Source of the DNA: Agrocybe praecox | Taxonomy: Eukaryota; Basidiomycota; Agaricomycetes; Agaricales; Agrocybaceae | Direction of reading: 5' to 3' | DNA: 64,000 bases | Assembly: GCA_964017145.1 (NCBI GenBank) | Contig: OZ024851.1 | Location: forward strand, 248,001 to 312,000 | Part shown: positions 1-64,000 of the stretch, in pieces | Position numbering within the stretch: position 1 is the first letter of the stretch | Layout: every line of letters starts with the position of its first letter | Made by a program: the position numbers and the translations under genes | Notes under the pieces: generated by a model | Databases searched by the model: none | Told to the model about the DNA's origin: nothing | What the model saw: the letters and a program-made list of their open reading frames with translations, nothing else

Positions 1-17
1 TCTAATATAACGCCAAG

Positions 18-223
18 TCCCTGTATACGACGGACGCGGCAGAACGGTCGTCTTCACTGAGGATTTATTGGAAAATATCAGTTGCTTCCCCCGTCATAAT
101 GGTGAAATCCCGAAGCATTCGTTTGTGGTGGTGGCTTGGATTGGCCAGATTAATCGTTTCGGAAATCAGCAGAGGCTGCACACATACACTTTGTGGGCCT
201 TAATCCTGGGCACCGGCAAATAG
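18..223 (+). CDS. C-terminal exon of an unidentified gene, partial
   Basis: This is the last exon of a gene that begins left of the window. A branch-point-like CTAAT and an acceptor ending CAAG precede it, and the frame then runs open for 67 codons to a TAG at 221-223. The peptide starts VPVYDGRGRTVVF, has an aliphatic stretch FVVVAWIG in the middle and ends LWALILGTGK. Codon content is mixed, as expected for coding DNA, and the exon ends before an AATAAA-like signal near 270. I do not recognise the family. It converges on the broken gene at 452-3044. Confidence 0.55.
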
Positions 224-451
224 GTACATCTAAATCGGCCATTATGTTCTTGTTGTTGTTACGTCGACGAAATAAATAAATATGTGTTTCTATTGCACAA
301 AAAAAAAAGGAATGAAATGAAATACCAACTAAAGAAGGAAAAAAGGAAACATAAGCAACAAGCAGCTAACAACATGTAATTACAAATGGAACATAAAGTA
401 CACGAAATAGATGGGAGGTCATATTGCCTATGGGTCCATTCGTGATGGTAC
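224..451. other. Intergenic region between convergent genes
   Basis: Nothing coding is seen. It holds overlapping AATAAATAAATA at about 269-281, a likely poly(A) signal for the plus-strand gene, followed by an A-run at 299-308 and A-rich DNA. Confidence 0.4.
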
Positions 452-3044
452 TCAGATGCCGCCGTCGGACACCCTGCTTAGAAACAGCGTCGATGCATTT
501 TCTATCTTGTTCTGCAACCTGCCTAGCCTGCTATTTTTTTTTAGCATCTTTTGGAACGTCTGCTGAGGCAACGGGGTAGCCTCTCCATTTCTTATAGCGT
601 CTAAGCGGCTGTGGTACCACTTCTCCTGATACTCCGTCCAGAAAGGGTAAACGGTATGTGTTCTCCAAGTATGATTTGTCGGCCACCACGACTTCATCTG
701 GAGATCTGTATGAATTTCTGCACAGTGTTAGTTAGTTGTTTATACCACTTTAAATGTAATGGACTATACCTTGATAGCACGCATATGTGCCGCAAATTGC
801 GTCCATTTCTGATTCCGTTAACGCGTCGTCACAATAAGTAGAGCCGTCGGAGGCTGACTTGAGCTCAAACCGCGGTCCATTGTGCAATATCGGTCCGTAC
901 AGGACATTGTTGAGAGAACTGTGGCCGATTGCCAACCTCCATAGGATACCCCCTTCCATTAACGCAGCTCTGGCTATGCGAGAATTGGACAGCATTGCCT
1001 GCATCTCCTTAGTGTACGTCGCATAATCCGCACCGGAAAACACATAACCTGGCATTCTAACGGGTAGCCTCAGTGCTCGCGGCCTCGACGTTTCTAGAAG
1101 AATGTCCCTTCGTAACGTCTTCACACGCACTCCCATTTGCAGCAGTTCGCGACACATCTCGTAGTCGTTCAAGGCAGGGTTCAGTCTGCATGCTAACATT
1201 GCTTCCGTTGTGGAATTGACGGCAAGATACCAGTCGACTGTAGCTTCTCTCTCGAAGTTGAAAATATAATATTTATCTTCAATCCGCCTCAGCTTGGCTA
1301 CATGTTTTGCTCCTGCAAGAGGGTAACTGCATTGTCTGGATAGGTCATGAGAAGCGCCGTCCGGAAGTCCGTCCCCAGGAGCAGAGTATGCGTCTATGAA
1401 CACGGCTGCGAGTCTCGCCAGAGGAGAATCGAAAAACCTGTCTTTTGTGTCGTCCTTTCCTATGATGACGGTGTATCGTTTCTTCTCCTCCTCTTTCATG
1501 GCGTGTTTCAGCATTGGGTTCGTATCCACATTCGTATCAGGAGGAACGACATATCCCATGTGGAGACGTAGCAGGTGCAGAGCTTCGTATTCTTCTACCT
1601 CGTCTACCTCGAACTCACTCACTGGAATCATACCAGAGTGCATGGTTGTGTACCCCCGCTGCTTTACAGCTACTGTCATATCTCGATGCGTGCCATGTTG
1701 TCCCTGCCCGTAGGCCCCTGTCTCTACCTGTGGTTCGATGAAGCATCCGTCATCGTTGACTTCTTCATCCCTATCGCGAGTTCGCTGCCCGTACATTCCT
1801 ATATCTTGATCTGCTTCATTGAAGAAGCCGTCGTCTTCCTCCTCATCATATTCGTCTTCTCCTTCTCCTTCAAAGTCCGAACAACAGTCCCATTCGTCAA
1901 ACACACCGTCATATCTAGCTCTAGTCCCATAATGACTCAGAGTGTCGAGATTGGTCCATCTCGGTACTTTCTCTCGCTTGTAAGTCCCGCTTTCGGATGT
2001 CCACACATATATTTTCGCAGAGGAAGTAGGAGGCTGCCTCTCCTTTGCTAATCTAGCCATGCGTTCTTTTTCAGTCTCGCGTCATAGCACGTCCTCTCGT
2101 CTCAGGTTTCTCTTCCTGAAAAAGTTGATGTACGTGGGTTCAGTGTGTTCGCATTCGTCTGTACATTCATTGGCTGGGGATGCGCGATCCTGTTCATGTG
2201 CAATTTCCTGAGACAAGAACGTAGTGGCTGCTTGAAGCTGTTCGGGAGTTGGTTGCAGATGTGCGAATCTCCCTTTCTCTCTGAGCTCTCGTGCTTCCTT
2301 CGTCCCCCACGGATACCATACAGGTATGCAGTATTCACAATACCATTCTACCGAGAACTGATATCTTTCTGGATTCACAAGATCCATGAACACTCCCGTC
2401 CTATCTGCATCGTACGTGAAATAACAACATGTGTTGTCCATGGATGCCACGAACATCTGATACCAGTCGCGATCGATCAGGTACGAGATCCATCTTTCCG
2501 CTAAGTGTACTGCTTGCGACTGCCCACTGTCAATTTCGATGCTGTCGTAAACGGCGATCAGATACGACATCCTGCAGAACACATAAGCAAACCACTCTCT
2601 TGTTCTAGTAACTCTCTCGCGTAATTCTTCGATGGTATTGTATCGCCATCTGCACGAGATGAATCGCTGCACAGCCCATGGCATCTTGGGTGAGTGCGTG
2701 GCCTGCGTCATACTCAACTCGGCCATCTTGAATTCATGCTGAATCCTATTCCATCTCAGCAATTATTGGCTATCGACCCCGAATGTCGTATTCCATGCAC
2801 GCCTGTAGTACGGAGGCGGATCCAGGGCCCATTTGAACGCTCCACAATTTACAGAATCACATTCCAGGAATGCGAGATGGGCGTAATCCATGGACCACCA
2901 CCTAGGCTGGTTTAGCTCCCGCACTCCGTGTACGGAACCGTCCAGTGGCAATGGTGTGTCGGCTCGCGGTGGCACCACCTTCACTTCTCTCTTGCTGTTT
3001 GGCGAGAAGAATATATCGCCATTTATCAACGTTGCTTTGCCCAT
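452..3044 (-). pseudogene. Unidentified two-exon host-like gene with two in-frame stops
   Basis: Three open segments (2763-3044, 2082-2762, 770-2057) lie in one frame and are separated only by a TAA at 2763-2765 and a TGA at 2082-2084. A 52-base intron at 718-769 (GTATAG...GTGCAG) joins the last one in frame to a terminal exon 452-717. Without the two stops the product would be about 850 residues. It starts MGKATLINGDIFF, is rich in Trp and Tyr, and has a very acidic Glu/Asp stretch near the middle. No known domain is recognised. Both stops fit C-to-T changes (CAA to TAA, CGA to TGA), so I call it a decaying gene; a skipped intron or a sequencing error at either site is possible but less likely. 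Confidence 0.6.
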
Positions 3045-3872
3045 GTTGACGTTGACTCAATTGTTGAGCCTAGACCGTGTAGCTTTGTGAAAATCATCTT
3101 GATAATGTTTGCCAAGATCAAAGAAAAAATCTGTCGGCCCTTGCGGGCCACTTGCTGGTGTGCCCTGCATTTAATTGTCTTCTCGATTGAATGTGGGATT
3201 CCTGAAAAGTATTACGTGCTGTTGCTGGTTAGCTTTATAATTCTAAGCGGAAAATGTATTCTTTCACCTTTCGTGCTCGTATGAACCAAATGTCGATGCT
3301 GTGGCAGCGGGAAAATTTTCACACACAAGGTCCTACTGTTGTGCGAAGTTATCGCGTTGCAGAAAGGGGCTTAGGTATACAATGTTCTCTGTGTAATTTG
3401 TATTTGTAGCGAAAGAAATGTTCAAAGGAGTTGCCGCCTCGAAACAAATCCTTGGCTTGTGAAACGTTCCGTTCCCCGTTGTTCGCAAGTCTAGCAGAGG
3501 AAACTGTTGAGAGGAGTTGCCGCCTCAAAACAGATTCTGCACTTATGCGAAACAGCCGCTGGATGCAGATATGACGGATATGGCGTCTATTTTGGACAGG
3601 TGGATGTTGTGGGTGGTCGTGGTCGACCTCATGACGTTTGATCTGTGACACAGACCATTTTTTGTTATTTGGTATCGGCCCGTCGTGCCGTGCCCATACA
3701 GCAATTATTATATTCATGGTCGACGTCGGTTGTAATCCATAGGGATGAAAGTAGCTCGAAATACACGGACAACTATTCTTCTTCGTGTATTATTCATGGC
3801 CATTAATTATCACAGGCGTCTCAGTTCCGCATGCAGAGGGTGGTTCAAACTGTAGCCTTCCAACTTTGTTAA
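3045..3872. other. Gene-free stretch upstream of the minus-strand gene
   Basis: No convincing gene. It should contain the promoter of the minus-strand gene starting at 3044. A motif GGAGTTGCCGCCTC followed by AAAACA-like sequence occurs twice (about 3428 and 3513), suggesting a small local duplication. The open frame at 3349-3717 has no coding character that I can see. Confidence 0.4.
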
Positions 3873-4371
3873 TGTCAGGGTTTCTCCTATTTTCCTATAT
3901 TTTCCTATATTTATTTTATATTTTTCCCTTTCTTAATTATGTAGATATCTTATCTCTTTTACATCTTTGATTATCTCCTTGATTATCTTCTTGATTATCA
4001 CTCAGATCTTTGATTAGATACTTATCATCTTTATTTCCCATGAGCACTGCCTCACTTGCTCCACATCATTCTTCTCCTTGTTTCATGATGTCATTGTCTT
4101 ATTCATCATTTCTTTATGATGTCATTGTCTTACTCATACTTCTGTTTCATGATGTAATGTAGGAATATTCTAGAATAGCTGTAGGGTATATATACTGGAC
4201 ATGTAGATAGCTGTAGCCCCAGCTCCAATCTCTTAGGATATCCACTATCATTGGTGTGATCTCTTAGAACCATTGAGTGTCTCTTTCTCTCTTCATATCT
4301 CTCTCTCTCTCTCTCTCTTGCTTTGTCTTTGTTGGTGGCCTTGTCACACTGATCTTAGTGTTGCCCTGACA
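3873..4371 (+). repeat. Gypsy A 5' LTR
   Basis: Starts TGTCAGGGTTT and ends TGCCCTGACA, giving short inverted ends. It holds a TATA-like GGGTATATATACTGG near 4187-4201 and a CT-rich microsatellite near 4295-4320. It is about 14 bases longer than the 3' LTR, partly because TTTTCCTATA is repeated close to its start. A third copy is the solo LTR at 31387-31850. Confidence 0.9.
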
Positions 4372-4898
4372 GAAGATTGAAGCTATCTCAGACAACTCCA
4401 CCACTCACTATCCATCATCTCACTCTTACCCACATCAACCTACACTTATCTACACCAATTTATTCATCTCTCTTTCTACTATTTTCTCTCACATCCTCTC
4501 ACCACATATATCATCCCTTTTATCATCACCAACCCTTCAACCTCCAACATTCTCCCAATCTTCTACATCATTTCTCTCTCCCCAATTTCAACATCCCCTC
4601 AAGACATATCTCTTTCTACTGGATTTCTCACTCTCTGCTGTGTGTTGTGTATGAATTTGTAGATAGGGATACCAACTGTTGGGGCAGATTCAGGCCAACT
4701 GTTTCTGTCTTTGGTGGTCTAGGAAAATACCAGGTAGTCAATCCTGTGATCCTAGGTTTAGACCCACTGTGTTTGGGGTGACAACTGGGTATCCAGTATA
4801 TAGTTTTTCTTAGTTACTTAGTATAGTCTCAAGGGCACTTTTTGTAGATAGCTTCTCCCACACACACACCAGAGAGTCTCTACTTTATCTGCACCAAG
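4372..4898 (+). other. Gypsy A untranslated leader
   Basis: Lies between the 5' LTR and the gag start. The primer-binding site should begin right after 4371 (GAAGATTGAAGC), but I cannot assign it to a tRNA. The first part is very CT- and CAT-rich. An open frame at 4377-4781 is composition-driven and not gag-like, so I do not call it a gene. Confidence 0.5.
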
Positions 4899-5969
4899 AT
4901 GGACACTACCACTACCTCTACCACTACTCTTCCCTCTGTGGAGGAGCTCCTTCAACAAATATCTCTCCTTACCCAGGAGGTGGCTCTCTTAAGGCAGCAG
5001 CAGCAACAGTCAGTCACACCTCCAACTACTCAATCACCATTCTCCTCTGCTGCTAGAGAAGTTCATCCCCCCTCTGCTAGTCATGGTCTCCTTACCTTTG
5101 GTTCACAGTCTGGAATCAAGGTTTCCCCCCCTGAGCCATATGATGGCTCTATGTCAAAAGCAGAAACCTTTCTCAGTCAACTCAAATTATATTTCTATGG
5201 GAAAGGAATTGCAGATGACCTTCAAAGGGTTGTTTGTGCTCTATCCTATATGAAAGAAGGTACTGCTGGGAAATGGGCACTTGACAAGACTAAAATTCTG
5301 GATGGAGATTATTCTAAAGAGGGCCTTTGGGATGACTTTGTCTATGAATTCAGGGAGGTATTTGGAGATCCAGACCCTGCAAGCACAGCCAGGCATAAAA
5401 TGAATCTTCTGAAGCAGGGGAGTCAAACTGCTGATGAATATGTGGCTAGCTTTAGGGAATTGGTCTCTGATACTGGGTACAATGATGCTGCTTTGGTTGA
5501 GAAGTTTCAGACTGGGTTAAACAGATCACTCAGGGAAAAAGTTTACAATGTCCCTGATATGCCTAAGACTCTGAATGGCTGGATCTCTTGGGCTACCAAG
5601 CTGGACAGGCAGTGGAGACAGATGGAAGCCTTTAACAAGTCTACCTCTACTACCTCTTCTCCCTTCTCAAAGGCTCCTAAGTCTCAGTGTAAGCCAGCAG
5701 CCCCCAGTCCTTCTCCCTTTTCAAGCAGTCAGAGAGGTTTTGATGCTCAGGCAAAGCAACCAGATGTTATTCCCATGGAAGTTGACTCTGGATGGAGGTC
5801 AGTCAGGCCACTTATCTGCTTTAAATGCAGAAAACAAGGTCATAAGGCTGCTGACTGCAGATCCTCAGTCAACATCAATGCCATGAACCATGAGGAGTTG
5901 AAAGACTTCTATGGGAAACTCATCAAGGAAGAAGAAGGACAATCACAAGAACAGAAGAAGAATTTTTAG
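4899..5969 (+). CDS. gag: Gypsy A Gag
   Basis: A 356-residue capsid/nucleocapsid protein. The N-terminus is Thr/Ser-rich, followed by a predicted coiled coil around residues 13-40 that ends in a Gln run, then the retrotransposon-gag fold (from about residue 75) with the PYDGS entry motif. A CCHC zinc knuckle of the form CxxCx4Hx4C lies near residues 308-321 (CFKCRKQGHKAADC). The ATG at 4899 is chosen because it opens the frame just downstream of the leader. The frame ends in TAG at 5967-5969, and pol continues in the -1 frame, so a frameshift at the T5 run just before the stop or a single-base indel is implied. The ORF is intact. Confidence 0.9.
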   Translation: MDTTTTSTTTLPSVEELLQQISLLTQEVALLRQQQQQSVTPPTTQSPFSSAAREVHPPSASHGLLTFGSQSGIKVSPPEPYDGSMSKAETFLSQLKLYFYGKGIADDLQRVVCALSYMKEGTAGKWALDKTKILDGDYSKEGLWDDFVYEFREVFGDPDPASTARHKMNLLKQGSQTADEYVASFRELVSDTGYNDAALVEKFQTGLNRSLREKVYNVPDMPKTLNGWISWATKLDRQWRQMEAFNKSTSTTSSPFSKAPKSQCKPAAPSPSPFSSSQRGFDAQAKQPDVIPMEVDSGWRSVRPLICFKCRKQGHKAADCRSSVNINAMNHEELKDFYGKLIKEEEGQSQEQKKNF

Positions 5970-8900
5970 AGGCACCATTGGTGAAGGACATGTCCCAATG
6001 GAATAGATTTAATGTATTAGAAGATGAAAATGATAAAGTCAATCCCACCTCTTCTGAATCTGATACAGAAACCATGTCCTCAAATTCTGATTCTTTCCTT
6101 TCTTCTACTCCTGAGAGGATATACATCTTAGGACATAAGCCAAAGGCCTCCACCCATCTGTCAGTCATTCTCAAGACAATAGACACAGGAAAAAGGCTGT
6201 CTGTAGATGCTTTGCTTGACTCTGGAGCTACTGGTCTTTTTCTGGACACTGGGTTTGTAAAATACCATAATCTCAACACAAGGAAACTTCCTAGAGCCAT
6301 TCCAGTCTACAATGTTGATGGTACTCTCAACAAAAGTGGCTCTATTCATGAGGAAGTAGACTTGATTATGGTGTATAAGAACCATACAGAAAAGGCTACC
6401 TTTGCTGTTTGTGACTTGGGAGACAAGACTGCTATTATTGGACATACCTGGCTCTATCTACACAATCCTGATGTCAACTGGAAGTCAGGTGATGTTCAGT
6501 TTACTAGATGTCCATTTGACTGCCACATGGAAGTGATTAGAGCCAGGAGAAAGAGACAGAGGATAGCTGCAGTACAGAGAAGACAGCTCCCTCAGTTTGA
6601 TGATGAAGGTGTAGATCTTGTAGATCAGTCACCTGATTCTGACTCTGAGATTGAGCCTGAGGATAGGATATTTATTTCTTATCTCCATCCTCAGAAGCAG
6701 TTCATTAATGCTACCTCAACTGTGTCTCAGAAATTGGCAGAAGAGTCTCGCCAACAGGCTGAATCCCCCAAGAAGACCTTTGAAGAAGCTGTCCCCAAGC
6801 ATTATCACCAATTTAAGGGAGTTTTTTCAAAGGAATCCTTTGATAGGCTACCTGACAGAAAGCCTTGGGATCATGCTATTGAGCTAAAGCCTGGGTCTGA
6901 GCCTTACAGATCAAAGATTTATCCTCTTTCCCCCAATGAGCAAAAGGAGCTTGATGTTTTTTTAGAGGAGAATCTGAAGTCTGGTAGGATTAGACCATCC
7001 AAGTCACCTATGGCATCCCCTGTGTTCTTTGTTAAGAAGAAGGATGGCTCTCTTAGACTAGTTCAGGACTATAGAAAGCTAAATGAAATGACCATTAAAA
7101 ACTCTTACCCCTTACCTCTCATTTCTGACATCATTACCAAACTCAGCAAAGCCAAATATTTCACCAAGCTGGATGTCAGGTGGGGCTTTAACAATGTTAG
7201 AGTTAAGGAAGGGGATGAGTGGAAAGCAGCTTTCAGAACCAATAAAGGGCTGTTTGAACCACTGGTCATGTTCTTTGGCTTAACCAACAGTCCTGCAATT
7301 TTCCAAACTATGATGAATGACATCTTTATAGAGCTTATTGATGGCAATGTGGTCATTGTGTACATGGATGACATATTGGTCTTCACTGAAACTCTTGAGC
7401 ATCATAGGGAGGTAGTCAAGAAGGTCTTGCAAATCCTGGAAGATAACAAACTTTACCTTAAAGCAGAAAAATGTGAATTTGAAAAGGAAAAGATTGAATA
7501 TCTTGGACATATCATTTCACAGGGCAAGATTGAAATGGATCCTGTCAAGGTAGAGGGAGTTTCCAAATGGCCTGAACCTGTAAATGTCAAGGATGTTCAA
7601 TCATTCTTGGGATTTGTTAACTTCTACAGAAGGTTCATAGAGGATTTTGCAGACATTGCCAAGCCACTTCATGAATTGACAAAGAAAGGGACAGTCTGGA
7701 GATGGGGACTTAGACACCAGGAAGCCTTTGACCAGTTGAAACTTAAGGTCACATCCTCCCCTGTTCTAATCTTCCCTGATGACAACAAACCTTATAAAGT
7801 TGAAGCAGATAGCTCTGATTATGCTACTGGAGCTGTAATGTCTCAGGAAGGTTTGGATGGAAAATGGCATCCTGTGGCCTTTATGTCTAAGTCTCTCTCT
7901 GAAGTAGAAAGGAATTATGAGATCCATGACAAGGAGATGCTGGCTATTATCAGAGCACTAGATGAATGAAGACATTATCTTGAAGGGACTCAACATACCT
8001 TTGAGATCTGGACAGACTACAAAAACCTAGAGTACTTTATGACTGCCCAGAAGTTAACCAGAAGGCAGGCCAGATGGTCACTCTTTTTGTCCAGATTTGA
8101 TTTTTCTCTTCATCATAGGCCTGGTAAAAAGTCTTTGAAGCCAGATGCATTGTCTAGAAGATCAGACCATAAGAAGGGGGAGAATGATAATGAAAATGTA
8201 GTTCTTCTCAAACCTTCCTACTTCAAGATCCAGGCTCTCAAACAGGGTCATACCACATTGGCTGGTCCAGAGACTGATCTGCTCAAAAAGATTAGAGAAG
8301 CAAAGGACTTTGATGAGAAAGTGGTCAAGGCAGTACAAGAGATGAAAAAGTCTTCAACCAAAAAGATAGATGGACAGGAATGGTCAGAGGAGCAAGGACT
8401 TGTTCTCTAAAGAGGAAAGGTGTATGTTCCAAAAGACAAAGACCTTAGAAGGAAAATTGTGGAACTACATCATGATGCCTACATTGCTGGACATCCAGGA
8501 AAATGGAAGACAATAGAGTTAGTCTCTAGAAATTATTGGTGGCCAGGGATGTCTCATTATATTGCAGCCTACACCAGAGGATGTGATAGATGTAACAGGA
8601 CCAAGGCATTCCCTGCTAAACCTGTTGGCTTCCTAACTCCAACTGAGATTCCCTCTGATGTCTGGCAGACTATTTCTGTGGATTTTATCACTGGCTTACC
8701 TGAATGTCAAGGGTATAATGCCATTATGATAGTTGTAGACAGGCTTAGCAAGATGATTCACATTATACCTACCACAGATGAGGTCACATCTGAAGGTACT
8801 GCTAAGCTCTACAGGGACTATGTCTGGAAATTGCATGGTCTACCTATCAAAATCATCTGTGATAGAGGTCCTCAGTTTGTCTCCAAGTTTATGAAAGAGC

Positions 8901-9041
8901 TCAACTCTATACTGGGTATTCAGACTGCTTCATCTACAGCCTACCATCCTCAAACTGATGGTCAGACTGAGAGAGTCAACCAAGAAGTAGAACAATATCT
9001 CAGGCTCTTCATAAACCATAGACAGGATGACTGGGTAGAAT

Positions 9042-9899
9042 CAGCCAGTGCGGACAGATTTATGCATCAAGTTCTGGTAATTGCCCAATTAAGGTGATGC
9101 ATCCACAGTGGCCGTGGCCTAGTGGCCCAAATTCATGTATCAAACCCTCTGGCTGGCTTATTGTGACTGTTTGTGACTTATCACCTGATAGTCATGTGTT
9201 TATATTTGATGGGATCAAAATCCATGCACATGACTTTTTGCTTGCCTCTATTTACATGTTTGGGCTCCACTCATATGTTTATATGGCCTCAAATACAAAC
9301 AAATAATAAATAATAATGTCAGCAGGCAGGGGCATGCAGGATACAAAACACACAAGGCCATTGAGTGATGTCACATCCAAACAACCCAATAAGGCAAGAG
9401 GACTTTGGACTTTGAGATTTTGAGATAAAGGCCTTTGATAGATGATAGATGGGACTGAGATAAGACTAGATAAAAGATAAGTCTATTTTTAGCGCAATCT
9501 ATTTTTAGAACACTTTACATATTTGGTTAGTTCAAGCCTAAAATGGTATAGAACACATTTTTTGATGATTTTAGAATTTATTTTTGGCTTGCTATAAATA
9601 TTTCAATCTTTTATTTTGATTTGTATCCGGCTTTCTGCAGATATTTTGCGTTTTGTGGCTGAACCGTTGATGATTATGTAATAAAAAATATTTAGCATAA
9701 CTTTTGAATTTTTCTCTACAACTTTGATTTTTGGTGGCTGTGCACCAAATCACATGACTTTCACATGACTACAGCTCTCTAGTCACTGTCGGTCACCCTG
9801 ATACATGACTTTGGGCCTTGTGGCCATTTCCGCTGTGGATGCATCACCTTAATTGGGCAACTACCAGGAACTCATGCATGATTCTGTCAGTAGTTAGTG
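9042..9899. mobile_element. E1-A, non-autonomous TIR element in Gypsy A
   Basis: An 858-base element starting CAGCCAGTGCGG and ending CAGTAGTTAGTG, flanked by perfect 7-base duplications GTAGAAT (9035-9041 and 9900-9906). Imperfect inverted ends of about 80 bases share TTGCCCAATTAAGGTG and GATGCATCCACAG. It has no transposase. The interior is AT-rich; the 70-codon frame inside it also occurs in E1-B and is not thought to be a gene. Confidence 0.88.
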
Positions 9900-10710
9900 G
9901 TAGAATGGTTGGCTTTGGCTGAATTTTCCTACAACAACAGAGTTCAGGCCTCTACCAGACAGACCCCATTCATGCTCAACAATGGTAGACATCCAAGAAT
10001 GGGCACAGAACCTCTTAGAGACAGCAAGATGGACACTGTAGACACCTTTGTGAAAAACATGGAAGAGGCCAGAAAAGAAGCAGAGTCTGCACTCAAAAAG
10101 GCTGCTGATGACATGGCTAAATTCTGTGATAGAAACAGAGGTATTCCCACAGAATTCAAAGTTGGAGACATGGTTTGGTTGGATGGAAAAGATCTGAAGA
10201 CTGATAGGCCTTCCAAGAAATTGGATGACAAGAGATATGGACCATACAAAGTCACCAAAGTTGTTGGTTCAAATGCCTATGAGCTCAAACTCCCTAAAAC
10301 CATGAAAATCCACCCAGTGTTCAATGTTGTCAAACTAATGCCCTACCATCCTGATACTGTTGGAAGGAAGCCTCCCTCTAGACCTCCACCTATCATTAAA
10401 GGAGAAAATCCTGAATGGGAAGTTGAGTACATCAAGGATAGCAGATTATTCAGAAATAAGCTGCAGTACTTGGTTAAATGGAAGAATTATCCAAATGAGG
10501 AAAGCAGTTGGGAACCTGCTGAGCATTTGAAGAAGGCAGCCAAATCAATCAAAGAATTCCATGCCAAGCATCCAGCTGCACCCAGAAGGATTTCTGCTCT
10601 TACTTTTGATAGACTTTCTTTTTCACCTTTAATTAACTTCACTGAACCTCCTCCTCCTCTGAAACCCTCTAAACTTACTCATACATGTGCACATTGTGGG
10701 AAATGTGCCT

Positions 10711-10724
10711 TAGAGAGGGGGTGA
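10711..10724 (+). promoter_or_regulatory. Polypurine tract of Gypsy A
   Basis: TAGAGAGGGGGTGA lies directly before the 3' LTR at 10725, the position where plus-strand DNA synthesis is primed. It overlaps the end of the pol frame. Confidence 0.7.
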
Positions 10725-11209
10725 TGTCAGGGTTTCCCCTATTTTTCCATATTTATTTTATATTTTTCCCTTTCTTAATTATGTAGATATCTTATCTCTT
10801 TTACATCTTTGATTATCTCCTTGATTATCTTCTTGATTATCACTCAGATCTTTGATTAGATACTTATCATCTTTATTTCCCATGAGCACTGCCTCACTTG
10901 CTCCACATCATTCTTCTCCTTGTTTCATGATGTCATTGTCTTATTCATCATTTCTTTATGATGTCATTGTCTTACTCATACTTCTGTTTCATGATGTAAT
11001 GTAGGAATATTCTAGAATAGCTGTAGGGTATATATACTGGACATGTAGATAGCTGTAGCCCCAGCTCCAATCTCTTAGGATATCCACTATCATTGGTGTG
11101 ATCTCTTAGAACCATTGTGTGTCTCTCTCTCTCTTCATCTCTCTCTCTCTCTCCCTTGCTTTGTCTTTGTTGGTGGCCTTGTCACACTGATCTTAGTGTT
11201 GCCCTGACA
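10725..11209 (+). repeat. Gypsy A 3' LTR and left junction of the inversion
   Basis: Nearly identical to the 5' LTR, from TGTCAGGG to CCCTGACA. It is followed at 11210-11214 by CCTGC, which is not the duplicate of the 5' flank GTTAA but the reverse complement of GCAGG flanking the solo LTR at 31850. This LTR is therefore one of the two sites of an LTR-LTR inversion. Confidence 0.88.
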
Positions 11210-11409
11210 CCTGCAAAGCTTAAATACAACCCCAGACCACTTAAAAGAGCATTGTTTATCACTATTTACCAAGGGCATCTGCTCTCTGCCTGTTGATGGC
11301 CTGCGGCAGCCTCAAATACATGCTGCCGGTGTGGGCAACTGCCCTCTGTGATGTATCACCAAATCCACTTTTTGCCAGAATTGATACATCAATATAACAG
11401 ACAAGGCTG
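11210..11409 (-). mobile_element. Displaced outer left end of the KDZ element
   Basis: This 200-base segment matches, nearly base for base, the outer part of the right arm of the KDZ element (45591-45789), but stands 20 kb from the body. It ends ACAAGGCTG, matching the CAGCCTTGT end seen on both foldback elements. It is followed by TGGATCC (11410-11416), the reverse complement of GGATCCA that follows the other end of the KDZ element at 45790-45796. It inserted into Copia A. Confidence 0.85.
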
Positions 11410-12607
11410 TGGATCCATTGGGAGGCTGTAAAGCGAATTTTTCATTATCTAAAAGGTACCAGGGACCTTAAATTGGTGTATGGAGGAGATAAAATGAACC
11501 TCACTGCCTATGTGGATGCAGATGGCGCCTCACAGGAGCATAGACGAGCCATATCTGGCTATGTTTTCATGGTAGATGGAGGAGCAATCTCGTGGATGTT
11601 GAAGAAAAAGGAATTGGTGACATTGTCAACAGCAGAAGCCGAATACGTGCCGGCTACCCACGCCGCAAACGAAGCGATGTGGCTGCGCCGATTGGTAAGC
11701 GAAATTTTCGCACCTCTAAACATCAAGTTATTTGAGCCCACCACACTTCACGGCGACAACCAATCCGCAATCGCACTCGCTCACGGTGGTCATTATCATG
11801 CTTGCACCAAACACATTGATATTTGGTACCATTTTATTCGCTATGTCATCGAAAACGGCTCCATCAAATTTATTTACTGCCCAACCGACAAGCAAACCAC
11901 CTAGGGCTGCGCACCGAACCGTAACGGTATACGGCCGTATACATTATGGTACATATACGGGTACGGCACACCCGTAACCGTAACCGTAGGTGGTAATTGT
12001 CAGCCTCCACGATATGGTTCGGTTAGAAATACGGCCGTATACCGTCGGTATACAGTTACGGTAAAGCAATGAAGGTTATAAAAATTAAATAAACTATATA
12101 AAAGCTGGATAGTGTAATAAATGTAATTACAATATAATATTAGTCACCTTCCTTCGAAAATGCAAAGGAAACGTGCTGCAGACACCGTTTTACCGGCATT
12201 AAAACCTGTACCCTGGATTGTTTGCATGGTGGCCTTCCATATTTGGCAAGGCTGACCACAACCCAATCGTCCGAAATACAAGTTACACATATTTATTTGC
12301 TGTATGTCGCAAATACAGTACCCATAGCCTGCCATGCGTTGAATTGAATCCACGGAGTTCATGCAATTTTAAACTCAACCGTATACGGCCGAATCGGCCG
12401 TCAATTGACGGCGCATACAGGTCTCGAACAGTACCGTAGCCGTACCATAGGATAAAAATATTTGGACCTCACGATACGGCTACGCAAGCCGAACCGTAGC
12501 CTACGGTAACGGTGCACAGCCCTAAAACCACGGACACACTCACTAAGGCCCTGCCGAGCACTAAGGCAAAACATTTTGCAGACGCGATGAGATTGTGTAC
12601 AGTTTGA
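11410..12607 (+). pseudogene. Copia A: C-terminal RNase H part of Pol
   Basis: This is the end of a Ty1/Copia polyprotein. It begins within the conserved WIHWEAVKR stretch, continues through FHYLKGTRDLKL, the RNase H region with VDADGA and STAEAEY, and ends with TKALPSTKAKHFADAMRL before a TGA at 12605-12607. A small hAT-like element at 11902-12524 splits it after KQTT; skipping that element and one TSD restores the frame. The upstream part of the same Copia lies at 45790-46138 on the minus strand, separated by insertion of the KDZ element and the later inversion. Confidence 0.85.
11902..12524. mobile_element. Small non-autonomous hAT-like element in Copia A
   Basis: A 623-base element with inverted ends TAGGGCTGCGCACCG / CGGTGCACAGCCCTA (one mismatch) and flanking 8-mers AAACCACC and AAACCACG, a TSD with one change. 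Subterminal regions are rich in CCGTA/TACGG motifs, such as ACGGTATACGGCCGTATAC, typical of hAT subterminal binding repeats. It has no transposase and interrupts the Copia A RNase H frame. Confidence 0.85.
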
Positions 12608-12614
12608 AGGGGAG

Positions 12615-12810
12615 TGTTGGAATAACAAACCATCCGTATACATTACGGCGGCTATGGTTGCTTCGAGCCCAGACTTATGTTTTCAGTATGTTTCACATAT
12701 GTTTTAATTTGTTTATATTTTCTTGGCAATTCCGAACCATTCTTATATATTATTTCGTACTCGATAGAATGCTTCCATCAGTCCGTTTACACATACTGAG
12801 GTGAGCAACA
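12615..12810 (+). repeat. Probable Copia A 3' LTR
   Basis: Directly after the Pol stop and a short purine tract (AAGGGGAG) comes TGTTGGAATAAC, a typical Copia LTR start; the candidate end is GAGCAACA at 12810, giving TGTTG...CAACA. The right boundary is uncertain because CAGTCCGTTTACAC and GCTTACTTTCAATA recur just beyond it (12891 and 12911), so the LTR may extend to about 12930. Confidence 0.5.
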
Positions 12811-12940
12811 ATATTTACCTTATTATAAAAACATTACTTACATATATTTGTAGCTTACTTTCAATAGGTATTTACCACTACGAAATATACAGTCCGTTTA
12901 CACGTACTGAGCTTACTTTCAATAACCTCCACATTTTTCG
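12811..12940. other. Junction between Copia A LTR and Gypsy B
   Basis: AT-rich DNA with a duplicated segment (CAGTCCGTTTACAC and GCTTACTTTCAATA each twice). No LTR of Gypsy B is recognisable here, so Gypsy B is probably truncated at its 5' side. Confidence 0.35.
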
Positions 12941-14700
12941 AGACAATGGATACCAAAAGATCCGGAATGGAGATGCTGGAATCCTTACGAACCACAAAAC
13001 TCAATAGGAATTGCTCCGGCTATGGTTGCCGAGCATATTCTTACCTTCATGCAACCCTATCCCGGAGATGAGAAATATATTGCACAAGTGAGGCGAGGCT
13101 TCAATATCTCTGTACGATTTGAAGTACATTGCACAGGAGAATGGCACAGTCGAAAGACCTATCTCATTGAAGACCTTCTTGCCAGTTTTAAAATTAAAGT
13201 GTCGAGCGGCAACTTAGATTCACCATTTTTTGATCTGGGAAGTTGGTATGCTGCTGCTCGGGTCCGGCATCTTAATTTAAAGCCTCACCAATACATGCAT
13301 AGAAGAGCGGCAGGCTTTGCCACAGCACATACCATAGGGGTACTGTGGGCCGAAGTAGCCCGGTTTTTACTCACTGATGGAATAACTTCATCATATCCAA
13401 CTGTGACCCCTGATCTATATCATGAGGATCGGTTTTGGGTTGGTTTAGAAATTGACCCTGATACAAAACAAGATTGCTATGTAATCACTGACCATCATTT
13501 TGAACTTTGTACAAAAATTCCTTGTCATTTAATGGAGAACTCCACTCTTGACTTGATATCCTGGTATTGAGATACACTCCTAGCCGACGGCTTTTACTAT
13601 CAAAAATCGTGGGAAAGCACCTTTAATCTCATCCAAATTGAGACAACACCGAATAGACCACTCCACAACTGGGACCTGGATCTAGCATACAATTCGGATA
13701 GTTCCAATATAATTGATTCTGATTCCAAAAATAGCATGCCTGGATTAAAACCCATCTCGGAAATGGGTGAAGAACTCGAGGAAATACTCTCTGATGAAAA
13801 TGCTGATTCACAAGAGTTAACAAAAAATTCTAATGCTGATTCAGAATATTTATTTCCTGCACTGGATATAATTGATGATCTTCACCGTGACTTTCATAAT
13901 GTTAGTTGCGGAATCTCTGAAAATTTAAGTAGTGTATCAGACACTCCCAATTCGGAAAGCCCGAGGGAACCATCAAATGTTATGGGTAATATATTTGGAG
14001 ATCGTCTGAAGGCGATATTGGAAAGATGTCAACCCTTCCGTGGTGATAGAGACGGAGCATTTAAATACAGATTTAAAATTCGTCGATTGACTACTGGGTT
14101 TTATGATGTGTATGACACAACACAATTATTCAACACCCAAATACATGTATCCCATTTAAGACATGAACTGTTTTCTCCGGCTCGATGGTTTGCCGAAGAA
14201 TGTATTCGACGCAGCAAAATTGAACATCCCCGAAGCGCATTACAGAATTGGCTACACGGGTTTGATATATCCGAAATAGTTATGGGTTTGGGTGTCCCTA
14301 TATTGATGAATTAGACGACCCTGTCAGAGATGCCATACGATTTAAAGTTACAGCGCCGCCATATGATCCTTCAATCCTAATTATTGAAGATTCAGTACGA
14401 AGCATCGTGTCTCATATTAATAGTCAGTATCTGGAAGATCCGACATTTAATTTGGTAGATTGGTATGAACATTGGCTTGTACTTGATGATATTGTTGATT
14501 TAACTCTTCACTCACCTGTCCCGCTGAATACTCCAACAGAAATTGTTGATACCGAAATTAATGTTCTGAAATATATTAACAATTTAATCGAAAAAATGGC
14601 GAGCGAATATCAGTCAACGCTCGAGCTCAATGGTATACAGGTGGATCGTAAAAAATACCCTGCTATGCAGCAGACCGCTGCTGTTGCAAAAGATAAAGGT
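12941..14700 (+). pseudogene. gag: Gypsy B Gag-like region with repeated modules
   Basis: The region contains four diverged copies of one module: a start like QPYPGD or QPFRGD, a beta-rich middle, and an end like FDLGSWY, LDLISWY, FSPARWF or FNLVDWY (about 13046-13250, 13410-13570, 14025-14190, 14310-14470). Acidic linkers separate them. I see no zinc knuckle. A TGA at 13568-13570 follows ISWY where Arg is likely, and a one-base frameshift lies near 14290-14305. The first ATG visible in the frame is 13022, but in-frame coding-like sequence extends upstream to about 12941, so the true start is unknown. Confidence 0.65.
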
Positions 14701-17231
14701 TGAGTACTTCCGAAACCAATTGTAATTAAAGTGCTACTCAACGGACAGCCCGTGCGTACATTAATCGACTCAGGTTCGCTCGGAGACTTTGTCTCATCAA
14801 CCCTGGCGGATCAACTATCACTCAAAAGAGAAGAACTATTGTCTCCGGTCGCTTTACAACTTGCCGTTCAAGGATCTCGTTCGAAAATCAATTCTCAAGT
14901 CAAGGCTCGCTTTCAGTACCAAGGGATCAATGAGGAACGCGTCTTCGACGTAATTAACCTCAATAACTATGATATTATACTAGGTACGCTGTGGATGTAT
15001 CAACACCATGTTTGCGTCGGACTTAATCCTGCTCGTGTCGTTATAGGGAGCAACATTGCATTACCCATCAAAGCCGGAGTCGACTCGAAGCTGCTCTTGC
15101 AAGCTATTTCCATGGATAACGACAATGTTACTACAGCGCGTGAATCATTAAAATGATACGCTGAACCTCTTTGTAAAGACATGAGTGAAACAGAATTACC
15201 TCCGTTCAGAACAATTAATCACACTATACCTTTAATAGATGTGACTAAAACTTATCCATGGCGTCCCTCTCAATGCCCAGAATCGTTCCGAATGCAGTGG
15301 GCAGAGAAGCGAGATGCATATCTAAGATCTGGTCGTTGGAAAATTATGTCTGCTGGCAATACTGTACCTATGTTGTTGATACCGAAACCACAGAAAGATG
15401 GACTTCCTGCTGAACTCCGAACAGTGTTTGATTTGCGTGAACGAAATAAAAATACTTACAAATTAACCTCGCCACTACCTGATATGGATGATATGCTGCG
15501 CAGGGCGTGTCGTCATCAATTTCAATCTTCACTTGACATGAAAAGCGCCTATGAACAAATTAGAATTGTGCCTGAACATGTAGACAGGACTACTGTAACC
15601 ACCCCTGATGGTAACATGGTGAGCTTGGTCATTCAAATTGGCAATGTTAACGCACCTGCCACGTACCAAGCACTAATGAACCATTTATTTTCATCATATA
15701 TTGGTGTTTTTATGGATATTTACCTAGATGACATTATCATCTATTCAGACTCGCTTTCTGACCATGTAAAACATGTCAAAATTGTTCTCGATATTTTAAA
15801 ACGGGAGAAGCTTTACCTCAGCAAAGATAAATTACATTTTATTGCCCCGGAAATGAAGTTATTAGGGCGCATTATCGATGATAATGGCATCCACATAGAT
15901 CCGACGAAGGTAGATTCCGTCATCGCCTGGAAAACACCCACCAATCGTGACTTACTTCGAGGATTTCTCGGATCCGTAGGTTATCTAGCAGATGAAGTAC
16001 CTGGAGTACGAGTTCCTATGGGTATTCTCAGTCATCTAACTGGTGACACCGTCCCATTCCGGTGTACATACACTGAACAGCGTGCATTCGAAGATGTAAA
16101 AGAATTAGTACAATGTGCATGAGAGCATCATCGAGTGCCTCTTAATTATGATAAAGACGCACTTACTATTTGGATGGTCACTGACGGATGTGCCACGGGA
16201 ATATCTGGTCTCATCAGCCAAGGTGACGATTGGAAAAATGCGAAGATTGCCGCATTCTATTCTGCTAAATTGAACCCGGCTCAGCAAAATTACCTGGTGC
16301 ACGAAATTGAGATGTTGGTGGGCATTGAGACCATGCTGCGTCATAGAGATATCCTCCAAGGTGTTAAATTTAAGTGGGTAACAGATCATAAAGGTTTAAC
16401 TCACCTTTTGAATCAGAAAAACCTCTCGAGACGTCAAGCCCGATGGATTGAAAAGATTTCTTTGTTTGACTTCGAAATTTTGTACATCCCAGGCAGTGAA
16501 AATGTAGTGGCAGATGCTCTGTCACGTATATATTCCAACGATGCTCCAGGGACTGTACGTGCACGCACTGCGCAGCAAGTACACATATTTCGACGTTGTC
16601 AATGATGACGCTGCTGTCGGGTCAGAGCCAATGCCAATACTTGCTGGAATAGAAGCTAGTGCCGCTGTTCCCGGACGGAGGGTGCGAAAGGTGGTACCTC
16701 TAAAGAGTTTGCTGCTCGGGTCAAAGATAAGTTCGTTCTTTGAGGACCTGTCGAACGAACGGAGGGCGAGGATACGAGACAAACACGTACTCAGAGTGCC
16801 ACGCCGCAACCTCGGCTTACTATTCAGATCAAACTAACAGTGCGCGTAAATAAGCCACATTCGGAAAATGTCGAAACACGATCAGAATTAGCGGACTTAG
16901 TGAAATTTGTGTCGTCTACGCATGATGACATAGATTTTGCAAAGGAAATCAAATCAAAATATCAGGAAGATAAATTCTACGCATCTATCTTAGCTAAAGC
17001 AGATGATTACCGTAACTTTACAGTCAAAAATGGACTGATATATCTAACTGAAAAATGAAAAACCCTACTGTGCATTCCTAAAGTTATGATTAAAGGCCGA
17101 AGTGCTTGAGAAGTTATAATCTCCGAAGCACACTCACTATTAGCTCATCTAGGAGCACATAAAACACTTGACTATCTACGTGATCATGTATGGTGGAAAG
17201 AAATAGCAATGGACACTAAGGTATATTGTGA
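14701..17231 (+). pseudogene. pol: Gypsy B protease, reverse transcriptase, RNase H and integrase N-terminus
   Basis: Begins with a TGA (14701-14703) in the linker, then the aspartic protease with LIDSGSLGDF (about 14761), reverse transcriptase with YLDDIII (15721), RNase H with VTDGCATG and WVTDHKGL, and the integrase zinc region with HSLLAHLGAHKTL. In-frame TGA codons are at 15154, 16120, 17056 and 17107. At 17056 and 17107 the family normally has Arg (RLLCIPKV and GRSAREV). The frame breaks at 17231 where E1-B is inserted, within VYCETCNTC, and resumes at 22689 or just after. Confidence 0.82.
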
Positions 17232-17357
17232 CACTAACTACTGACAGAATCATGCATGAGTTCCTGGTGGTTGCCCAATTAAGGTGATGCATCCACAGCG
17301 GAAATGGCCACAAGGCCCAAAGTCATGTATCAGGGTGACCAACAGTGACTAGAGAGC

Positions 17358-20300
17358 TAGTGTTGCCGCAGTCCGGTTTGGTCCGGTTTTGGTTTGGTTT
17401 TCACGGTCTATGGTTTAATTTGGAAATTAACTGCACCGAACCCGAAAAATATGGTCTAGTTTAGTAATAAACCGGTTTAAACCAGTTTAAACCACAACTT
17501 CCTGCCTAATACGGAAAATAAAATCATTCTACCTGGCTTTCTGAGAGTAAAGACTGTATGTAGGCGTAAATATCCTCTGGTGCTGCATTTTCTGCTTCGA
17601 TAAGTCCTTCCAGATACTTAAGAACTTCCTCTTTTGAGTTTCCGGAAGTGAAGTCCAGAGAACACCCAGATTTCATTGCAAATTTCAACATCTGGAGCAT
17701 TTCCATCAAATCTTCATGGATTTGGTTCCGACGTTGTGTCATGGTCTCCTTTGCGGAAGAGAAAACTCTTTCGCATGGCACGGCAGATCCCTGAATTGCA
17801 AGGTAATCAAGTGCTGCCATAAAGAGTGTTGGATAGCGCAGTTGATTTTCCTAGATAAATAAATATTATTAAGTGAATTTCAGTTGTGGTAGACGTTCGG
17901 AACAGTAAACATTACCTGCCAGTAAATGAGACTGCACGTCCCAGTGACTGTGTCTTCTAGATATTGAGAAATCTCTGCTTCTAAAGAACCAGCCTGAGGA
18001 GTGTTATCTTCTTGATTAAAACCAAGAATTTCATCTACTGTGCGTTGCGCGGCTGAATTCCTCAAGGAACGGCCACGTATAGCACGCGAACGGCAAGGTG
18101 TATAGTTATGAGCATTGACTGGGGCTGCACGCTGTGGCTGCACACCCGGTCCTGTTCGCAACTCACTGCATCCAGCGCCAAAAACCTGATTGGGGTTAGG
18201 TATCTCTTTACTCCCAGCCGGTTTCTTAGTTCGCTTCTCATAGTACGGACGAAGCTAAATGATTACGATTAGTCAAGAACACCTATCAGATTATGTCGGA
18301 TTTTACATACAACATTATTAACCAGATTCTGCGCTTCTTGCTGTTTGTTTTCGGGAATGTGCCGAAGCTTCATGGCAGGATTTAAGACTGAACAGTGAAT
18401 AGAAATAAACCACGTTTAGGTACCAATAGTAAATCAATATGCAACATGAATACACATACACATAGACACAGTAAATGCCGGTACCAGTTCAATTCGATGC
18501 TGATAGACGTCCAGTTTGTCAATACCCTCCTGGAGCACATCCGAAATTTTGCTGCCCCAGTAGTCTTGCTGGGTCTGCCAAATGGATATCATTGCGTTAT
18601 ACGAAGGTATTGCATTGCATAATGTTGGCGTCTTCTCAGAAGATAGCTTCTGCTGGAATGCATCTGGTACCTATAGTATTGGAATGTTAGACAACTAGTA
18701 CAACATTGATAAAATTTGCCAGTAATCACTTACAAGTAGAATCTCACGCACAATAGCTAGTGCATCCCATTGAGCTTGTGAGAGCTGATGGCGGTGTACC
18801 TCTTCAAATTCCCTCGAGTTGCAAATGTCTTCGAGGGGCTAGGGATGTATAAACATGAGTTATATACCCCCAGATAAAGATGGAATGACTTACTTTTTCT
18901 AGCAGTAATGCTCGCTCAATCATATACAGTGTAGACGACCAACGAGTATCAACATCACGGAGAAGTTGAAGGTCGAGGTTGTGATTTTTTGATACTTGAG
19001 AGAAGTGTTGGCGGCGCAGTGATGATCCTCTAATCTTTGGAGGATTGAGTGTAGTCTAAAAAGGAGATCCAGTACATCAACTTACTGCTCGAATGAGAGA
19101 ACGGACAGTTGTAATTGGGTCTTCCGCTAATGGCTCATCCTCAACGTAATCAATTTTTGAAAGTGCGGAAACAATTGCTTTGCATGCCAGATTAACAACG
19201 TGAGGAAAGCATCTTCATAGAGTCAGAACTAGCCATGACATATATATTTATGAAAGAATTACCTAATGCGATTCTCGACTCGATCAAAAGGGATGCCTCG
19301 AGAAGTAAGTTCCCGTTCGAGAGATGCCATGAGAGTGTCATTATTTGAGGCGTTATCAACTGTTACCCAGCCAATCTAGATATTGAATATTGTAAGAGGC
19401 TTAGTAAATAAAAGCAGTTGATATTCGCACCTTTTCAGTGATTGAAATACGGTCAATAATAAATAGAAAGGCTTGTGCAAGATGCTCGCCACTGTGGTTC
19501 CCTGGAACACGATGGAATCCAATTAATTCAGCTCGAAGTTTCAGCTCATACTGGGGTCCATTAGGTGTTTGTTTGATTGACGTCTGGATCCAATGTGCAG
19601 TCACAGCCATAAAAGGTGACAAATTTGGATCAGTCCATAGGTCAGTAGTCAAGGATATTCGGCCTGGTGCGTTCTGAAAGGAAATAAGCTAGAAGATAAA
19701 TCATGATAACGAAACATAGTGTCTTACTTTCAGTTCCTTTTCGAGACCTATAAGATACTCATCCCAAATTTCCTTGATATGATCCCGTATGGCTGTCCGA
19801 TGAGGAATATCGGAATCCTTCAGATCTTGTTTGAGTAGCATGAAGACTCTTCGAAGATGAGGGCTTTCGATCACATTCAATGACTACAAAAACTTCTCAG
19901 AACACGGAGAAGAGAACAAATCATAATTCATCATACCTGGTCATCAGCAACTATAAACTGTGTAATTGCGTCCACAAAAGCTTCATATGAATATCCACCT
20001 ATGTCTGCTGGACGACCATTAGCATTCCCTGCTTGGTTCTGAGATGACGCCTGCCCTTTTGATGTTCGGTAACGGGATACAGGATCCCTTGCTGCTTCTG
20101 CTGTAATCGAAATCTCAAAGTTATCGCGACTATCTACCCAAAGATCAATGTGATTATTAAAAAGATGAGCACGCAGTGTGCTTGTTCCTGTATCGACACC
20201 AAAAGTGTACGTCACATATTCAGATTCAACACTATGTTGATGTCTATTGATTAACACGAGAACAGGTGAGTGTGAGAATTGGCACGATCTGATTCATAAA

Positions 20301-21950
20301 CACTTACTCGCAGAAAAGACAAATCCTTCTACCATTGCCCACCCGAAAAAAATTCCAAACGTCTGCTGCACTCTTCTTCTTTGTACTTGCTTTCTTCAAC
20401 CGAGGCGCTGCACGATTGATGGTGCTATGCCTTCCAGATCGAGGTGTTCCAGATGAGCGAGTAGGTGCTTTGGGACTTTGCGAGCGTGCACGAGAGCTGG
20501 ATGGACTTGGTTCTGGAAAATATTCACATTCTCCCACTTCCTCGGAGCCATTGGCAACTGTATATGGATCCTGAGTAGAAGTGGATAGTAAAAAGGGATT
20601 TTCGGAGATGTCACATATTGGATTTGGCGGAGCGCTACCATTGGCAACAGGTTCTGTACCCGAGAGTTTGATATTAGTCAGGTTTACCATGTTATACGAC
20701 GAAAACATTTCTTACCAAAGCTTGTAGTATTCCATGGTACATCCGCAGCGGGAATTTGTGAATGCTCGATCGGAGCAACCATCCCTATTTCGTGATGAGT
20801 TTTTGTATGATACTTCCAACGGAGCCTTAGCACATACCTTCTGCTCGAAATGCTATCTCAGCTGATCCGTTGTCATGATGAAGTGCAGTGGGCACTAAAT
20901 CGTCTGTGGGTTTACGCCCACCCCGCTTACGATTCTGACCACGACCACGACCACGGCCACGGCCATGGCCATTACCAGGGTTTGTTGGGAGCTCAGCACC
21001 GTTTGAAAAAGGGACCATAGCTGGGCTATAACTATCAAGAATCCGAATAGGTTTGTTTTTATACCACAATACTGTCCGAGCTTACCTTCTCGATAAAGAG
21101 TTGCTCCAGACGCATGGTGTGGAGTCGAGAGCATTTCTTGCTGCGTGTTTCTCTTCGTGTAGCGTGCTGGTCACAATCGTGGAGCTCGTATACCTAGGGG
21201 TGCACAACATTGCATACAAAATTACTAACACTCTCACTAGTAGTCAGACAATGTGTCGGCGAGTATCCATCATGCAGTGGAGTAATGAAAATAAGAAAGA
21301 ACACGACCTATGGTATGAATCTAAGTATTGAGTAATTCTAGGGCAAAGAAACAGATGAGAAACCATACGGCGTAGCGAACGAATGAAGTGGGACTCACTT
21401 GTGACTTTCTCATCAGTCTGAGTGTCCTCAATTCAGACTGCTCACTTCTAATCGGGCACAGCTCTACTTCTAGCTCTTGCCCGTTTATTTTATATTCATT
21501 CTCAAGCTCTATCCCGCTGCCCACAATACATGGACACCTTATGCCTGAGTCTGCATAGACCGAAAATTCTGCTGAAATCGTGGTTTTGAAGTTGAATTAT
21601 CATGAAAAATGACGATTCAGTGCGAAAATGCAATATCCGGAGACATATTTCCTATTATCAGGCAATAAAGACATTGAGAAGTGGCATAATATGTAGAAAC
21701 GGTGCTCGGTGAGAGTGTATAGGAAAGAAACGAGGGGAAAAACGACTGTCAGTTCCATCAATCACGATGACTTTTCAAAGTCCGAATTTGGACAAAAAAC
21801 CACTGGTGTGACCGGTCCAAACCACGTTTGAACCGTGGATTAAAATAACTAGACCAAGGTAAGCCGTAAACCGGCAGTCTAGTTAAATCGGTTAATTTTT
21901 CGGCTTAGTTTTCGGTTTAACCAGAGCCGGACCAAACCGCGGCAACACTA
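17358..21950 (-). mobile_element. Apparently autonomous hAT DNA transposon
   Basis: A 4593-base element with inverted ends TAGTGTTGCCGC / GCGGCAACACTA followed by GGTCCGG/CCGGACC-rich subterminal sequence, and a perfect 8-base TSD TAGAGAGC (17350-17357 and 21951-21958). Comparison with E1-A shows the empty site (GTGACTAGAGAGCTGTAG), proving insertion into E1-B. It encodes one spliced transposase gene on the minus strand with no internal stop that I can find. It is the youngest-looking autonomous element in the window. Confidence 0.9.
17524..21018 (-). CDS. hAT transposase with BED zinc finger
   Basis: A cut-and-paste transposase spread over about ten exons. The N-terminus has an RGG/GRGRG-rich stretch (20.93-20.99 kb). 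A BED-type zinc finger follows, with CLFC at the end of one exon and HLFNNH after the next intron. The RNase H-like core opens with TTDLWTDPNLSPF (19.6 kb), where the first catalytic Asp is expected, and continues with TVDNASNN and DVDTRWSS. The C-terminus is the hAT dimerisation region: YLAIQGSAVPCERVFSSA (17.75-17.82 kb). Introns I checked obey GT..AG. The stop is TGA at 17524-17526. The start is uncertain; I use the ATG at 21018, but an upstream exon with an ATG at 21134 is possible. Exon coordinates need a spliced alignment. Confidence 0.85.
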
Positions 21951-22688
21951 TAGAGAGCTGTAGTCATGTGAAAGTCATGTGATTTGGTGCACAGCCACCA
22001 AAAATCAAAGTTGTAGAGAAAAATTCAAAAGTTATGCTAAATATTTTTTATTACATAATCATCCACGGTTCAGCCACAAAACGCAAAATATCCGCAGAAA
22101 GCCGGATACAAATCAAAATAAAAGATTGAAATATTTATAGCAAGCCAAAAATAAATTCTAAAATCATCAAAAAATGTGTTCTATACCATTTTAGGCTTGA
22201 ACTAACCAAATATGTAAAGTTCTAAAAATAGATCGCGCTAAAAATAGACTTATCTTTTATCTAGTCTTATCTCAGTCCCATCTATCATGCATGAAAGGCC
22301 TTTATCTCAAAATCTCAAAGTCCAAAGTCCTCTTGCCTTATTGGGTTGTTTAGATGTGACATCACTTAATAGCCTTGTGTGTTTTGTATCCTGCATGCCC
22401 CTGCCTGCTGACATCATTATTTATTATTTGTTTGTATTTGAGGCCATATAAACATATGAGTGGAGCCCAAACATGTAAATAGAGGCAAGCAAAAAGTCAT
22501 GTGCATGGATTTTGATCCCATCAAATATAAACACATGACTATCAGGTGATAAGTCACAAACAGTCACAATAAGCCAGCCAGAGGGCTTGATACATGAATT
22601 TGGGCCACTAGGCCACGGCCACTGTGGATGCATCACCTTAATTGGGCAATTACCAGAACTTGATGCATAAATCTGTCCGCACTGGCTG

Positions 22689-23991
22689 ATTGTGAAACAT
22701 GTAATACCTGTAAGCTGAGCAAACCGAGCAACCAGAAACCATATGGTCTTCTAAATCCATTATCGATACCCAGTGAACCTTGGGAGTCGATTGGGGTTGA
22801 CTTTGTAGGTCCCCTACCTGAATCTAAGAACAGAAATGCGATGTTCGGCTCAATAACCGTCGTCATTTGCTTATCAACTGCAATGGTTCATTTAATACCA
22901 AGTAGAATCAACTACAACGCTCGACAATTGGCAGAATTAATGTTTGAAGAGATTTATAAACATCACAGTATCCCTAAGAACATTATCAGTGATCTAGATG
23001 TTCTATTTACCAGTACCTTTTGGAAACATCTGCATTTGCTACTTGGAACCAAATTAAAGATGTCGAGTGCATATCACCCTCAAACAGATGGATCAACCGA
23101 ACGAGCAAATCGAACAGTTACCCAAATGCTTTGTCAATATGTGAATAACAAGCAAACTGACTGGGTTACAAAGCTTCCGGCCATCGAGTTTGCTATAAAC
23201 TCGGCCCGATCTGAGAGCACAGGTTTTGCGCCGTTCTTTTTGAACTCAGGAATAATGCCCCGATCCATGATTTGGAATGCCACACCGGCTAGTGAATTTC
23301 CATCCATCCGTAATTTTGTGCTACAGAAAGAATTAGCATTGATTTCCGCTCATGATAGCATCCTGGCTGCTTGTGCTAAGCAAACTCGAGACACAAATCG
23401 AAAACGCCAGTCAGCTCCATTCCGTGAAGGTGATCTAGTATACCTCTCAATGAAAAACATCAATTTTCCGAAAGGTTTAGCTAGAAAATTGATCCCGAAG
23501 TTCATTGGTCCGTACAAAATCATTACGGACTTCGGAAACCACTCATTTCGATTGGATATTTCATCCCAGATGAAGCAATGTGGCGTTCACGATGTATTTC
23601 ATGCGTCATTGCTTAGAATACACCATCCTAACAATGACCGACTGTTCCCCAGACGATTAGATTCACAACTGAACCCTGAATTGGATACAGATGGAGAATG
23701 GGCTGTAGATACGATTTTATCGCACCAAGGTAAAGGAGAAAATGCCTTATTTGAAGTTAAATGGAAAACTGGGGATATTACTTGGTTGCCATACTTTCAA
23801 TTGACTGGATTACAAGCGCTAATGTGATATTTCGAAGTACAGGGCATCGATACAATTCATCAACTGACTTCAGGAACCGGTAATCCACCTACTGAGGACC
23901 CACAAGTATTTCTAGGTCTTATCTCCATAAATTCTAATTCATTCACTATGTATAAGAACTCCCTTCCACCACATTCGTTTTCCTCAGTTTC
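22689..23991 (+). pseudogene. pol: Gypsy B integrase core and C-terminus
   Basis: Continues the Gypsy B frame after E1-B: zinc-binding CETCNTC, then the DDE integrase core with Asp in GVDFVGP (about 22796), Asp in DLDVLFTS and Glu in TDGSTERANRT, then the GPY/F-like segment IGPYKI and a chromodomain-like end (EVKWKTGDITWLPY). A TGA at 23825-23827 interrupts it, after which the same frame continues (YFEVQGIDTI...QVFLG) to the E4 insertion at 23991. Confidence 0.85.
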
Positions 23992-24402
23992 GAGGTCTTT
24001 ACCCTCCCCCCCCCTTTTCTCATTGGAATCCAGGTTCATTCCAGGATTTAGAATGGATTCCAGTGGATTCCAGAGTGAATTTGAAGACACAATTCTCTGC
24101 CATTTTGTATGGGAGGACCCACCATGGATTCCACCAGGATTCCAACTGGAATCCGTTGAATTACCCATTCCAGGTGGAATATTCCACCTTGGTTCCCACA
24201 GAATGTGCGGAATGTAGGTGGAATGTAGGTAGAATCCAAGTGGAATCCAACATATAGCAGACAAATTGGCCGGAATCCAATAGAAATACACTATATACCA
24301 TTAGATATGACCCGTTTGAGGCCATTCCAATGGAATACGATGGAATCCAATTAGATTGAGGGCACCATTGCTCTTATTTTAATTATTAATAGGAAAAAAA
24401 AA

Positions 24403-24481
24403 AAGCGCACCAGCGAGAATCGAACGCTCGACCCCGAGAACGCCAAGCATGCACGATTTACCAGCTGTGCCACGAAGGCTT
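24403..24481 (-). tRNA. tRNA-like sequence or tRNA-derived remnant
   Basis: On the minus strand there is a perfect A box (TGGCACAGCTGG) inside a D-arm with GCAC/GTGC stem, a B box (CGTTCGATTCT) and a run of T (the A-run at 24393-24404 on the plus strand) acting as a Pol III terminator. Pairing of the acceptor and anticodon stems is poor, so I cannot assign an anticodon. It is better read as a decayed tRNA or the head of a tRNA-derived SINE trapped in E4. Confidence 0.45.
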
Positions 24482-24539
24482 ACAGAAACATTTAAAATGT
24501 GAGATATACATACCACCTTTTTCGGCATATCTCGGCACG

Positions 24540-24926
24540 GCTCAAATGTGACTGATGGCAATGCCGTTTGGTTGCCACCTCACTTCTTTCTCTTTAACCA
24601 CCACCACCACTTCGTCCCGCACCACCATGTTGCTCCCCACTCCCCAACGACGACGGCAGCGACAACACCCACGACAACAACAACACAGCGACGCCAATGA
24701 CAACACAGTGACGACACGCACGCCAACGACGACATGGCGACGACACGCACGTCAGCGACGACACGCACGTCAGCGACGACAATGCCAACGACGACGCGAT
24801 GACGACACACCGATGACGAACACCAGCGAACGAGCCGACAAACACGAGGCGGCGGGCATGGGTGTGACGTGGCGAGGTGAGGGGCGATGACGATGTGGCA
24901 GCGACGACCCCAACAACATCACGCAA
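24540..24926. repeat. CGACGACA-rich simple repeat region in E4
   Basis: Low-complexity CAC/CGACGA repeats, including tandem GACGACACGCACGTCAGC units near 24731-24782. A similar but not identical stretch continues after the foldback element (29030-29200). Open frames here are composition artefacts. Confidence 0.6.
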
Positions 24927-25779
24927 GCGACGGCACCCTTTGCAGCTACCCTGATGTATCAATCCTGGCAATTTGGACATTTCGGTATACATCATACAGG
25001 GCAGTTCCCCAACCCGGCAGTTGCCCAACAGTGATATATCACGATGCCGCAGGCAGAGAGCAGTTGCCTTTGGTAAACATATGTAAACATTGCTGTTTTT
25101 TATGTTTTCGGACAGTAATTATATGTTTCAGGCGTAGTGGTTATGTTTTTTGTTGCGATATGTCAAATATATGTTCTATATATATATTATGTTTTTTTGA
25201 TGCCCTTTGCGCACCTAAAAAGGGATGGGATGGGATGGATTAAAAAACATACATCTGGATGACGTGTTATTTATAGACGGATGCAGGAAACAGTGTCCCC
25301 GACGTGCCCGAAGCTGTAATTGGGCTCCTGCGCTTCGTTGGGCACCGTTCGGGGCGCTAAAAAAGTGTAGATATAATGTAGAAATATGTTTTGATTTTTG
25401 GGGGCGCTTTGCGCCATCAAAAGAGGACGTTATGGGATGGATTGCAAAACATAAAACCGGATGACATGTTATTTTTAGCGTGCTTTGATCTTTTCGGGCG
25501 TTGCGCTATTTTTAAATGTGATATCATCATTTTGCACTATATTTAATTTAGCCATCATGTGTTTTAAGCACAGATTAGATTAGATATCTAAAAAAGCGAA
25601 CTCTCTACTTGTTGTTTTGAGCGGCAGTTCCCTATTCGGAAATTACTACTATTTTGGGACATTTGTCACACAACTTTTTTAAAAAAAATTAAAAAAAATA
25701 AACATATATTTTTTTCACTTTAGCTTATTTACAACATATCTATGTAAAATTGCAAGGAGCAAGGGGAAGCAGGCAAAAA

Positions 25780-26350
25780 AAGAGAGAAGATGGCTGTCGT
25801 CTTTGCGTGCTCGTGCTCGTGTGCGCCTGGTCGTGGTCTTCCTGGTCATGGTCGTGGTCGTGCTGGCCTGCTCGTGTGCGCCTGCTCGTACATGCCTGCT
25901 CGTGGTCGTGGTCGTGTGCGCCTGCTTGTGTGCGCCTGCTCGTGAGTGCCTGGCCCCTGGTAGTCGTCGCAGCCGTGGTCGTCCTTGGCCCAGCCATCGT
26001 GCACGACCTACCAACCGTGCACGCCCTAGCCATGGTCGTCCTTGGCCCAGCCATCGTGCACAACCTAGCTATGGTGCACGCCCTGGTCGTCGTGCACGGC
26101 CCACCCATTGTGCACGCCCAAGCCGTCATCGTCGTCGCATGCCCTACCCACCGTGCATGACCGACCCGTCATGCACGACATACCCATCGTGCACGGCCTA
26201 GCCGTCGTGCTTGCGGCAGTCGTTGCCCTTGGGCCAGTCGTTGTTGTTGTGGAGTCATGTTCGTCACCGTCGTCGTCGTCATCATGGTCGAGGTCGAGGT
26301 TGTCATCATGGTCGAGGCCGTCGTCGTCATCGTCATCGTCATGGAGGCTT
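25780..26350. repeat. GC-rich minisatellite in the left arm of F1
   Basis: Degenerate tandem units built on CATCGTGCACGRCC and CTCGTGTGCGCCTG, with an approximate 9- or 18-base period. The inverted counterpart is at about 27500-28100. Frames rich in Arg, Thr and Ala arise on both strands from the repeat and are not genes. Confidence 0.7.
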
Positions 26351-26545
26351 CCCTCGTGGTCATCGTCGTGGTGCAAAGCCCACATCCCTACGATGAGGGA
26401 GGGGGGGTTGGGGAGTTGACAGCGGCTGTGATGGTGGTTGATAAGGAAGGAATCAACCATCAAATGGTTGATTTCTTCCAAATCCGGTAGCTTCCCACGC
26501 CGGCCCGGTGTATAACTGGGTCGAGCTCATCGCCCCGATCAACGA

Positions 26546-27225
26546 TGGGAGGTGCTACAGTCATATTTTGAATACATACATTTGTAAGTTAGGTATTAGA
26601 AGCTAATAAGAGTTGTTTTGTGAAAAAAAAAAAAAAAAAAACATATGAAATAGAGTACTATATTCATCTTGGTATGAACAGCAGTATTGTTCATTCCTCA
26701 TTTCGGTGAAAATTCAATACATTGGTCAGTACCATTCTGTATAGTGATATTTTGAGTACATGAAATTGTAGATTAGATATTAGTAGCTAATAAGAAGTGG
26801 TTTCAAAAAACAACTAAAAAAAAACATACGAAATATAGTACTACATTCATCTCGGTATGAACAACAGTATTGCTCATGATCTTTCATTTCGTTGCATGAT
26901 TCAGATATCAGTCAATACCACTTTGTGTATTGGGCTGAGGCCCTAAAATTTTTGTCATTAACATTTTTAATGTAACTTAAAAGTAGTATTCATATTTAGC
27001 TATGATATATGTATGGTGCTATAAGTGTAATACATTTTATTCTGTAGAGAGATGGCACGAAATCACCACGTACAACGTATGAAACATATGTACCTATGTA
27101 TTTGAACTTAAAAATTTGAAATTCCTTTTTTTTTGTTTACTTTCAGCTACTTTATATATTAATGACATATCTACCTACTTATATCTACTCACATCACTTA
27201 TATCTCACCTCCATCGTCAAGCACA
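26546..27225. repeat. AT-rich spacer of F1 with an internal duplication
   Basis: A segment of about 190 bases occurs twice in tandem: GCTAATAAGA followed by an A-run, then ATAGTACTA and CATTC-ATC, then GGTATGAACAGCAGTATTG, at about 26.57-26.75 and 26.76-26.93 kb. No gene is seen. It would form the loop of the foldback structure. Confidence 0.6.
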
Positions 27226-29029
27226 ACGATGAGCTTGACCCGGTTATACACTGGGCCGGCGTGGGATATTACCGGATTTGGAAAAATCAACCATTTGATG
27301 GTTGATTTCTTCCTTATCAACGACCATCACAACGACCACTATGACTTGGGCCACTACCACTACAACCTGGGCCATCACCACCACTACGCCATCACGACCT
27401 CTACAACGACCAGGGTGACAACAACGACAGCTAGGGCGACAACGATGACGGCGACAACGAACACGATGACCCAATGACGACGACGGCTGGCTCAGTGGCG
27501 ATGACTGCCACGAGCACAACGGCTAGGGCGTGCACCTTGGCTGGGCCAATGACGACGATGCCTGCGACGACGACGATGGCTTGTGCGTGCACGATAGGTG
27601 GGCCAGGGCGTGCACCATAGCTAGGTTGTGCACGATGGCTGGGCCAAGGATGACCACGACCACAAACGCCAACACGAGGGAAGCCTCCACAACGACGACC
27701 TCAACCTTGACCATGACAACGACGACCACGACCACCTGGGCCACCACCACCACCATGCTCTTGATGACGACCGCGACCTCGACGACAATGACGGCTAGGG
27801 TGATAACGACGATGACCAGGGCGACAGCGACGACGGCGACGAAGACGACCCCACAAAGACGACGACTGCCCCAAGGGCGACGATTGCCACGAGCACAACG
27901 CCTAGGTTGTGCAAGACGGGTCGGTCGTGCACAATGGGTCGGTCGTGCACGACGGGTATGGCGTGTAGGGTGTGCACGACGGGTAGGGCGTGCACGGTGG
28001 GTCGGTCGTGCACGATGGGTGGGGCGTGTAGGGTGTGCGCGATGGCTGGGCCAACGACCACGACGGCTGCGACGACCCGAATGCGAGCAGAACAACGACT
28101 AGGCGAGCACGAGCATGAGCACGACGACCAGCACGCAAAGACGAGAGCCGTCGTCTCTCTTTTTGTGCGTGCTTCCCTTCGCTCTTGCTTCCCCTCGCTA
28201 CATCCACTTGTAGATAGCTCTTTTGTAAATTAATATGATAGAAAAATATATGTTTTTTTAAAAAAGAAAACATTATATGTTTTGTGAAGAATGTCCGACA
28301 ATAGTAGTAATTGCCAAATAGAGAACTGCCGCTCAAAACAGAAATAGACAGTTCGCTTTTTTTTATACATATCTAATCTAATCTGTGCTTAGAACACATG
28401 ATGGCTAAATTAAATATAGTGCAAAATGATGATATCACATTTAAAAATAGCGCAACGCCCGAAAAGATCAAAGCACGCTAAAAATAACATGTCATCCGGT
28501 TTTATGTTTTGCAATCCATCCCATAACGTCCTCTTTTGATGGCGCAAAGCGCCCCCAAAAATCAAAACATATTTCTACATTATATCTACACTTTTTTAGC
28601 GCCCCGAACGGTGCCCAACGAAGCGCAGGAGCCCAATTACAGCTTCGGGCACGTCGGGGACACTGTTTCCTGCATCCGTCTATAAATAACACGTCATCCA
28701 GATGTATGTTTTTTAATCCATCCCATCCCATCCCTTTTTAGGTGCGCAAAGGGCATCAAAAAAACATAATATATATATAGAACATATATTTGACATATCG
28801 CAACAAAAAACATAACCACTACGCCTGAAACATATAATTACTGTCCGAAAACATAAAAAACAGCAATGTTTACATATGTTTACCAAAGGCAACTGCTCTC
28901 TGCCTGCGGCATCGTGATATATCACTGTTGGGCAACTGCCGGGTTGGGGAACTGCCCTGTATGATGTATACCGAAATGTCCAAATTGCCAGGATTGATAC
29001 ATGAATCTAGCTGACAAGGCTGGCGACGG

Positions 29030-29650
29030 CACACGAACAACGACAACACGCACAACGACGACAGGACGCCAACAATGCCACGCCACGCACAACGACACAA
29101 TGCCGATGCCAACGAGGACACGACGGCGACGACACGCCATGGACGACGCCAACAGCAACGACCATTGGACGAGCGTAGCGACACCGACAAATACGAGGGG
29201 CCGTGGTTGGGGCAAGGGTGTGACATGGCACGGTGGGGAAGGGGGCGTTTAGAACAACGGTAAGTACCCCGTCGACGCTGTCTCCTCGCTCACCGCCGCT
29301 GTCTACAGGTTGGCTCCTCCTTTCACCCTACCCTCCACTTCCACCCTTCCCTCATACCATACCATCCCCCTCCTCCCTACTCTCTTCCCTTCTCTATTCC
29401 CTTTCCCTCTGTCCTTTCCCTTCCATCTCCTTTCCCCTATTTTGTTCTCAAGTAGATAATTATATATGTATATAAATTATGTATGTTATACTTTAATTTA
29501 ATTTGATTTTTCTTTTTCATATGTTTTTTTGTGGGAATCTCATGTTTTTTGTGAATATTATGTTTTTTAACATAAGTGACTTTTTATAAAACATGCAAAT
29601 AGCAGAATTCTGTCTTAACAATGTCTTATGCATTTTAATCATATATAAAT
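29030..29650. other. Right interior of E4
   Basis: CGACAACAC-type repeats to about 29250, then a CT-rich tract (29310-29450) and AT-rich DNA. No gene is recognised. The GGAATCC-rich right end of E4 follows. Confidence 0.45.
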
Positions 29651-29964
29651 TGTTTGGAATGCACCTGGAATGGGTGGAATCCAAGTGGAATCTGTTCCTA
29701 TGGACTTGTGTCAAATTTCATCAAGTCCCACCTTATTTGGAATCCAGATAGAATGTGATTGGATTCCATTCCCGTTCCATTCCACCCCAAATTGGGTTGT
29801 TGGAATCCATCTGGAATCAAGTTGGAATTGGCCAGGAACATAGTTGGAATCCATATGACTTGGCTGGACTGGAGCTGGAATGGTTGGATTCCAATTGGAA
29901 TCCCTGGAATTAACCTGGATTCCATGGATTCCAATTGGAATAAGGGGGGGAGGGTAAAGTACTG

Positions 29965-30510
29965 TCAGTTTCCTACCCCAATACCTTGTCAACATCATTG
30001 ATCATCACACCTTCTATCGACATGGCTCGTAATCGTGGACACCGTCAGACTGCACCTCACCCCGACAATCAATCTCACGTTCCCGCGTTCATCACTGTCA
30101 ACAATCCGGCAGTCAGACGAATCTCAGATATACTGTTTCTCATCACTGACTGTACTATTGTCAACGAACCTAAAAGCTTTATATTTTCCACTGCCGAAAT
30201 TGGACTGTGTAATTCATCCGACAATCTCCTTCGCGAAGATCTCGTGCATCAGCAAGAGCAAAATGTTCCTGCACGACAGTTCCATCGTCCAGCTGGATAC
30301 GACTTCCTTGCTCGTGCTTTTAATCACGAAGCCAATCCTGATGGCGCTCATTTCGCTTATCATCACCTCGAAGGAGGCCATCTCATTGTCACACTCGTTC
30401 TATTATCCGTCCCGCGGGTTCAATGTTCAATGTTCAATGTTCGACGTGTCATAATCTATCATACACCCATTCTCAACGCCCACCATTTCTATCTCCATCC
30501 GAATCGATAA
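29965..30510 (+). pseudogene. Gypsy B C-terminal extension after E4
   Basis: After removing E4 and one TSD copy, the Gypsy B frame continues through SVSYPNTLSTSLI into MARNRGHRQTAPHPDNQSH and runs on to a stop at 30508-30510. The segment has basic and His-rich stretches and no recognised domain; it is the region that follows the chromodomain-like end in the polyprotein. The last part, after HHLEGGHLIV, looks out of character and may be past a frameshift. Confidence 0.6.
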
Positions 30511-31386
30511 CTCACTTTCTCCACCTGTATATGCTAGTTTCATATATGATATATAGGCAGTTGCCCAAATAGCTTTATAAATCCCTGGGGGAAGTTTCCT
30601 ACCTTCCCTTTTGGGAAGGTATTTTTTTTCGAGGATTTCAGGTGCCAGGGCAGGCATATATAGGTGGGAAATGGCTTAGGGAGGCGGGCATAGGTGTTTT
30701 AGATGCTGAGGAGCCATCTAGGGGAGCAGGAGCAGGGGCGGGCACCTGTAGAGAGTGCAGGTACTGGTAAACATGGCCAAACATGCCGCTGAACGCACGA
30801 AATGCCCTCCTTGAGCATCGGGATAGCTATTTCGATAGGTTCGGGGTCGTTTTGGGGTGGGAAAATTGGTCAATAAATTTAAATGTATTAATAAGAATTT
30901 ATGAAGCACTTTGCGTGCCTATTGGGAGTAGGGGAGGGGTGGATGGCTTTGGATGTAGTCAGATAATGTTGAATTTATTAATAGATCTAATTTTAGCATG
31001 AGCAGGCAGTCTATTTTTGATATAGCGCGCTCTACGGCTATTCAGAACACATTTTCCAGTCTGATTAGATTAGATTACATATTGAACTTTAGCTGTTTTT
31101 GCTACATTGGACCGAGCACTTCTCTTTTTGGCATTTATTGCCATTTTAGGTGCTTTGGTTGATTTGATAAATTTAAAGAAAAATATATATCATTAATGTA
31201 TACTAGAGGTTACATGAAGATACAAATAAGGAAAAAAAACAAAAACAAAAAGATGGAAAGAGATCGAGAAAGAAAACAAACGAAAAAAAGAGCAAATGGA
31301 ACTATGTTCCATGCTCATCACTTACATCACATCACACAGGCGCGCCCACCATCACCCTCCACCCACTCACCCTCATCCCTGTGCGC
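30511..31386. other. Degenerate arm of a KDZ-like element
   Basis: No gene. Between about 30540 and 31090 are weak echoes, in the same order, of the arms of F1, F2 and the KDZ element: GGCAGTTGCCCAA, GTAGAGAGTGCAGGTACTGGTAAACATG, a GGGTGGATGGCTTTGGATG segment and GATTAGATTAGATTA. From 31190 the DNA is A-rich, then CACC-rich up to the solo LTR. I read it as an old relic. Confidence 0.4.
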
Positions 31387-31850
31387 TGTCAGGGCAACAC
31401 TAAGATCAGTGTGACAAGGCCACCAACAAAGACAAAGCAAGAGAGAGAGAGAGAGAGATGAAAAGAGAGAGAGACACTCAATGGTTCTAAGAGATCACAC
31501 CAATGATAGTGGATATCCTAAGAGATTGGAGCTGGGGCTACAGCTACCTACATGTCCAGTATATATACCCTACAGCTATTCTAGAATATTCCTACATTAC
31601 ATCATGAAACAGAAGTATGAGTAAGACAATGACATCATGAAACAAGGAGAAGAATGATGTGGAGCAAGTGAGGCAGTGCTCATGGGAAATAAAGATGATA
31701 AGTATCTAATCAAAGATCTGAGTGATAATCAAGAAGATAATCAAGGAGATAATCAAAGATGTAAAAGAGATAAGATATCTACATAATTAAGAAAGGGAAA
31801 AATACGAAATAAATATGGAAAAATAGGGGAAAATAGGGGAAACCCTGACA
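31387..31850 (-). repeat. Solo LTR of Gypsy A type; right junction of the inversion
   Basis: The reverse complement of the Gypsy A LTR, from TGTCAGGGCAAC to AACCCTGACA, with no internal region beside it. GCAGG follows at 31851-31855; its duplicate is the CCTGC at 11210-11214 on the other side of the inverted segment. It is slightly shorter (464 bases) than the Gypsy A LTRs. Confidence 0.88.
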
Positions 31851-32086
31851 GCAGGCGTAGTGGTGTTGCATTGTTGGCGCCAAATAGGATAGTTATGTTT
31901 TATAAATATTTTTACATTTTTCGGCGCTTTTTGCACACTTAAAATAGGACGGGAAGGGATGGATGGCGAAGGATGAGTTTGGATGACGTTTATAAATAAC
32001 ATATTTGGGTTTGACAGGCGTAGCATTATATTTAGCACACTCGATATAATTAGTTTTCAGGGTTCCTGAGCTTGTCATACGAAATG
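31851..32086 (+). repeat. Inner left arm of the KDZ element
   Basis: Reads GCAGGCGTAGTGGTG... to GGGTTCCTGAGCTTGTCAT and is the inverted counterpart of 45372-45595 with few differences. It is cut from its outer part by the solo LTR and the inversion. Confidence 0.85.
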
Positions 32087-32343
32087 ACTCAGTGTTCTAT
32101 ATATACCTAAGCCTAGACCATGGTCCATTAATTGACATCATAGCATGTGATATATTCCAATGTTCAGAAAATATTTGTGAAATGTACGACATATAGTAAA
32201 TAGAGCAAAAAAAGTGTATAATGTTTGTTATTTGTATGTTATTGTTCTATGTACAACCAGAAATTCTCCAAAAATGTGTTATCGATGGCCAATCAGGAAA
32301 CGCGACGTTCGAGAGATAACAAAAAAAGAGTGAAATATATCAC

Positions 32344-35300
32344 TCAAAAAGGGTTGTCGTACACATCGTCATCAATGCCAAGGGCGTCCTGCTCTAGATG
32401 TCCATAGTCGCGCTCACCGTCGTCGTCGTCATCGTCGTCATCATCATACTCATCATCATCATCATTATCATCCTCGACCTCCTCGACGCCTTCTGCCGAT
32501 GTTTGAGATTCATTTCGATAGCCAACTTCCCCCGCTCGTGAATTCGTATTGATGATGGGCGGATCTTCCTCCACGTGGCAGTTGTCAAGCGATTTTTTCC
32601 ACCGAATGAGGAAGCTGTCAGCAAGCCCTTCTTGAATTTTGGCCTGTGTTTCTGCATACGCGTCGAGACCTTCGGCAAGTTGGGGTGAAAGATGTTCAAA
32701 GCTGCCTATTCTGTCTCGCCAATCTTTCGCTCTCCAACGAAGATACGCCCCCACGCGTCGTATCTCCTCCTTGAGGAGTAAGAACTCATCCTTTGCCCTA
32801 CATGCCCGCGCCCGGCTTTTTGCCCACTCGGAGAGTAATATATCGTCCTTCTCGTCCTCTTCAGTAATCGCGCCGGCAACCATCCATATCCACGACAATG
32901 TTTTCCGAGTTTCCCCTGTGCCATCTCGACGACTTCGAGGCTTGTTGAGGAGAGAAATCTCCTCCTCCACGTTAACTGTACGATGCTCTGTTTGGTCATC
33001 GTCCAGTGTTCCTGGACGGCCAACCTTCTCAGAGAGCTTTTCCGGGTCCTGATAGCTCCGCACGTCATTGTCGAGGAGGACCTGGTATGTTTTCTCCCAG
33101 TCGCCGGGACCTTCAAGTGCCATCTTCGCCTGTCTTGCAACACAATACTTATCAACAGATCGACGAGCATGAAGATGCACTGCATCTATCAAAGCTCTGG
33201 ATCGCGTACCCTCTCACTGACTGCGCACGTTCCGATTTTTGAATAGAATCATACATTGTTTGAGCTTCAAAGTTCGGCGAAGAGCATCCAATGCGTCACT
33301 GCATTGTGCAGTACGCATTTTAGCCTCGATTTGTGGTAATCCTGGGTAGCAAATTGCTGCACGTACTGGCTCTGGTATGAGGGATGGAAGGGCGATGATT
33401 ACGTCCTCAGGGTTGTCAGACTTCGGAACGAAAATATTGGTGGAGGATGAGCGACGGCAGTCATTTTGATACTGCAATAATCCGGGCATGTAGATAGGTA
33501 GGAGTAGTTCCCAGGCACAGATACGATTATGCAATGTGTTTTGTTGCTCAGTGATCGAGCCCTCCTTTCGCACCGTGGACAGTGAATTAGGGTCCTTTGC
33601 AGTACGTTGAAGCCGACGTCTTGGAAAAAATAAGTGATGATGAGTACAAATTGGCAAGGCGCTGTGAGAGGATAAAAAAAAAGACATACTGTGCATGTTC
33701 GAGATCAAGTGCCAGTAAGATGAAAGAAGATGGGGAGGTTTCGTGAACTTGCATGACTCCGGAGTTGATGAGACGCTTGTCTTCATCAGCAAATTGTTTT
33801 TGGACGGATGCCTCTGAGATACCTAGATAAACCAGGGTATGCATTAGTAAGGTATCAGAAAACAGAAGAAGGAACGCTTACTTTCGCCGCCAGTGTGATA
33901 AGGATTGAATATATTTTTCGGGAATGATGCCTTCTCCCATTCTACACACAGACGTTCCCATTTAAGAGAAGTCCCCTGCCGAAGAGTGGAAGTCAGGCCA
34001 CGATGACTTTCTGTGAGGAGGTTGCGATCTGCGACTGCCGCCCGATAACGATGTGCGAGAGTTCTTCCCTGCCCAATGTACTTCTCCCAATTCCAGAAGC
34101 CAAAATGATTGTCCAATACATCGTGTCTCGACCCAGGTGCCTGAGTCTTCGTCGCGTTTCCAAGGGCATTGTGAGGACTCCAAACGCGCTCGGGGCATTC
34201 ACAGTCCGTTAGTCCAACACCATGTATGTAATTGAGCGAATAGATTTGGTGGCCTGCTGACTGATGCATGGGTTCATGAAGCTTCGGTATGGCAGGGGTG
34301 AGTTCAATGCCAGGTGGAGGCTTGATACTTTCAGGCCAATGCTCGTCGATACGTTTGAATAAATTTGTGAACCATTGGCAGGCCACGTCGTAGCTGATCA
34401 AAACGAGCGTGACAAGAACGCTTTGTAAGGCCGACCCAAAGACGTAGTCCATATTACAGTATCTGACAGGACATGTAAGAGAACGTTGGGTATGTAACGC
34501 AGAAGAAATAAGCCTACCTTTCTCCCTTGTGTAAGTTACCGACCCCGACTGGGAATATCATCTCTGAACGCCTGCATACGGTCAGGTTGACGCCGGTGTA
34601 CCGTAGTCCCCTCGAAAATTTAGTGTTTGCTTTTGTTAGTGCTTGAAACCCCACGCAGGTGCTTATCTGAGAGACTTGTTAAGATAATGGAAGTAACACC
34701 AGAAGCTCAGAACTGAATACGCACATCCTCATCATCGGCCCTGCTTAAGACGTACATTTCATACGGCTCTCGAGGCACCATATACCCCCATCCTATGCCG
34801 AGACCTGGATCCTGGGAATAGTTCGAGACCAGCTGGTTTTTCAAGCGAAAGTTGGCGTCCATACAGATAATTACCATGTACAGGAACCTGCGATATTAAT
34901 CAGTATTAGAAAGACAGAGAGAAAGGGAGTAAAATTGATACGTACTTCATATCATCTGGAACATTCTCCCATCCATCTGGCAGGTTTATTCCAGGATAAG
35001 GACACGAGGGGCACTTGATAGCCAGTTCTCCCGCTTTTGTACCATCAGCTCCTGTGGGGTCATGCGCGTGACCAGCCCATTTCAACATTTTGAGGTGACG
35101 CCACTGCATTATCATGCGGAAAAGGGCTCGGTAACGCGATCGCTGGTGATGAAGGCCGGTGCTGTCCGTCATCTTTTCCAGAGCACGGTAGAAGTCATAA
35201 GTAGAGCTCTTGGTTGTAAGCACGTACTTGTGGAGTTGATCTAGCAGCTCGAATGTGGCGCAAGCTTTCGGATTAAGTTGGGTTGCTGGGTAAAGTCGGC

Positions 35301-36184
35301 GCCGAAGTAGCTGAAGATGGTATGGGATCGATCGAGTGCAAGCACAATATTGAATCGCAACCTCGTGCATGCCATTAGTATGTAAAACGAGAAGTCGTGA
35401 ATGACAAGGAGCAGGGTTTTCGCAGTTCAACGCAGAGTGGTTGAGTTGTATTTTCAACCCTAAGGTCTTGAGGGTCACGTTTTCAAAATGAACGCCGTTC
35501 CACTTCTGGAGGAAATGTAAATTAGACTGATGAAGAATAGGGTATATAATTATAGAGAGGTACTCACCTTGATGCGATGCAAAGGTAACTCTCGGTGGCG
35601 TTTTACGCAGCAAGGGGCGCAACAAAGGTCGGGGACCAAGCACTCTTCACATCGATAGATGGGAGAACCAGGGGGGTTACTCCTCCTTGAGATGCAATCT
35701 GCACACTGTTGAGCAGCAGTAAAGTCCCCTCGACCCGACCAGCGCAAGATTTCCTCCAGGTAAAGCTGGCGATATTTTTTTTTCCATACGACATGTGGAC
35801 GTTTCTATAATAAAGTCTGAGTTTCGGTGATAATGAGTTTAAGTCCAACTTACAGATATTTCGGTTCTTTTTCTTTTTTTGCACCTGCTTGACGACACAT
35901 CCACCATAATCTCGCCGTCCAGTACGTTATTGAACAACTCTGTCGTGGGATCAAGAGCAAATTCTTCATTATCTGGTGGCTCCCAAGAAGAAGCAGTCTC
36001 CCATAGAGTCGCAGGCAGCGCGACGTCTCACACAACTGGAGCCGTCAGCACCGTATTGCCCACCCGTCGCAGCTTGCCCTCATGCGTGGATCATATTGTA
36101 CGCTCCAAACACCGGAACTTCGTCGTGAAATGCTTGACTCGTGGCTTTGCGAGGTTTCTTCTTTGGTCGAGCCGACATATTTAA
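32344..36184 (-). pseudogene. KDZ (Kyakuja-Dileera-Zisupton) transposase with CxC2 cluster
   Basis: A multi-exon transposase. After a basic start (MSARPKKKPRK at 36184) comes the CxC2-like cysteine cluster (about 35.57-35.73 kb: CADC, YRCEEC, CCAPCCVKRHRELPLHRIK), then HFENVTLKTLGL, the KDZ core with FRLKN and SRGLRYTGVN (34.6-34.9 kb), YDVACQWF (34.37 kb), ECPERVWSPHN and DNHFGFWNWEKY, and a C-terminal helical part with EWAKSRARACRAK and a long Asp/Glu tail. The family is recognised by this order. Broken by TGA at 33214-33216 (family Arg in a GQREGTRS-like motif), TGA at 36028-36030 and a frameshift near 36070. Introns I checked (for example the one ending near 33610) keep GT..AG. It diverges from the TET-like gene. 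Confidence 0.85.
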
Positions 36185-36484
36185 TGAAATCTGTACGAGT
36201 TAGACCTGTATGCGCGAATTGGAAGGTCTTACAGACCTGGGTTACAAGTTTCTATTTTTGGAGCGACATTCGCGAAAATGGATCACATGCTCCGATTGTG
36301 TAAGCATGATTTCGGTTGTCAACTGAAATTAAACACATTTTTTTTAGGTTCACAACTTGCTCCAGCAGAAGAGTGCGGTGCCCAAGCCCGGGAACTCTCT
36401 CGTCAGCTGAACTCTTATTCGCTTTCCCTGCTACTTTACTGCTCTCACCTTTACCTCTGCTTCTCTCATCTTTGCCGATTTCAG
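36185..36484. promoter_or_regulatory. Shared divergent promoter region of KDZ and TET-like genes
   Basis: About 300 bases between the KDZ start (36184, minus) and the TET-like start (36485, plus). It is CT-rich near the plus-strand start and has no clear TATA box. Head-to-head spacing this short suggests one control region for both genes. Confidence 0.5.
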
Positions 36485-38048
36485 ATGGAAGTGGTGGCCT
36501 CTTTCGACCACAATTTTGATTTCGCGTCTTTACTCCAGGCTACCAGCCAACTGCAAGACGACAACGAACTTGATCCAATACTGTTCAGCCTATCGCTAAT
36601 GTCCTCTATTGGAGAAAATGACTCCCAAGACGACGCTATCGAACCACTTCATCTTCGACTACCCACCCAGCAACTCAACGAGTTCGAAACTGATCCCCTG
36701 TCAAACATCCAATCCAATACTATCTCCGTTCATCCTGAAAATAACGACCCACCGAAAGAAGTGAAAGCGAATGGATCCAAGAGGAAACAACGAAATAAGG
36801 AACATAGCCGTGCTGCTCGCAAGAGGAGAAGAGAAGAGAAGAAAGCTACTCAGAAAATCAGCGATTACAAAGTGTGAGAGGACGTACGCAAGCTCTTCAT
36901 GGACGAAGCGGAACCAATTCCGTGCTCCTTCGACTTCTCCGCTAGCAGAGTAACGAAGTCGGCCTACATTGGCACCGATGACGGCTGTCGTTCGAAGGTC
37001 ACTTACACCATCAAAGAAATAGAGGAGAAACTGGGCTTCAGGGTTCAGAAGTGGGATGGAGAGTGAGTTTTTGTGCGACTTTCTTACGTCCGTTGCTAAT
37101 TTCCCCACAAAACTTCTATGCCTATCATTGACCAACACCGACGATTCTTTGGTCTCCTCGCTGGGCACCCAAAGGCCGATAATTGGACGGAGCTACACCA
37201 GCAAGCTGCCGCCGCTATGGAATCTTGCAGGCCTCGCTGTGTCATTCCGAAACCCAAGAAGAATAAACCTCCAAATCGACGTGGAAAATTCATTACTCTC
37301 AGTTGCAGCGTCTCTCACAGCGGCGGTCAGGAACGTCCTGGAAATCTGCGCCCTGATGGATCGAAAGAAAATGGCCCTAATGCCCAGGTGTTGAAGGAGC
37401 TCATGAAACTTCCTATTTTCAAAAGGCTCGCAGGCTTTGTATCAGGTACATATCGTTGAATTTCTTTCCATTCATGTATGACCTCATCAATACTTCTTAC
37501 CAGCTGCAATAGCTACATGGGCACCAGGCCTTCATGACCACTACGCCCACGCTTTGTGCCAGCTGCACGATGCCCACCCGGAGCTCAAGCGTGTCTTTGA
37601 CAACAGCATTCTTTCCGTGTTCACATACAATCTTGGCCCTCGAACCATCTGCTTCAAACATAAAGATTTCGGAAATTTACCCTACGGATTATGCGCCATC
37701 ACTGTGTTCGGTAACTACGACCCAACTCGAGGTGGCCATCTCATTTTGTGGGAGTGTCGCCTCGCTATTGAATTCCCCCCTGGATCCACCATATTAATCA
37801 CGTCCGCCGTTGTCAGCCACTCCAACGCCTCAATTCTCCCACATGAAACTCGCTATTCGTTCGCACAATATACAGCTGGTGGCGTATTTCGCTGGGTCGA
37901 TCATAAATTTTTGTCAGCCGACAATTACTACAGACTTTTTACGCTGGAGGAATTAGCACAGGTAATGGACAAGGAGGCGCAACGCTGGGTGGATGGTCTT
38001 TCTCTACTCCCCATCATTGACCCCAAATTGCCGAACCGTTCCCAGTAG
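36485..38048 (+). pseudogene. TET/JBP-family 2-oxoglutarate/Fe(II) dioxygenase
   Basis: A relative of the enzymes that oxidise 5-methylcytosine or thymine in DNA. Three exons: N-terminal region from ATG 36485 with a basic KRKQRNKEHSRAARKRRR stretch near 36.78 kb; a middle exon (37111-37455); and the catalytic exon (37506-38048). The double-stranded beta-helix signature is complete: HKD (iron-binding His and Asp) near 37660, FGNY, GGHLILWE, the distal His in SHSN (37820) and the 2-oxoglutarate-binding Arg in ETRYSF (37851). Decay: TGA at 36875-36877 and loss of the first intron's acceptor (CACAA where CACAG is expected, about 37110). I infer former DNA-base oxidation from the fold; the substrate cannot be read from sequence. 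Confidence 0.83.
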
Positions 38049-38194
38049 TGTAGCTAGTTATTTAAAATTCATGTGGTACTTTGAACTTGCAACAATTATA
38101 TCTTGTCATGCCTCACTGTTAAACCTGCGTGGTGATTTCAGGCACCCAACTATTGTCTTTTTAAAAAAAAAACAAAGGTATAACAGCTACTCTT

Positions 38195-38580
38195 GTCGTT
38201 CAAAAATTTATAAAATCATTTGAAATGGTTTAAATGCACACCTCGGTATATTTTTAAGGGCAGTGTATGCGAGGTAATGAATCATAAAATGATCTTCAAG
38301 TTGAAAGTGCACGAAAGTTCATATTCCTTAATTGGAATGTTGAACTTCGCGTCCGCTTCAAGTTGACCTCATTCTTTCTGCTTGCTTCTTGTTCAAAAAA
38401 TTATAAAATCATTTGAAATAGTTTAAATGCACGCCTTGGTATATTTTTAAGGGCAGTGTATGCAAGGTAATGAATCATAAAACGACCTTCAAGTTGAAAG
38501 TGCATGAAAGTTCATATTCCTTAATTGGAATGTTGAACTTCGCGTCCGCTTCAAGTTGACCTCGTTCTTTCTGCTTCTTG
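38195..38580 (+). repeat. Tandem duplication downstream of the TET-like gene
   Basis: A unit of about 190 bases occurs twice, starting TTATAAAATCATTTGAAAT and ending near TTCTTTCTGCTT. The copies differ mostly by C/T and G/A changes (CACACCTCGG/CACGCCTTGG, GCGAGG/GCAAGG, ATGATC/ACGACC, CACGAA/CATGAA). No coding potential. Confidence 0.75.
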
Positions 38581-39024
38581 CTTTTTGAACTCATGCATTT
38601 ATTATATACCCAATGAAGTCATCGTATTCAGATCGCGAACAAGTACCCAATAACAACGATAGACAGCGCAAATATTATTATGAGTGAGTAATAACATTTT
38701 TTGAGTCTTGATACTCAGCTTACAACAAGTTTAGAAATTTGTATGTGGAACGTATGCGAGATTATTTCCTCGACATAGTTGTAGTTTTGTTGTTTCAGAA
38801 ATAAAACATTCACACATTTGTTAAGGCGCAAAAATCATTCATTAATGGAACAAAATGAAAAAAAAAAAACATTGCCTCGAAGGACCTATATAAATACGTA
38901 GCATACGGCATGATCATAGGGCATAGTGTATAGAGCATAAGTAGCAAGAAGACGGGCATACTGGCAGGCAGATAACGAATGTTACGAGGAGATGTAAAAT
39001 AAAAAGATTAGGAATTGAACATTT
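38581..39024. other. AT-rich spacer between convergent cargo genes
   Basis: No gene. It holds the likely 3' signals of the TET-like gene and of the minus-strand cargo gene ending at 39025, including an A-run near 38861. Confidence 0.4.
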
Positions 39025-42000
39025 TCAGTTCAATTCAGCGATGTCGTCCAAATAAGAGGGGTCGATGTCTGAGAGATCCCCGAATTCACTGTCAACCTCC
39101 AGCATGACCGTATCTTCGGGGTTTGGGAGCACAGTGTAGGGCGGAGGGGAGATATCAGGGTATGTAGGAGGTTGGGACGAAGGTGCAGAGGGCGGGGGTG
39201 GAGGAATTGGTATAGCAGGAGGCGGTGGAATATTCGAAAGCAGTTGAGGAGGCGGCGGCGGAAGAGCAGGAGGTAGTGGGATATGCATGTATGCAGCAGG
39301 TGGGGGCAGAGGAGGCTGACTGACGGGTGCTGCTGACACTGAGGCGAACGGAGCAAGAATGTGAGCTGCGGAGAGGGGCGCAAAAGAGGTGGACGCAAAT
39401 GGTGCTAAAGAAAAGTCAGTGTTAGAGAAAGAGGGTGGTGCAATGGGCCGGGGTGTTGCAGTGGCCTCTTCTAACATGGCTGTGTAGTCGAGAACGTCGG
39501 GAGTTTGGGCAACAATACACTTCTTCTGATTGTTGACGGGCGTCGATGGTGTCTTGCGTTTAAGACGAGAGGAGATTGTCTCGTCGTTGGTGCCTTCTTC
39601 ACTGTCGGTGGATGCTTTGCACTTTCCTTTCCCCTTACGATGTGCTCGCTTCTTGACGTTGATGGCATTACACTTGTCGTCCTCTTCGTCCTCATCGCTA
39701 GCGGTGACTTCTAGCTCAGAGTATGGTGCGGTCTCTGGCATGTCCTCATATAGAGGGGAATAATACTTCCTAACGATTTTTGTTTTCTTCTTCGGCTGTG
39801 CGTTCTTAGTCTGGCGGAATGATCGGTTTCGGTTCGAAGGGCGTTCATTGGTGGTCCGGGTAGGTGGGGCAGAGACGGATTCCGAAAAAGAGATAGGTTG
39901 TTGAGTAGGTGCAGGGTCAGAAGCAGGGAAGGAAAATGAGCAGGCTGCGTCCACAGCTGCCAGGATGCGGCTTGCATGTTCTTTCGGGTCCAAAAGTCTT
40001 CGGTTCGCAAGGGCTGATGGCAAGCTTGTAGCGGCAATGTTGTTTGGAGCCTTTCCTTTAGGAGATGACTCGCTGTTGACCTCCTTTTCAATCCGTGAGG
40101 TTGGTGCATATTTCTTTATTGCCGGGTCTCCAAGTGCCACCGCATATTTGCCAGTTGACGAAAGTTCCGTAATATTTTGTCGGGTTCTGGTGCAGCATGT
40201 CCCTGCATTTCCACACCTCAGTGCCACTGATCGCGTGCAGCGCACCGTCTCTGGAGAGTCGGCTTCTCCATCCGTAAGGGTGTCCGTACCTGATTCGGAG
40301 CTTTCAATCCAGATAATATCTGGATTAGCACGTGCAGAGGCGGGTGGGTGAGCAGCGCAAGGGAGAGGGCGAGGTGCAGAGATAGAAGGTGCAGGGAGGA
40401 GACGTCAAGGAGCAGGACCGGTGAGAGCACGCCTCGCCTCGCCCTGTCCAAGACCAAGACCAAGAACGTCGGCTACGTTAGAAGAGGTTGCTGCAGATGC
40501 GAAGGTAAGGAGTCGTTGGCTTCAACGGGGGCGCTCTGTCATGTTGCGACAAGATGGAGGCGTCGGAGTGTCGACGGTGCGCGCGATAGCCAACATACGT
40601 TGAACCCAAGAGGAAAATGCTGGAGCAGGAGGTGTATCGACGGGGATGGGGTTCTCTCGTGCGCCAGGTTGCGATTCTACCTTCATGGTAGCTTTCGATG
40701 CTGGAAGCTGATGTTGGACAGGCGGTCCGGACACTGGGGCAGGGCGTTGGAGAGGTTGAGAGATAGGAGCGGTGATCAATGGAATACCACCAGAAGTGGA
40801 CAAGGGCACCACACCGCGAAAGAGAATGCCGTTGTAATAGGCAACTCCCTCTTCACGAGTGTTGAATCGCACGAGGAAGAAACACCGATAGGCGGTGACA
40901 TCGAAAGAACGAACTTGCCTATACATCACGAAAACAAATCATGAGTGACAGAAGTAAGGCTTGATAATAAAATCACTTACTCTTCTTGTTCAAGAATCGC
41001 AACCGTGCCATCTGCGACAACGACCCATGTAGTCGTGTTGCCTTGAGGGCGGTTTACGCTCGGTGCCTCGATGTCCAGCCAGTGCTATCAAATTTATGTA
41101 TGAGTGATGCATAGTTGCCCCACATAAAGTATGCATCCACAGGGGCAACTGCCCAACTGCCCAAAGTGATGCATCAAGCCCTCTGGCTGGCCTATTGTGA
41201 CCATTTGTGACTATAGTCATGTGTTTGATATTGATGGGATCAAAATCAATGCACATGACTTTTTGCTTGCCTCTATTTACATGTTTGGGCTCCGTTCAAA
41301 TGTTTATATGGCCTCAAATACAAACAAATAATAAATAATGATGTCAGCAGGCAGGGGCAGGCCTGCTACAAAACAAACAAAGCCTTTGAGTGACATCACA
41401 TCTAAACAACCTAATAAGGCAAGAGGACTTTGGACTTTGAGATTTTGCAATAAAGTCCTCTTAATGCCATGATAGACAGGACTCATACATGACCAAATAA
41501 GATCAAATCTATTTTTAGAACACATCTATTTTTAGAACAATCACAAATTTGCCAAATACGATGAAGTTATTTTTAGAACACATTACATATTTACATGGTT
41601 TATGAAAATCTATTTTTAAATTTTTTTAATGAAAATAACTTTGGTGGCTGTGCACTAGATCACATGACTATGCTGTGGCTATGCATCAAATCACATGACT
41701 TTCACATGACTACGCCTCTCTAGTCACTGTTGGTCACCCTGATGCATCACTTTGGGCAGTTGGGCAGTTGCCTCTGTGGATGCATACTTTATGTGGGGCA
41801 ACTTAGGTTGGGTCATGCATACATCTGCCAGTAACAGGTGCGATGTCCATGGGATCGTCCTCGTTATCTATAAGTCGGGGTCAATGGGGCACAAACCGTA
41901 GCTCAACGATGGCACTCACGCGTGTTACGAACCTTGTCCGCGTTTTTTCGATCATCTGCAATGTAGTAAACACATTCAGTGCACTGTAATAGCCGTCTAA

Positions 42001-42033
42001 GAAATAAATACACGCACCTTTTTTCTGTGCCAT
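39025..42033 (-). pseudogene. KDZ-element cargo gene 3: Pro-rich protein, split by E1-C
   Basis: Starts at ATG 42033 (MAQKK), has short introns after the first and second coding exons, then reads through DNEDDPMDI to the E1-C insertion at 41840. After removal of E1-C with one TSD, the frame continues (MDIEAPSVNRPQGNTT). It runs through a globular segment TWVVVADGTVAILEQE and SFDVTAYRCFFLVRFNTREE, then a long Pro/Ser-rich region and a Pro tract to ELN at 39028. A basic RKGKGKCK cluster lies near 39640. In-frame TGA codons are at 40522-40524 and 40405-40407. I do not recognise the family; it is presumably a standard passenger of this element type. Confidence 0.65.
41076..41840. mobile_element. 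E1-C, third copy of E1, inside KDZ cargo gene 3
   Basis: A 765-base element starting CAGCCAGTGC and ending AACAGGTG, with perfect TSD CGATGTC (41069-41075 and 41841-41847). Interior shares long stretches with E1-A (ATGTTTGGGCTCC, CAAATACAAACAAATAATAA). Its inverted ends are diverged from E1-A and E1-B but keep the arrangement GATGCATCCACAG...TTGGGCAG. Confidence 0.87.
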
Positions 42034-42704
42034 GGTCTGAAACTTGTGGTTGGATGAGTAAGGTGTTTTAAGAATATTTATGCAGAGCAGAAGGGGTGAA
42101 TGCTGGCAAAGAAGCTAAGATGGCTGTGTTCTTATGACAGAAAGAAGAACAAATATCTGTAAAGGAATAAACGGACATCGATCTCGATTCATTGCTCGGT
42201 GTGGGAAGGGTTTCGTGAATCTGGAAAAGGTCAGTGAGGGCAAGATAGATTAAATATGAATGTTTATCCCAAATATCGGAGCTTACATGATTTGGCGATG
42301 CCGGAATGGACTACAGGCGCCTCATGCGAAAGGAGTCCTTGCCTGAACAGGTGCGTATGTATTCAAAATCCTATAGAAATATGGAATAAGCAATGATAAA
42401 ACAAGTAAATATGAAGGAGGGGGGGCCGTACGTACACCTTTGCCGACATCTCTCATATAGTTTACGCTGCGCGCCGCGCATCAGGAAAATTTTTCCTATC
42501 CAGTAGGATGGTCCTAAAACAATTCGTTAGCTATCATGTGTACCCATCTCAAATCGGGAGGGTACGTACATCGGGAGCACTTCCATATAACGGATAGTGC
42601 GTGAATTTCCACCCATTTCCTTGTACTTGACGTCGGATCCTTGCTGTCCTGTGTTGTCTCTTCGTTTCCCTTTGTCGTCCAAGTTCCATCCAAGTTGCCG
42701 TAGA

Positions 42705-45098
42705 ATGCCCAACCCGGGTAGTTTCCACAGAGCGAGGAAAGAGTTCCTCATGAGCCAAAAGGAGACCTATGCTGCAGGCATTAAAGACAATTATGTCTGT
42801 GAAGCCGTGTCCTTCATTCAGCGGAGGTACTTCAAGAGATTTCCTATCAACTTACCTCATGAGCAGGACCCACCTCCGGAGATTCTTGCCTCAATCAACG
42901 ATGACGATCCCGATCCCGAACGTCCCCCACCCTACGCAGACAGTCTTTCAGAGGAAGATTACGCAAAAGCTATGGAGGAACATAACTCTCGCCAGCAACT
43001 AATACAGCATCGCAAATCTGTAAGTTCGTTTCCAAATTTAGATGTGTCATGTGACTTACCGACTATTGTTACATAGCAAATTAAACGATGGCTGGCATAT
43101 CAGTATATGAAGGACCACGATCTCAAAGACTCGGGAGGATACAACCCTTACCGCTCTCTTCTGCAAAAGATATCTGGAAAGGATGGTGTCGCCCCCGACG
43201 TAAGACAGCTTCAAACGTCTGGCGCTGATCTCATCGCGAACAAATCGAAACTCGTGTCAAGATTTATGCCGCTGCCCATGCTCTGGAAAAGAAACAATAT
43301 GCTGCGTTGCGAGACAGGTTCGCCAAAGAAATGTTCTTCAATCTTTCTGAAGAAGAGCAACAACACTGGGTTGATGAAGCGGAAGCGGAATATACGAAGG
43401 ATTTGGAAAAGTAGAAGGTACAGAACAATGCCGCTGTTTCTACTTCCCCTGCGGATCGCCAGAAGTGCCTCTTCATTTCTTTTCTTTGTATTCAAATGTG
43501 ATTGCTAATTTCTAACCTCTGGCTCAGGGCAATTCAGGGTCTCGTCGATTTCGTCCAACCTATCTTGGACTCAATAGCTGAGGCTACCGAGTGGAAAGTT
43601 ACCTTGATGGCAGGAGGTCCTGAGCCAGTACATAACAGTAAACTCAACATAATCAGGTATGTTTTATATCTTTCTATTTGACCTATCATAATCTTACTTA
43701 TCTCTTAGTATACACTCTGGAACCGTACCCGGAGATGTAAGAATGAATTTCGGCACTGCTGAACGTTTGCGTTACAAGAAACACATCGTCCCCGTCTTCA
43801 GCTCGTTTCTACAGAAATGCTACAGTAAGTAATCTCTCTGAATCTTTAAATACGTTCTAGCCTAACATATTTTCCAGGTCCTGACGAATGCCGTGCCCGC
43901 GCACTCGAAGCTGGAGAAGTTGAATCGGACCTTCCTTGCCTGGACTTGAACCTCAACACCAACGGCCATATCGACGTTCTCAGTGGTGTAGACGAGGACA
44001 GCGTAGACATAAGTCGTGGACGCACCTCACCCCCTCCTCCGTACGTGTCTGCAAATGACCATGTATCGTCTTCCTCGTCTTTTGTTTCCCCGGGATCCAC
44101 GCTTTCTGTTTCTCATGAAGCCCACACGTCACCTTCTCCTTCCTCAGACAGCTCTGCACACCCTTCGGCTTTGGAAACACCATCAATTAACTCTACTTTG
44201 GACAACCTCCCGCCCGCTGCTTTGGACAACTCGTCGACCACTCCTCCACAAACGTCATCAACTTGTTCTTCGGCCAGCCCATTATCTGCAGGTTCCTCTG
44301 TCGCTCAATTACCCCCGCTATCTCCGCCGCATGCTCTGCTTGCATCTTGCCCAAATAGCCCCAACATTTCGCCAGCACCGTTACCAAAGGTTTCTATCAC
44401 CCATCTGCCCCATGTACCTGCTGATGACAACATCGTGTTGACCCGCGTTGGGTCGAAAAGGAATGCCCACGATCTTTTGACAGACGTATCTTGCGACACA
44501 CATCCTTCGAAGCGTGCACGGGTCGAGCTCGAACCTTCTTCACCTTCGCCCAATCCAGACTCCCAGGACCTTGCTTCGGACTATTTTCCTCGAACGTCAT
44601 CGGCACCCCCCCCCATCTGGTACTATTCCATGGCTGGATAAAGGGATGGAGACCCTGCAGTCTGAAAACCTTGGAAGCGAGTGGAAAGAACTTCTTGCTA
44701 TCTGGTCAACGTACGCCTCCGCCGAGCCTTCAGAACAGACTGGTTCGCTCTCTGCCAAGAAGCGCCCGGAGGAGGTTGGGATATGGATGAAACGTCACAG
44801 GAACGCCAATTACTATCCTCGCCTCAATGCCGACAAATTCACCAAGGCATTCATCGATTGGTACACGTCCCTTCAACCGGAATGGCGCGTTGTAAATGGC
44901 ACAATCAACTTCTCTTCAATTACAGGAAATTGGGAAGGCTTCCGCAAGACTGGACCTAACGGCACTCTTATCATAATGGTGGCCTTGTTTCACTGGGGCC
45001 TTGCAGTACAGGGGCGTGGAGAGGCAGCACGGAAGCTCTGGTTGCTATACTTGGAGGATTGCCGTCGTTTATTTACATCTTTTTCTGTGCCGTCTTGA
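42705..45098 (+). pseudogene. KDZ-element cargo gene 4: Ser/Pro-rich protein of unknown role
   Basis: ATG 42705 (MPNPGSFHRARKEF) opens a basic N-terminus. An intron at 43021-43077 leads to IKRWLAYQYMKDHDLKD, an HMG-box-like helical stretch (YAALRDRFAKEMFFNLSEEE) and then, through further short introns, AIQGLVDFVQPILDSIAEAT and MNFGTAERLRYKKHIVP, a long Ser/Pro region, and a C-terminal globular part with EWKELLAIW and LQPEWRVVNG. Broken by a small indel near 43190, TGA 43226-43228, TAG 43412-43414 and a frameshift in a C9 run at about 44607-44615. I infer a passenger gene of KDZ elements; no function is proposed. Confidence 0.65.
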
Positions 45099-45371
45099 AT
45101 TTCGCTCACCGTATGCCCACTATGTTTTATGCTGCTTATGTACATAAAATGATATATGTTTTTTTATGCTGCCTTTGCTCGCGCGTATGTACCTAAGTTA
45201 TAAAAGTTTATAATGTTGCTACGTCTACAACGAGTGTTGTTTTATTTTTATGACACTTCTGGAAAACATTTGTCAGCACAGATATATTTGTTTGTCTCGT
45301 AAGACAGATTGCACAATCGTGATGTCACCAATCTAGACTTAATTTAGAAATCAATGACATGTCGGATATGA
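45099..45371. other. 3' flank of cargo gene 4
   Basis: AT-rich, no gene seen. It separates the cargo gene from the right arm of the KDZ element. Confidence 0.4.
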
Positions 45372-45789
45372 CAAGCCAGGAACCCCGAAAACTAATTATA
45401 TCAAGTGTGCTAAATATAATGCTACGCCTGTCAAACCCAAATATGTTATTTATAAACGTCATCCAAACTCATCCTTTGCCATCCATCCCTTCCCGTCCTA
45501 TTTTAAGTGCGCAAAAAGCGCCGAAAAATGTAAAAATATTTATAAAACATAACTATCCTATTTGGCGCCCACAATGCAACACCACTACGCCTGCAAAGCT
45601 TAAATACAACCCCAGACCACTTAAAAGAGCATTGTTTATCACTATTTACCAAGGGCATCTGCTCTCTGCCTGTTGATGGCCTGCGGCAGCCTCAAATACA
45701 TGCTGCCGGTGTGGGCAACTGCCCTCTGTGATGTATCACCAAATCCACTTTTTGCCAGGATTGATACATCAGGTTGGCTGCAAAGGGTG
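45372..45789 (-). repeat. Right arm of the KDZ element
   Basis: A 418-base arm whose reverse complement starts CACCCTTTGCAGCC. Its outer 0.2 kb matches 11210-11409 and its inner 0.2 kb matches 31851-32086, which is how the displaced left arm was recognised. It holds GATGTATCA motifs at two spots near the terminus, as do the foldback elements. Confidence 0.88.
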
Positions 45790-46138
45790 GGATCCAGGCC
45801 AGATTATCGACGAACTGCACCACAGTATTGGTCGCGAAGGTGATGTCTGGATGTGTTCCCGTTGATGCGTACATCAGTGAGCCTACGGCTTCACGATATG
45901 GTACATTTTTCATTCGTGCAATGTTGGCTAGGGTAGTGGGGCATTGCAAACGAGACAGGGGCTGATTGGGATCGATAGGGATCAACGAGGGCTTCAGGTC
46001 ATCGAAATTGAAACACGTCAAGATCGAGTCGATGTAGGCTTGCTGGGAGAGGGATATGGTTTTGTTGAGGTGGTCATGCTCGATTTTTACATCGAGGAGC
46101 CAGGAACATTCTGCCTTGGTCAGTAATCTTGTACTTCT
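45790..46138 (-). pseudogene. Copia A reverse-transcriptase end
   Basis: Minus-strand Copia Pol from KKYKITDQGRMF through a one-base frameshift to WLLDVKIEHDHLNKTISLSQQAY, then LMYASTGTHPDI and VDNLAWI at the KDZ-element TSD. It joins in frame to WIHWEAVKR at 11410. The upstream part was cut by insertion of Copia B at 46139. Confidence 0.85.
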
Positions 46139-46399
46139 TGTTGATCTCTATTGAGCACAGTGTATAATAGGTAGTAAGTAAAGATATTAGAATGAATATA
46201 AGGTGTACTCTACAACAAGCTTTTATACCTATCTACATATGATACTAGATTACTAATGTTATTTAATGTCCGAAGTATTAATGAAAAATTAGTAAGAAAT
46301 ATGTAATCTACATTCTATTCTACAAGAGTGTCTGTGAGTGATTACTAATCACTCAGTTAGGCTTAGTCCGTGCACTGCCTGGCCATTACTCGTTCAACA
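46139..46399 (-). repeat. Copia B 3' LTR
   Basis: On the minus strand TGTTGAACGAGTAATG...AGAGATCAACA, 261 bases, directly after the Copia B RNase H end and a GGGGGAG purine tract. The matching 5' LTR is not in the window, so the TSD cannot be tested. Confidence 0.78.
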
Positions 46400-49300
46400 C
46401 TCCCCCTTGGCCTGGCAGGACACCTATATCTTCAGTAATGTTCGTATGGGTCGTTCTAGGTAGTCTTTTAGTAAATATATCAGCGAGGTTCTTGCCGGTT
46501 TCGATGTAGACTGTGTTTAGAGTTCCAGATTCAATTAGGTCTCGTAGAAAATGGTGAGATATGTCTATATGCTTTGTTCGTGCATGGAATTCTGGATGGT
46601 GAGCAATGGCAATTGCTGCCTGATTATCTGTGAATATTGTAGATGTGGTAGGTAGTGGGAAATCGAGTTCCTTGAATAGAGATCGATGCCAGAGTACTTG
46701 CTTTGCAGCATGAGTTGCTGCAATGTATTCTGCTTCTGCTGTAGATAGAGCAACAGTAGCTTGTTTCTTTGAGCTCCATGCAATAGCGCCACCTGCCATT
46801 GTGACAATGTATCCACTGGTAGATTTTCTGTCTGCATCATTTGCCCAATCTGCATCACAGTAGATATTGAGATTTTCATTTAATAAATGATCTTCACCAC
46901 CATAGGTAAGTGAATAATGTTGAGTTCCCTTGAGATATCGAAATACATGTTTTAATGCGGTCCAGTGGACAGGTTTGGGGTTAGAGGTGTACTGTGCAAG
47001 TTTGTTGACAATGTAGGCAATGTCTGGGCATTAAGGTGCTTGCTGCGGGGTTGTGTGTGTATTGTACGATTTTGTACTTTGTATACAGTCCGTAACAAAA
47101 CCCAATCAATTTGATTAGTTCTTCTCAGGAGGGATACATGATACGCGTCGTTGATTACGTTTATCTTCACAGAAGGGACATTTTCGATGATCAAGATACT
47201 TCCTAGGAAGTCTCAGAGAGTGAGAAACAGCACAAGTACTGTTCTTCGGAGGGTTAAACAGTTGATTTAATGTGTCTCCACAAAAGGTATAGATAAGTTG
47301 GTTTGCCACTTAGGCTGGACACTCAATCCAAAGTCTTTTAATCACTTAGAATGGGGACTCAATCCAAAACGGGCCACATAGGCGTCACTTAGACAATATT
47401 TGCCACTTAGGCAGGGAACTTATTCCTAGGAATGGGCCACTTAGGCGTCACTTAGACAATTCTTGCCACTTAGGCAGGTATCAAGCTTTATGTCACTTAA
47501 GACAGAGGAAACTTTATCCCAACACATTTTCTAACGTTCCTCGAGAACTCTACAAGTTAACTCAAGTCAATCGGATCACGCCAAATTGAACAAGTAACAC
47601 TTCAGATGGAATCATATTAATCATGTCAACTTCCGCGGAGACACTTTAGCTTCCAATAGTCAATAATCGTCGGATAGGCACTTTGGCTTTCTCCTAAGAG
47701 TATAAAGAACTGGGTTCTACGTTGTCTGGGTTGCTTCGATATTTACAGGCTGCTTATATACTGTTGGGTCTCGGAAAATATAGGAATACTTGGAATGAAT
47801 CGGAAATGCTCGGAAAATAAAGGAAACAATACTATTGGTTGGTGCACTGCAGCTCCACTCAATGCATAAGCGCCAAGAGGGTGCCATGTGTGCTTTTGAA
47901 TATCCTCGGAAGGGTTTGTATGGTTGGGAAAGTCGCTGACTCGAGCATGACGCTCCGAGGGCACTTATTTGCATTAGCCGACGATCATTGATCGACGTCC
48001 TAGGGTCCGAAGCATCGGAGTACCGTGGTATTGTATGGATCTACAATCCTCGGCTCCACAACTGCCATTTAAGCTAACTGCGCATATCCGAGGGTCTTAA
48101 GACCATGTGTAAGCGTTCCTAGGAACTTCTCCTTTTAGGTTTATCAGCGATCTGACTTGAGCAGACGTCGGCAAGTCCTAATTGACATTACTAGTGCTTG
48201 TCTCGTCGTTTGCATAGTGCCCACTATGTTCCTAGGGACCAGTAATGTACTTTGTTAATGCTAGGATCAGTCCTGCTGCCTTGAGTTAGTGTTCCTAGGA
48301 ACGTTGGCAGTAGTTTACACGTACTTTCATATGGTGGGAACTTTCCGTTTCCATATTAGGTAGATGTGGACGTGTCGCGCACCGCGTAATAATAAGTGGC
48401 TATAGTGCTGTTAGGCTTATTATGCGCAGGCTCTAGCTTACATTCTTGATGGCTGAATATTATCCTAGGAGCCTTCGATCCTGCTGCATCGCTGTTAAAG
48501 CATTCCACGCATTTCCGAGGAACTACTATAACTAACTTTAGCATTCGTAATGTTCGTCCTAGGGTTCATAGAATGGTTTCCCCTAGCCAAACATGTAGCT
48601 ATCTTCACTCTGTACTTATGTAGACTTAATAATAAACATGTTTATTATGCCGAAAATTAAGTAGGATAGATACTTGGTTAAAGTTCAGTCACAGCCGAAC
48701 ACCAGTCGTATCAGCGTGTTCCAAGTGCTAAATACATAAGACTTCCAATGAGGGTTGCAAACCCGTGAAGGATAATGTCTTCATCCTCCATAGGGGTTGT
48801 AACTGTCTTCGCATTTTCCATTCCAAATTTAATGAGTAATTTTTCGATGTAGTGATGTTGGGAAAGTGTGATGAGATGGTCTTCTTGGTGTATATTGATC
48901 CCTAAAAGCATTGAAGGTTGGCCAAGTGATTTTACATCAAACTTGGTCTTTGGTTCCCTTTCTACAATGTCGTTCTCTTGATCTGTAGATGATACTGATA
49001 GGAAATCATCAACCCATACAAGTAGGATAGTGAATCCTGAGTTGGTTTGGCGAATATAGCAGCAGTAGTCGGTTTTTAGCTGAATAAATCCAAGTTCTTG
49101 GAGTACACGATGGAGTTCGTGGTTCCATACATTTCCTGCCTGCTTTAATCTGTAGAGAGAACGTACTAGAAGACATACTTGGAGTGTACTGTCTTCATAT
49201 CCTGGTGGTTGACACATGTAGATAACTTCTTGTAGAGTGCCATGTAGATATGCTCCCTTCACATCAAATTGGCATAGTTTGAGGTTGTGAACTGTTGCAA

Positions 49301-50316
49301 ATGCGAGTACTGTTCGTAGAGTTTTAAATCACATTACTGGGGCGAAGGTACCATTGTTACTGTAGTCCGTTCCGGGTTTTTGAGAGAATCCTTGAGCTAC
49401 AAGTCTTGCTTTGTATTTAATAATGTTCCCGTGCTCGTCTCGGTTTTTGGCGAATACCCATCGACATCCTATTGCCTTCCGATCACTTGGGAGGTCTGCC
49501 ATCTTCCAGGTTCCCATTCCATTCAAGGTAGATATCTCTTCATCCATAGCTGCTTGCCATTCATTTGATTCAAGTTCATTGAGTGCTTCCTCACGTGTCC
49601 GGGGTGTATCTACATCATTACTTGAGTATGAGATCTCTGTCTCTTCAAGTAAAGCTTCCCATAGCTTTTGTATTGCAATATTGGCACGTTCCTTTGTTGT
49701 AGATCTTGTACTTGATGATATAGTCGGTCTCGTGACATTGGGAGGTGTAGATGTAACTGTAGATACTCGTCTTGATGTAGATCGAGTTTGTGGGTTTCCA
49801 ATCTTTTTATAATCGAGCTTTTTGACTCTGGTACGAAGTTGGCGTTGTGAGACAGCTTCCTGAGGTGTAAATTCAGTTGTAGATGATGGAATAGGCACCA
49901 GAGTAACAGGTTCAGGTTTCTCTATATCTGAATTAGGGGTTTGCTGAGATGGCTGATCTACATTCTCCCCCTCAGCTTGCAAACCTGGTAGATCGACTGG
50001 TTCGGTCCATTCCTTCAGTTCCTCATTCTCATTAAAAGCAAAATTTCTTGAGACCTTAATTTTCCTGGTCTTGGCCTCATGGTAGCGAACCGATTTTGAT
50101 CCATCCATGAATCCTACAAAAATCTTCTTCTTTGACTTTGCATCCAGCTTTGATCTATCTTTGGACTCGTCCAGTATCCATACATCGCACCCAAACTCTC
50201 GTAGATGAGCAACATTAGGTATTTTTCTATTCCAGACTTCATAAGGTGTCTTTCCTTTGACAGCTCTGGTAGGTGCTCGGTTCCGTAGATAGGCTGCATG
50301 AGCTATGTCGGAGAAA
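46386..50316 (-). pseudogene. pol: Copia B Pol, truncated and interrupted
   Basis: Minus-strand Ty1/Copia polyprotein. From right to left: integrase C-terminus (AYLRNRAPTRAVKGKTPYEVW, 50.2 kb), a Ser/Thr-rich linker, reverse transcriptase from NEWQAAMDEEI through ARLVAQGFSQ and FDVKGAYLHG to WVDDFL (49.0 kb), and RNase H with STAEAEY and GKNLADIFTKRLP. A TGA at 49329-49331 follows FAPVM where RF is usual. An insertion of about 1.7 kb (47031-48713) splits GTR from PDIAYIVNKL. The N-terminal half (Gag, protease, integrase core) is missing; the frame ends at about 50316 where TATAAGGC-rich DNA begins. Confidence 0.87.
47031..48713. mobile_element. Unclassified 1.7 kb insertion in Copia B
   Basis: It interrupts the Copia B RT frame exactly between GTR and PDI. 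On the minus strand it starts TGATACGACTGG. It is rich in CCTAGGAA palindromes and in a repeated CACTTAGG(C) motif (47.3-47.5 kb). No clear gene and no clear TSD were found. A long solo LTR is one possible reading. Confidence 0.5.
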
Positions 50317-50560
50317 TTTTGCGTGCCTTATAAGGCATATAAGGCAGTAATGCCGAAACCAAATTATAAGGCCATTAGTTATTTTACAATTTTGGACCGT
50401 CCCTTATAAGGTAAAGCTTGTAATGCAAAAATATATTATAAGATGCAGAATGATTGTAAGGCTGGAATAATTACAACTGAAACACGCATCACAATTGATG
50501 GGCACACTTATAATGCGCCCAATGCATTTTAGTACTTGTAAAGAATCCTGGCGCGTTTTG
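50317..50560. repeat. TATAAGGC-rich iterated sequence
   Basis: At least six copies or near-copies of TTATAAGGC or its complement occur within about 200 bases (50326, 50337, 50364, 50402, 50428, 50454), some forming the palindrome CCTTATAAGG. Such iterations mark the subterminal regions of CACTA-type elements. It truncates Copia B. Confidence 0.5.
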
Positions 50561-50792
50561 ATTGATCATTTCGCATCCAGATGCCCATATTGATTGATCA
50601 AGGGTAGTCATTATTTATCTTTCTGTACAAACTGATTAACTATGTACCATAAGTAAGAAAGAAGCTATGTAGCAAGAATCGACAACGAGAGGAAAGCATA
50701 AATAAAACAAACAAACGAATCAGAGTGACTCGAATGGGAAGAGAAGTACAAATGGAGGGGGTATGTACGCTGAAAGTGACAAATGAGGGGGG
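50561..50792. other. Short AT-rich spacer
   Basis: No gene is seen. Probably the 3' untranslated part of the split minus-strand gene that ends at 50793. Confidence 0.35.
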
Positions 50793-50873
50793 TTAGAGGG
50801 CAAGGGCGACAAGACCAGCCGCGAGGGTGCCAGAGAGTGCGTTGGCGTGCGCGGTGTTGGCGAATGAGGGGGT
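50793..50873 (-). pseudogene. C-terminal tail of a host gene, cut off by F2
   Basis: Minus-strand codons PSFANTAHANALSGTLAAGL and a hydrophobic end VALAL, then TAA at 50793-50795. A small-residue stretch followed by a hydrophobic C-terminus is the layout of a GPI-anchor signal. The frame joins the upstream exon at 54828 (SASSTASPAIPP) when F2 and one TSD copy are removed. Confidence 0.6.
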
Positions 50874-50880
50874 GGGTGGG

Positions 50881-53800
50881 CACCCTTTGAAGGTACTATG
50901 ATACATGAACCCTCGGAAACTACCCAACAAGGGTGATACATCCACACCGGAAGTTTGCCAGTCCCGGCAGTGATATATCACCCATGCTACAGGCAGAGAG
51001 CAGCTGCCTTTGGTAAACATATGTAAACATTGCTGTTTTTGATGGTTTCGGAAGGTAATTAGGCACTGCAGGCGTAGTGGTTATGTTTTTTGTTGTGATA
51101 TGTCAGATATATGTTTTAAATATATTTTATGTTTTTTTGATGCCCTTTGCGCACCTAAAAAGGGATGGGACGGGATGGATTAGAAAACATACAACCGGAT
51201 GACGTGTTATTTATAGGCGCACGCAGGAAACAGTGTCCCCGAAGTGTCTGACGCTGTAATTGGGCTCCTGTACTGCGTCGGGCATCGTTCGGGGCGCGGA
51301 AAAAGCCCAGATATAATGTACAGATATGTTTTGATTTTTTGGGGCGCTTTGCGCCATCAAAAGGGGGCGGGAGGGGATGGATTGCAAAACATAAAACCGG
51401 ATGACATGTTATTTTTAGCGTGCTTTGATCATTTTGGGCGTTGCGCTATTTTTACTTATGATATCATCATTTTACACTATATATCATGTGCTTTAGGCAC
51501 AGATTAGATTAGATATGTATAAAAAAAACGAACTGTCTACTTTTATTTTGAGCGGCAGTTCCCTATTCAGCAACTATTACTATTTTCGGACAATCTTCCC
51601 AAAACATACAATTTAAAAATAAAAAAAAGATATATTTCTCTATTTACAAAATATCTATATGCGATTGGACGGAACGAGGGAACGCAAGAGTGAGGAGAAG
51701 CACGCAAAAAAGAGAGACAATGTCTCTCGTATTTGCGTGCTGGTCGTCGTGCTCGTGCTCGTGCTTGCCTGGTCGTCGTCGGGCTCGTACTCAGGTCGTC
51801 GCAGCCGTCGTCGTCCTTGGCCTACCCATCGTGCACAACGTATAGGTCGTGCATGCCCTACCCATCGTGCACAACGTATAGGTCGTGCATGCCCTACCCA
51901 TCGTGCATGCCCTATACGTCGTGTACAGCCTACCCATCGTGCACGACTTACCCATCGTGCACGCCATACGCGTCGTGCACGACCAACCCATCATGCACGA
52001 CCGATGCGTCATGCACGCCCTACACGTCATGCGCGCCCTACTCGTCGTGCACGACCGACCCATCGTGCACGCCCTACCCATCGTGCACGACCAACCCATC
52101 GTGCACGGCCTGGCCGTTGTGCTCGTGGCAATCGTCGCCCTTGGGCCAGTCGTCGTTGTGGGGTCGTGCTCGTCGCCGTCGCCCTAGCTATCGCCTTTAT
52201 CACCCTAGCTGTCGTCGTCGTCGTCGAGGGCGTGGTGGTGGTGGTGGTGGTGGTAAGAGATGAGGTGGCCGTGCGTCGGTGGTGGTGGTGATGGGAGTTG
52301 ACAAGGAAGAAATCAACCGTGATGGTTGATTTCTGTCCAAATACGGACGTTTCCCACACCGGGCCGGTGTTGACCGAGGGTCGAGTTCATCGTCGCGCAC
52401 GACGATGACAGTAGAACAAAACTGTTTTAAATAGAGCTAAATATATTATATGACATAGTAGTATGTATTAAACTATAAGAGTAAGTAAAAATATACACTT
52501 TATGTTTTTTTCGTATGAAAACATCGGAATGTATGCATGTACCAGCCTTATGAGGTGATTTCATGACGGATCTCCACAAAATAAAATTTATTACTACTTG
52601 GAAGACCATATATTATACACTTTTAAACATATGTCTTCGCTTTAAACTATCTAAAGAGTGCTAATGTAAAAAAAAAATGGCCCTCAGATTGATGTACAAT
52701 ACGATAACTGTCGATGTATAAATTATGCATCGAAATTCAATCCGAGCAAAAGTGGAGGTTCATCCTCATGATGATTCTGTATGTTGTTTTGGTATGTTTC
52801 ACTTTTTATACATTATATGTTATAGCAGTATGTATTAAGTAGTATATGTAAATAAAAACAAAAATGATATGTTTTTTCTCATGAAAACATCGGTATCTAT
52901 GTATATACAAAGCTTGTGAGGTGATTTCGTGACAGCTCTCTGCCAAATAAAATTTATTTCTACTTGAAAGACCTCAGAATTTACACTGTTAAATGAATGT
53001 CTTCATTTTAAACTACCTAAAGAGTACAAATATACAAAAAAAAAAAAAAAGGACCTCAGGCTAATGTACAATATGATATTCGTCGATGTCTAAATTATGC
53101 ATCGAAATCCAAGACGAGCAAAGGTACTGCTCATACTCATGATCATCACATATGTCATTTTAGGTATGTTTCAAATTTTTTTACATAGAATAGATTTATT
53201 ACACTATTATAGTACAATGTGCTATTTTATTTGATCAAAAAACCCGTGTAGGCCCCCTCATCGTCGTGCACGACGATGAGATCGACCCGGTTATAAGCCG
53301 GGCCAGCGTGGGAAACGCCGGATTTGGAACAAATCAACCACATCACTGGTTGATTTGTTCCTTGTCAATGTCCATCATCACCACCGCGAACGGCGTCCCA
53401 TCGCACCACCTCATCTTTCATCATCACCACCACCACAAACAACAACGGCAACAGCAATGACAACGACAGCAACGCCGACAGCAACGATGACAGCGACTGC
53501 CACCACCACAACGACGGTGACGACAGCAACAACAACGACAACGACATCTAACCCCTCAGGGAGAGGGTAGGAAGAGGCGAACGAGCGAGCGAGGGGAAGG
53601 GTTGGCAGGAGCGAGAGGGGTATCGAGGAGGCAGCCAGCAGCAAGCGCGCAGGCACAAGCAGGTAGGGCGAGCACGAGCGAGCGCCTAGCCAGCAGCGAG
53701 CGAGCACGTAGCCACCAGCTAGCGCCTGGCTACCAGCGAGCGCGCAGGCACGAGCGGACAGGTAGGGTGGGCACGAGTAAGCCCCTAGCCACCAGCGAGC

Positions 53801-54820
53801 GAGCAGGTCGAGAACGGCGGGTAGGGCATGGATGGTGCCTGGGTCGTGCACGGCAGCTGGCCCAAGGACGACGATGACAACTACGAGCACAACGGCTGGG
53901 CCAAGGACGATGACGAATGCCACGAGCACAACGGCTAGCGCGTGGACGGGCGTGCACGACGGGTATGGCGTGCAAGAGCGAGAGGACGATGTTCTCATTG
54001 TCCCTCGCTCCCTCTTCCCCTCGCTCCGTCCATCCATAGATACATTTTTTGTAAAACAAATTAGTAGTGAATACATATATTTTTTTTTTTAAATTACATG
54101 TTAAAAAAATAAATTCCGAAAATGGTATTATTTGCCGAATTGGGAATTTTCGCCTGAAACAAATGCTCATAGGTCTCTTTTTGGATATCTAATCTAATCT
54201 GTGCCTAAAGCACATGATATATAGTGTAAAATGATGATATCATAAGTAAAAATAGCGCAACGCCCAAAATGATCAAAGCACGCTAAAAATAACATGTCAT
54301 CCGGTTTTATGTTTTGCAATCCATCCCCTCCCGCCCCCTTTTGATGGCGCAAAGCGCCCCAAAAAATCAAAACATATCTGTACATTATATCTGGGCTTTT
54401 TCCGCGCCCCGAACGATGCCCGACGCAGTACAGGAGCCCAATTACAGCGTCAGACACTTCGGGGACACTGTTTCCTGCGTGCGCCTATAAATAACACGTC
54501 ATCCGGTTGTATGTTTTCTAATCCATCCCGTCCCATCCCTTTTTAGGTGCGCAAAGGGCATCAAAAAAACATAAAATATATTTAAAACATATATCTGACA
54601 TATCACAACAAAAAACATAACCACTACGCCTGCAGTGCCTAATTACCTTCCGAAACCATCAAAAACAGCAATGTTTACATATGTTTACCAAAGGCAGCTG
54701 CTCTCTGCCTGTAGCATGGGTGATATATCACTGCCGGGACTGGCAAACTTCCGGTGTGGATGTATCACCCTTGTTGGGTAGTTTCCGAGGGTTCGTGTAT
54801 GAATATAGCAGACAAGGCTG
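50881..54820. mobile_element. Foldback element F2, non-autonomous KDZ-like
   Basis: A 3940-base element starting CACCCTTTGAAGG and ending GCAGACAAGGCTG, with a perfect 7-base TSD GGGTGGG (50874-50880 and 54821-54827). Inverted arms of about 1.5 kb (50881-52405 and 53256-54820) flank an AT-rich spacer. It is clearly related to F1 over the outer 0.7 kb and in the inner GGTTGATTT...CCGGGCC...GTGCACGACGATGA segment. An 18-base CATCGTGCACG-type minisatellite lies at 51820-52110. No transposase. Confidence 0.87.
52440..53240. repeat. AT-rich spacer of F2 with a tandem duplication
   Basis: A unit of about 370 bases occurs twice (from about 52448 and 52826): AGTATGTATTAA..., CATGAAAACATCGG-like sequence, GAGGTGATTTC, AATAAAATTTAT, ending in AATTATGCATCGAAAT. 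No gene is seen. Confidence 0.6.
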
Positions 54821-54827
54821 GGGTGGG

Positions 54828-55871
54828 ATGGCAGGGGAAGCGGTACTGCTTGCGCTTGTGCTAGGGACGCAGCAAGTAGTGTCGAATGTTTGATTCGTCG
54901 TCGATTTGTGAAGCAGGGCCCGTACACATATCGCGTGGTCGTGCACACAGAGAGTTGAGGGGGCCTGTTTCGATAGCAGACTGCTATGCGAGAACGAGAT
55001 GGTTGGTGAATGCAAAAGTCGCACCAATAGATCTAGGATGAGGAGGGAGCTTGGCGGGTAACAACGGACTAAGTGGGAATGGTTCTCGCGCTTCTGGCGA
55101 GTACAATGCAGGCTGGGTGCGGAACGGAATAGGAGACGGCCTTGTCGATGGAATAGGTGTCTGTCGACCTCCAGACGGTGACGAAATACGACGCTTCACG
55201 ACAAACCTCAACCTCAACCAACGCTGTCGTGCCCCCACCATCCCCACCACCATCCTCAACCTCTTCGCCGACGCCCTCCCTCCCAATCCACACATCCGCA
55301 TAACGCACCACCTGCACGATCCAGTTCCACACCCTACACACCCGCGTGAGCGGGCGCTTTCCACTTCAGGTGCGCGATGCGCGTGCCGGGGTAGGTGTGT
55401 GCCGTGGGCGCGGTTGAGGAATGATACGGTCTCGGGGTTGGGGTCGGTAGCGCCCGAAGAGTACAACGACGACGATGGAGAGGAAGGGGAGGAAAGGGAG
55501 GAGGAAAACGTGCTGGGCGACGACCCCACAACCGAATAATATGGATAAGGTGTAGTCGTCGTATGTTTCGAAGCCAATGCTGATAACGAACCCATCCCAA
55601 TTCCACCAACAAAAGGTGGCAGGACCGCAAACCGAAACGCGAGTAGCCAAAGCTCCGTAGGCAGCTGGGGCGTAAACACTGACGTGCAGCTGCGTCGTCT
55701 GAGTCTGCTGGGACCGGGCCTGGGCGCTGGCACTGGTGTTGATACCTGGTGGGTACGTCTGCGGGCTATGCGTACGATTGGGCTTGTGGTGGTTGGGCTG
55801 CAGAGGTGGTGGTGATGCGTGATTCGAAGACACCGTGTTACGGTGCGAAGGAGGTCTGGACAAAGCGTCAC
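54828..55871 (-). pseudogene. Split host gene, Ser/Pro-rich, upstream of its lost tail
   Basis: The last exon upstream of F2 reads TTCCVPSTSASSTASPAIPP and joins the tail at 50793-50873. Upstream, overlapping GC-rich frames (54984-55871 and 55366-55863) hold Pro/Ser-rich segments such as SWSDALSRPPSHRNTV and a hydrophobic stretch FLPFLSIVVVVLF. I could not settle exon boundaries or the true frame. The layout would suit a cell-surface, possibly GPI-anchored, protein, but this is inference. Confidence 0.4.
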
Positions 55872-56616
55872 TCCAACTGCTGTGAGAGGATGAGATGATC
55901 GTTCAGCAGCAGATACTTACCTTGATGGTTGACGCTCCACACTCTCCTCGTCCTTTCCCCTGGAGCTTCCATGCTTCCCCCCCCCCCTATCCTTCTTTGG
56001 TGCGCGTTCACCCAGGGACGGTGGTTGAGAAGAAAAGTGAGGCAGAGGCGCCTGCTGCTGCTGTTGCTGAAGTTGAGGAGGGATCTGCGGTGGTGGTTGT
56101 GACTGCGAGTGGGGCTCTTCCCTGTCCGGCTTGCTGTCCCAATACCTCGGCGCATGACCGACGTGTTTAACGACAATCATCCCATTCCCGGAGTTTGGCA
56201 AACGGGGGAGGTGGTCGATGATCCCGGCCATTTTCAGTGTCATCTGGATGAGTGGATTCGCCACGATGAACGCGAGGGGAACGTGAAGGTGGAATGGCAC
56301 TCGGTTGAGCGGAGCCAACAGGCTGGCGTACTTGCTGCTGTTGTTGCTGAGGAGGATAGCTCTGGAAACCAGGTGGAGGAGAGCGAGGTCAACCACCGAT
56401 AGGTGGCCCAGGTGAAATTGAATGCGAACACGGGCCACCACAGTCGAAATACGGGTCTTGAAGGTGATGCAGGTGCGCACCGTTTCTAGGATCATCGGAA
56501 GGGGGTATCAGGTGCTGCAATAGCACGCTTTGCGGACCATTGGGACCTCTCGCAAGCTCATGGCATGGAGGAGGATAATCACGACCGCCGTGATGAGGTG
56601 GTCTATCAATTTTCAT
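55868..56616 (-). pseudogene. Pro/Gln-rich coding remnant
   Basis: The frame from 56616 (HHGGRDYPPPCHEL, PYFDCGGPC) runs into a TGA at 56389-56391 and continues in the same frame with RSPPPGFQSYPPQQQQQ. A second frame downstream has SQSQPPPQIPPQLQQQQQQ and KKDRGGGKHGSS. Such sequence suits a disordered, RNA- or chromatin-associated protein, or the N-terminal part of the gene just downstream. Frames conflict, so the gene is either decayed or has introns I cannot place. Confidence 0.35.
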
Positions 56617-57997
56617 GGAGCAAGAGGAGGATATGACGACAGGTGTTGCCTGCTCTCGTCAACGATCACAGGTGGCGGTGGACCTCCTCTAAATAGAGGC
56701 AGAGGTGTTGCACGTCCAATGCCAGTGAGAGCGTGCGCGAGTGCGCGAGTGGGTGGGCAAGGATGGCTAGGTCAACGGTCGGTTATGGCTTGTCGTCGTC
56801 GTCGTCATGAGGCTGCAGATGGTGAGGCGGCGTTGCACTTGGTAGTTGCGACACGCAGTGCTGTCAGTCAGCTCCTCTGTGCTAGAGTCTCTGCACAGCG
56901 TTGTTGCTGTCCAGCTGCGTGCTGTTTTGCATCGTTGCCGGATATGCCTGCTGGATACCCCCCTTCGTCGTTGTCGTTGTCTGTGCTGGTGGTGGCGCTG
57001 GTGCTTACGGTGGTGGTGCTGGGGCTGGAGGTGGTGGTGGGTACATCCGCGGGCTATGCGTACGGTTGTGCTTGTGGTGGTTGGGCGCTGACACGAGCGA
57101 GAACTTGGATTGAACATGGGTTCAAATTAGCTTAGTCATTATTTACATAGCCACATGCCTACAGTCAGACTCAAAGTCAGAGTCGGCGCTTCAGCGCTTC
57201 TCAGCTATATTTTCTGCTTTTTATTTATTTAACCTGCTGTTGAGAAATGCTTTTCAAACCAGATGTTTAGAAAGGTAGATAGATCAAGCGTAGTAGATAT
57301 ATGATATATTTTTCATACAAAATGCTACATTAAAATTTAAAACATGAATTACTTCTACTTGTGCACGAATTCTTTGACTGGTATGTGTTCAAAATATGGG
57401 CAGAATACTTCTGAAAGTGTTTGGCTGAGGTTGATAAAGATGTAGAGGGATAGGTTGTTGAGATTTTCGTGTTTTTGTAGATGTGCTGGCACGATCGGGT
57501 GCCTTTGATGGAGTCCGTAACAAAGAGAATTATCCTTCTAGGTTAACCTATCTCATTTGGTCTTTTTTTTTCGGAATCCTGTAGTACATATATATGGCTC
57601 ATTATTAAAACTATTTTTGTAGAGATGCTCGCAAGTTGCAGTTGATAAAACACATCGACGTCGACTCTGTCTACAGTCTAATGACCAATGATGTCATCAC
57701 ATCTGCGGTATCTGGTATCCCTATCGATTCACGCCGGTTGGTAGTTTATACATTTAAGTGCCATATCCAGGTTGTATATCATCTTTATAATAAAAAACCA
57801 CAACAGGCTTCATGAACTCCAGAACATTGATTAACAATATATTAAAAAGTAACTAGTTATATGTAAGTAAAGCTAGAAACTTTCTAATATACCAGAATCC
57901 AAGTCGACAAGAAACCTACAGATATATGTTGAGTCTCGGAAAAAGTGGGTATGTATAGCAGAAATTTTAAACTCACTACCATGCATTGCCTAGAGTA
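56617..57997. other. Mostly gene-free region with a local duplication
   Basis: Up to 57120 the DNA is GC-rich and includes a segment (about 57010-57090: GGGCTATGCGTACG, TTGTGGTGGTTGGGC) that repeats 55740-55800, a partial duplication of the host gene. From 57120 to 57997 it is AT-rich with no gene seen; the left end of the Plavaka element should lie here but I could not find it. Confidence 0.4.
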
Positions 57998-59993
57998 TTA
58001 AACAGCCTTGTTAGGAACGCGGGAACGAGTCACACGCTTTTCTGCAGGCGCCTGGGGGACTGATAAATTGGACGATGTTTTTCTGGCTTTGGCATTAGAC
58101 TTGCTCGATGGTTTCCTGCCAGAATTTGCTGTTGGTTCTGTTGCTGGGGTGAGTACATGAGTGGTGAGTGGATTGGTGACAGCATCATTCAATACACGTG
58201 ATGCTGGAAGCGTTGGTAGAAAAGGTGAATGTATGACAGTTGCAGCCATAGGGACTGGCGCATGTGCAGCAGCAGAATGAATGGATCGGGATGGAACAGG
58301 TGTTGATGTATAGAAAGAATAAGTACGAGACAGTGTGCGTGTGTGAGGGATGGCAGTGGCGGCATACTCCAGAGTGTCGGCATACTCCAGACCAGGATCA
58401 CTGTCTTCATCGGTGGAAACCACCTCAGTAGTCACTGTCTGATTGAGACGAAGGCCGTCACTATGTGTAAAATTTAAGTGTGAGTATAAAGTACATAATA
58501 TTTTGAATGGAAATCTGTGACTCACCGTTTATCAGATAATTTATCTGCATATAGTTCTTCTTCATCAAGTGTTTCTTCATGCCGATCTGCAACGCGCATC
58601 TGATTAAGAAGTTGTTGGACTTCACTGATTCGTTGCATAGGTGTTCTTTCTTTTGCTGGAGGTGGGTGGCTTTCTTCCTCTGAGCCAGAACCAGACTCAG
58701 AGTTAGGAAATACAGTTTTGTTCCAGGTTCGAAAAATTGATGAAATATGTGGCTCATTGCGACCAGTAATGAGGATTTGCTTATAAAGTTCAAATTCCTC
58801 AATCCAATTAATTCCCATTTTGTTTCCGATGCCAGTTGAAGTAAACTCAGTATCAGATGATAAGATGTACCTAATCTATACATTTTCATTAACCAAATTA
58901 GCGCTAATGTTGTAGATAAAAATAAAAATAGAACTTACCATTACAGCGATCCATGCAATAAATCCAGGTGTCACAGTGTTCTTCCAATCCTTACCACGGA
59001 TATAAGGACTGTTTGTGTTCGCTTTGAGTATTTCTTTAGCATTGGTCATGCTTTTGGGACCATATACAACAAGAATAGCCATCTATAAGTGCGTCAGAAA
59101 TTTTACGTAAAACAAAACATAAGTAAAAGATACCTTGAGCATAAATTCATTGAGAAATATGCCCTTGTGCTCGGTTGAATCACCATCCTGGTATAAAACA
59201 GGAGGATAGGATGTGTAGGTTACATATCCATCGCCGTTTCTGACTAATCCCAAAAGGTCGACAATATCCTGAATTGTCTCCTTTCCCTCGAATGTCCGGT
59301 TGAAGTATTTTTGATCGAGTCCAAAGATGTGTGCAGCATGTTCACGGATGTGCAGAGCCAAACTAGATCGTCCAGCTGACATGGACTGCATAAACTAGAA
59401 ACAGAAATCAATTGCTAATAATAAGTAAAGAAAAATAAAATCCACTTGCCTCACTGCACAACTGTTTATCATTTGCAAGCCTATCAAGTAGATCTTCTGG
59501 AATAGATGCGTGTAGCTCTGCTGCCGGAGCTGCCTCCATGTTGGCTTCGCTGCTGTACTGAATCAGGTTGTTCCATTCGAATGGTGGTGGTGCGTCGTGA
59601 AAGCTTGATATTTTGAGGTGGAGCGACTGGTAAAGGCCAAACCACTTCCCCAACTTTCTTACCAGATCGATTTCACTGTCTGGTTGCTCACTACCATGCT
59701 TTCCACCTGATTCCATCTTCTGTCGAGCACCTTTATTAGCGAGAAGGGTTGTATTCTGCTGCGTTAGCTCGAGAATCATTTCTTCCTGCTTCTGGCAGGT
59801 TTCTTGAAGACGGAACAGAGCCTATCCATAATTATATGTAATTAATAATAAATGGTAGAAAGTGAATATAACTCACGGATGCAATCTCCTCACATGTAAG
59901 ATTAGCCAGGAGATTGACAGCATCAGCTAGAGCTGGTGGGCGATCATTGGTCCTTGGACGGGCACTCGTCACTCTGGGATCAGAAGCAGGCAT
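57998..59993 (-). CDS. Plavaka-associated accessory gene, function unknown
   Basis: A multi-exon minus-strand gene starting at ATG 59993 (MPASDPRVTSARPRT) and ending VPNKAV at 57998. An N-terminal helical part has QETCQKQEEMILELTQQN (coiled coil). A central globular part has SAGRSSLALHIREHAAHIFGL, DIVDLLGLVRNGDGY and LNEFMLK, with some resemblance to a domain of unknown function found widely in Agaricomycetes. The C-terminal region is Ser/Thr/Pro-rich and ends with a basic stretch. No internal stop was noticed in the frames I followed. It lies directly downstream of, and on the same strand as, the transposase. I assign no activity. Confidence 0.6.
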
Positions 59994-60425
59994 AGTTTCT
60001 CAAAGCTCTAGTAGTGCAGCGTAAGAAAAAAACAGGATGAGATAGTCCACAGACAAGGATACACAGCAGAGATAAAGAGAGCATTTCACGTTGGACAGAA
60101 GCTCTGTAGTTCATCCATCGACAGGATCTTTCTTTTATACCCGCTTTTCACCATGAGTTCCCCAGCATGCTTACTCATACTCTCTATACAATGTGTCGCA
60201 TAATTAGTCACATGCAAAACATGAGTTGACCATGCGGTCAATTCAGTACCTGTCTACATTCCCCACTAAGAAGACACATTTTTAAATGCCAAGTTCAACA
60301 CATGTATATTGGACAATAGTTGCAGGCCACATGTGAAGAAATCTACCGGCGCTTAAGGGATTGGAATAAAGGATGTGGTATATTAGGTATACAATGTGTA
60401 TAAATTAGCTCACATCATGTATGAT
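59994..60425. other. Spacer between the two Plavaka genes
   Basis: AT-rich, no gene. It should hold the 3' end of the transposase transcript and the promoter of the accessory gene; a TATA-like TTTTATACCC stretch is at about 60133. Confidence 0.4.
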
Positions 60426-63400
60426 CTAATAATTAATATTGTACACAAGATTAATCTCTTTTGTTCTTATTCTCATCCAAAGATCACTGTCTACTACTTC
60501 CACAACAATGTACTCATCATTGTATTCAGAACCAAAGTCCTGCATAAGTAGTGCGGCTCGCTCGATCATAGTTGTATTAATAACTATGGCTTCGGACCGA
60601 CGGCGTGCATGCACACGAGTTAGTCGGAGATCTCGGTCCCGTGGCCGGTTAAGTAGTGGGACTGTGCGGTCTATAGGGAGAACAAGTGCAAGGTGATGGT
60701 TCGTTGTAGATTCAAAACATGTCGCAAAGACAAAAAGGAGTTGAGCAAAGATGAACTCATCACCATTTGTTCGCAACAGGACGTAGTCGTAACGAGCTTC
60801 TCCATGGAATTTTGGGTGTATATGCAGGATATTAGTACGTGTTCGACTGCTGTCAATAATGCATTGATAGTTAACTTTGATGTACTGGTAAGGTTGAATC
60901 TAATCAAATTATAATTAACAAGGTTTAAAAATAGCATTAAACATAGATGATGATGTCATACATACCTGTTCGGAGCTCGCAAGACGCACCTGATGGCCTC
61001 TTTCCCTTGTAATAGCCTTGCTAATTTTCTTTCGAAGGTCTCGAAATGCAGTATCCTCAAAGTACTGTGCTTCTGTGTCTCCAATTGTGATATTTGGAAG
61101 TGAGGAACCAAACCGGAATCGTGGAATATCCTTTCTATCTTTACTGTTTTTTTTCTCCAGGCTTTCATTTTCCTGATATCGGTCATAGCTCTCTAAATCC
61201 CTTTGTATCATAAGGGAAACTAAACCATTATGGTCCAGCTTTAGTATCTATGGATAAATCATAAGTGACTAATTTTTTTAAGGAGGATGACATGCCAAAT
61301 ACGAGTCTCTGAGTCTCACCTGTGAGCTAACATCTTTGAAGTTGATTTGTTTCTGGTAATATTTTTTCAATGGAGTATGCCTTTTTTCATTAACCTTGGA
61401 GTTAAAGTTACGTGTGGCACCCTTCTTCAAAATATCGTCAAGCATGTGTAGATGGGTGTGGCTTTTGGGAAAATTCCAGGACTTTGTATTATAGTGTCTG
61501 ATGTAATCTTTCAATAATGTGTCGTAGGTGTGTAATTCGCCTCGGGCAGAAGTGATAGTGGTGTCAGTATGCACGGTAAGAGAAGCATACATATCGAGCT
61601 CGAGATAGCTTCTGATTAGCTTGAGGAGATGATATCCCTGTTTGCTCGAAGTAGGTGTGAGAACATTGTGTGAGCCATATATAATAATCTAACAATTTGC
61701 TTATTCTTCTGTTTCAGAAGTGGGAAATTTTATCATACCTTTGAGATATCTTCCCATTTTGATCCATCAGCAAAGTTTGTCTTCATTACCTCCTTAAAAT
61801 GTGTTAATCCACTGTATCTTGGCATCGCAAGGCATCTGTTATATTTTTAGCCAATTATTATATCTGTGTAAATACAGAATATATTTGTACTCACTGGTCC
61901 TCGATGATCTTTGCACTTGGCTTACCGCCAATGCTATCAACTACTAATTTAAATTCCTCCCACAAGTGATCTTTAAATAGACCACCATGGTATGCGTGAA
62001 GTCGGTCCCATGATAAGGCCACATATACATCTGTATATTTATAATCCCAGAAAACATTCTGTGAATAATATTATAAGTATGCTTTAAATTAACAAGGATT
62101 AGAACTACCTGTATATCACGCAAACCAACAGATTTCAAAAGCGCCTCTTTTCCTGTTGCGTTCATCTCCTGAGCTGCCTCATAAGTCTCCTGCATAGAAG
62201 TTGTTGTGCGCAATGGATAATTTGTTGAAAGATCAGATAAATGGTCCATTGGCACCAAGCATACTGGACATGGACACTTGCTGTTGAGTCCACGGATTGC
62301 TGCAATTACGCATCTAAAATTAGTTATGAGTAAAAATAGAACAAAGTAGCACGGCCTAATTTATACTCACTGCTCTTCATAATCAGATGAAATGATAAGT
62401 ATGATAGGAATGATTAGGCGCAAAATACCATCTGCGCAGTTAAACAAGTGACCAGTTTTGGCCCAATCTTTTATTGATTCAAGAATCTTCGAAAATGCCT
62501 CATGCCAAACCACCCGCTTTAAATTCACAAATCCTTTCTTTCCCGTCTCACCAGGATCTTCTGCCACCTTCATAATATTTTAATATTTTGATTTTATGAT
62601 AAGGAAATATGATAAGACTTACAATAGGTAGCCATCCAACTAAACGTGCTCCACCAACACCATCCGAGTTCCGCATTTCAATTGGCAGATTGGCACAGCG
62701 TGCAAGCACAGGATATCCTTGCTCACCATTAATGCCAAATGATGAAAGATGGGTCTTATCCGCATATAGAAGGATGCAAAAGGGCTTAGCACCCTCTGGG
62801 ATAGATGTCTATGGGTGAATTAGAAAGATAAATGTTATACCAAGAAGAAAAATAATCCATAATACATACTTGAATCTCCCACCATGTATCAGCAGTCCAT
62901 GGCTCATCTATGCGACGCTCAAATCTCTGCTCATCTTTATGGTAGATGTACACCTTTTCAGCATCCCAGTGGAAGGCCGTGATCAGTTCCTTATCCCGAA
63001 GTAGTTCCTTACACCAATCCCATATTGGTCGGCTCCACACTGTATATTCTCGCTCCTGGCCTTGATACATACAGACAAACGGACTTTCGACAAACTATGT
63101 GCACAGGTGAATTAACTAAAATATGATTGGAATACCACTACTCACACCGACAGTTCGTGTTCGTGCTAACTCTCATATTTTTTTCAAATCCTCGTGTCCA
63201 GAAAGCGTAAACATTTCGGGGTTTTGTGTACATTTTTCAAGTAAGGAAAGGAGATTGTCAGTCTGTCTTGCATTTAAATTTGCATCACGGACCAGTTCAC
63301 TGATCTCAAAATCGAGACGTGTACGGAATGGGTGCCATGGCTTGGACTCTGTGCCATTTTGTTCAGAGTTTTCGGACTCTGGTTGAGGTACATATGGAGT

Positions 63401-64000
63401 ATGCTTTGAAGACGCACGAAATTCCTTGAGCTTGATATGTTGAGCTATACGATTGCTCCGTGGGTGGTATTCAATTTTAATGTCACCATTAGAAAGGGTC
63501 TCAGATGGTATCGGTGGATGTATTCCTTGATCCATTGGTAGGAGCTGAGCCTCAGGATCCTGAGAATTGGCAATGCTCGTGCCTTCATTAGTATTTTCCA
63601 AATCGACCCCATCATCAAGATTTTGGGATACCGCATCCAATGACATATCTATAATTTTGGTTGGACTTCGCATAATTAAATATATAGCCTAGGGTATTAT
63701 TCTCACTAGTATTTTCTGGCGAGGTGTACCCCATAGTAATGTCCTCTCCATTCTGTGATCTATCATCATTGTTCTTGGCTTGGGAACTTTCTATTAGTTT
63801 GTAAATCAATATTGTTATCAAAATAACTTATTAACATTGAAGTATTGATGCAAACACTAACCTGCATGCTCAGAGTCATTCTTCCGCATTGATGCAAGTT
63901 CAAGAAGAGCTTCCATAATGTTTTGATTCTTCTTTGTAGCTCCTAGAGGTCCGCACGCCCTCCGATGTGAAGCGATCCCACAAGCAGCAAAATACTGATT
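60426..64000 (-). pseudogene. Plavaka (CACTA-like) transposase, 5' end outside the window
   Basis: A long, intron-rich minus-strand gene. From the right edge: CGIASHRRACG (start of the zinc-finger region), an acidic linker, WHPFRTRLDFEISELV, FVESPFVCMYQGQE, the core with ILLYADKTHLSSFG and GARLVGWLPIV (about 62.6-62.8 kb), the cysteine motif CPCPVCLVP, then WDRLHAYHGGLF, SHTHLHMLDDIL and a C-terminal end with HPKFHGEARYDYVLLRTNG and FAQLLFVFAT. This order is that of Plavaka transposases of basidiomycetes. One TGA (63173-63175) lies after DLKKI, where ELARTRTVGV follows in frame; the next intron is normal. Otherwise the frames are open, so it may have been lost recently. Confidence 0.8.

Follow-up and report, generated by a model that had tools for sequence, protein, structure and literature searches.

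A decayed Kyakuja (KDZ) transposon of Agrocybe praecox with a TET/JBP-type gene and two further recurrent genes

The window analysed here, a 64,000-nucleotide stretch of the Agrocybe praecox genome (C12:248001-312000; genome of 59.17 Mb in 347 contigs), holds an element that is best explained as an autonomous Kyakuja (KDZ) transposon that has since decayed; to this explanation as a whole, including the proposed roles of its genes, we give a probability of roughly 0.6. The element measured ~14.1 kb before its ends were separated, with an inserted MITE of ~740 bp counted in, and its genes are laid out as two divergent pairs, a KDZ transposase gene with a TET/JBP-type dioxygenase gene (TET) and then gene 3 with gene 4 (Table 1). 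The same four genes recur in other copies of the genome, and all four are damaged in the window copy.

Table 1. Features of the element and its displaced left end, in window coordinates.
Feature	Position	Strand	Basis
Displaced piece of the left end, its outer ~200 nt, with terminus CAGCCTTGTCTG at 11409	11210..11409	-	182 nt matching the right terminal sequence at 99.5%
Left copy of the 7-bp TSD, GGATCCA on the minus strand	11410..11416	-	sequence reading
Solo LTR inside the left TIR, related to those of the Gypsy element at 3873-11209	31387..31850	-	5-bp TSD GCAGG
Inner part of the left TIR	31851..32079	+	blastn pairing with 45367-45594
KDZ transposase gene with CxC2 domain, several exons	32344..36184	-	domain matches; exon structure from alignment with three copies
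Three-exon gene for a TET/JBP-type dioxygenase, head to head with KDZ	36485..38048	+	motifs, homologues, copy comparison
Gene 3	39025..42033	-	copy comparison; same position as the RNase H1 N-terminal-domain genes of related elements
MITE-like insertion in gene 3, ~740 bp, 88-nt inverted arms, foreign to the element	41089..41827		inverted-repeat and DNA comparison
Gene 4, about five exons	42705..45098	+	copy comparison; homologue model
Right TIR, terminus CACCCTTTGCAG on the minus strand	45367..45789	-	end exactly at 45789
Right copy of the 7-bp TSD, GGATCCA	45790..45796	+	sequence reading

The true ends of the element were defined by alignment of 20 of the 40 TIR matches returned by a DNA search of the genome. 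They lie ~195 nt beyond the inverted arms first recognised (31851-32068 and 45377-45594; 218 nt, 98% complementary) and are of two types, beginning CAGCCTTGTCTG and CACCCTTTG. The TIR is ~420 nt long in full, with ~98% identity past its outer 19 nt, and the first ~19 nt differ between the two ends. Both termini are flanked by the same seven bases and most likely belong to one insertion. Exact 7-bp TSDs are also present in all five of the other copies with both ends identified (C8 GATATCC, C2 CCTGTCG, C6 CCGCAAT, C7 CAGGATT and C4 GTCGTCG; further copies have one end in view), and this confirms our reading of the ends. The earlier note had described one bounded element with a 7-base TSD and inverted arms; the element, the arms, the TSD and the right terminus hold, but the left terminus does not, as 31851 is the point at which a solo LTR, with GCAGG on both of its sides, interrupts the left end. 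Two relatives in the window, each of ~4 kb and non-autonomous (24934-29022 and 50881-54820), share the Kyakuja termini; their inverted repeats are long (97.5% and 99.8%), and both have an exact 7-bp TSD (GCGACGG and GGGTGGG).

The outer piece of the left end is found 20 kb off, in inverted orientation, adjoining an LTR of the Gypsy element. Such a split may have arisen either by a ~20-kb inversion through recombination between inverted LTRs or by wrong assembly at this place. We hold at somewhat less than even odds that the separation is an assembly error at near-identical LTRs with no biological inversion behind it: both breakpoints fall inside LTRs that belong to a single family, the LTR locus presumed to be the partner lacks a matching TSD (GTTAA vs GCGCA) and some stretches of the assembly appear twice (C1/C4), but the two halves lie on one contig, within 20 kb of each other and in opposite orientation, as expected from LTR recombination.

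The arrangement claimed in the earlier note, a KDZ transposase head to head with a TET/JBP-type enzyme, is borne out by the content of the two genes. The minus-strand gene matches PF18758 (1.3e-31, 110 bits) and PF18803 (CxC2; 1.3e-37, 129 bits) and is interrupted by an in-frame TGA at 33214-33216. Its partner encodes a basic N-terminal region; in its catalytic exon the HxD motif lies at 37659-37667, the distal His at 37818-37820 and the Arg at 37851-37853. This gene, too, carries an in-frame TGA (36875-36877). Among genome copies both His and the Asp are invariant (14 of 14) and the Arg is kept in at least 90%, and all four residues are invariant in 15 of 15 chosen homologues. A total of 283 TET homologues were found at E <= 0.001, and the best 120 of these, where named, are from Agaricomycete fungi as judged by name; C. 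cinerea CC1G_12955, with the UniRef name 2OGFeDO JBP1/TET oxygenase, is one of the homologues. Pfam Tet_JBP does not reach its curated cut-off with the window protein (17.1 bits vs 34.9), and it matches 8 of 14 genome copies and 7 of 10 database homologues, all below the cut-off. A search of the genome with the Tet_JBP family gave 11 places, one of them over the cut-off and none of them a TET locus from the TET query; that query gave 61 genome matches, and a second, distant TET query gave 108 exon matches. A structure model built from the exon alone has a pLDDT of 39.7, and a PDB sequence search with TET gave no relevant match. A dioxygenase outside the TET/JBP clade, which the earlier note had named as its refuter, is weakly disfavoured by the motif, the homologue annotation and the sub-threshold Pfam matches. 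Downstream of TET a 193-nt stretch is tandemly duplicated (94%; 38192-38577).

The two further conserved-looking genes, genes 3 and 4, are found in the same order in other copies. The gene 3 product is mostly low-complexity, with a short conserved N-terminal domain, PPPY, an acidic C-terminus and a hydrophobic-acidic motif that we take to be SIM-like; in the window the gene holds two stops as well as the MITE insertion. The C7 protein, used as a genome query, gave 29 matches that merge into 22 loci, and 17 of these loci have gene 4 within 10 kb. In related elements, among them one on a contig where TET has no match, the gene 3 position is taken by an RNase H1 N-terminal-domain gene. In one of these, L081, the gene matches PF01693 at 36.2 bits (cut-off 21). 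Genes at this position (as at L081:3968-5225) carry sequences such as VIVISDSESD and VVVIDDSDDE, which resemble SUMO-interacting motifs. Across the genome the RNase H1 N-terminal domain has 28 matches at E <= 1, half of which (14/28) lie divergently 645-1777 bp upstream of gene 4, and the same holds for 7 of the 12 matches above the cut-off. PF01693 (RNase H1 N-terminal, Cauli_VI) had no match in the gene 3 N-terminal peptides of three copies, and hhalign of the window subfamily's gene 3 with this domain gave a probability of 1.6%. From its position we infer that gene 3 of the window subfamily encodes a protein of the RNase H1 N-terminal type.

Gene 4 has conserved N-terminal, middle (GGPEPA) and C-terminal domains, and in the window it is broken by a frameshift near 43190, a TGA (43226-43228) and a TAG (43412-43414). 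The structure model of a homologue contains an HMG box, and judged by this model gene 4 looks like an HMG-box-like DNA-bending protein. The predicted fold of its middle domain is that of the HMG-box proteins Abf2p, SSRP1, TFAM and SOX18; unlike them, gene 4 has three more conserved domains without convincing known relatives and is transposon-encoded. Pfam HMG_box was not reached above its cut-off: 7 of 13 cut-out members match, the best at E 0.024 (one cut-out member scores 15.1 bits vs a cut-off of 25.4), and none of 26 full-length members matches at E <= 1. In Gymnopilus dilepis, gene 4 and TET share small contigs and have consecutive locus tags.

We found at least 176 KDZ-domain matches in the genome. 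Merging gave 137 KDZ loci (from 150 listed of the 176), 59 TET loci, 22 gene 3 loci and 101 gene 4 loci, assembly duplicates included. TET is within 10 kb of a gene 4 locus in 48 of 101 cases, and 40 of 59 TET loci are as close to KDZ; random positions are within 10 kb of KDZ in 4.2% and of TET in 1.9% of cases. Fifteen TIR-bounded intervals, some with nested extra copies, were paired by hand from the TIR matches of the DNA search. All four genes are present in 10 of the 15, two have no TET match, one has no gene 3 match and two are gene-free; two of the four-gene intervals, on C1 and C4, seem to be a single stretch that the assembly contains twice. Of the 13 intervals that bear genes, 10 have the full set, and 67 of the 101 gene 4 loci have KDZ within 10 kb. 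By these counts genes 3 and 4 are recurrent KDZ cargo, as the earlier note had supposed, and the refuting case that it named, cargo never linked to KDZ elsewhere, does not apply. Distances of TET and gene 4 agree (Mantel r 0.85 for 12 elements, 0.88 for 9 elements), and by this sequence measure the two genes appear to have co-diversified. In three KDZ-gene 4 stretches, two of them nearly identical, a search with 120 TET proteins gave no TET, the best match having an E of 0.022.

Three full copies (C8, C7 and C5) have the same four genes as the window in the same order and orientation, with ~72% DNA identity to it where aligned and the non-coding parts mostly unaligned. They are themselves partly damaged, as the TET of C8 is without one stretch and that of C5 is frameshifted. 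The window copy is not intact either, since all four genes hold stops, a frameshift or an insert. Five of its six in-frame stops face an arginine CGN codon in compared copies (for KDZ in three copies, for TET in two, for the two stops of gene 3 in one and for gene 4 in one), which would fit decay at CpG sites without proving it, as third positions also differ. In 60 of 60 exon comparisons pN is below pS, most weakly for gene 3 and with pS near saturation, and at the level of sequence comparison this demonstrates purifying selection on the coding parts.

The linkage of KDZ with TET and the existence of TET-bearing Kyakuja elements are already published. We assign the element to Kyakuja, as opposed to Dileera or Zisupton, from its 7-bp TSD and type of TET by the criteria given in the relevant passages of PMC12730594, where the Zisupton TSD is 8 bp; the window copy has both the 7-bp TSD and CA..TG termini. 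As described there (Kojima 2025), TET-bearing Kyakuja elements of Agaricomycotina likewise combine a KDZ transposase with an AG-type TET/JBP gene, a 7-bp TSD and 5'-CA..TG-3' termini; Kyakuja-1/2_LB are described in those passages as without TIRs, in contrast to the ~420-nt TIRs with non-identical outer ~19 nt in the window. The KDZ elements of Marasmius oreades (PMC8290104) also belong to an Agaricales host and have characterised TIR motifs, but the passages on them are silent on cargo genes. CcTet of Coprinopsis cinerea has the same HxD...H...R layout (H326/D328/H376/R385), with H-H and H-R spacings of 50 and 9 in the passages of PMC11040006 concerned vs 53 and 11 in the window TET. Rust-fungus IS3EU elements with TET and alpha-kinase genes are, in the sections of PMC12730594 on them, likewise DNA transposons with TET and other cargo in fixed order, but with a different transposase superfamily and different cargo. 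Neither HMG nor RNase H was found in the main text of PMC12730594 as far as it was covered, and no description of genes 3 and 4 of KDZ elements was found in the parts covered of PMC12730594, PMC11040006, PMC8889193, PMC8290104 and PMC7473861.

The earlier note had also raised the idea that the element modified methylation at its own DNA, which finds no support in CpG content. Mean CpG o/e is 0.956 in 12 gene 4 regions called TET+, hand-picked and including a doubtful one with unusual gene order (L075), vs 0.953 in 12 called TET- out of 27 gene 4 loci listed with KDZ but no TET within 15 kb. Protection of CpG by TET, a candidate prompted by the contrast between the Gypsy element (0.029) and the TET+ element (0.90), was rejected on these values; with equal CpG content in both sets there is no sign in the DNA of TET protecting its carrier, which speaks against the simplest self-protection reading. 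The Gypsy LTR retrotransposon has 9 CpG in 7,337 bases and has kept long open frames, the result of either extreme CpG avoidance or CpG loss; six of the nine CpGs lie within an apparent MITE insert (9039-9781), and 1-kb bins outside the retrotransposon range from 0.49 to 1.32. A ~740-bp MITE-like family with long arms, represented by that insert, by 21951-22691 and by the insertion in gene 3, has CpG o/e of 0.11-0.33. The eight top KDZ loci (L001-L008) have a GC of 0.36-0.38 and CpG o/e of 0.31-0.55, vs values near 1 for Kyakuja elements.

We tentatively propose, at less than even odds, that Agaricales Kyakuja elements are four-protein machines for mobility and anti-silencing, composed of a transposase, an HMG-box architectural protein of their own, an RNA:DNA-hybrid-binding adaptor and an optional TET oxidase, in which the transposase would have its most constant partner in the HMG-box gene rather than in TET. 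In the explanation of the element that we favour overall, the KDZ protein would cut and paste the element. Host HMGB proteins assist RAG and Sleeping Beauty; gene 4, as the element's own HMG-box protein, may bend the long TIRs or open chromatin so that the ends are paired; its loci outnumber those of TET, and for this reason it is suggested to be a near-core factor. Gene 3 would be an adaptor in the divergent partner position, which in related elements is held by a protein with a domain of the RNA:DNA-hybrid-binding (RNase H1 N-terminal) type. TET might oxidise 5mC, and perhaps 6mA, so that genes stay expressed or the element mobile; it would be an optional module, apparently absent from part of the family.

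Alternatively, the four genes could form an anti-silencing module and not a transposition complex, with the hybrid-binding adaptor of gene 3 recognising transcribed element DNA, gene 4 opening it and TET oxidising 5mC. We think this unlikely; the RNase H1 N-terminal domain at the gene 3 position of related elements, the matching divergence of TET and gene 4 and the oxidised methylcytosines reported around Coprinopsis Kyakuja elements (by a source quoted in a passage of PMC12730594) speak for it, but gene 4 and the gene 3-position gene are also present where TET was not found, CpG retention is not linked to TET, and the domain is not demonstrable in gene 3 of the window subfamily. A reading of genes 3 and 4 as passengers, or as what is left of independent elements inserting near KDZ, is very improbable and largely refuted, for although 34 of 101 gene 4 loci have no KDZ match within 10 kb and the window has many nested insertions, order and strand are fixed in TIR-bounded copies with exact TSDs, the exons are under purifying selection, TET and gene 4 distances correlate, and the two genes are neighbours in Gymnopilus dilepis also.

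The carriage of DNA-base oxidases by fungal transposons still calls for an explanation. If the HMG-box gene is the steadiest companion of the transposase, as the four-protein proposal has it, these KDZ elements would supply a DNA-bending cofactor of their own. TET would then be one part of a co-inherited four-gene set with a more constant HMG-box-like partner, and this set offers concrete proteins for tests of excision, targeting and demethylation.
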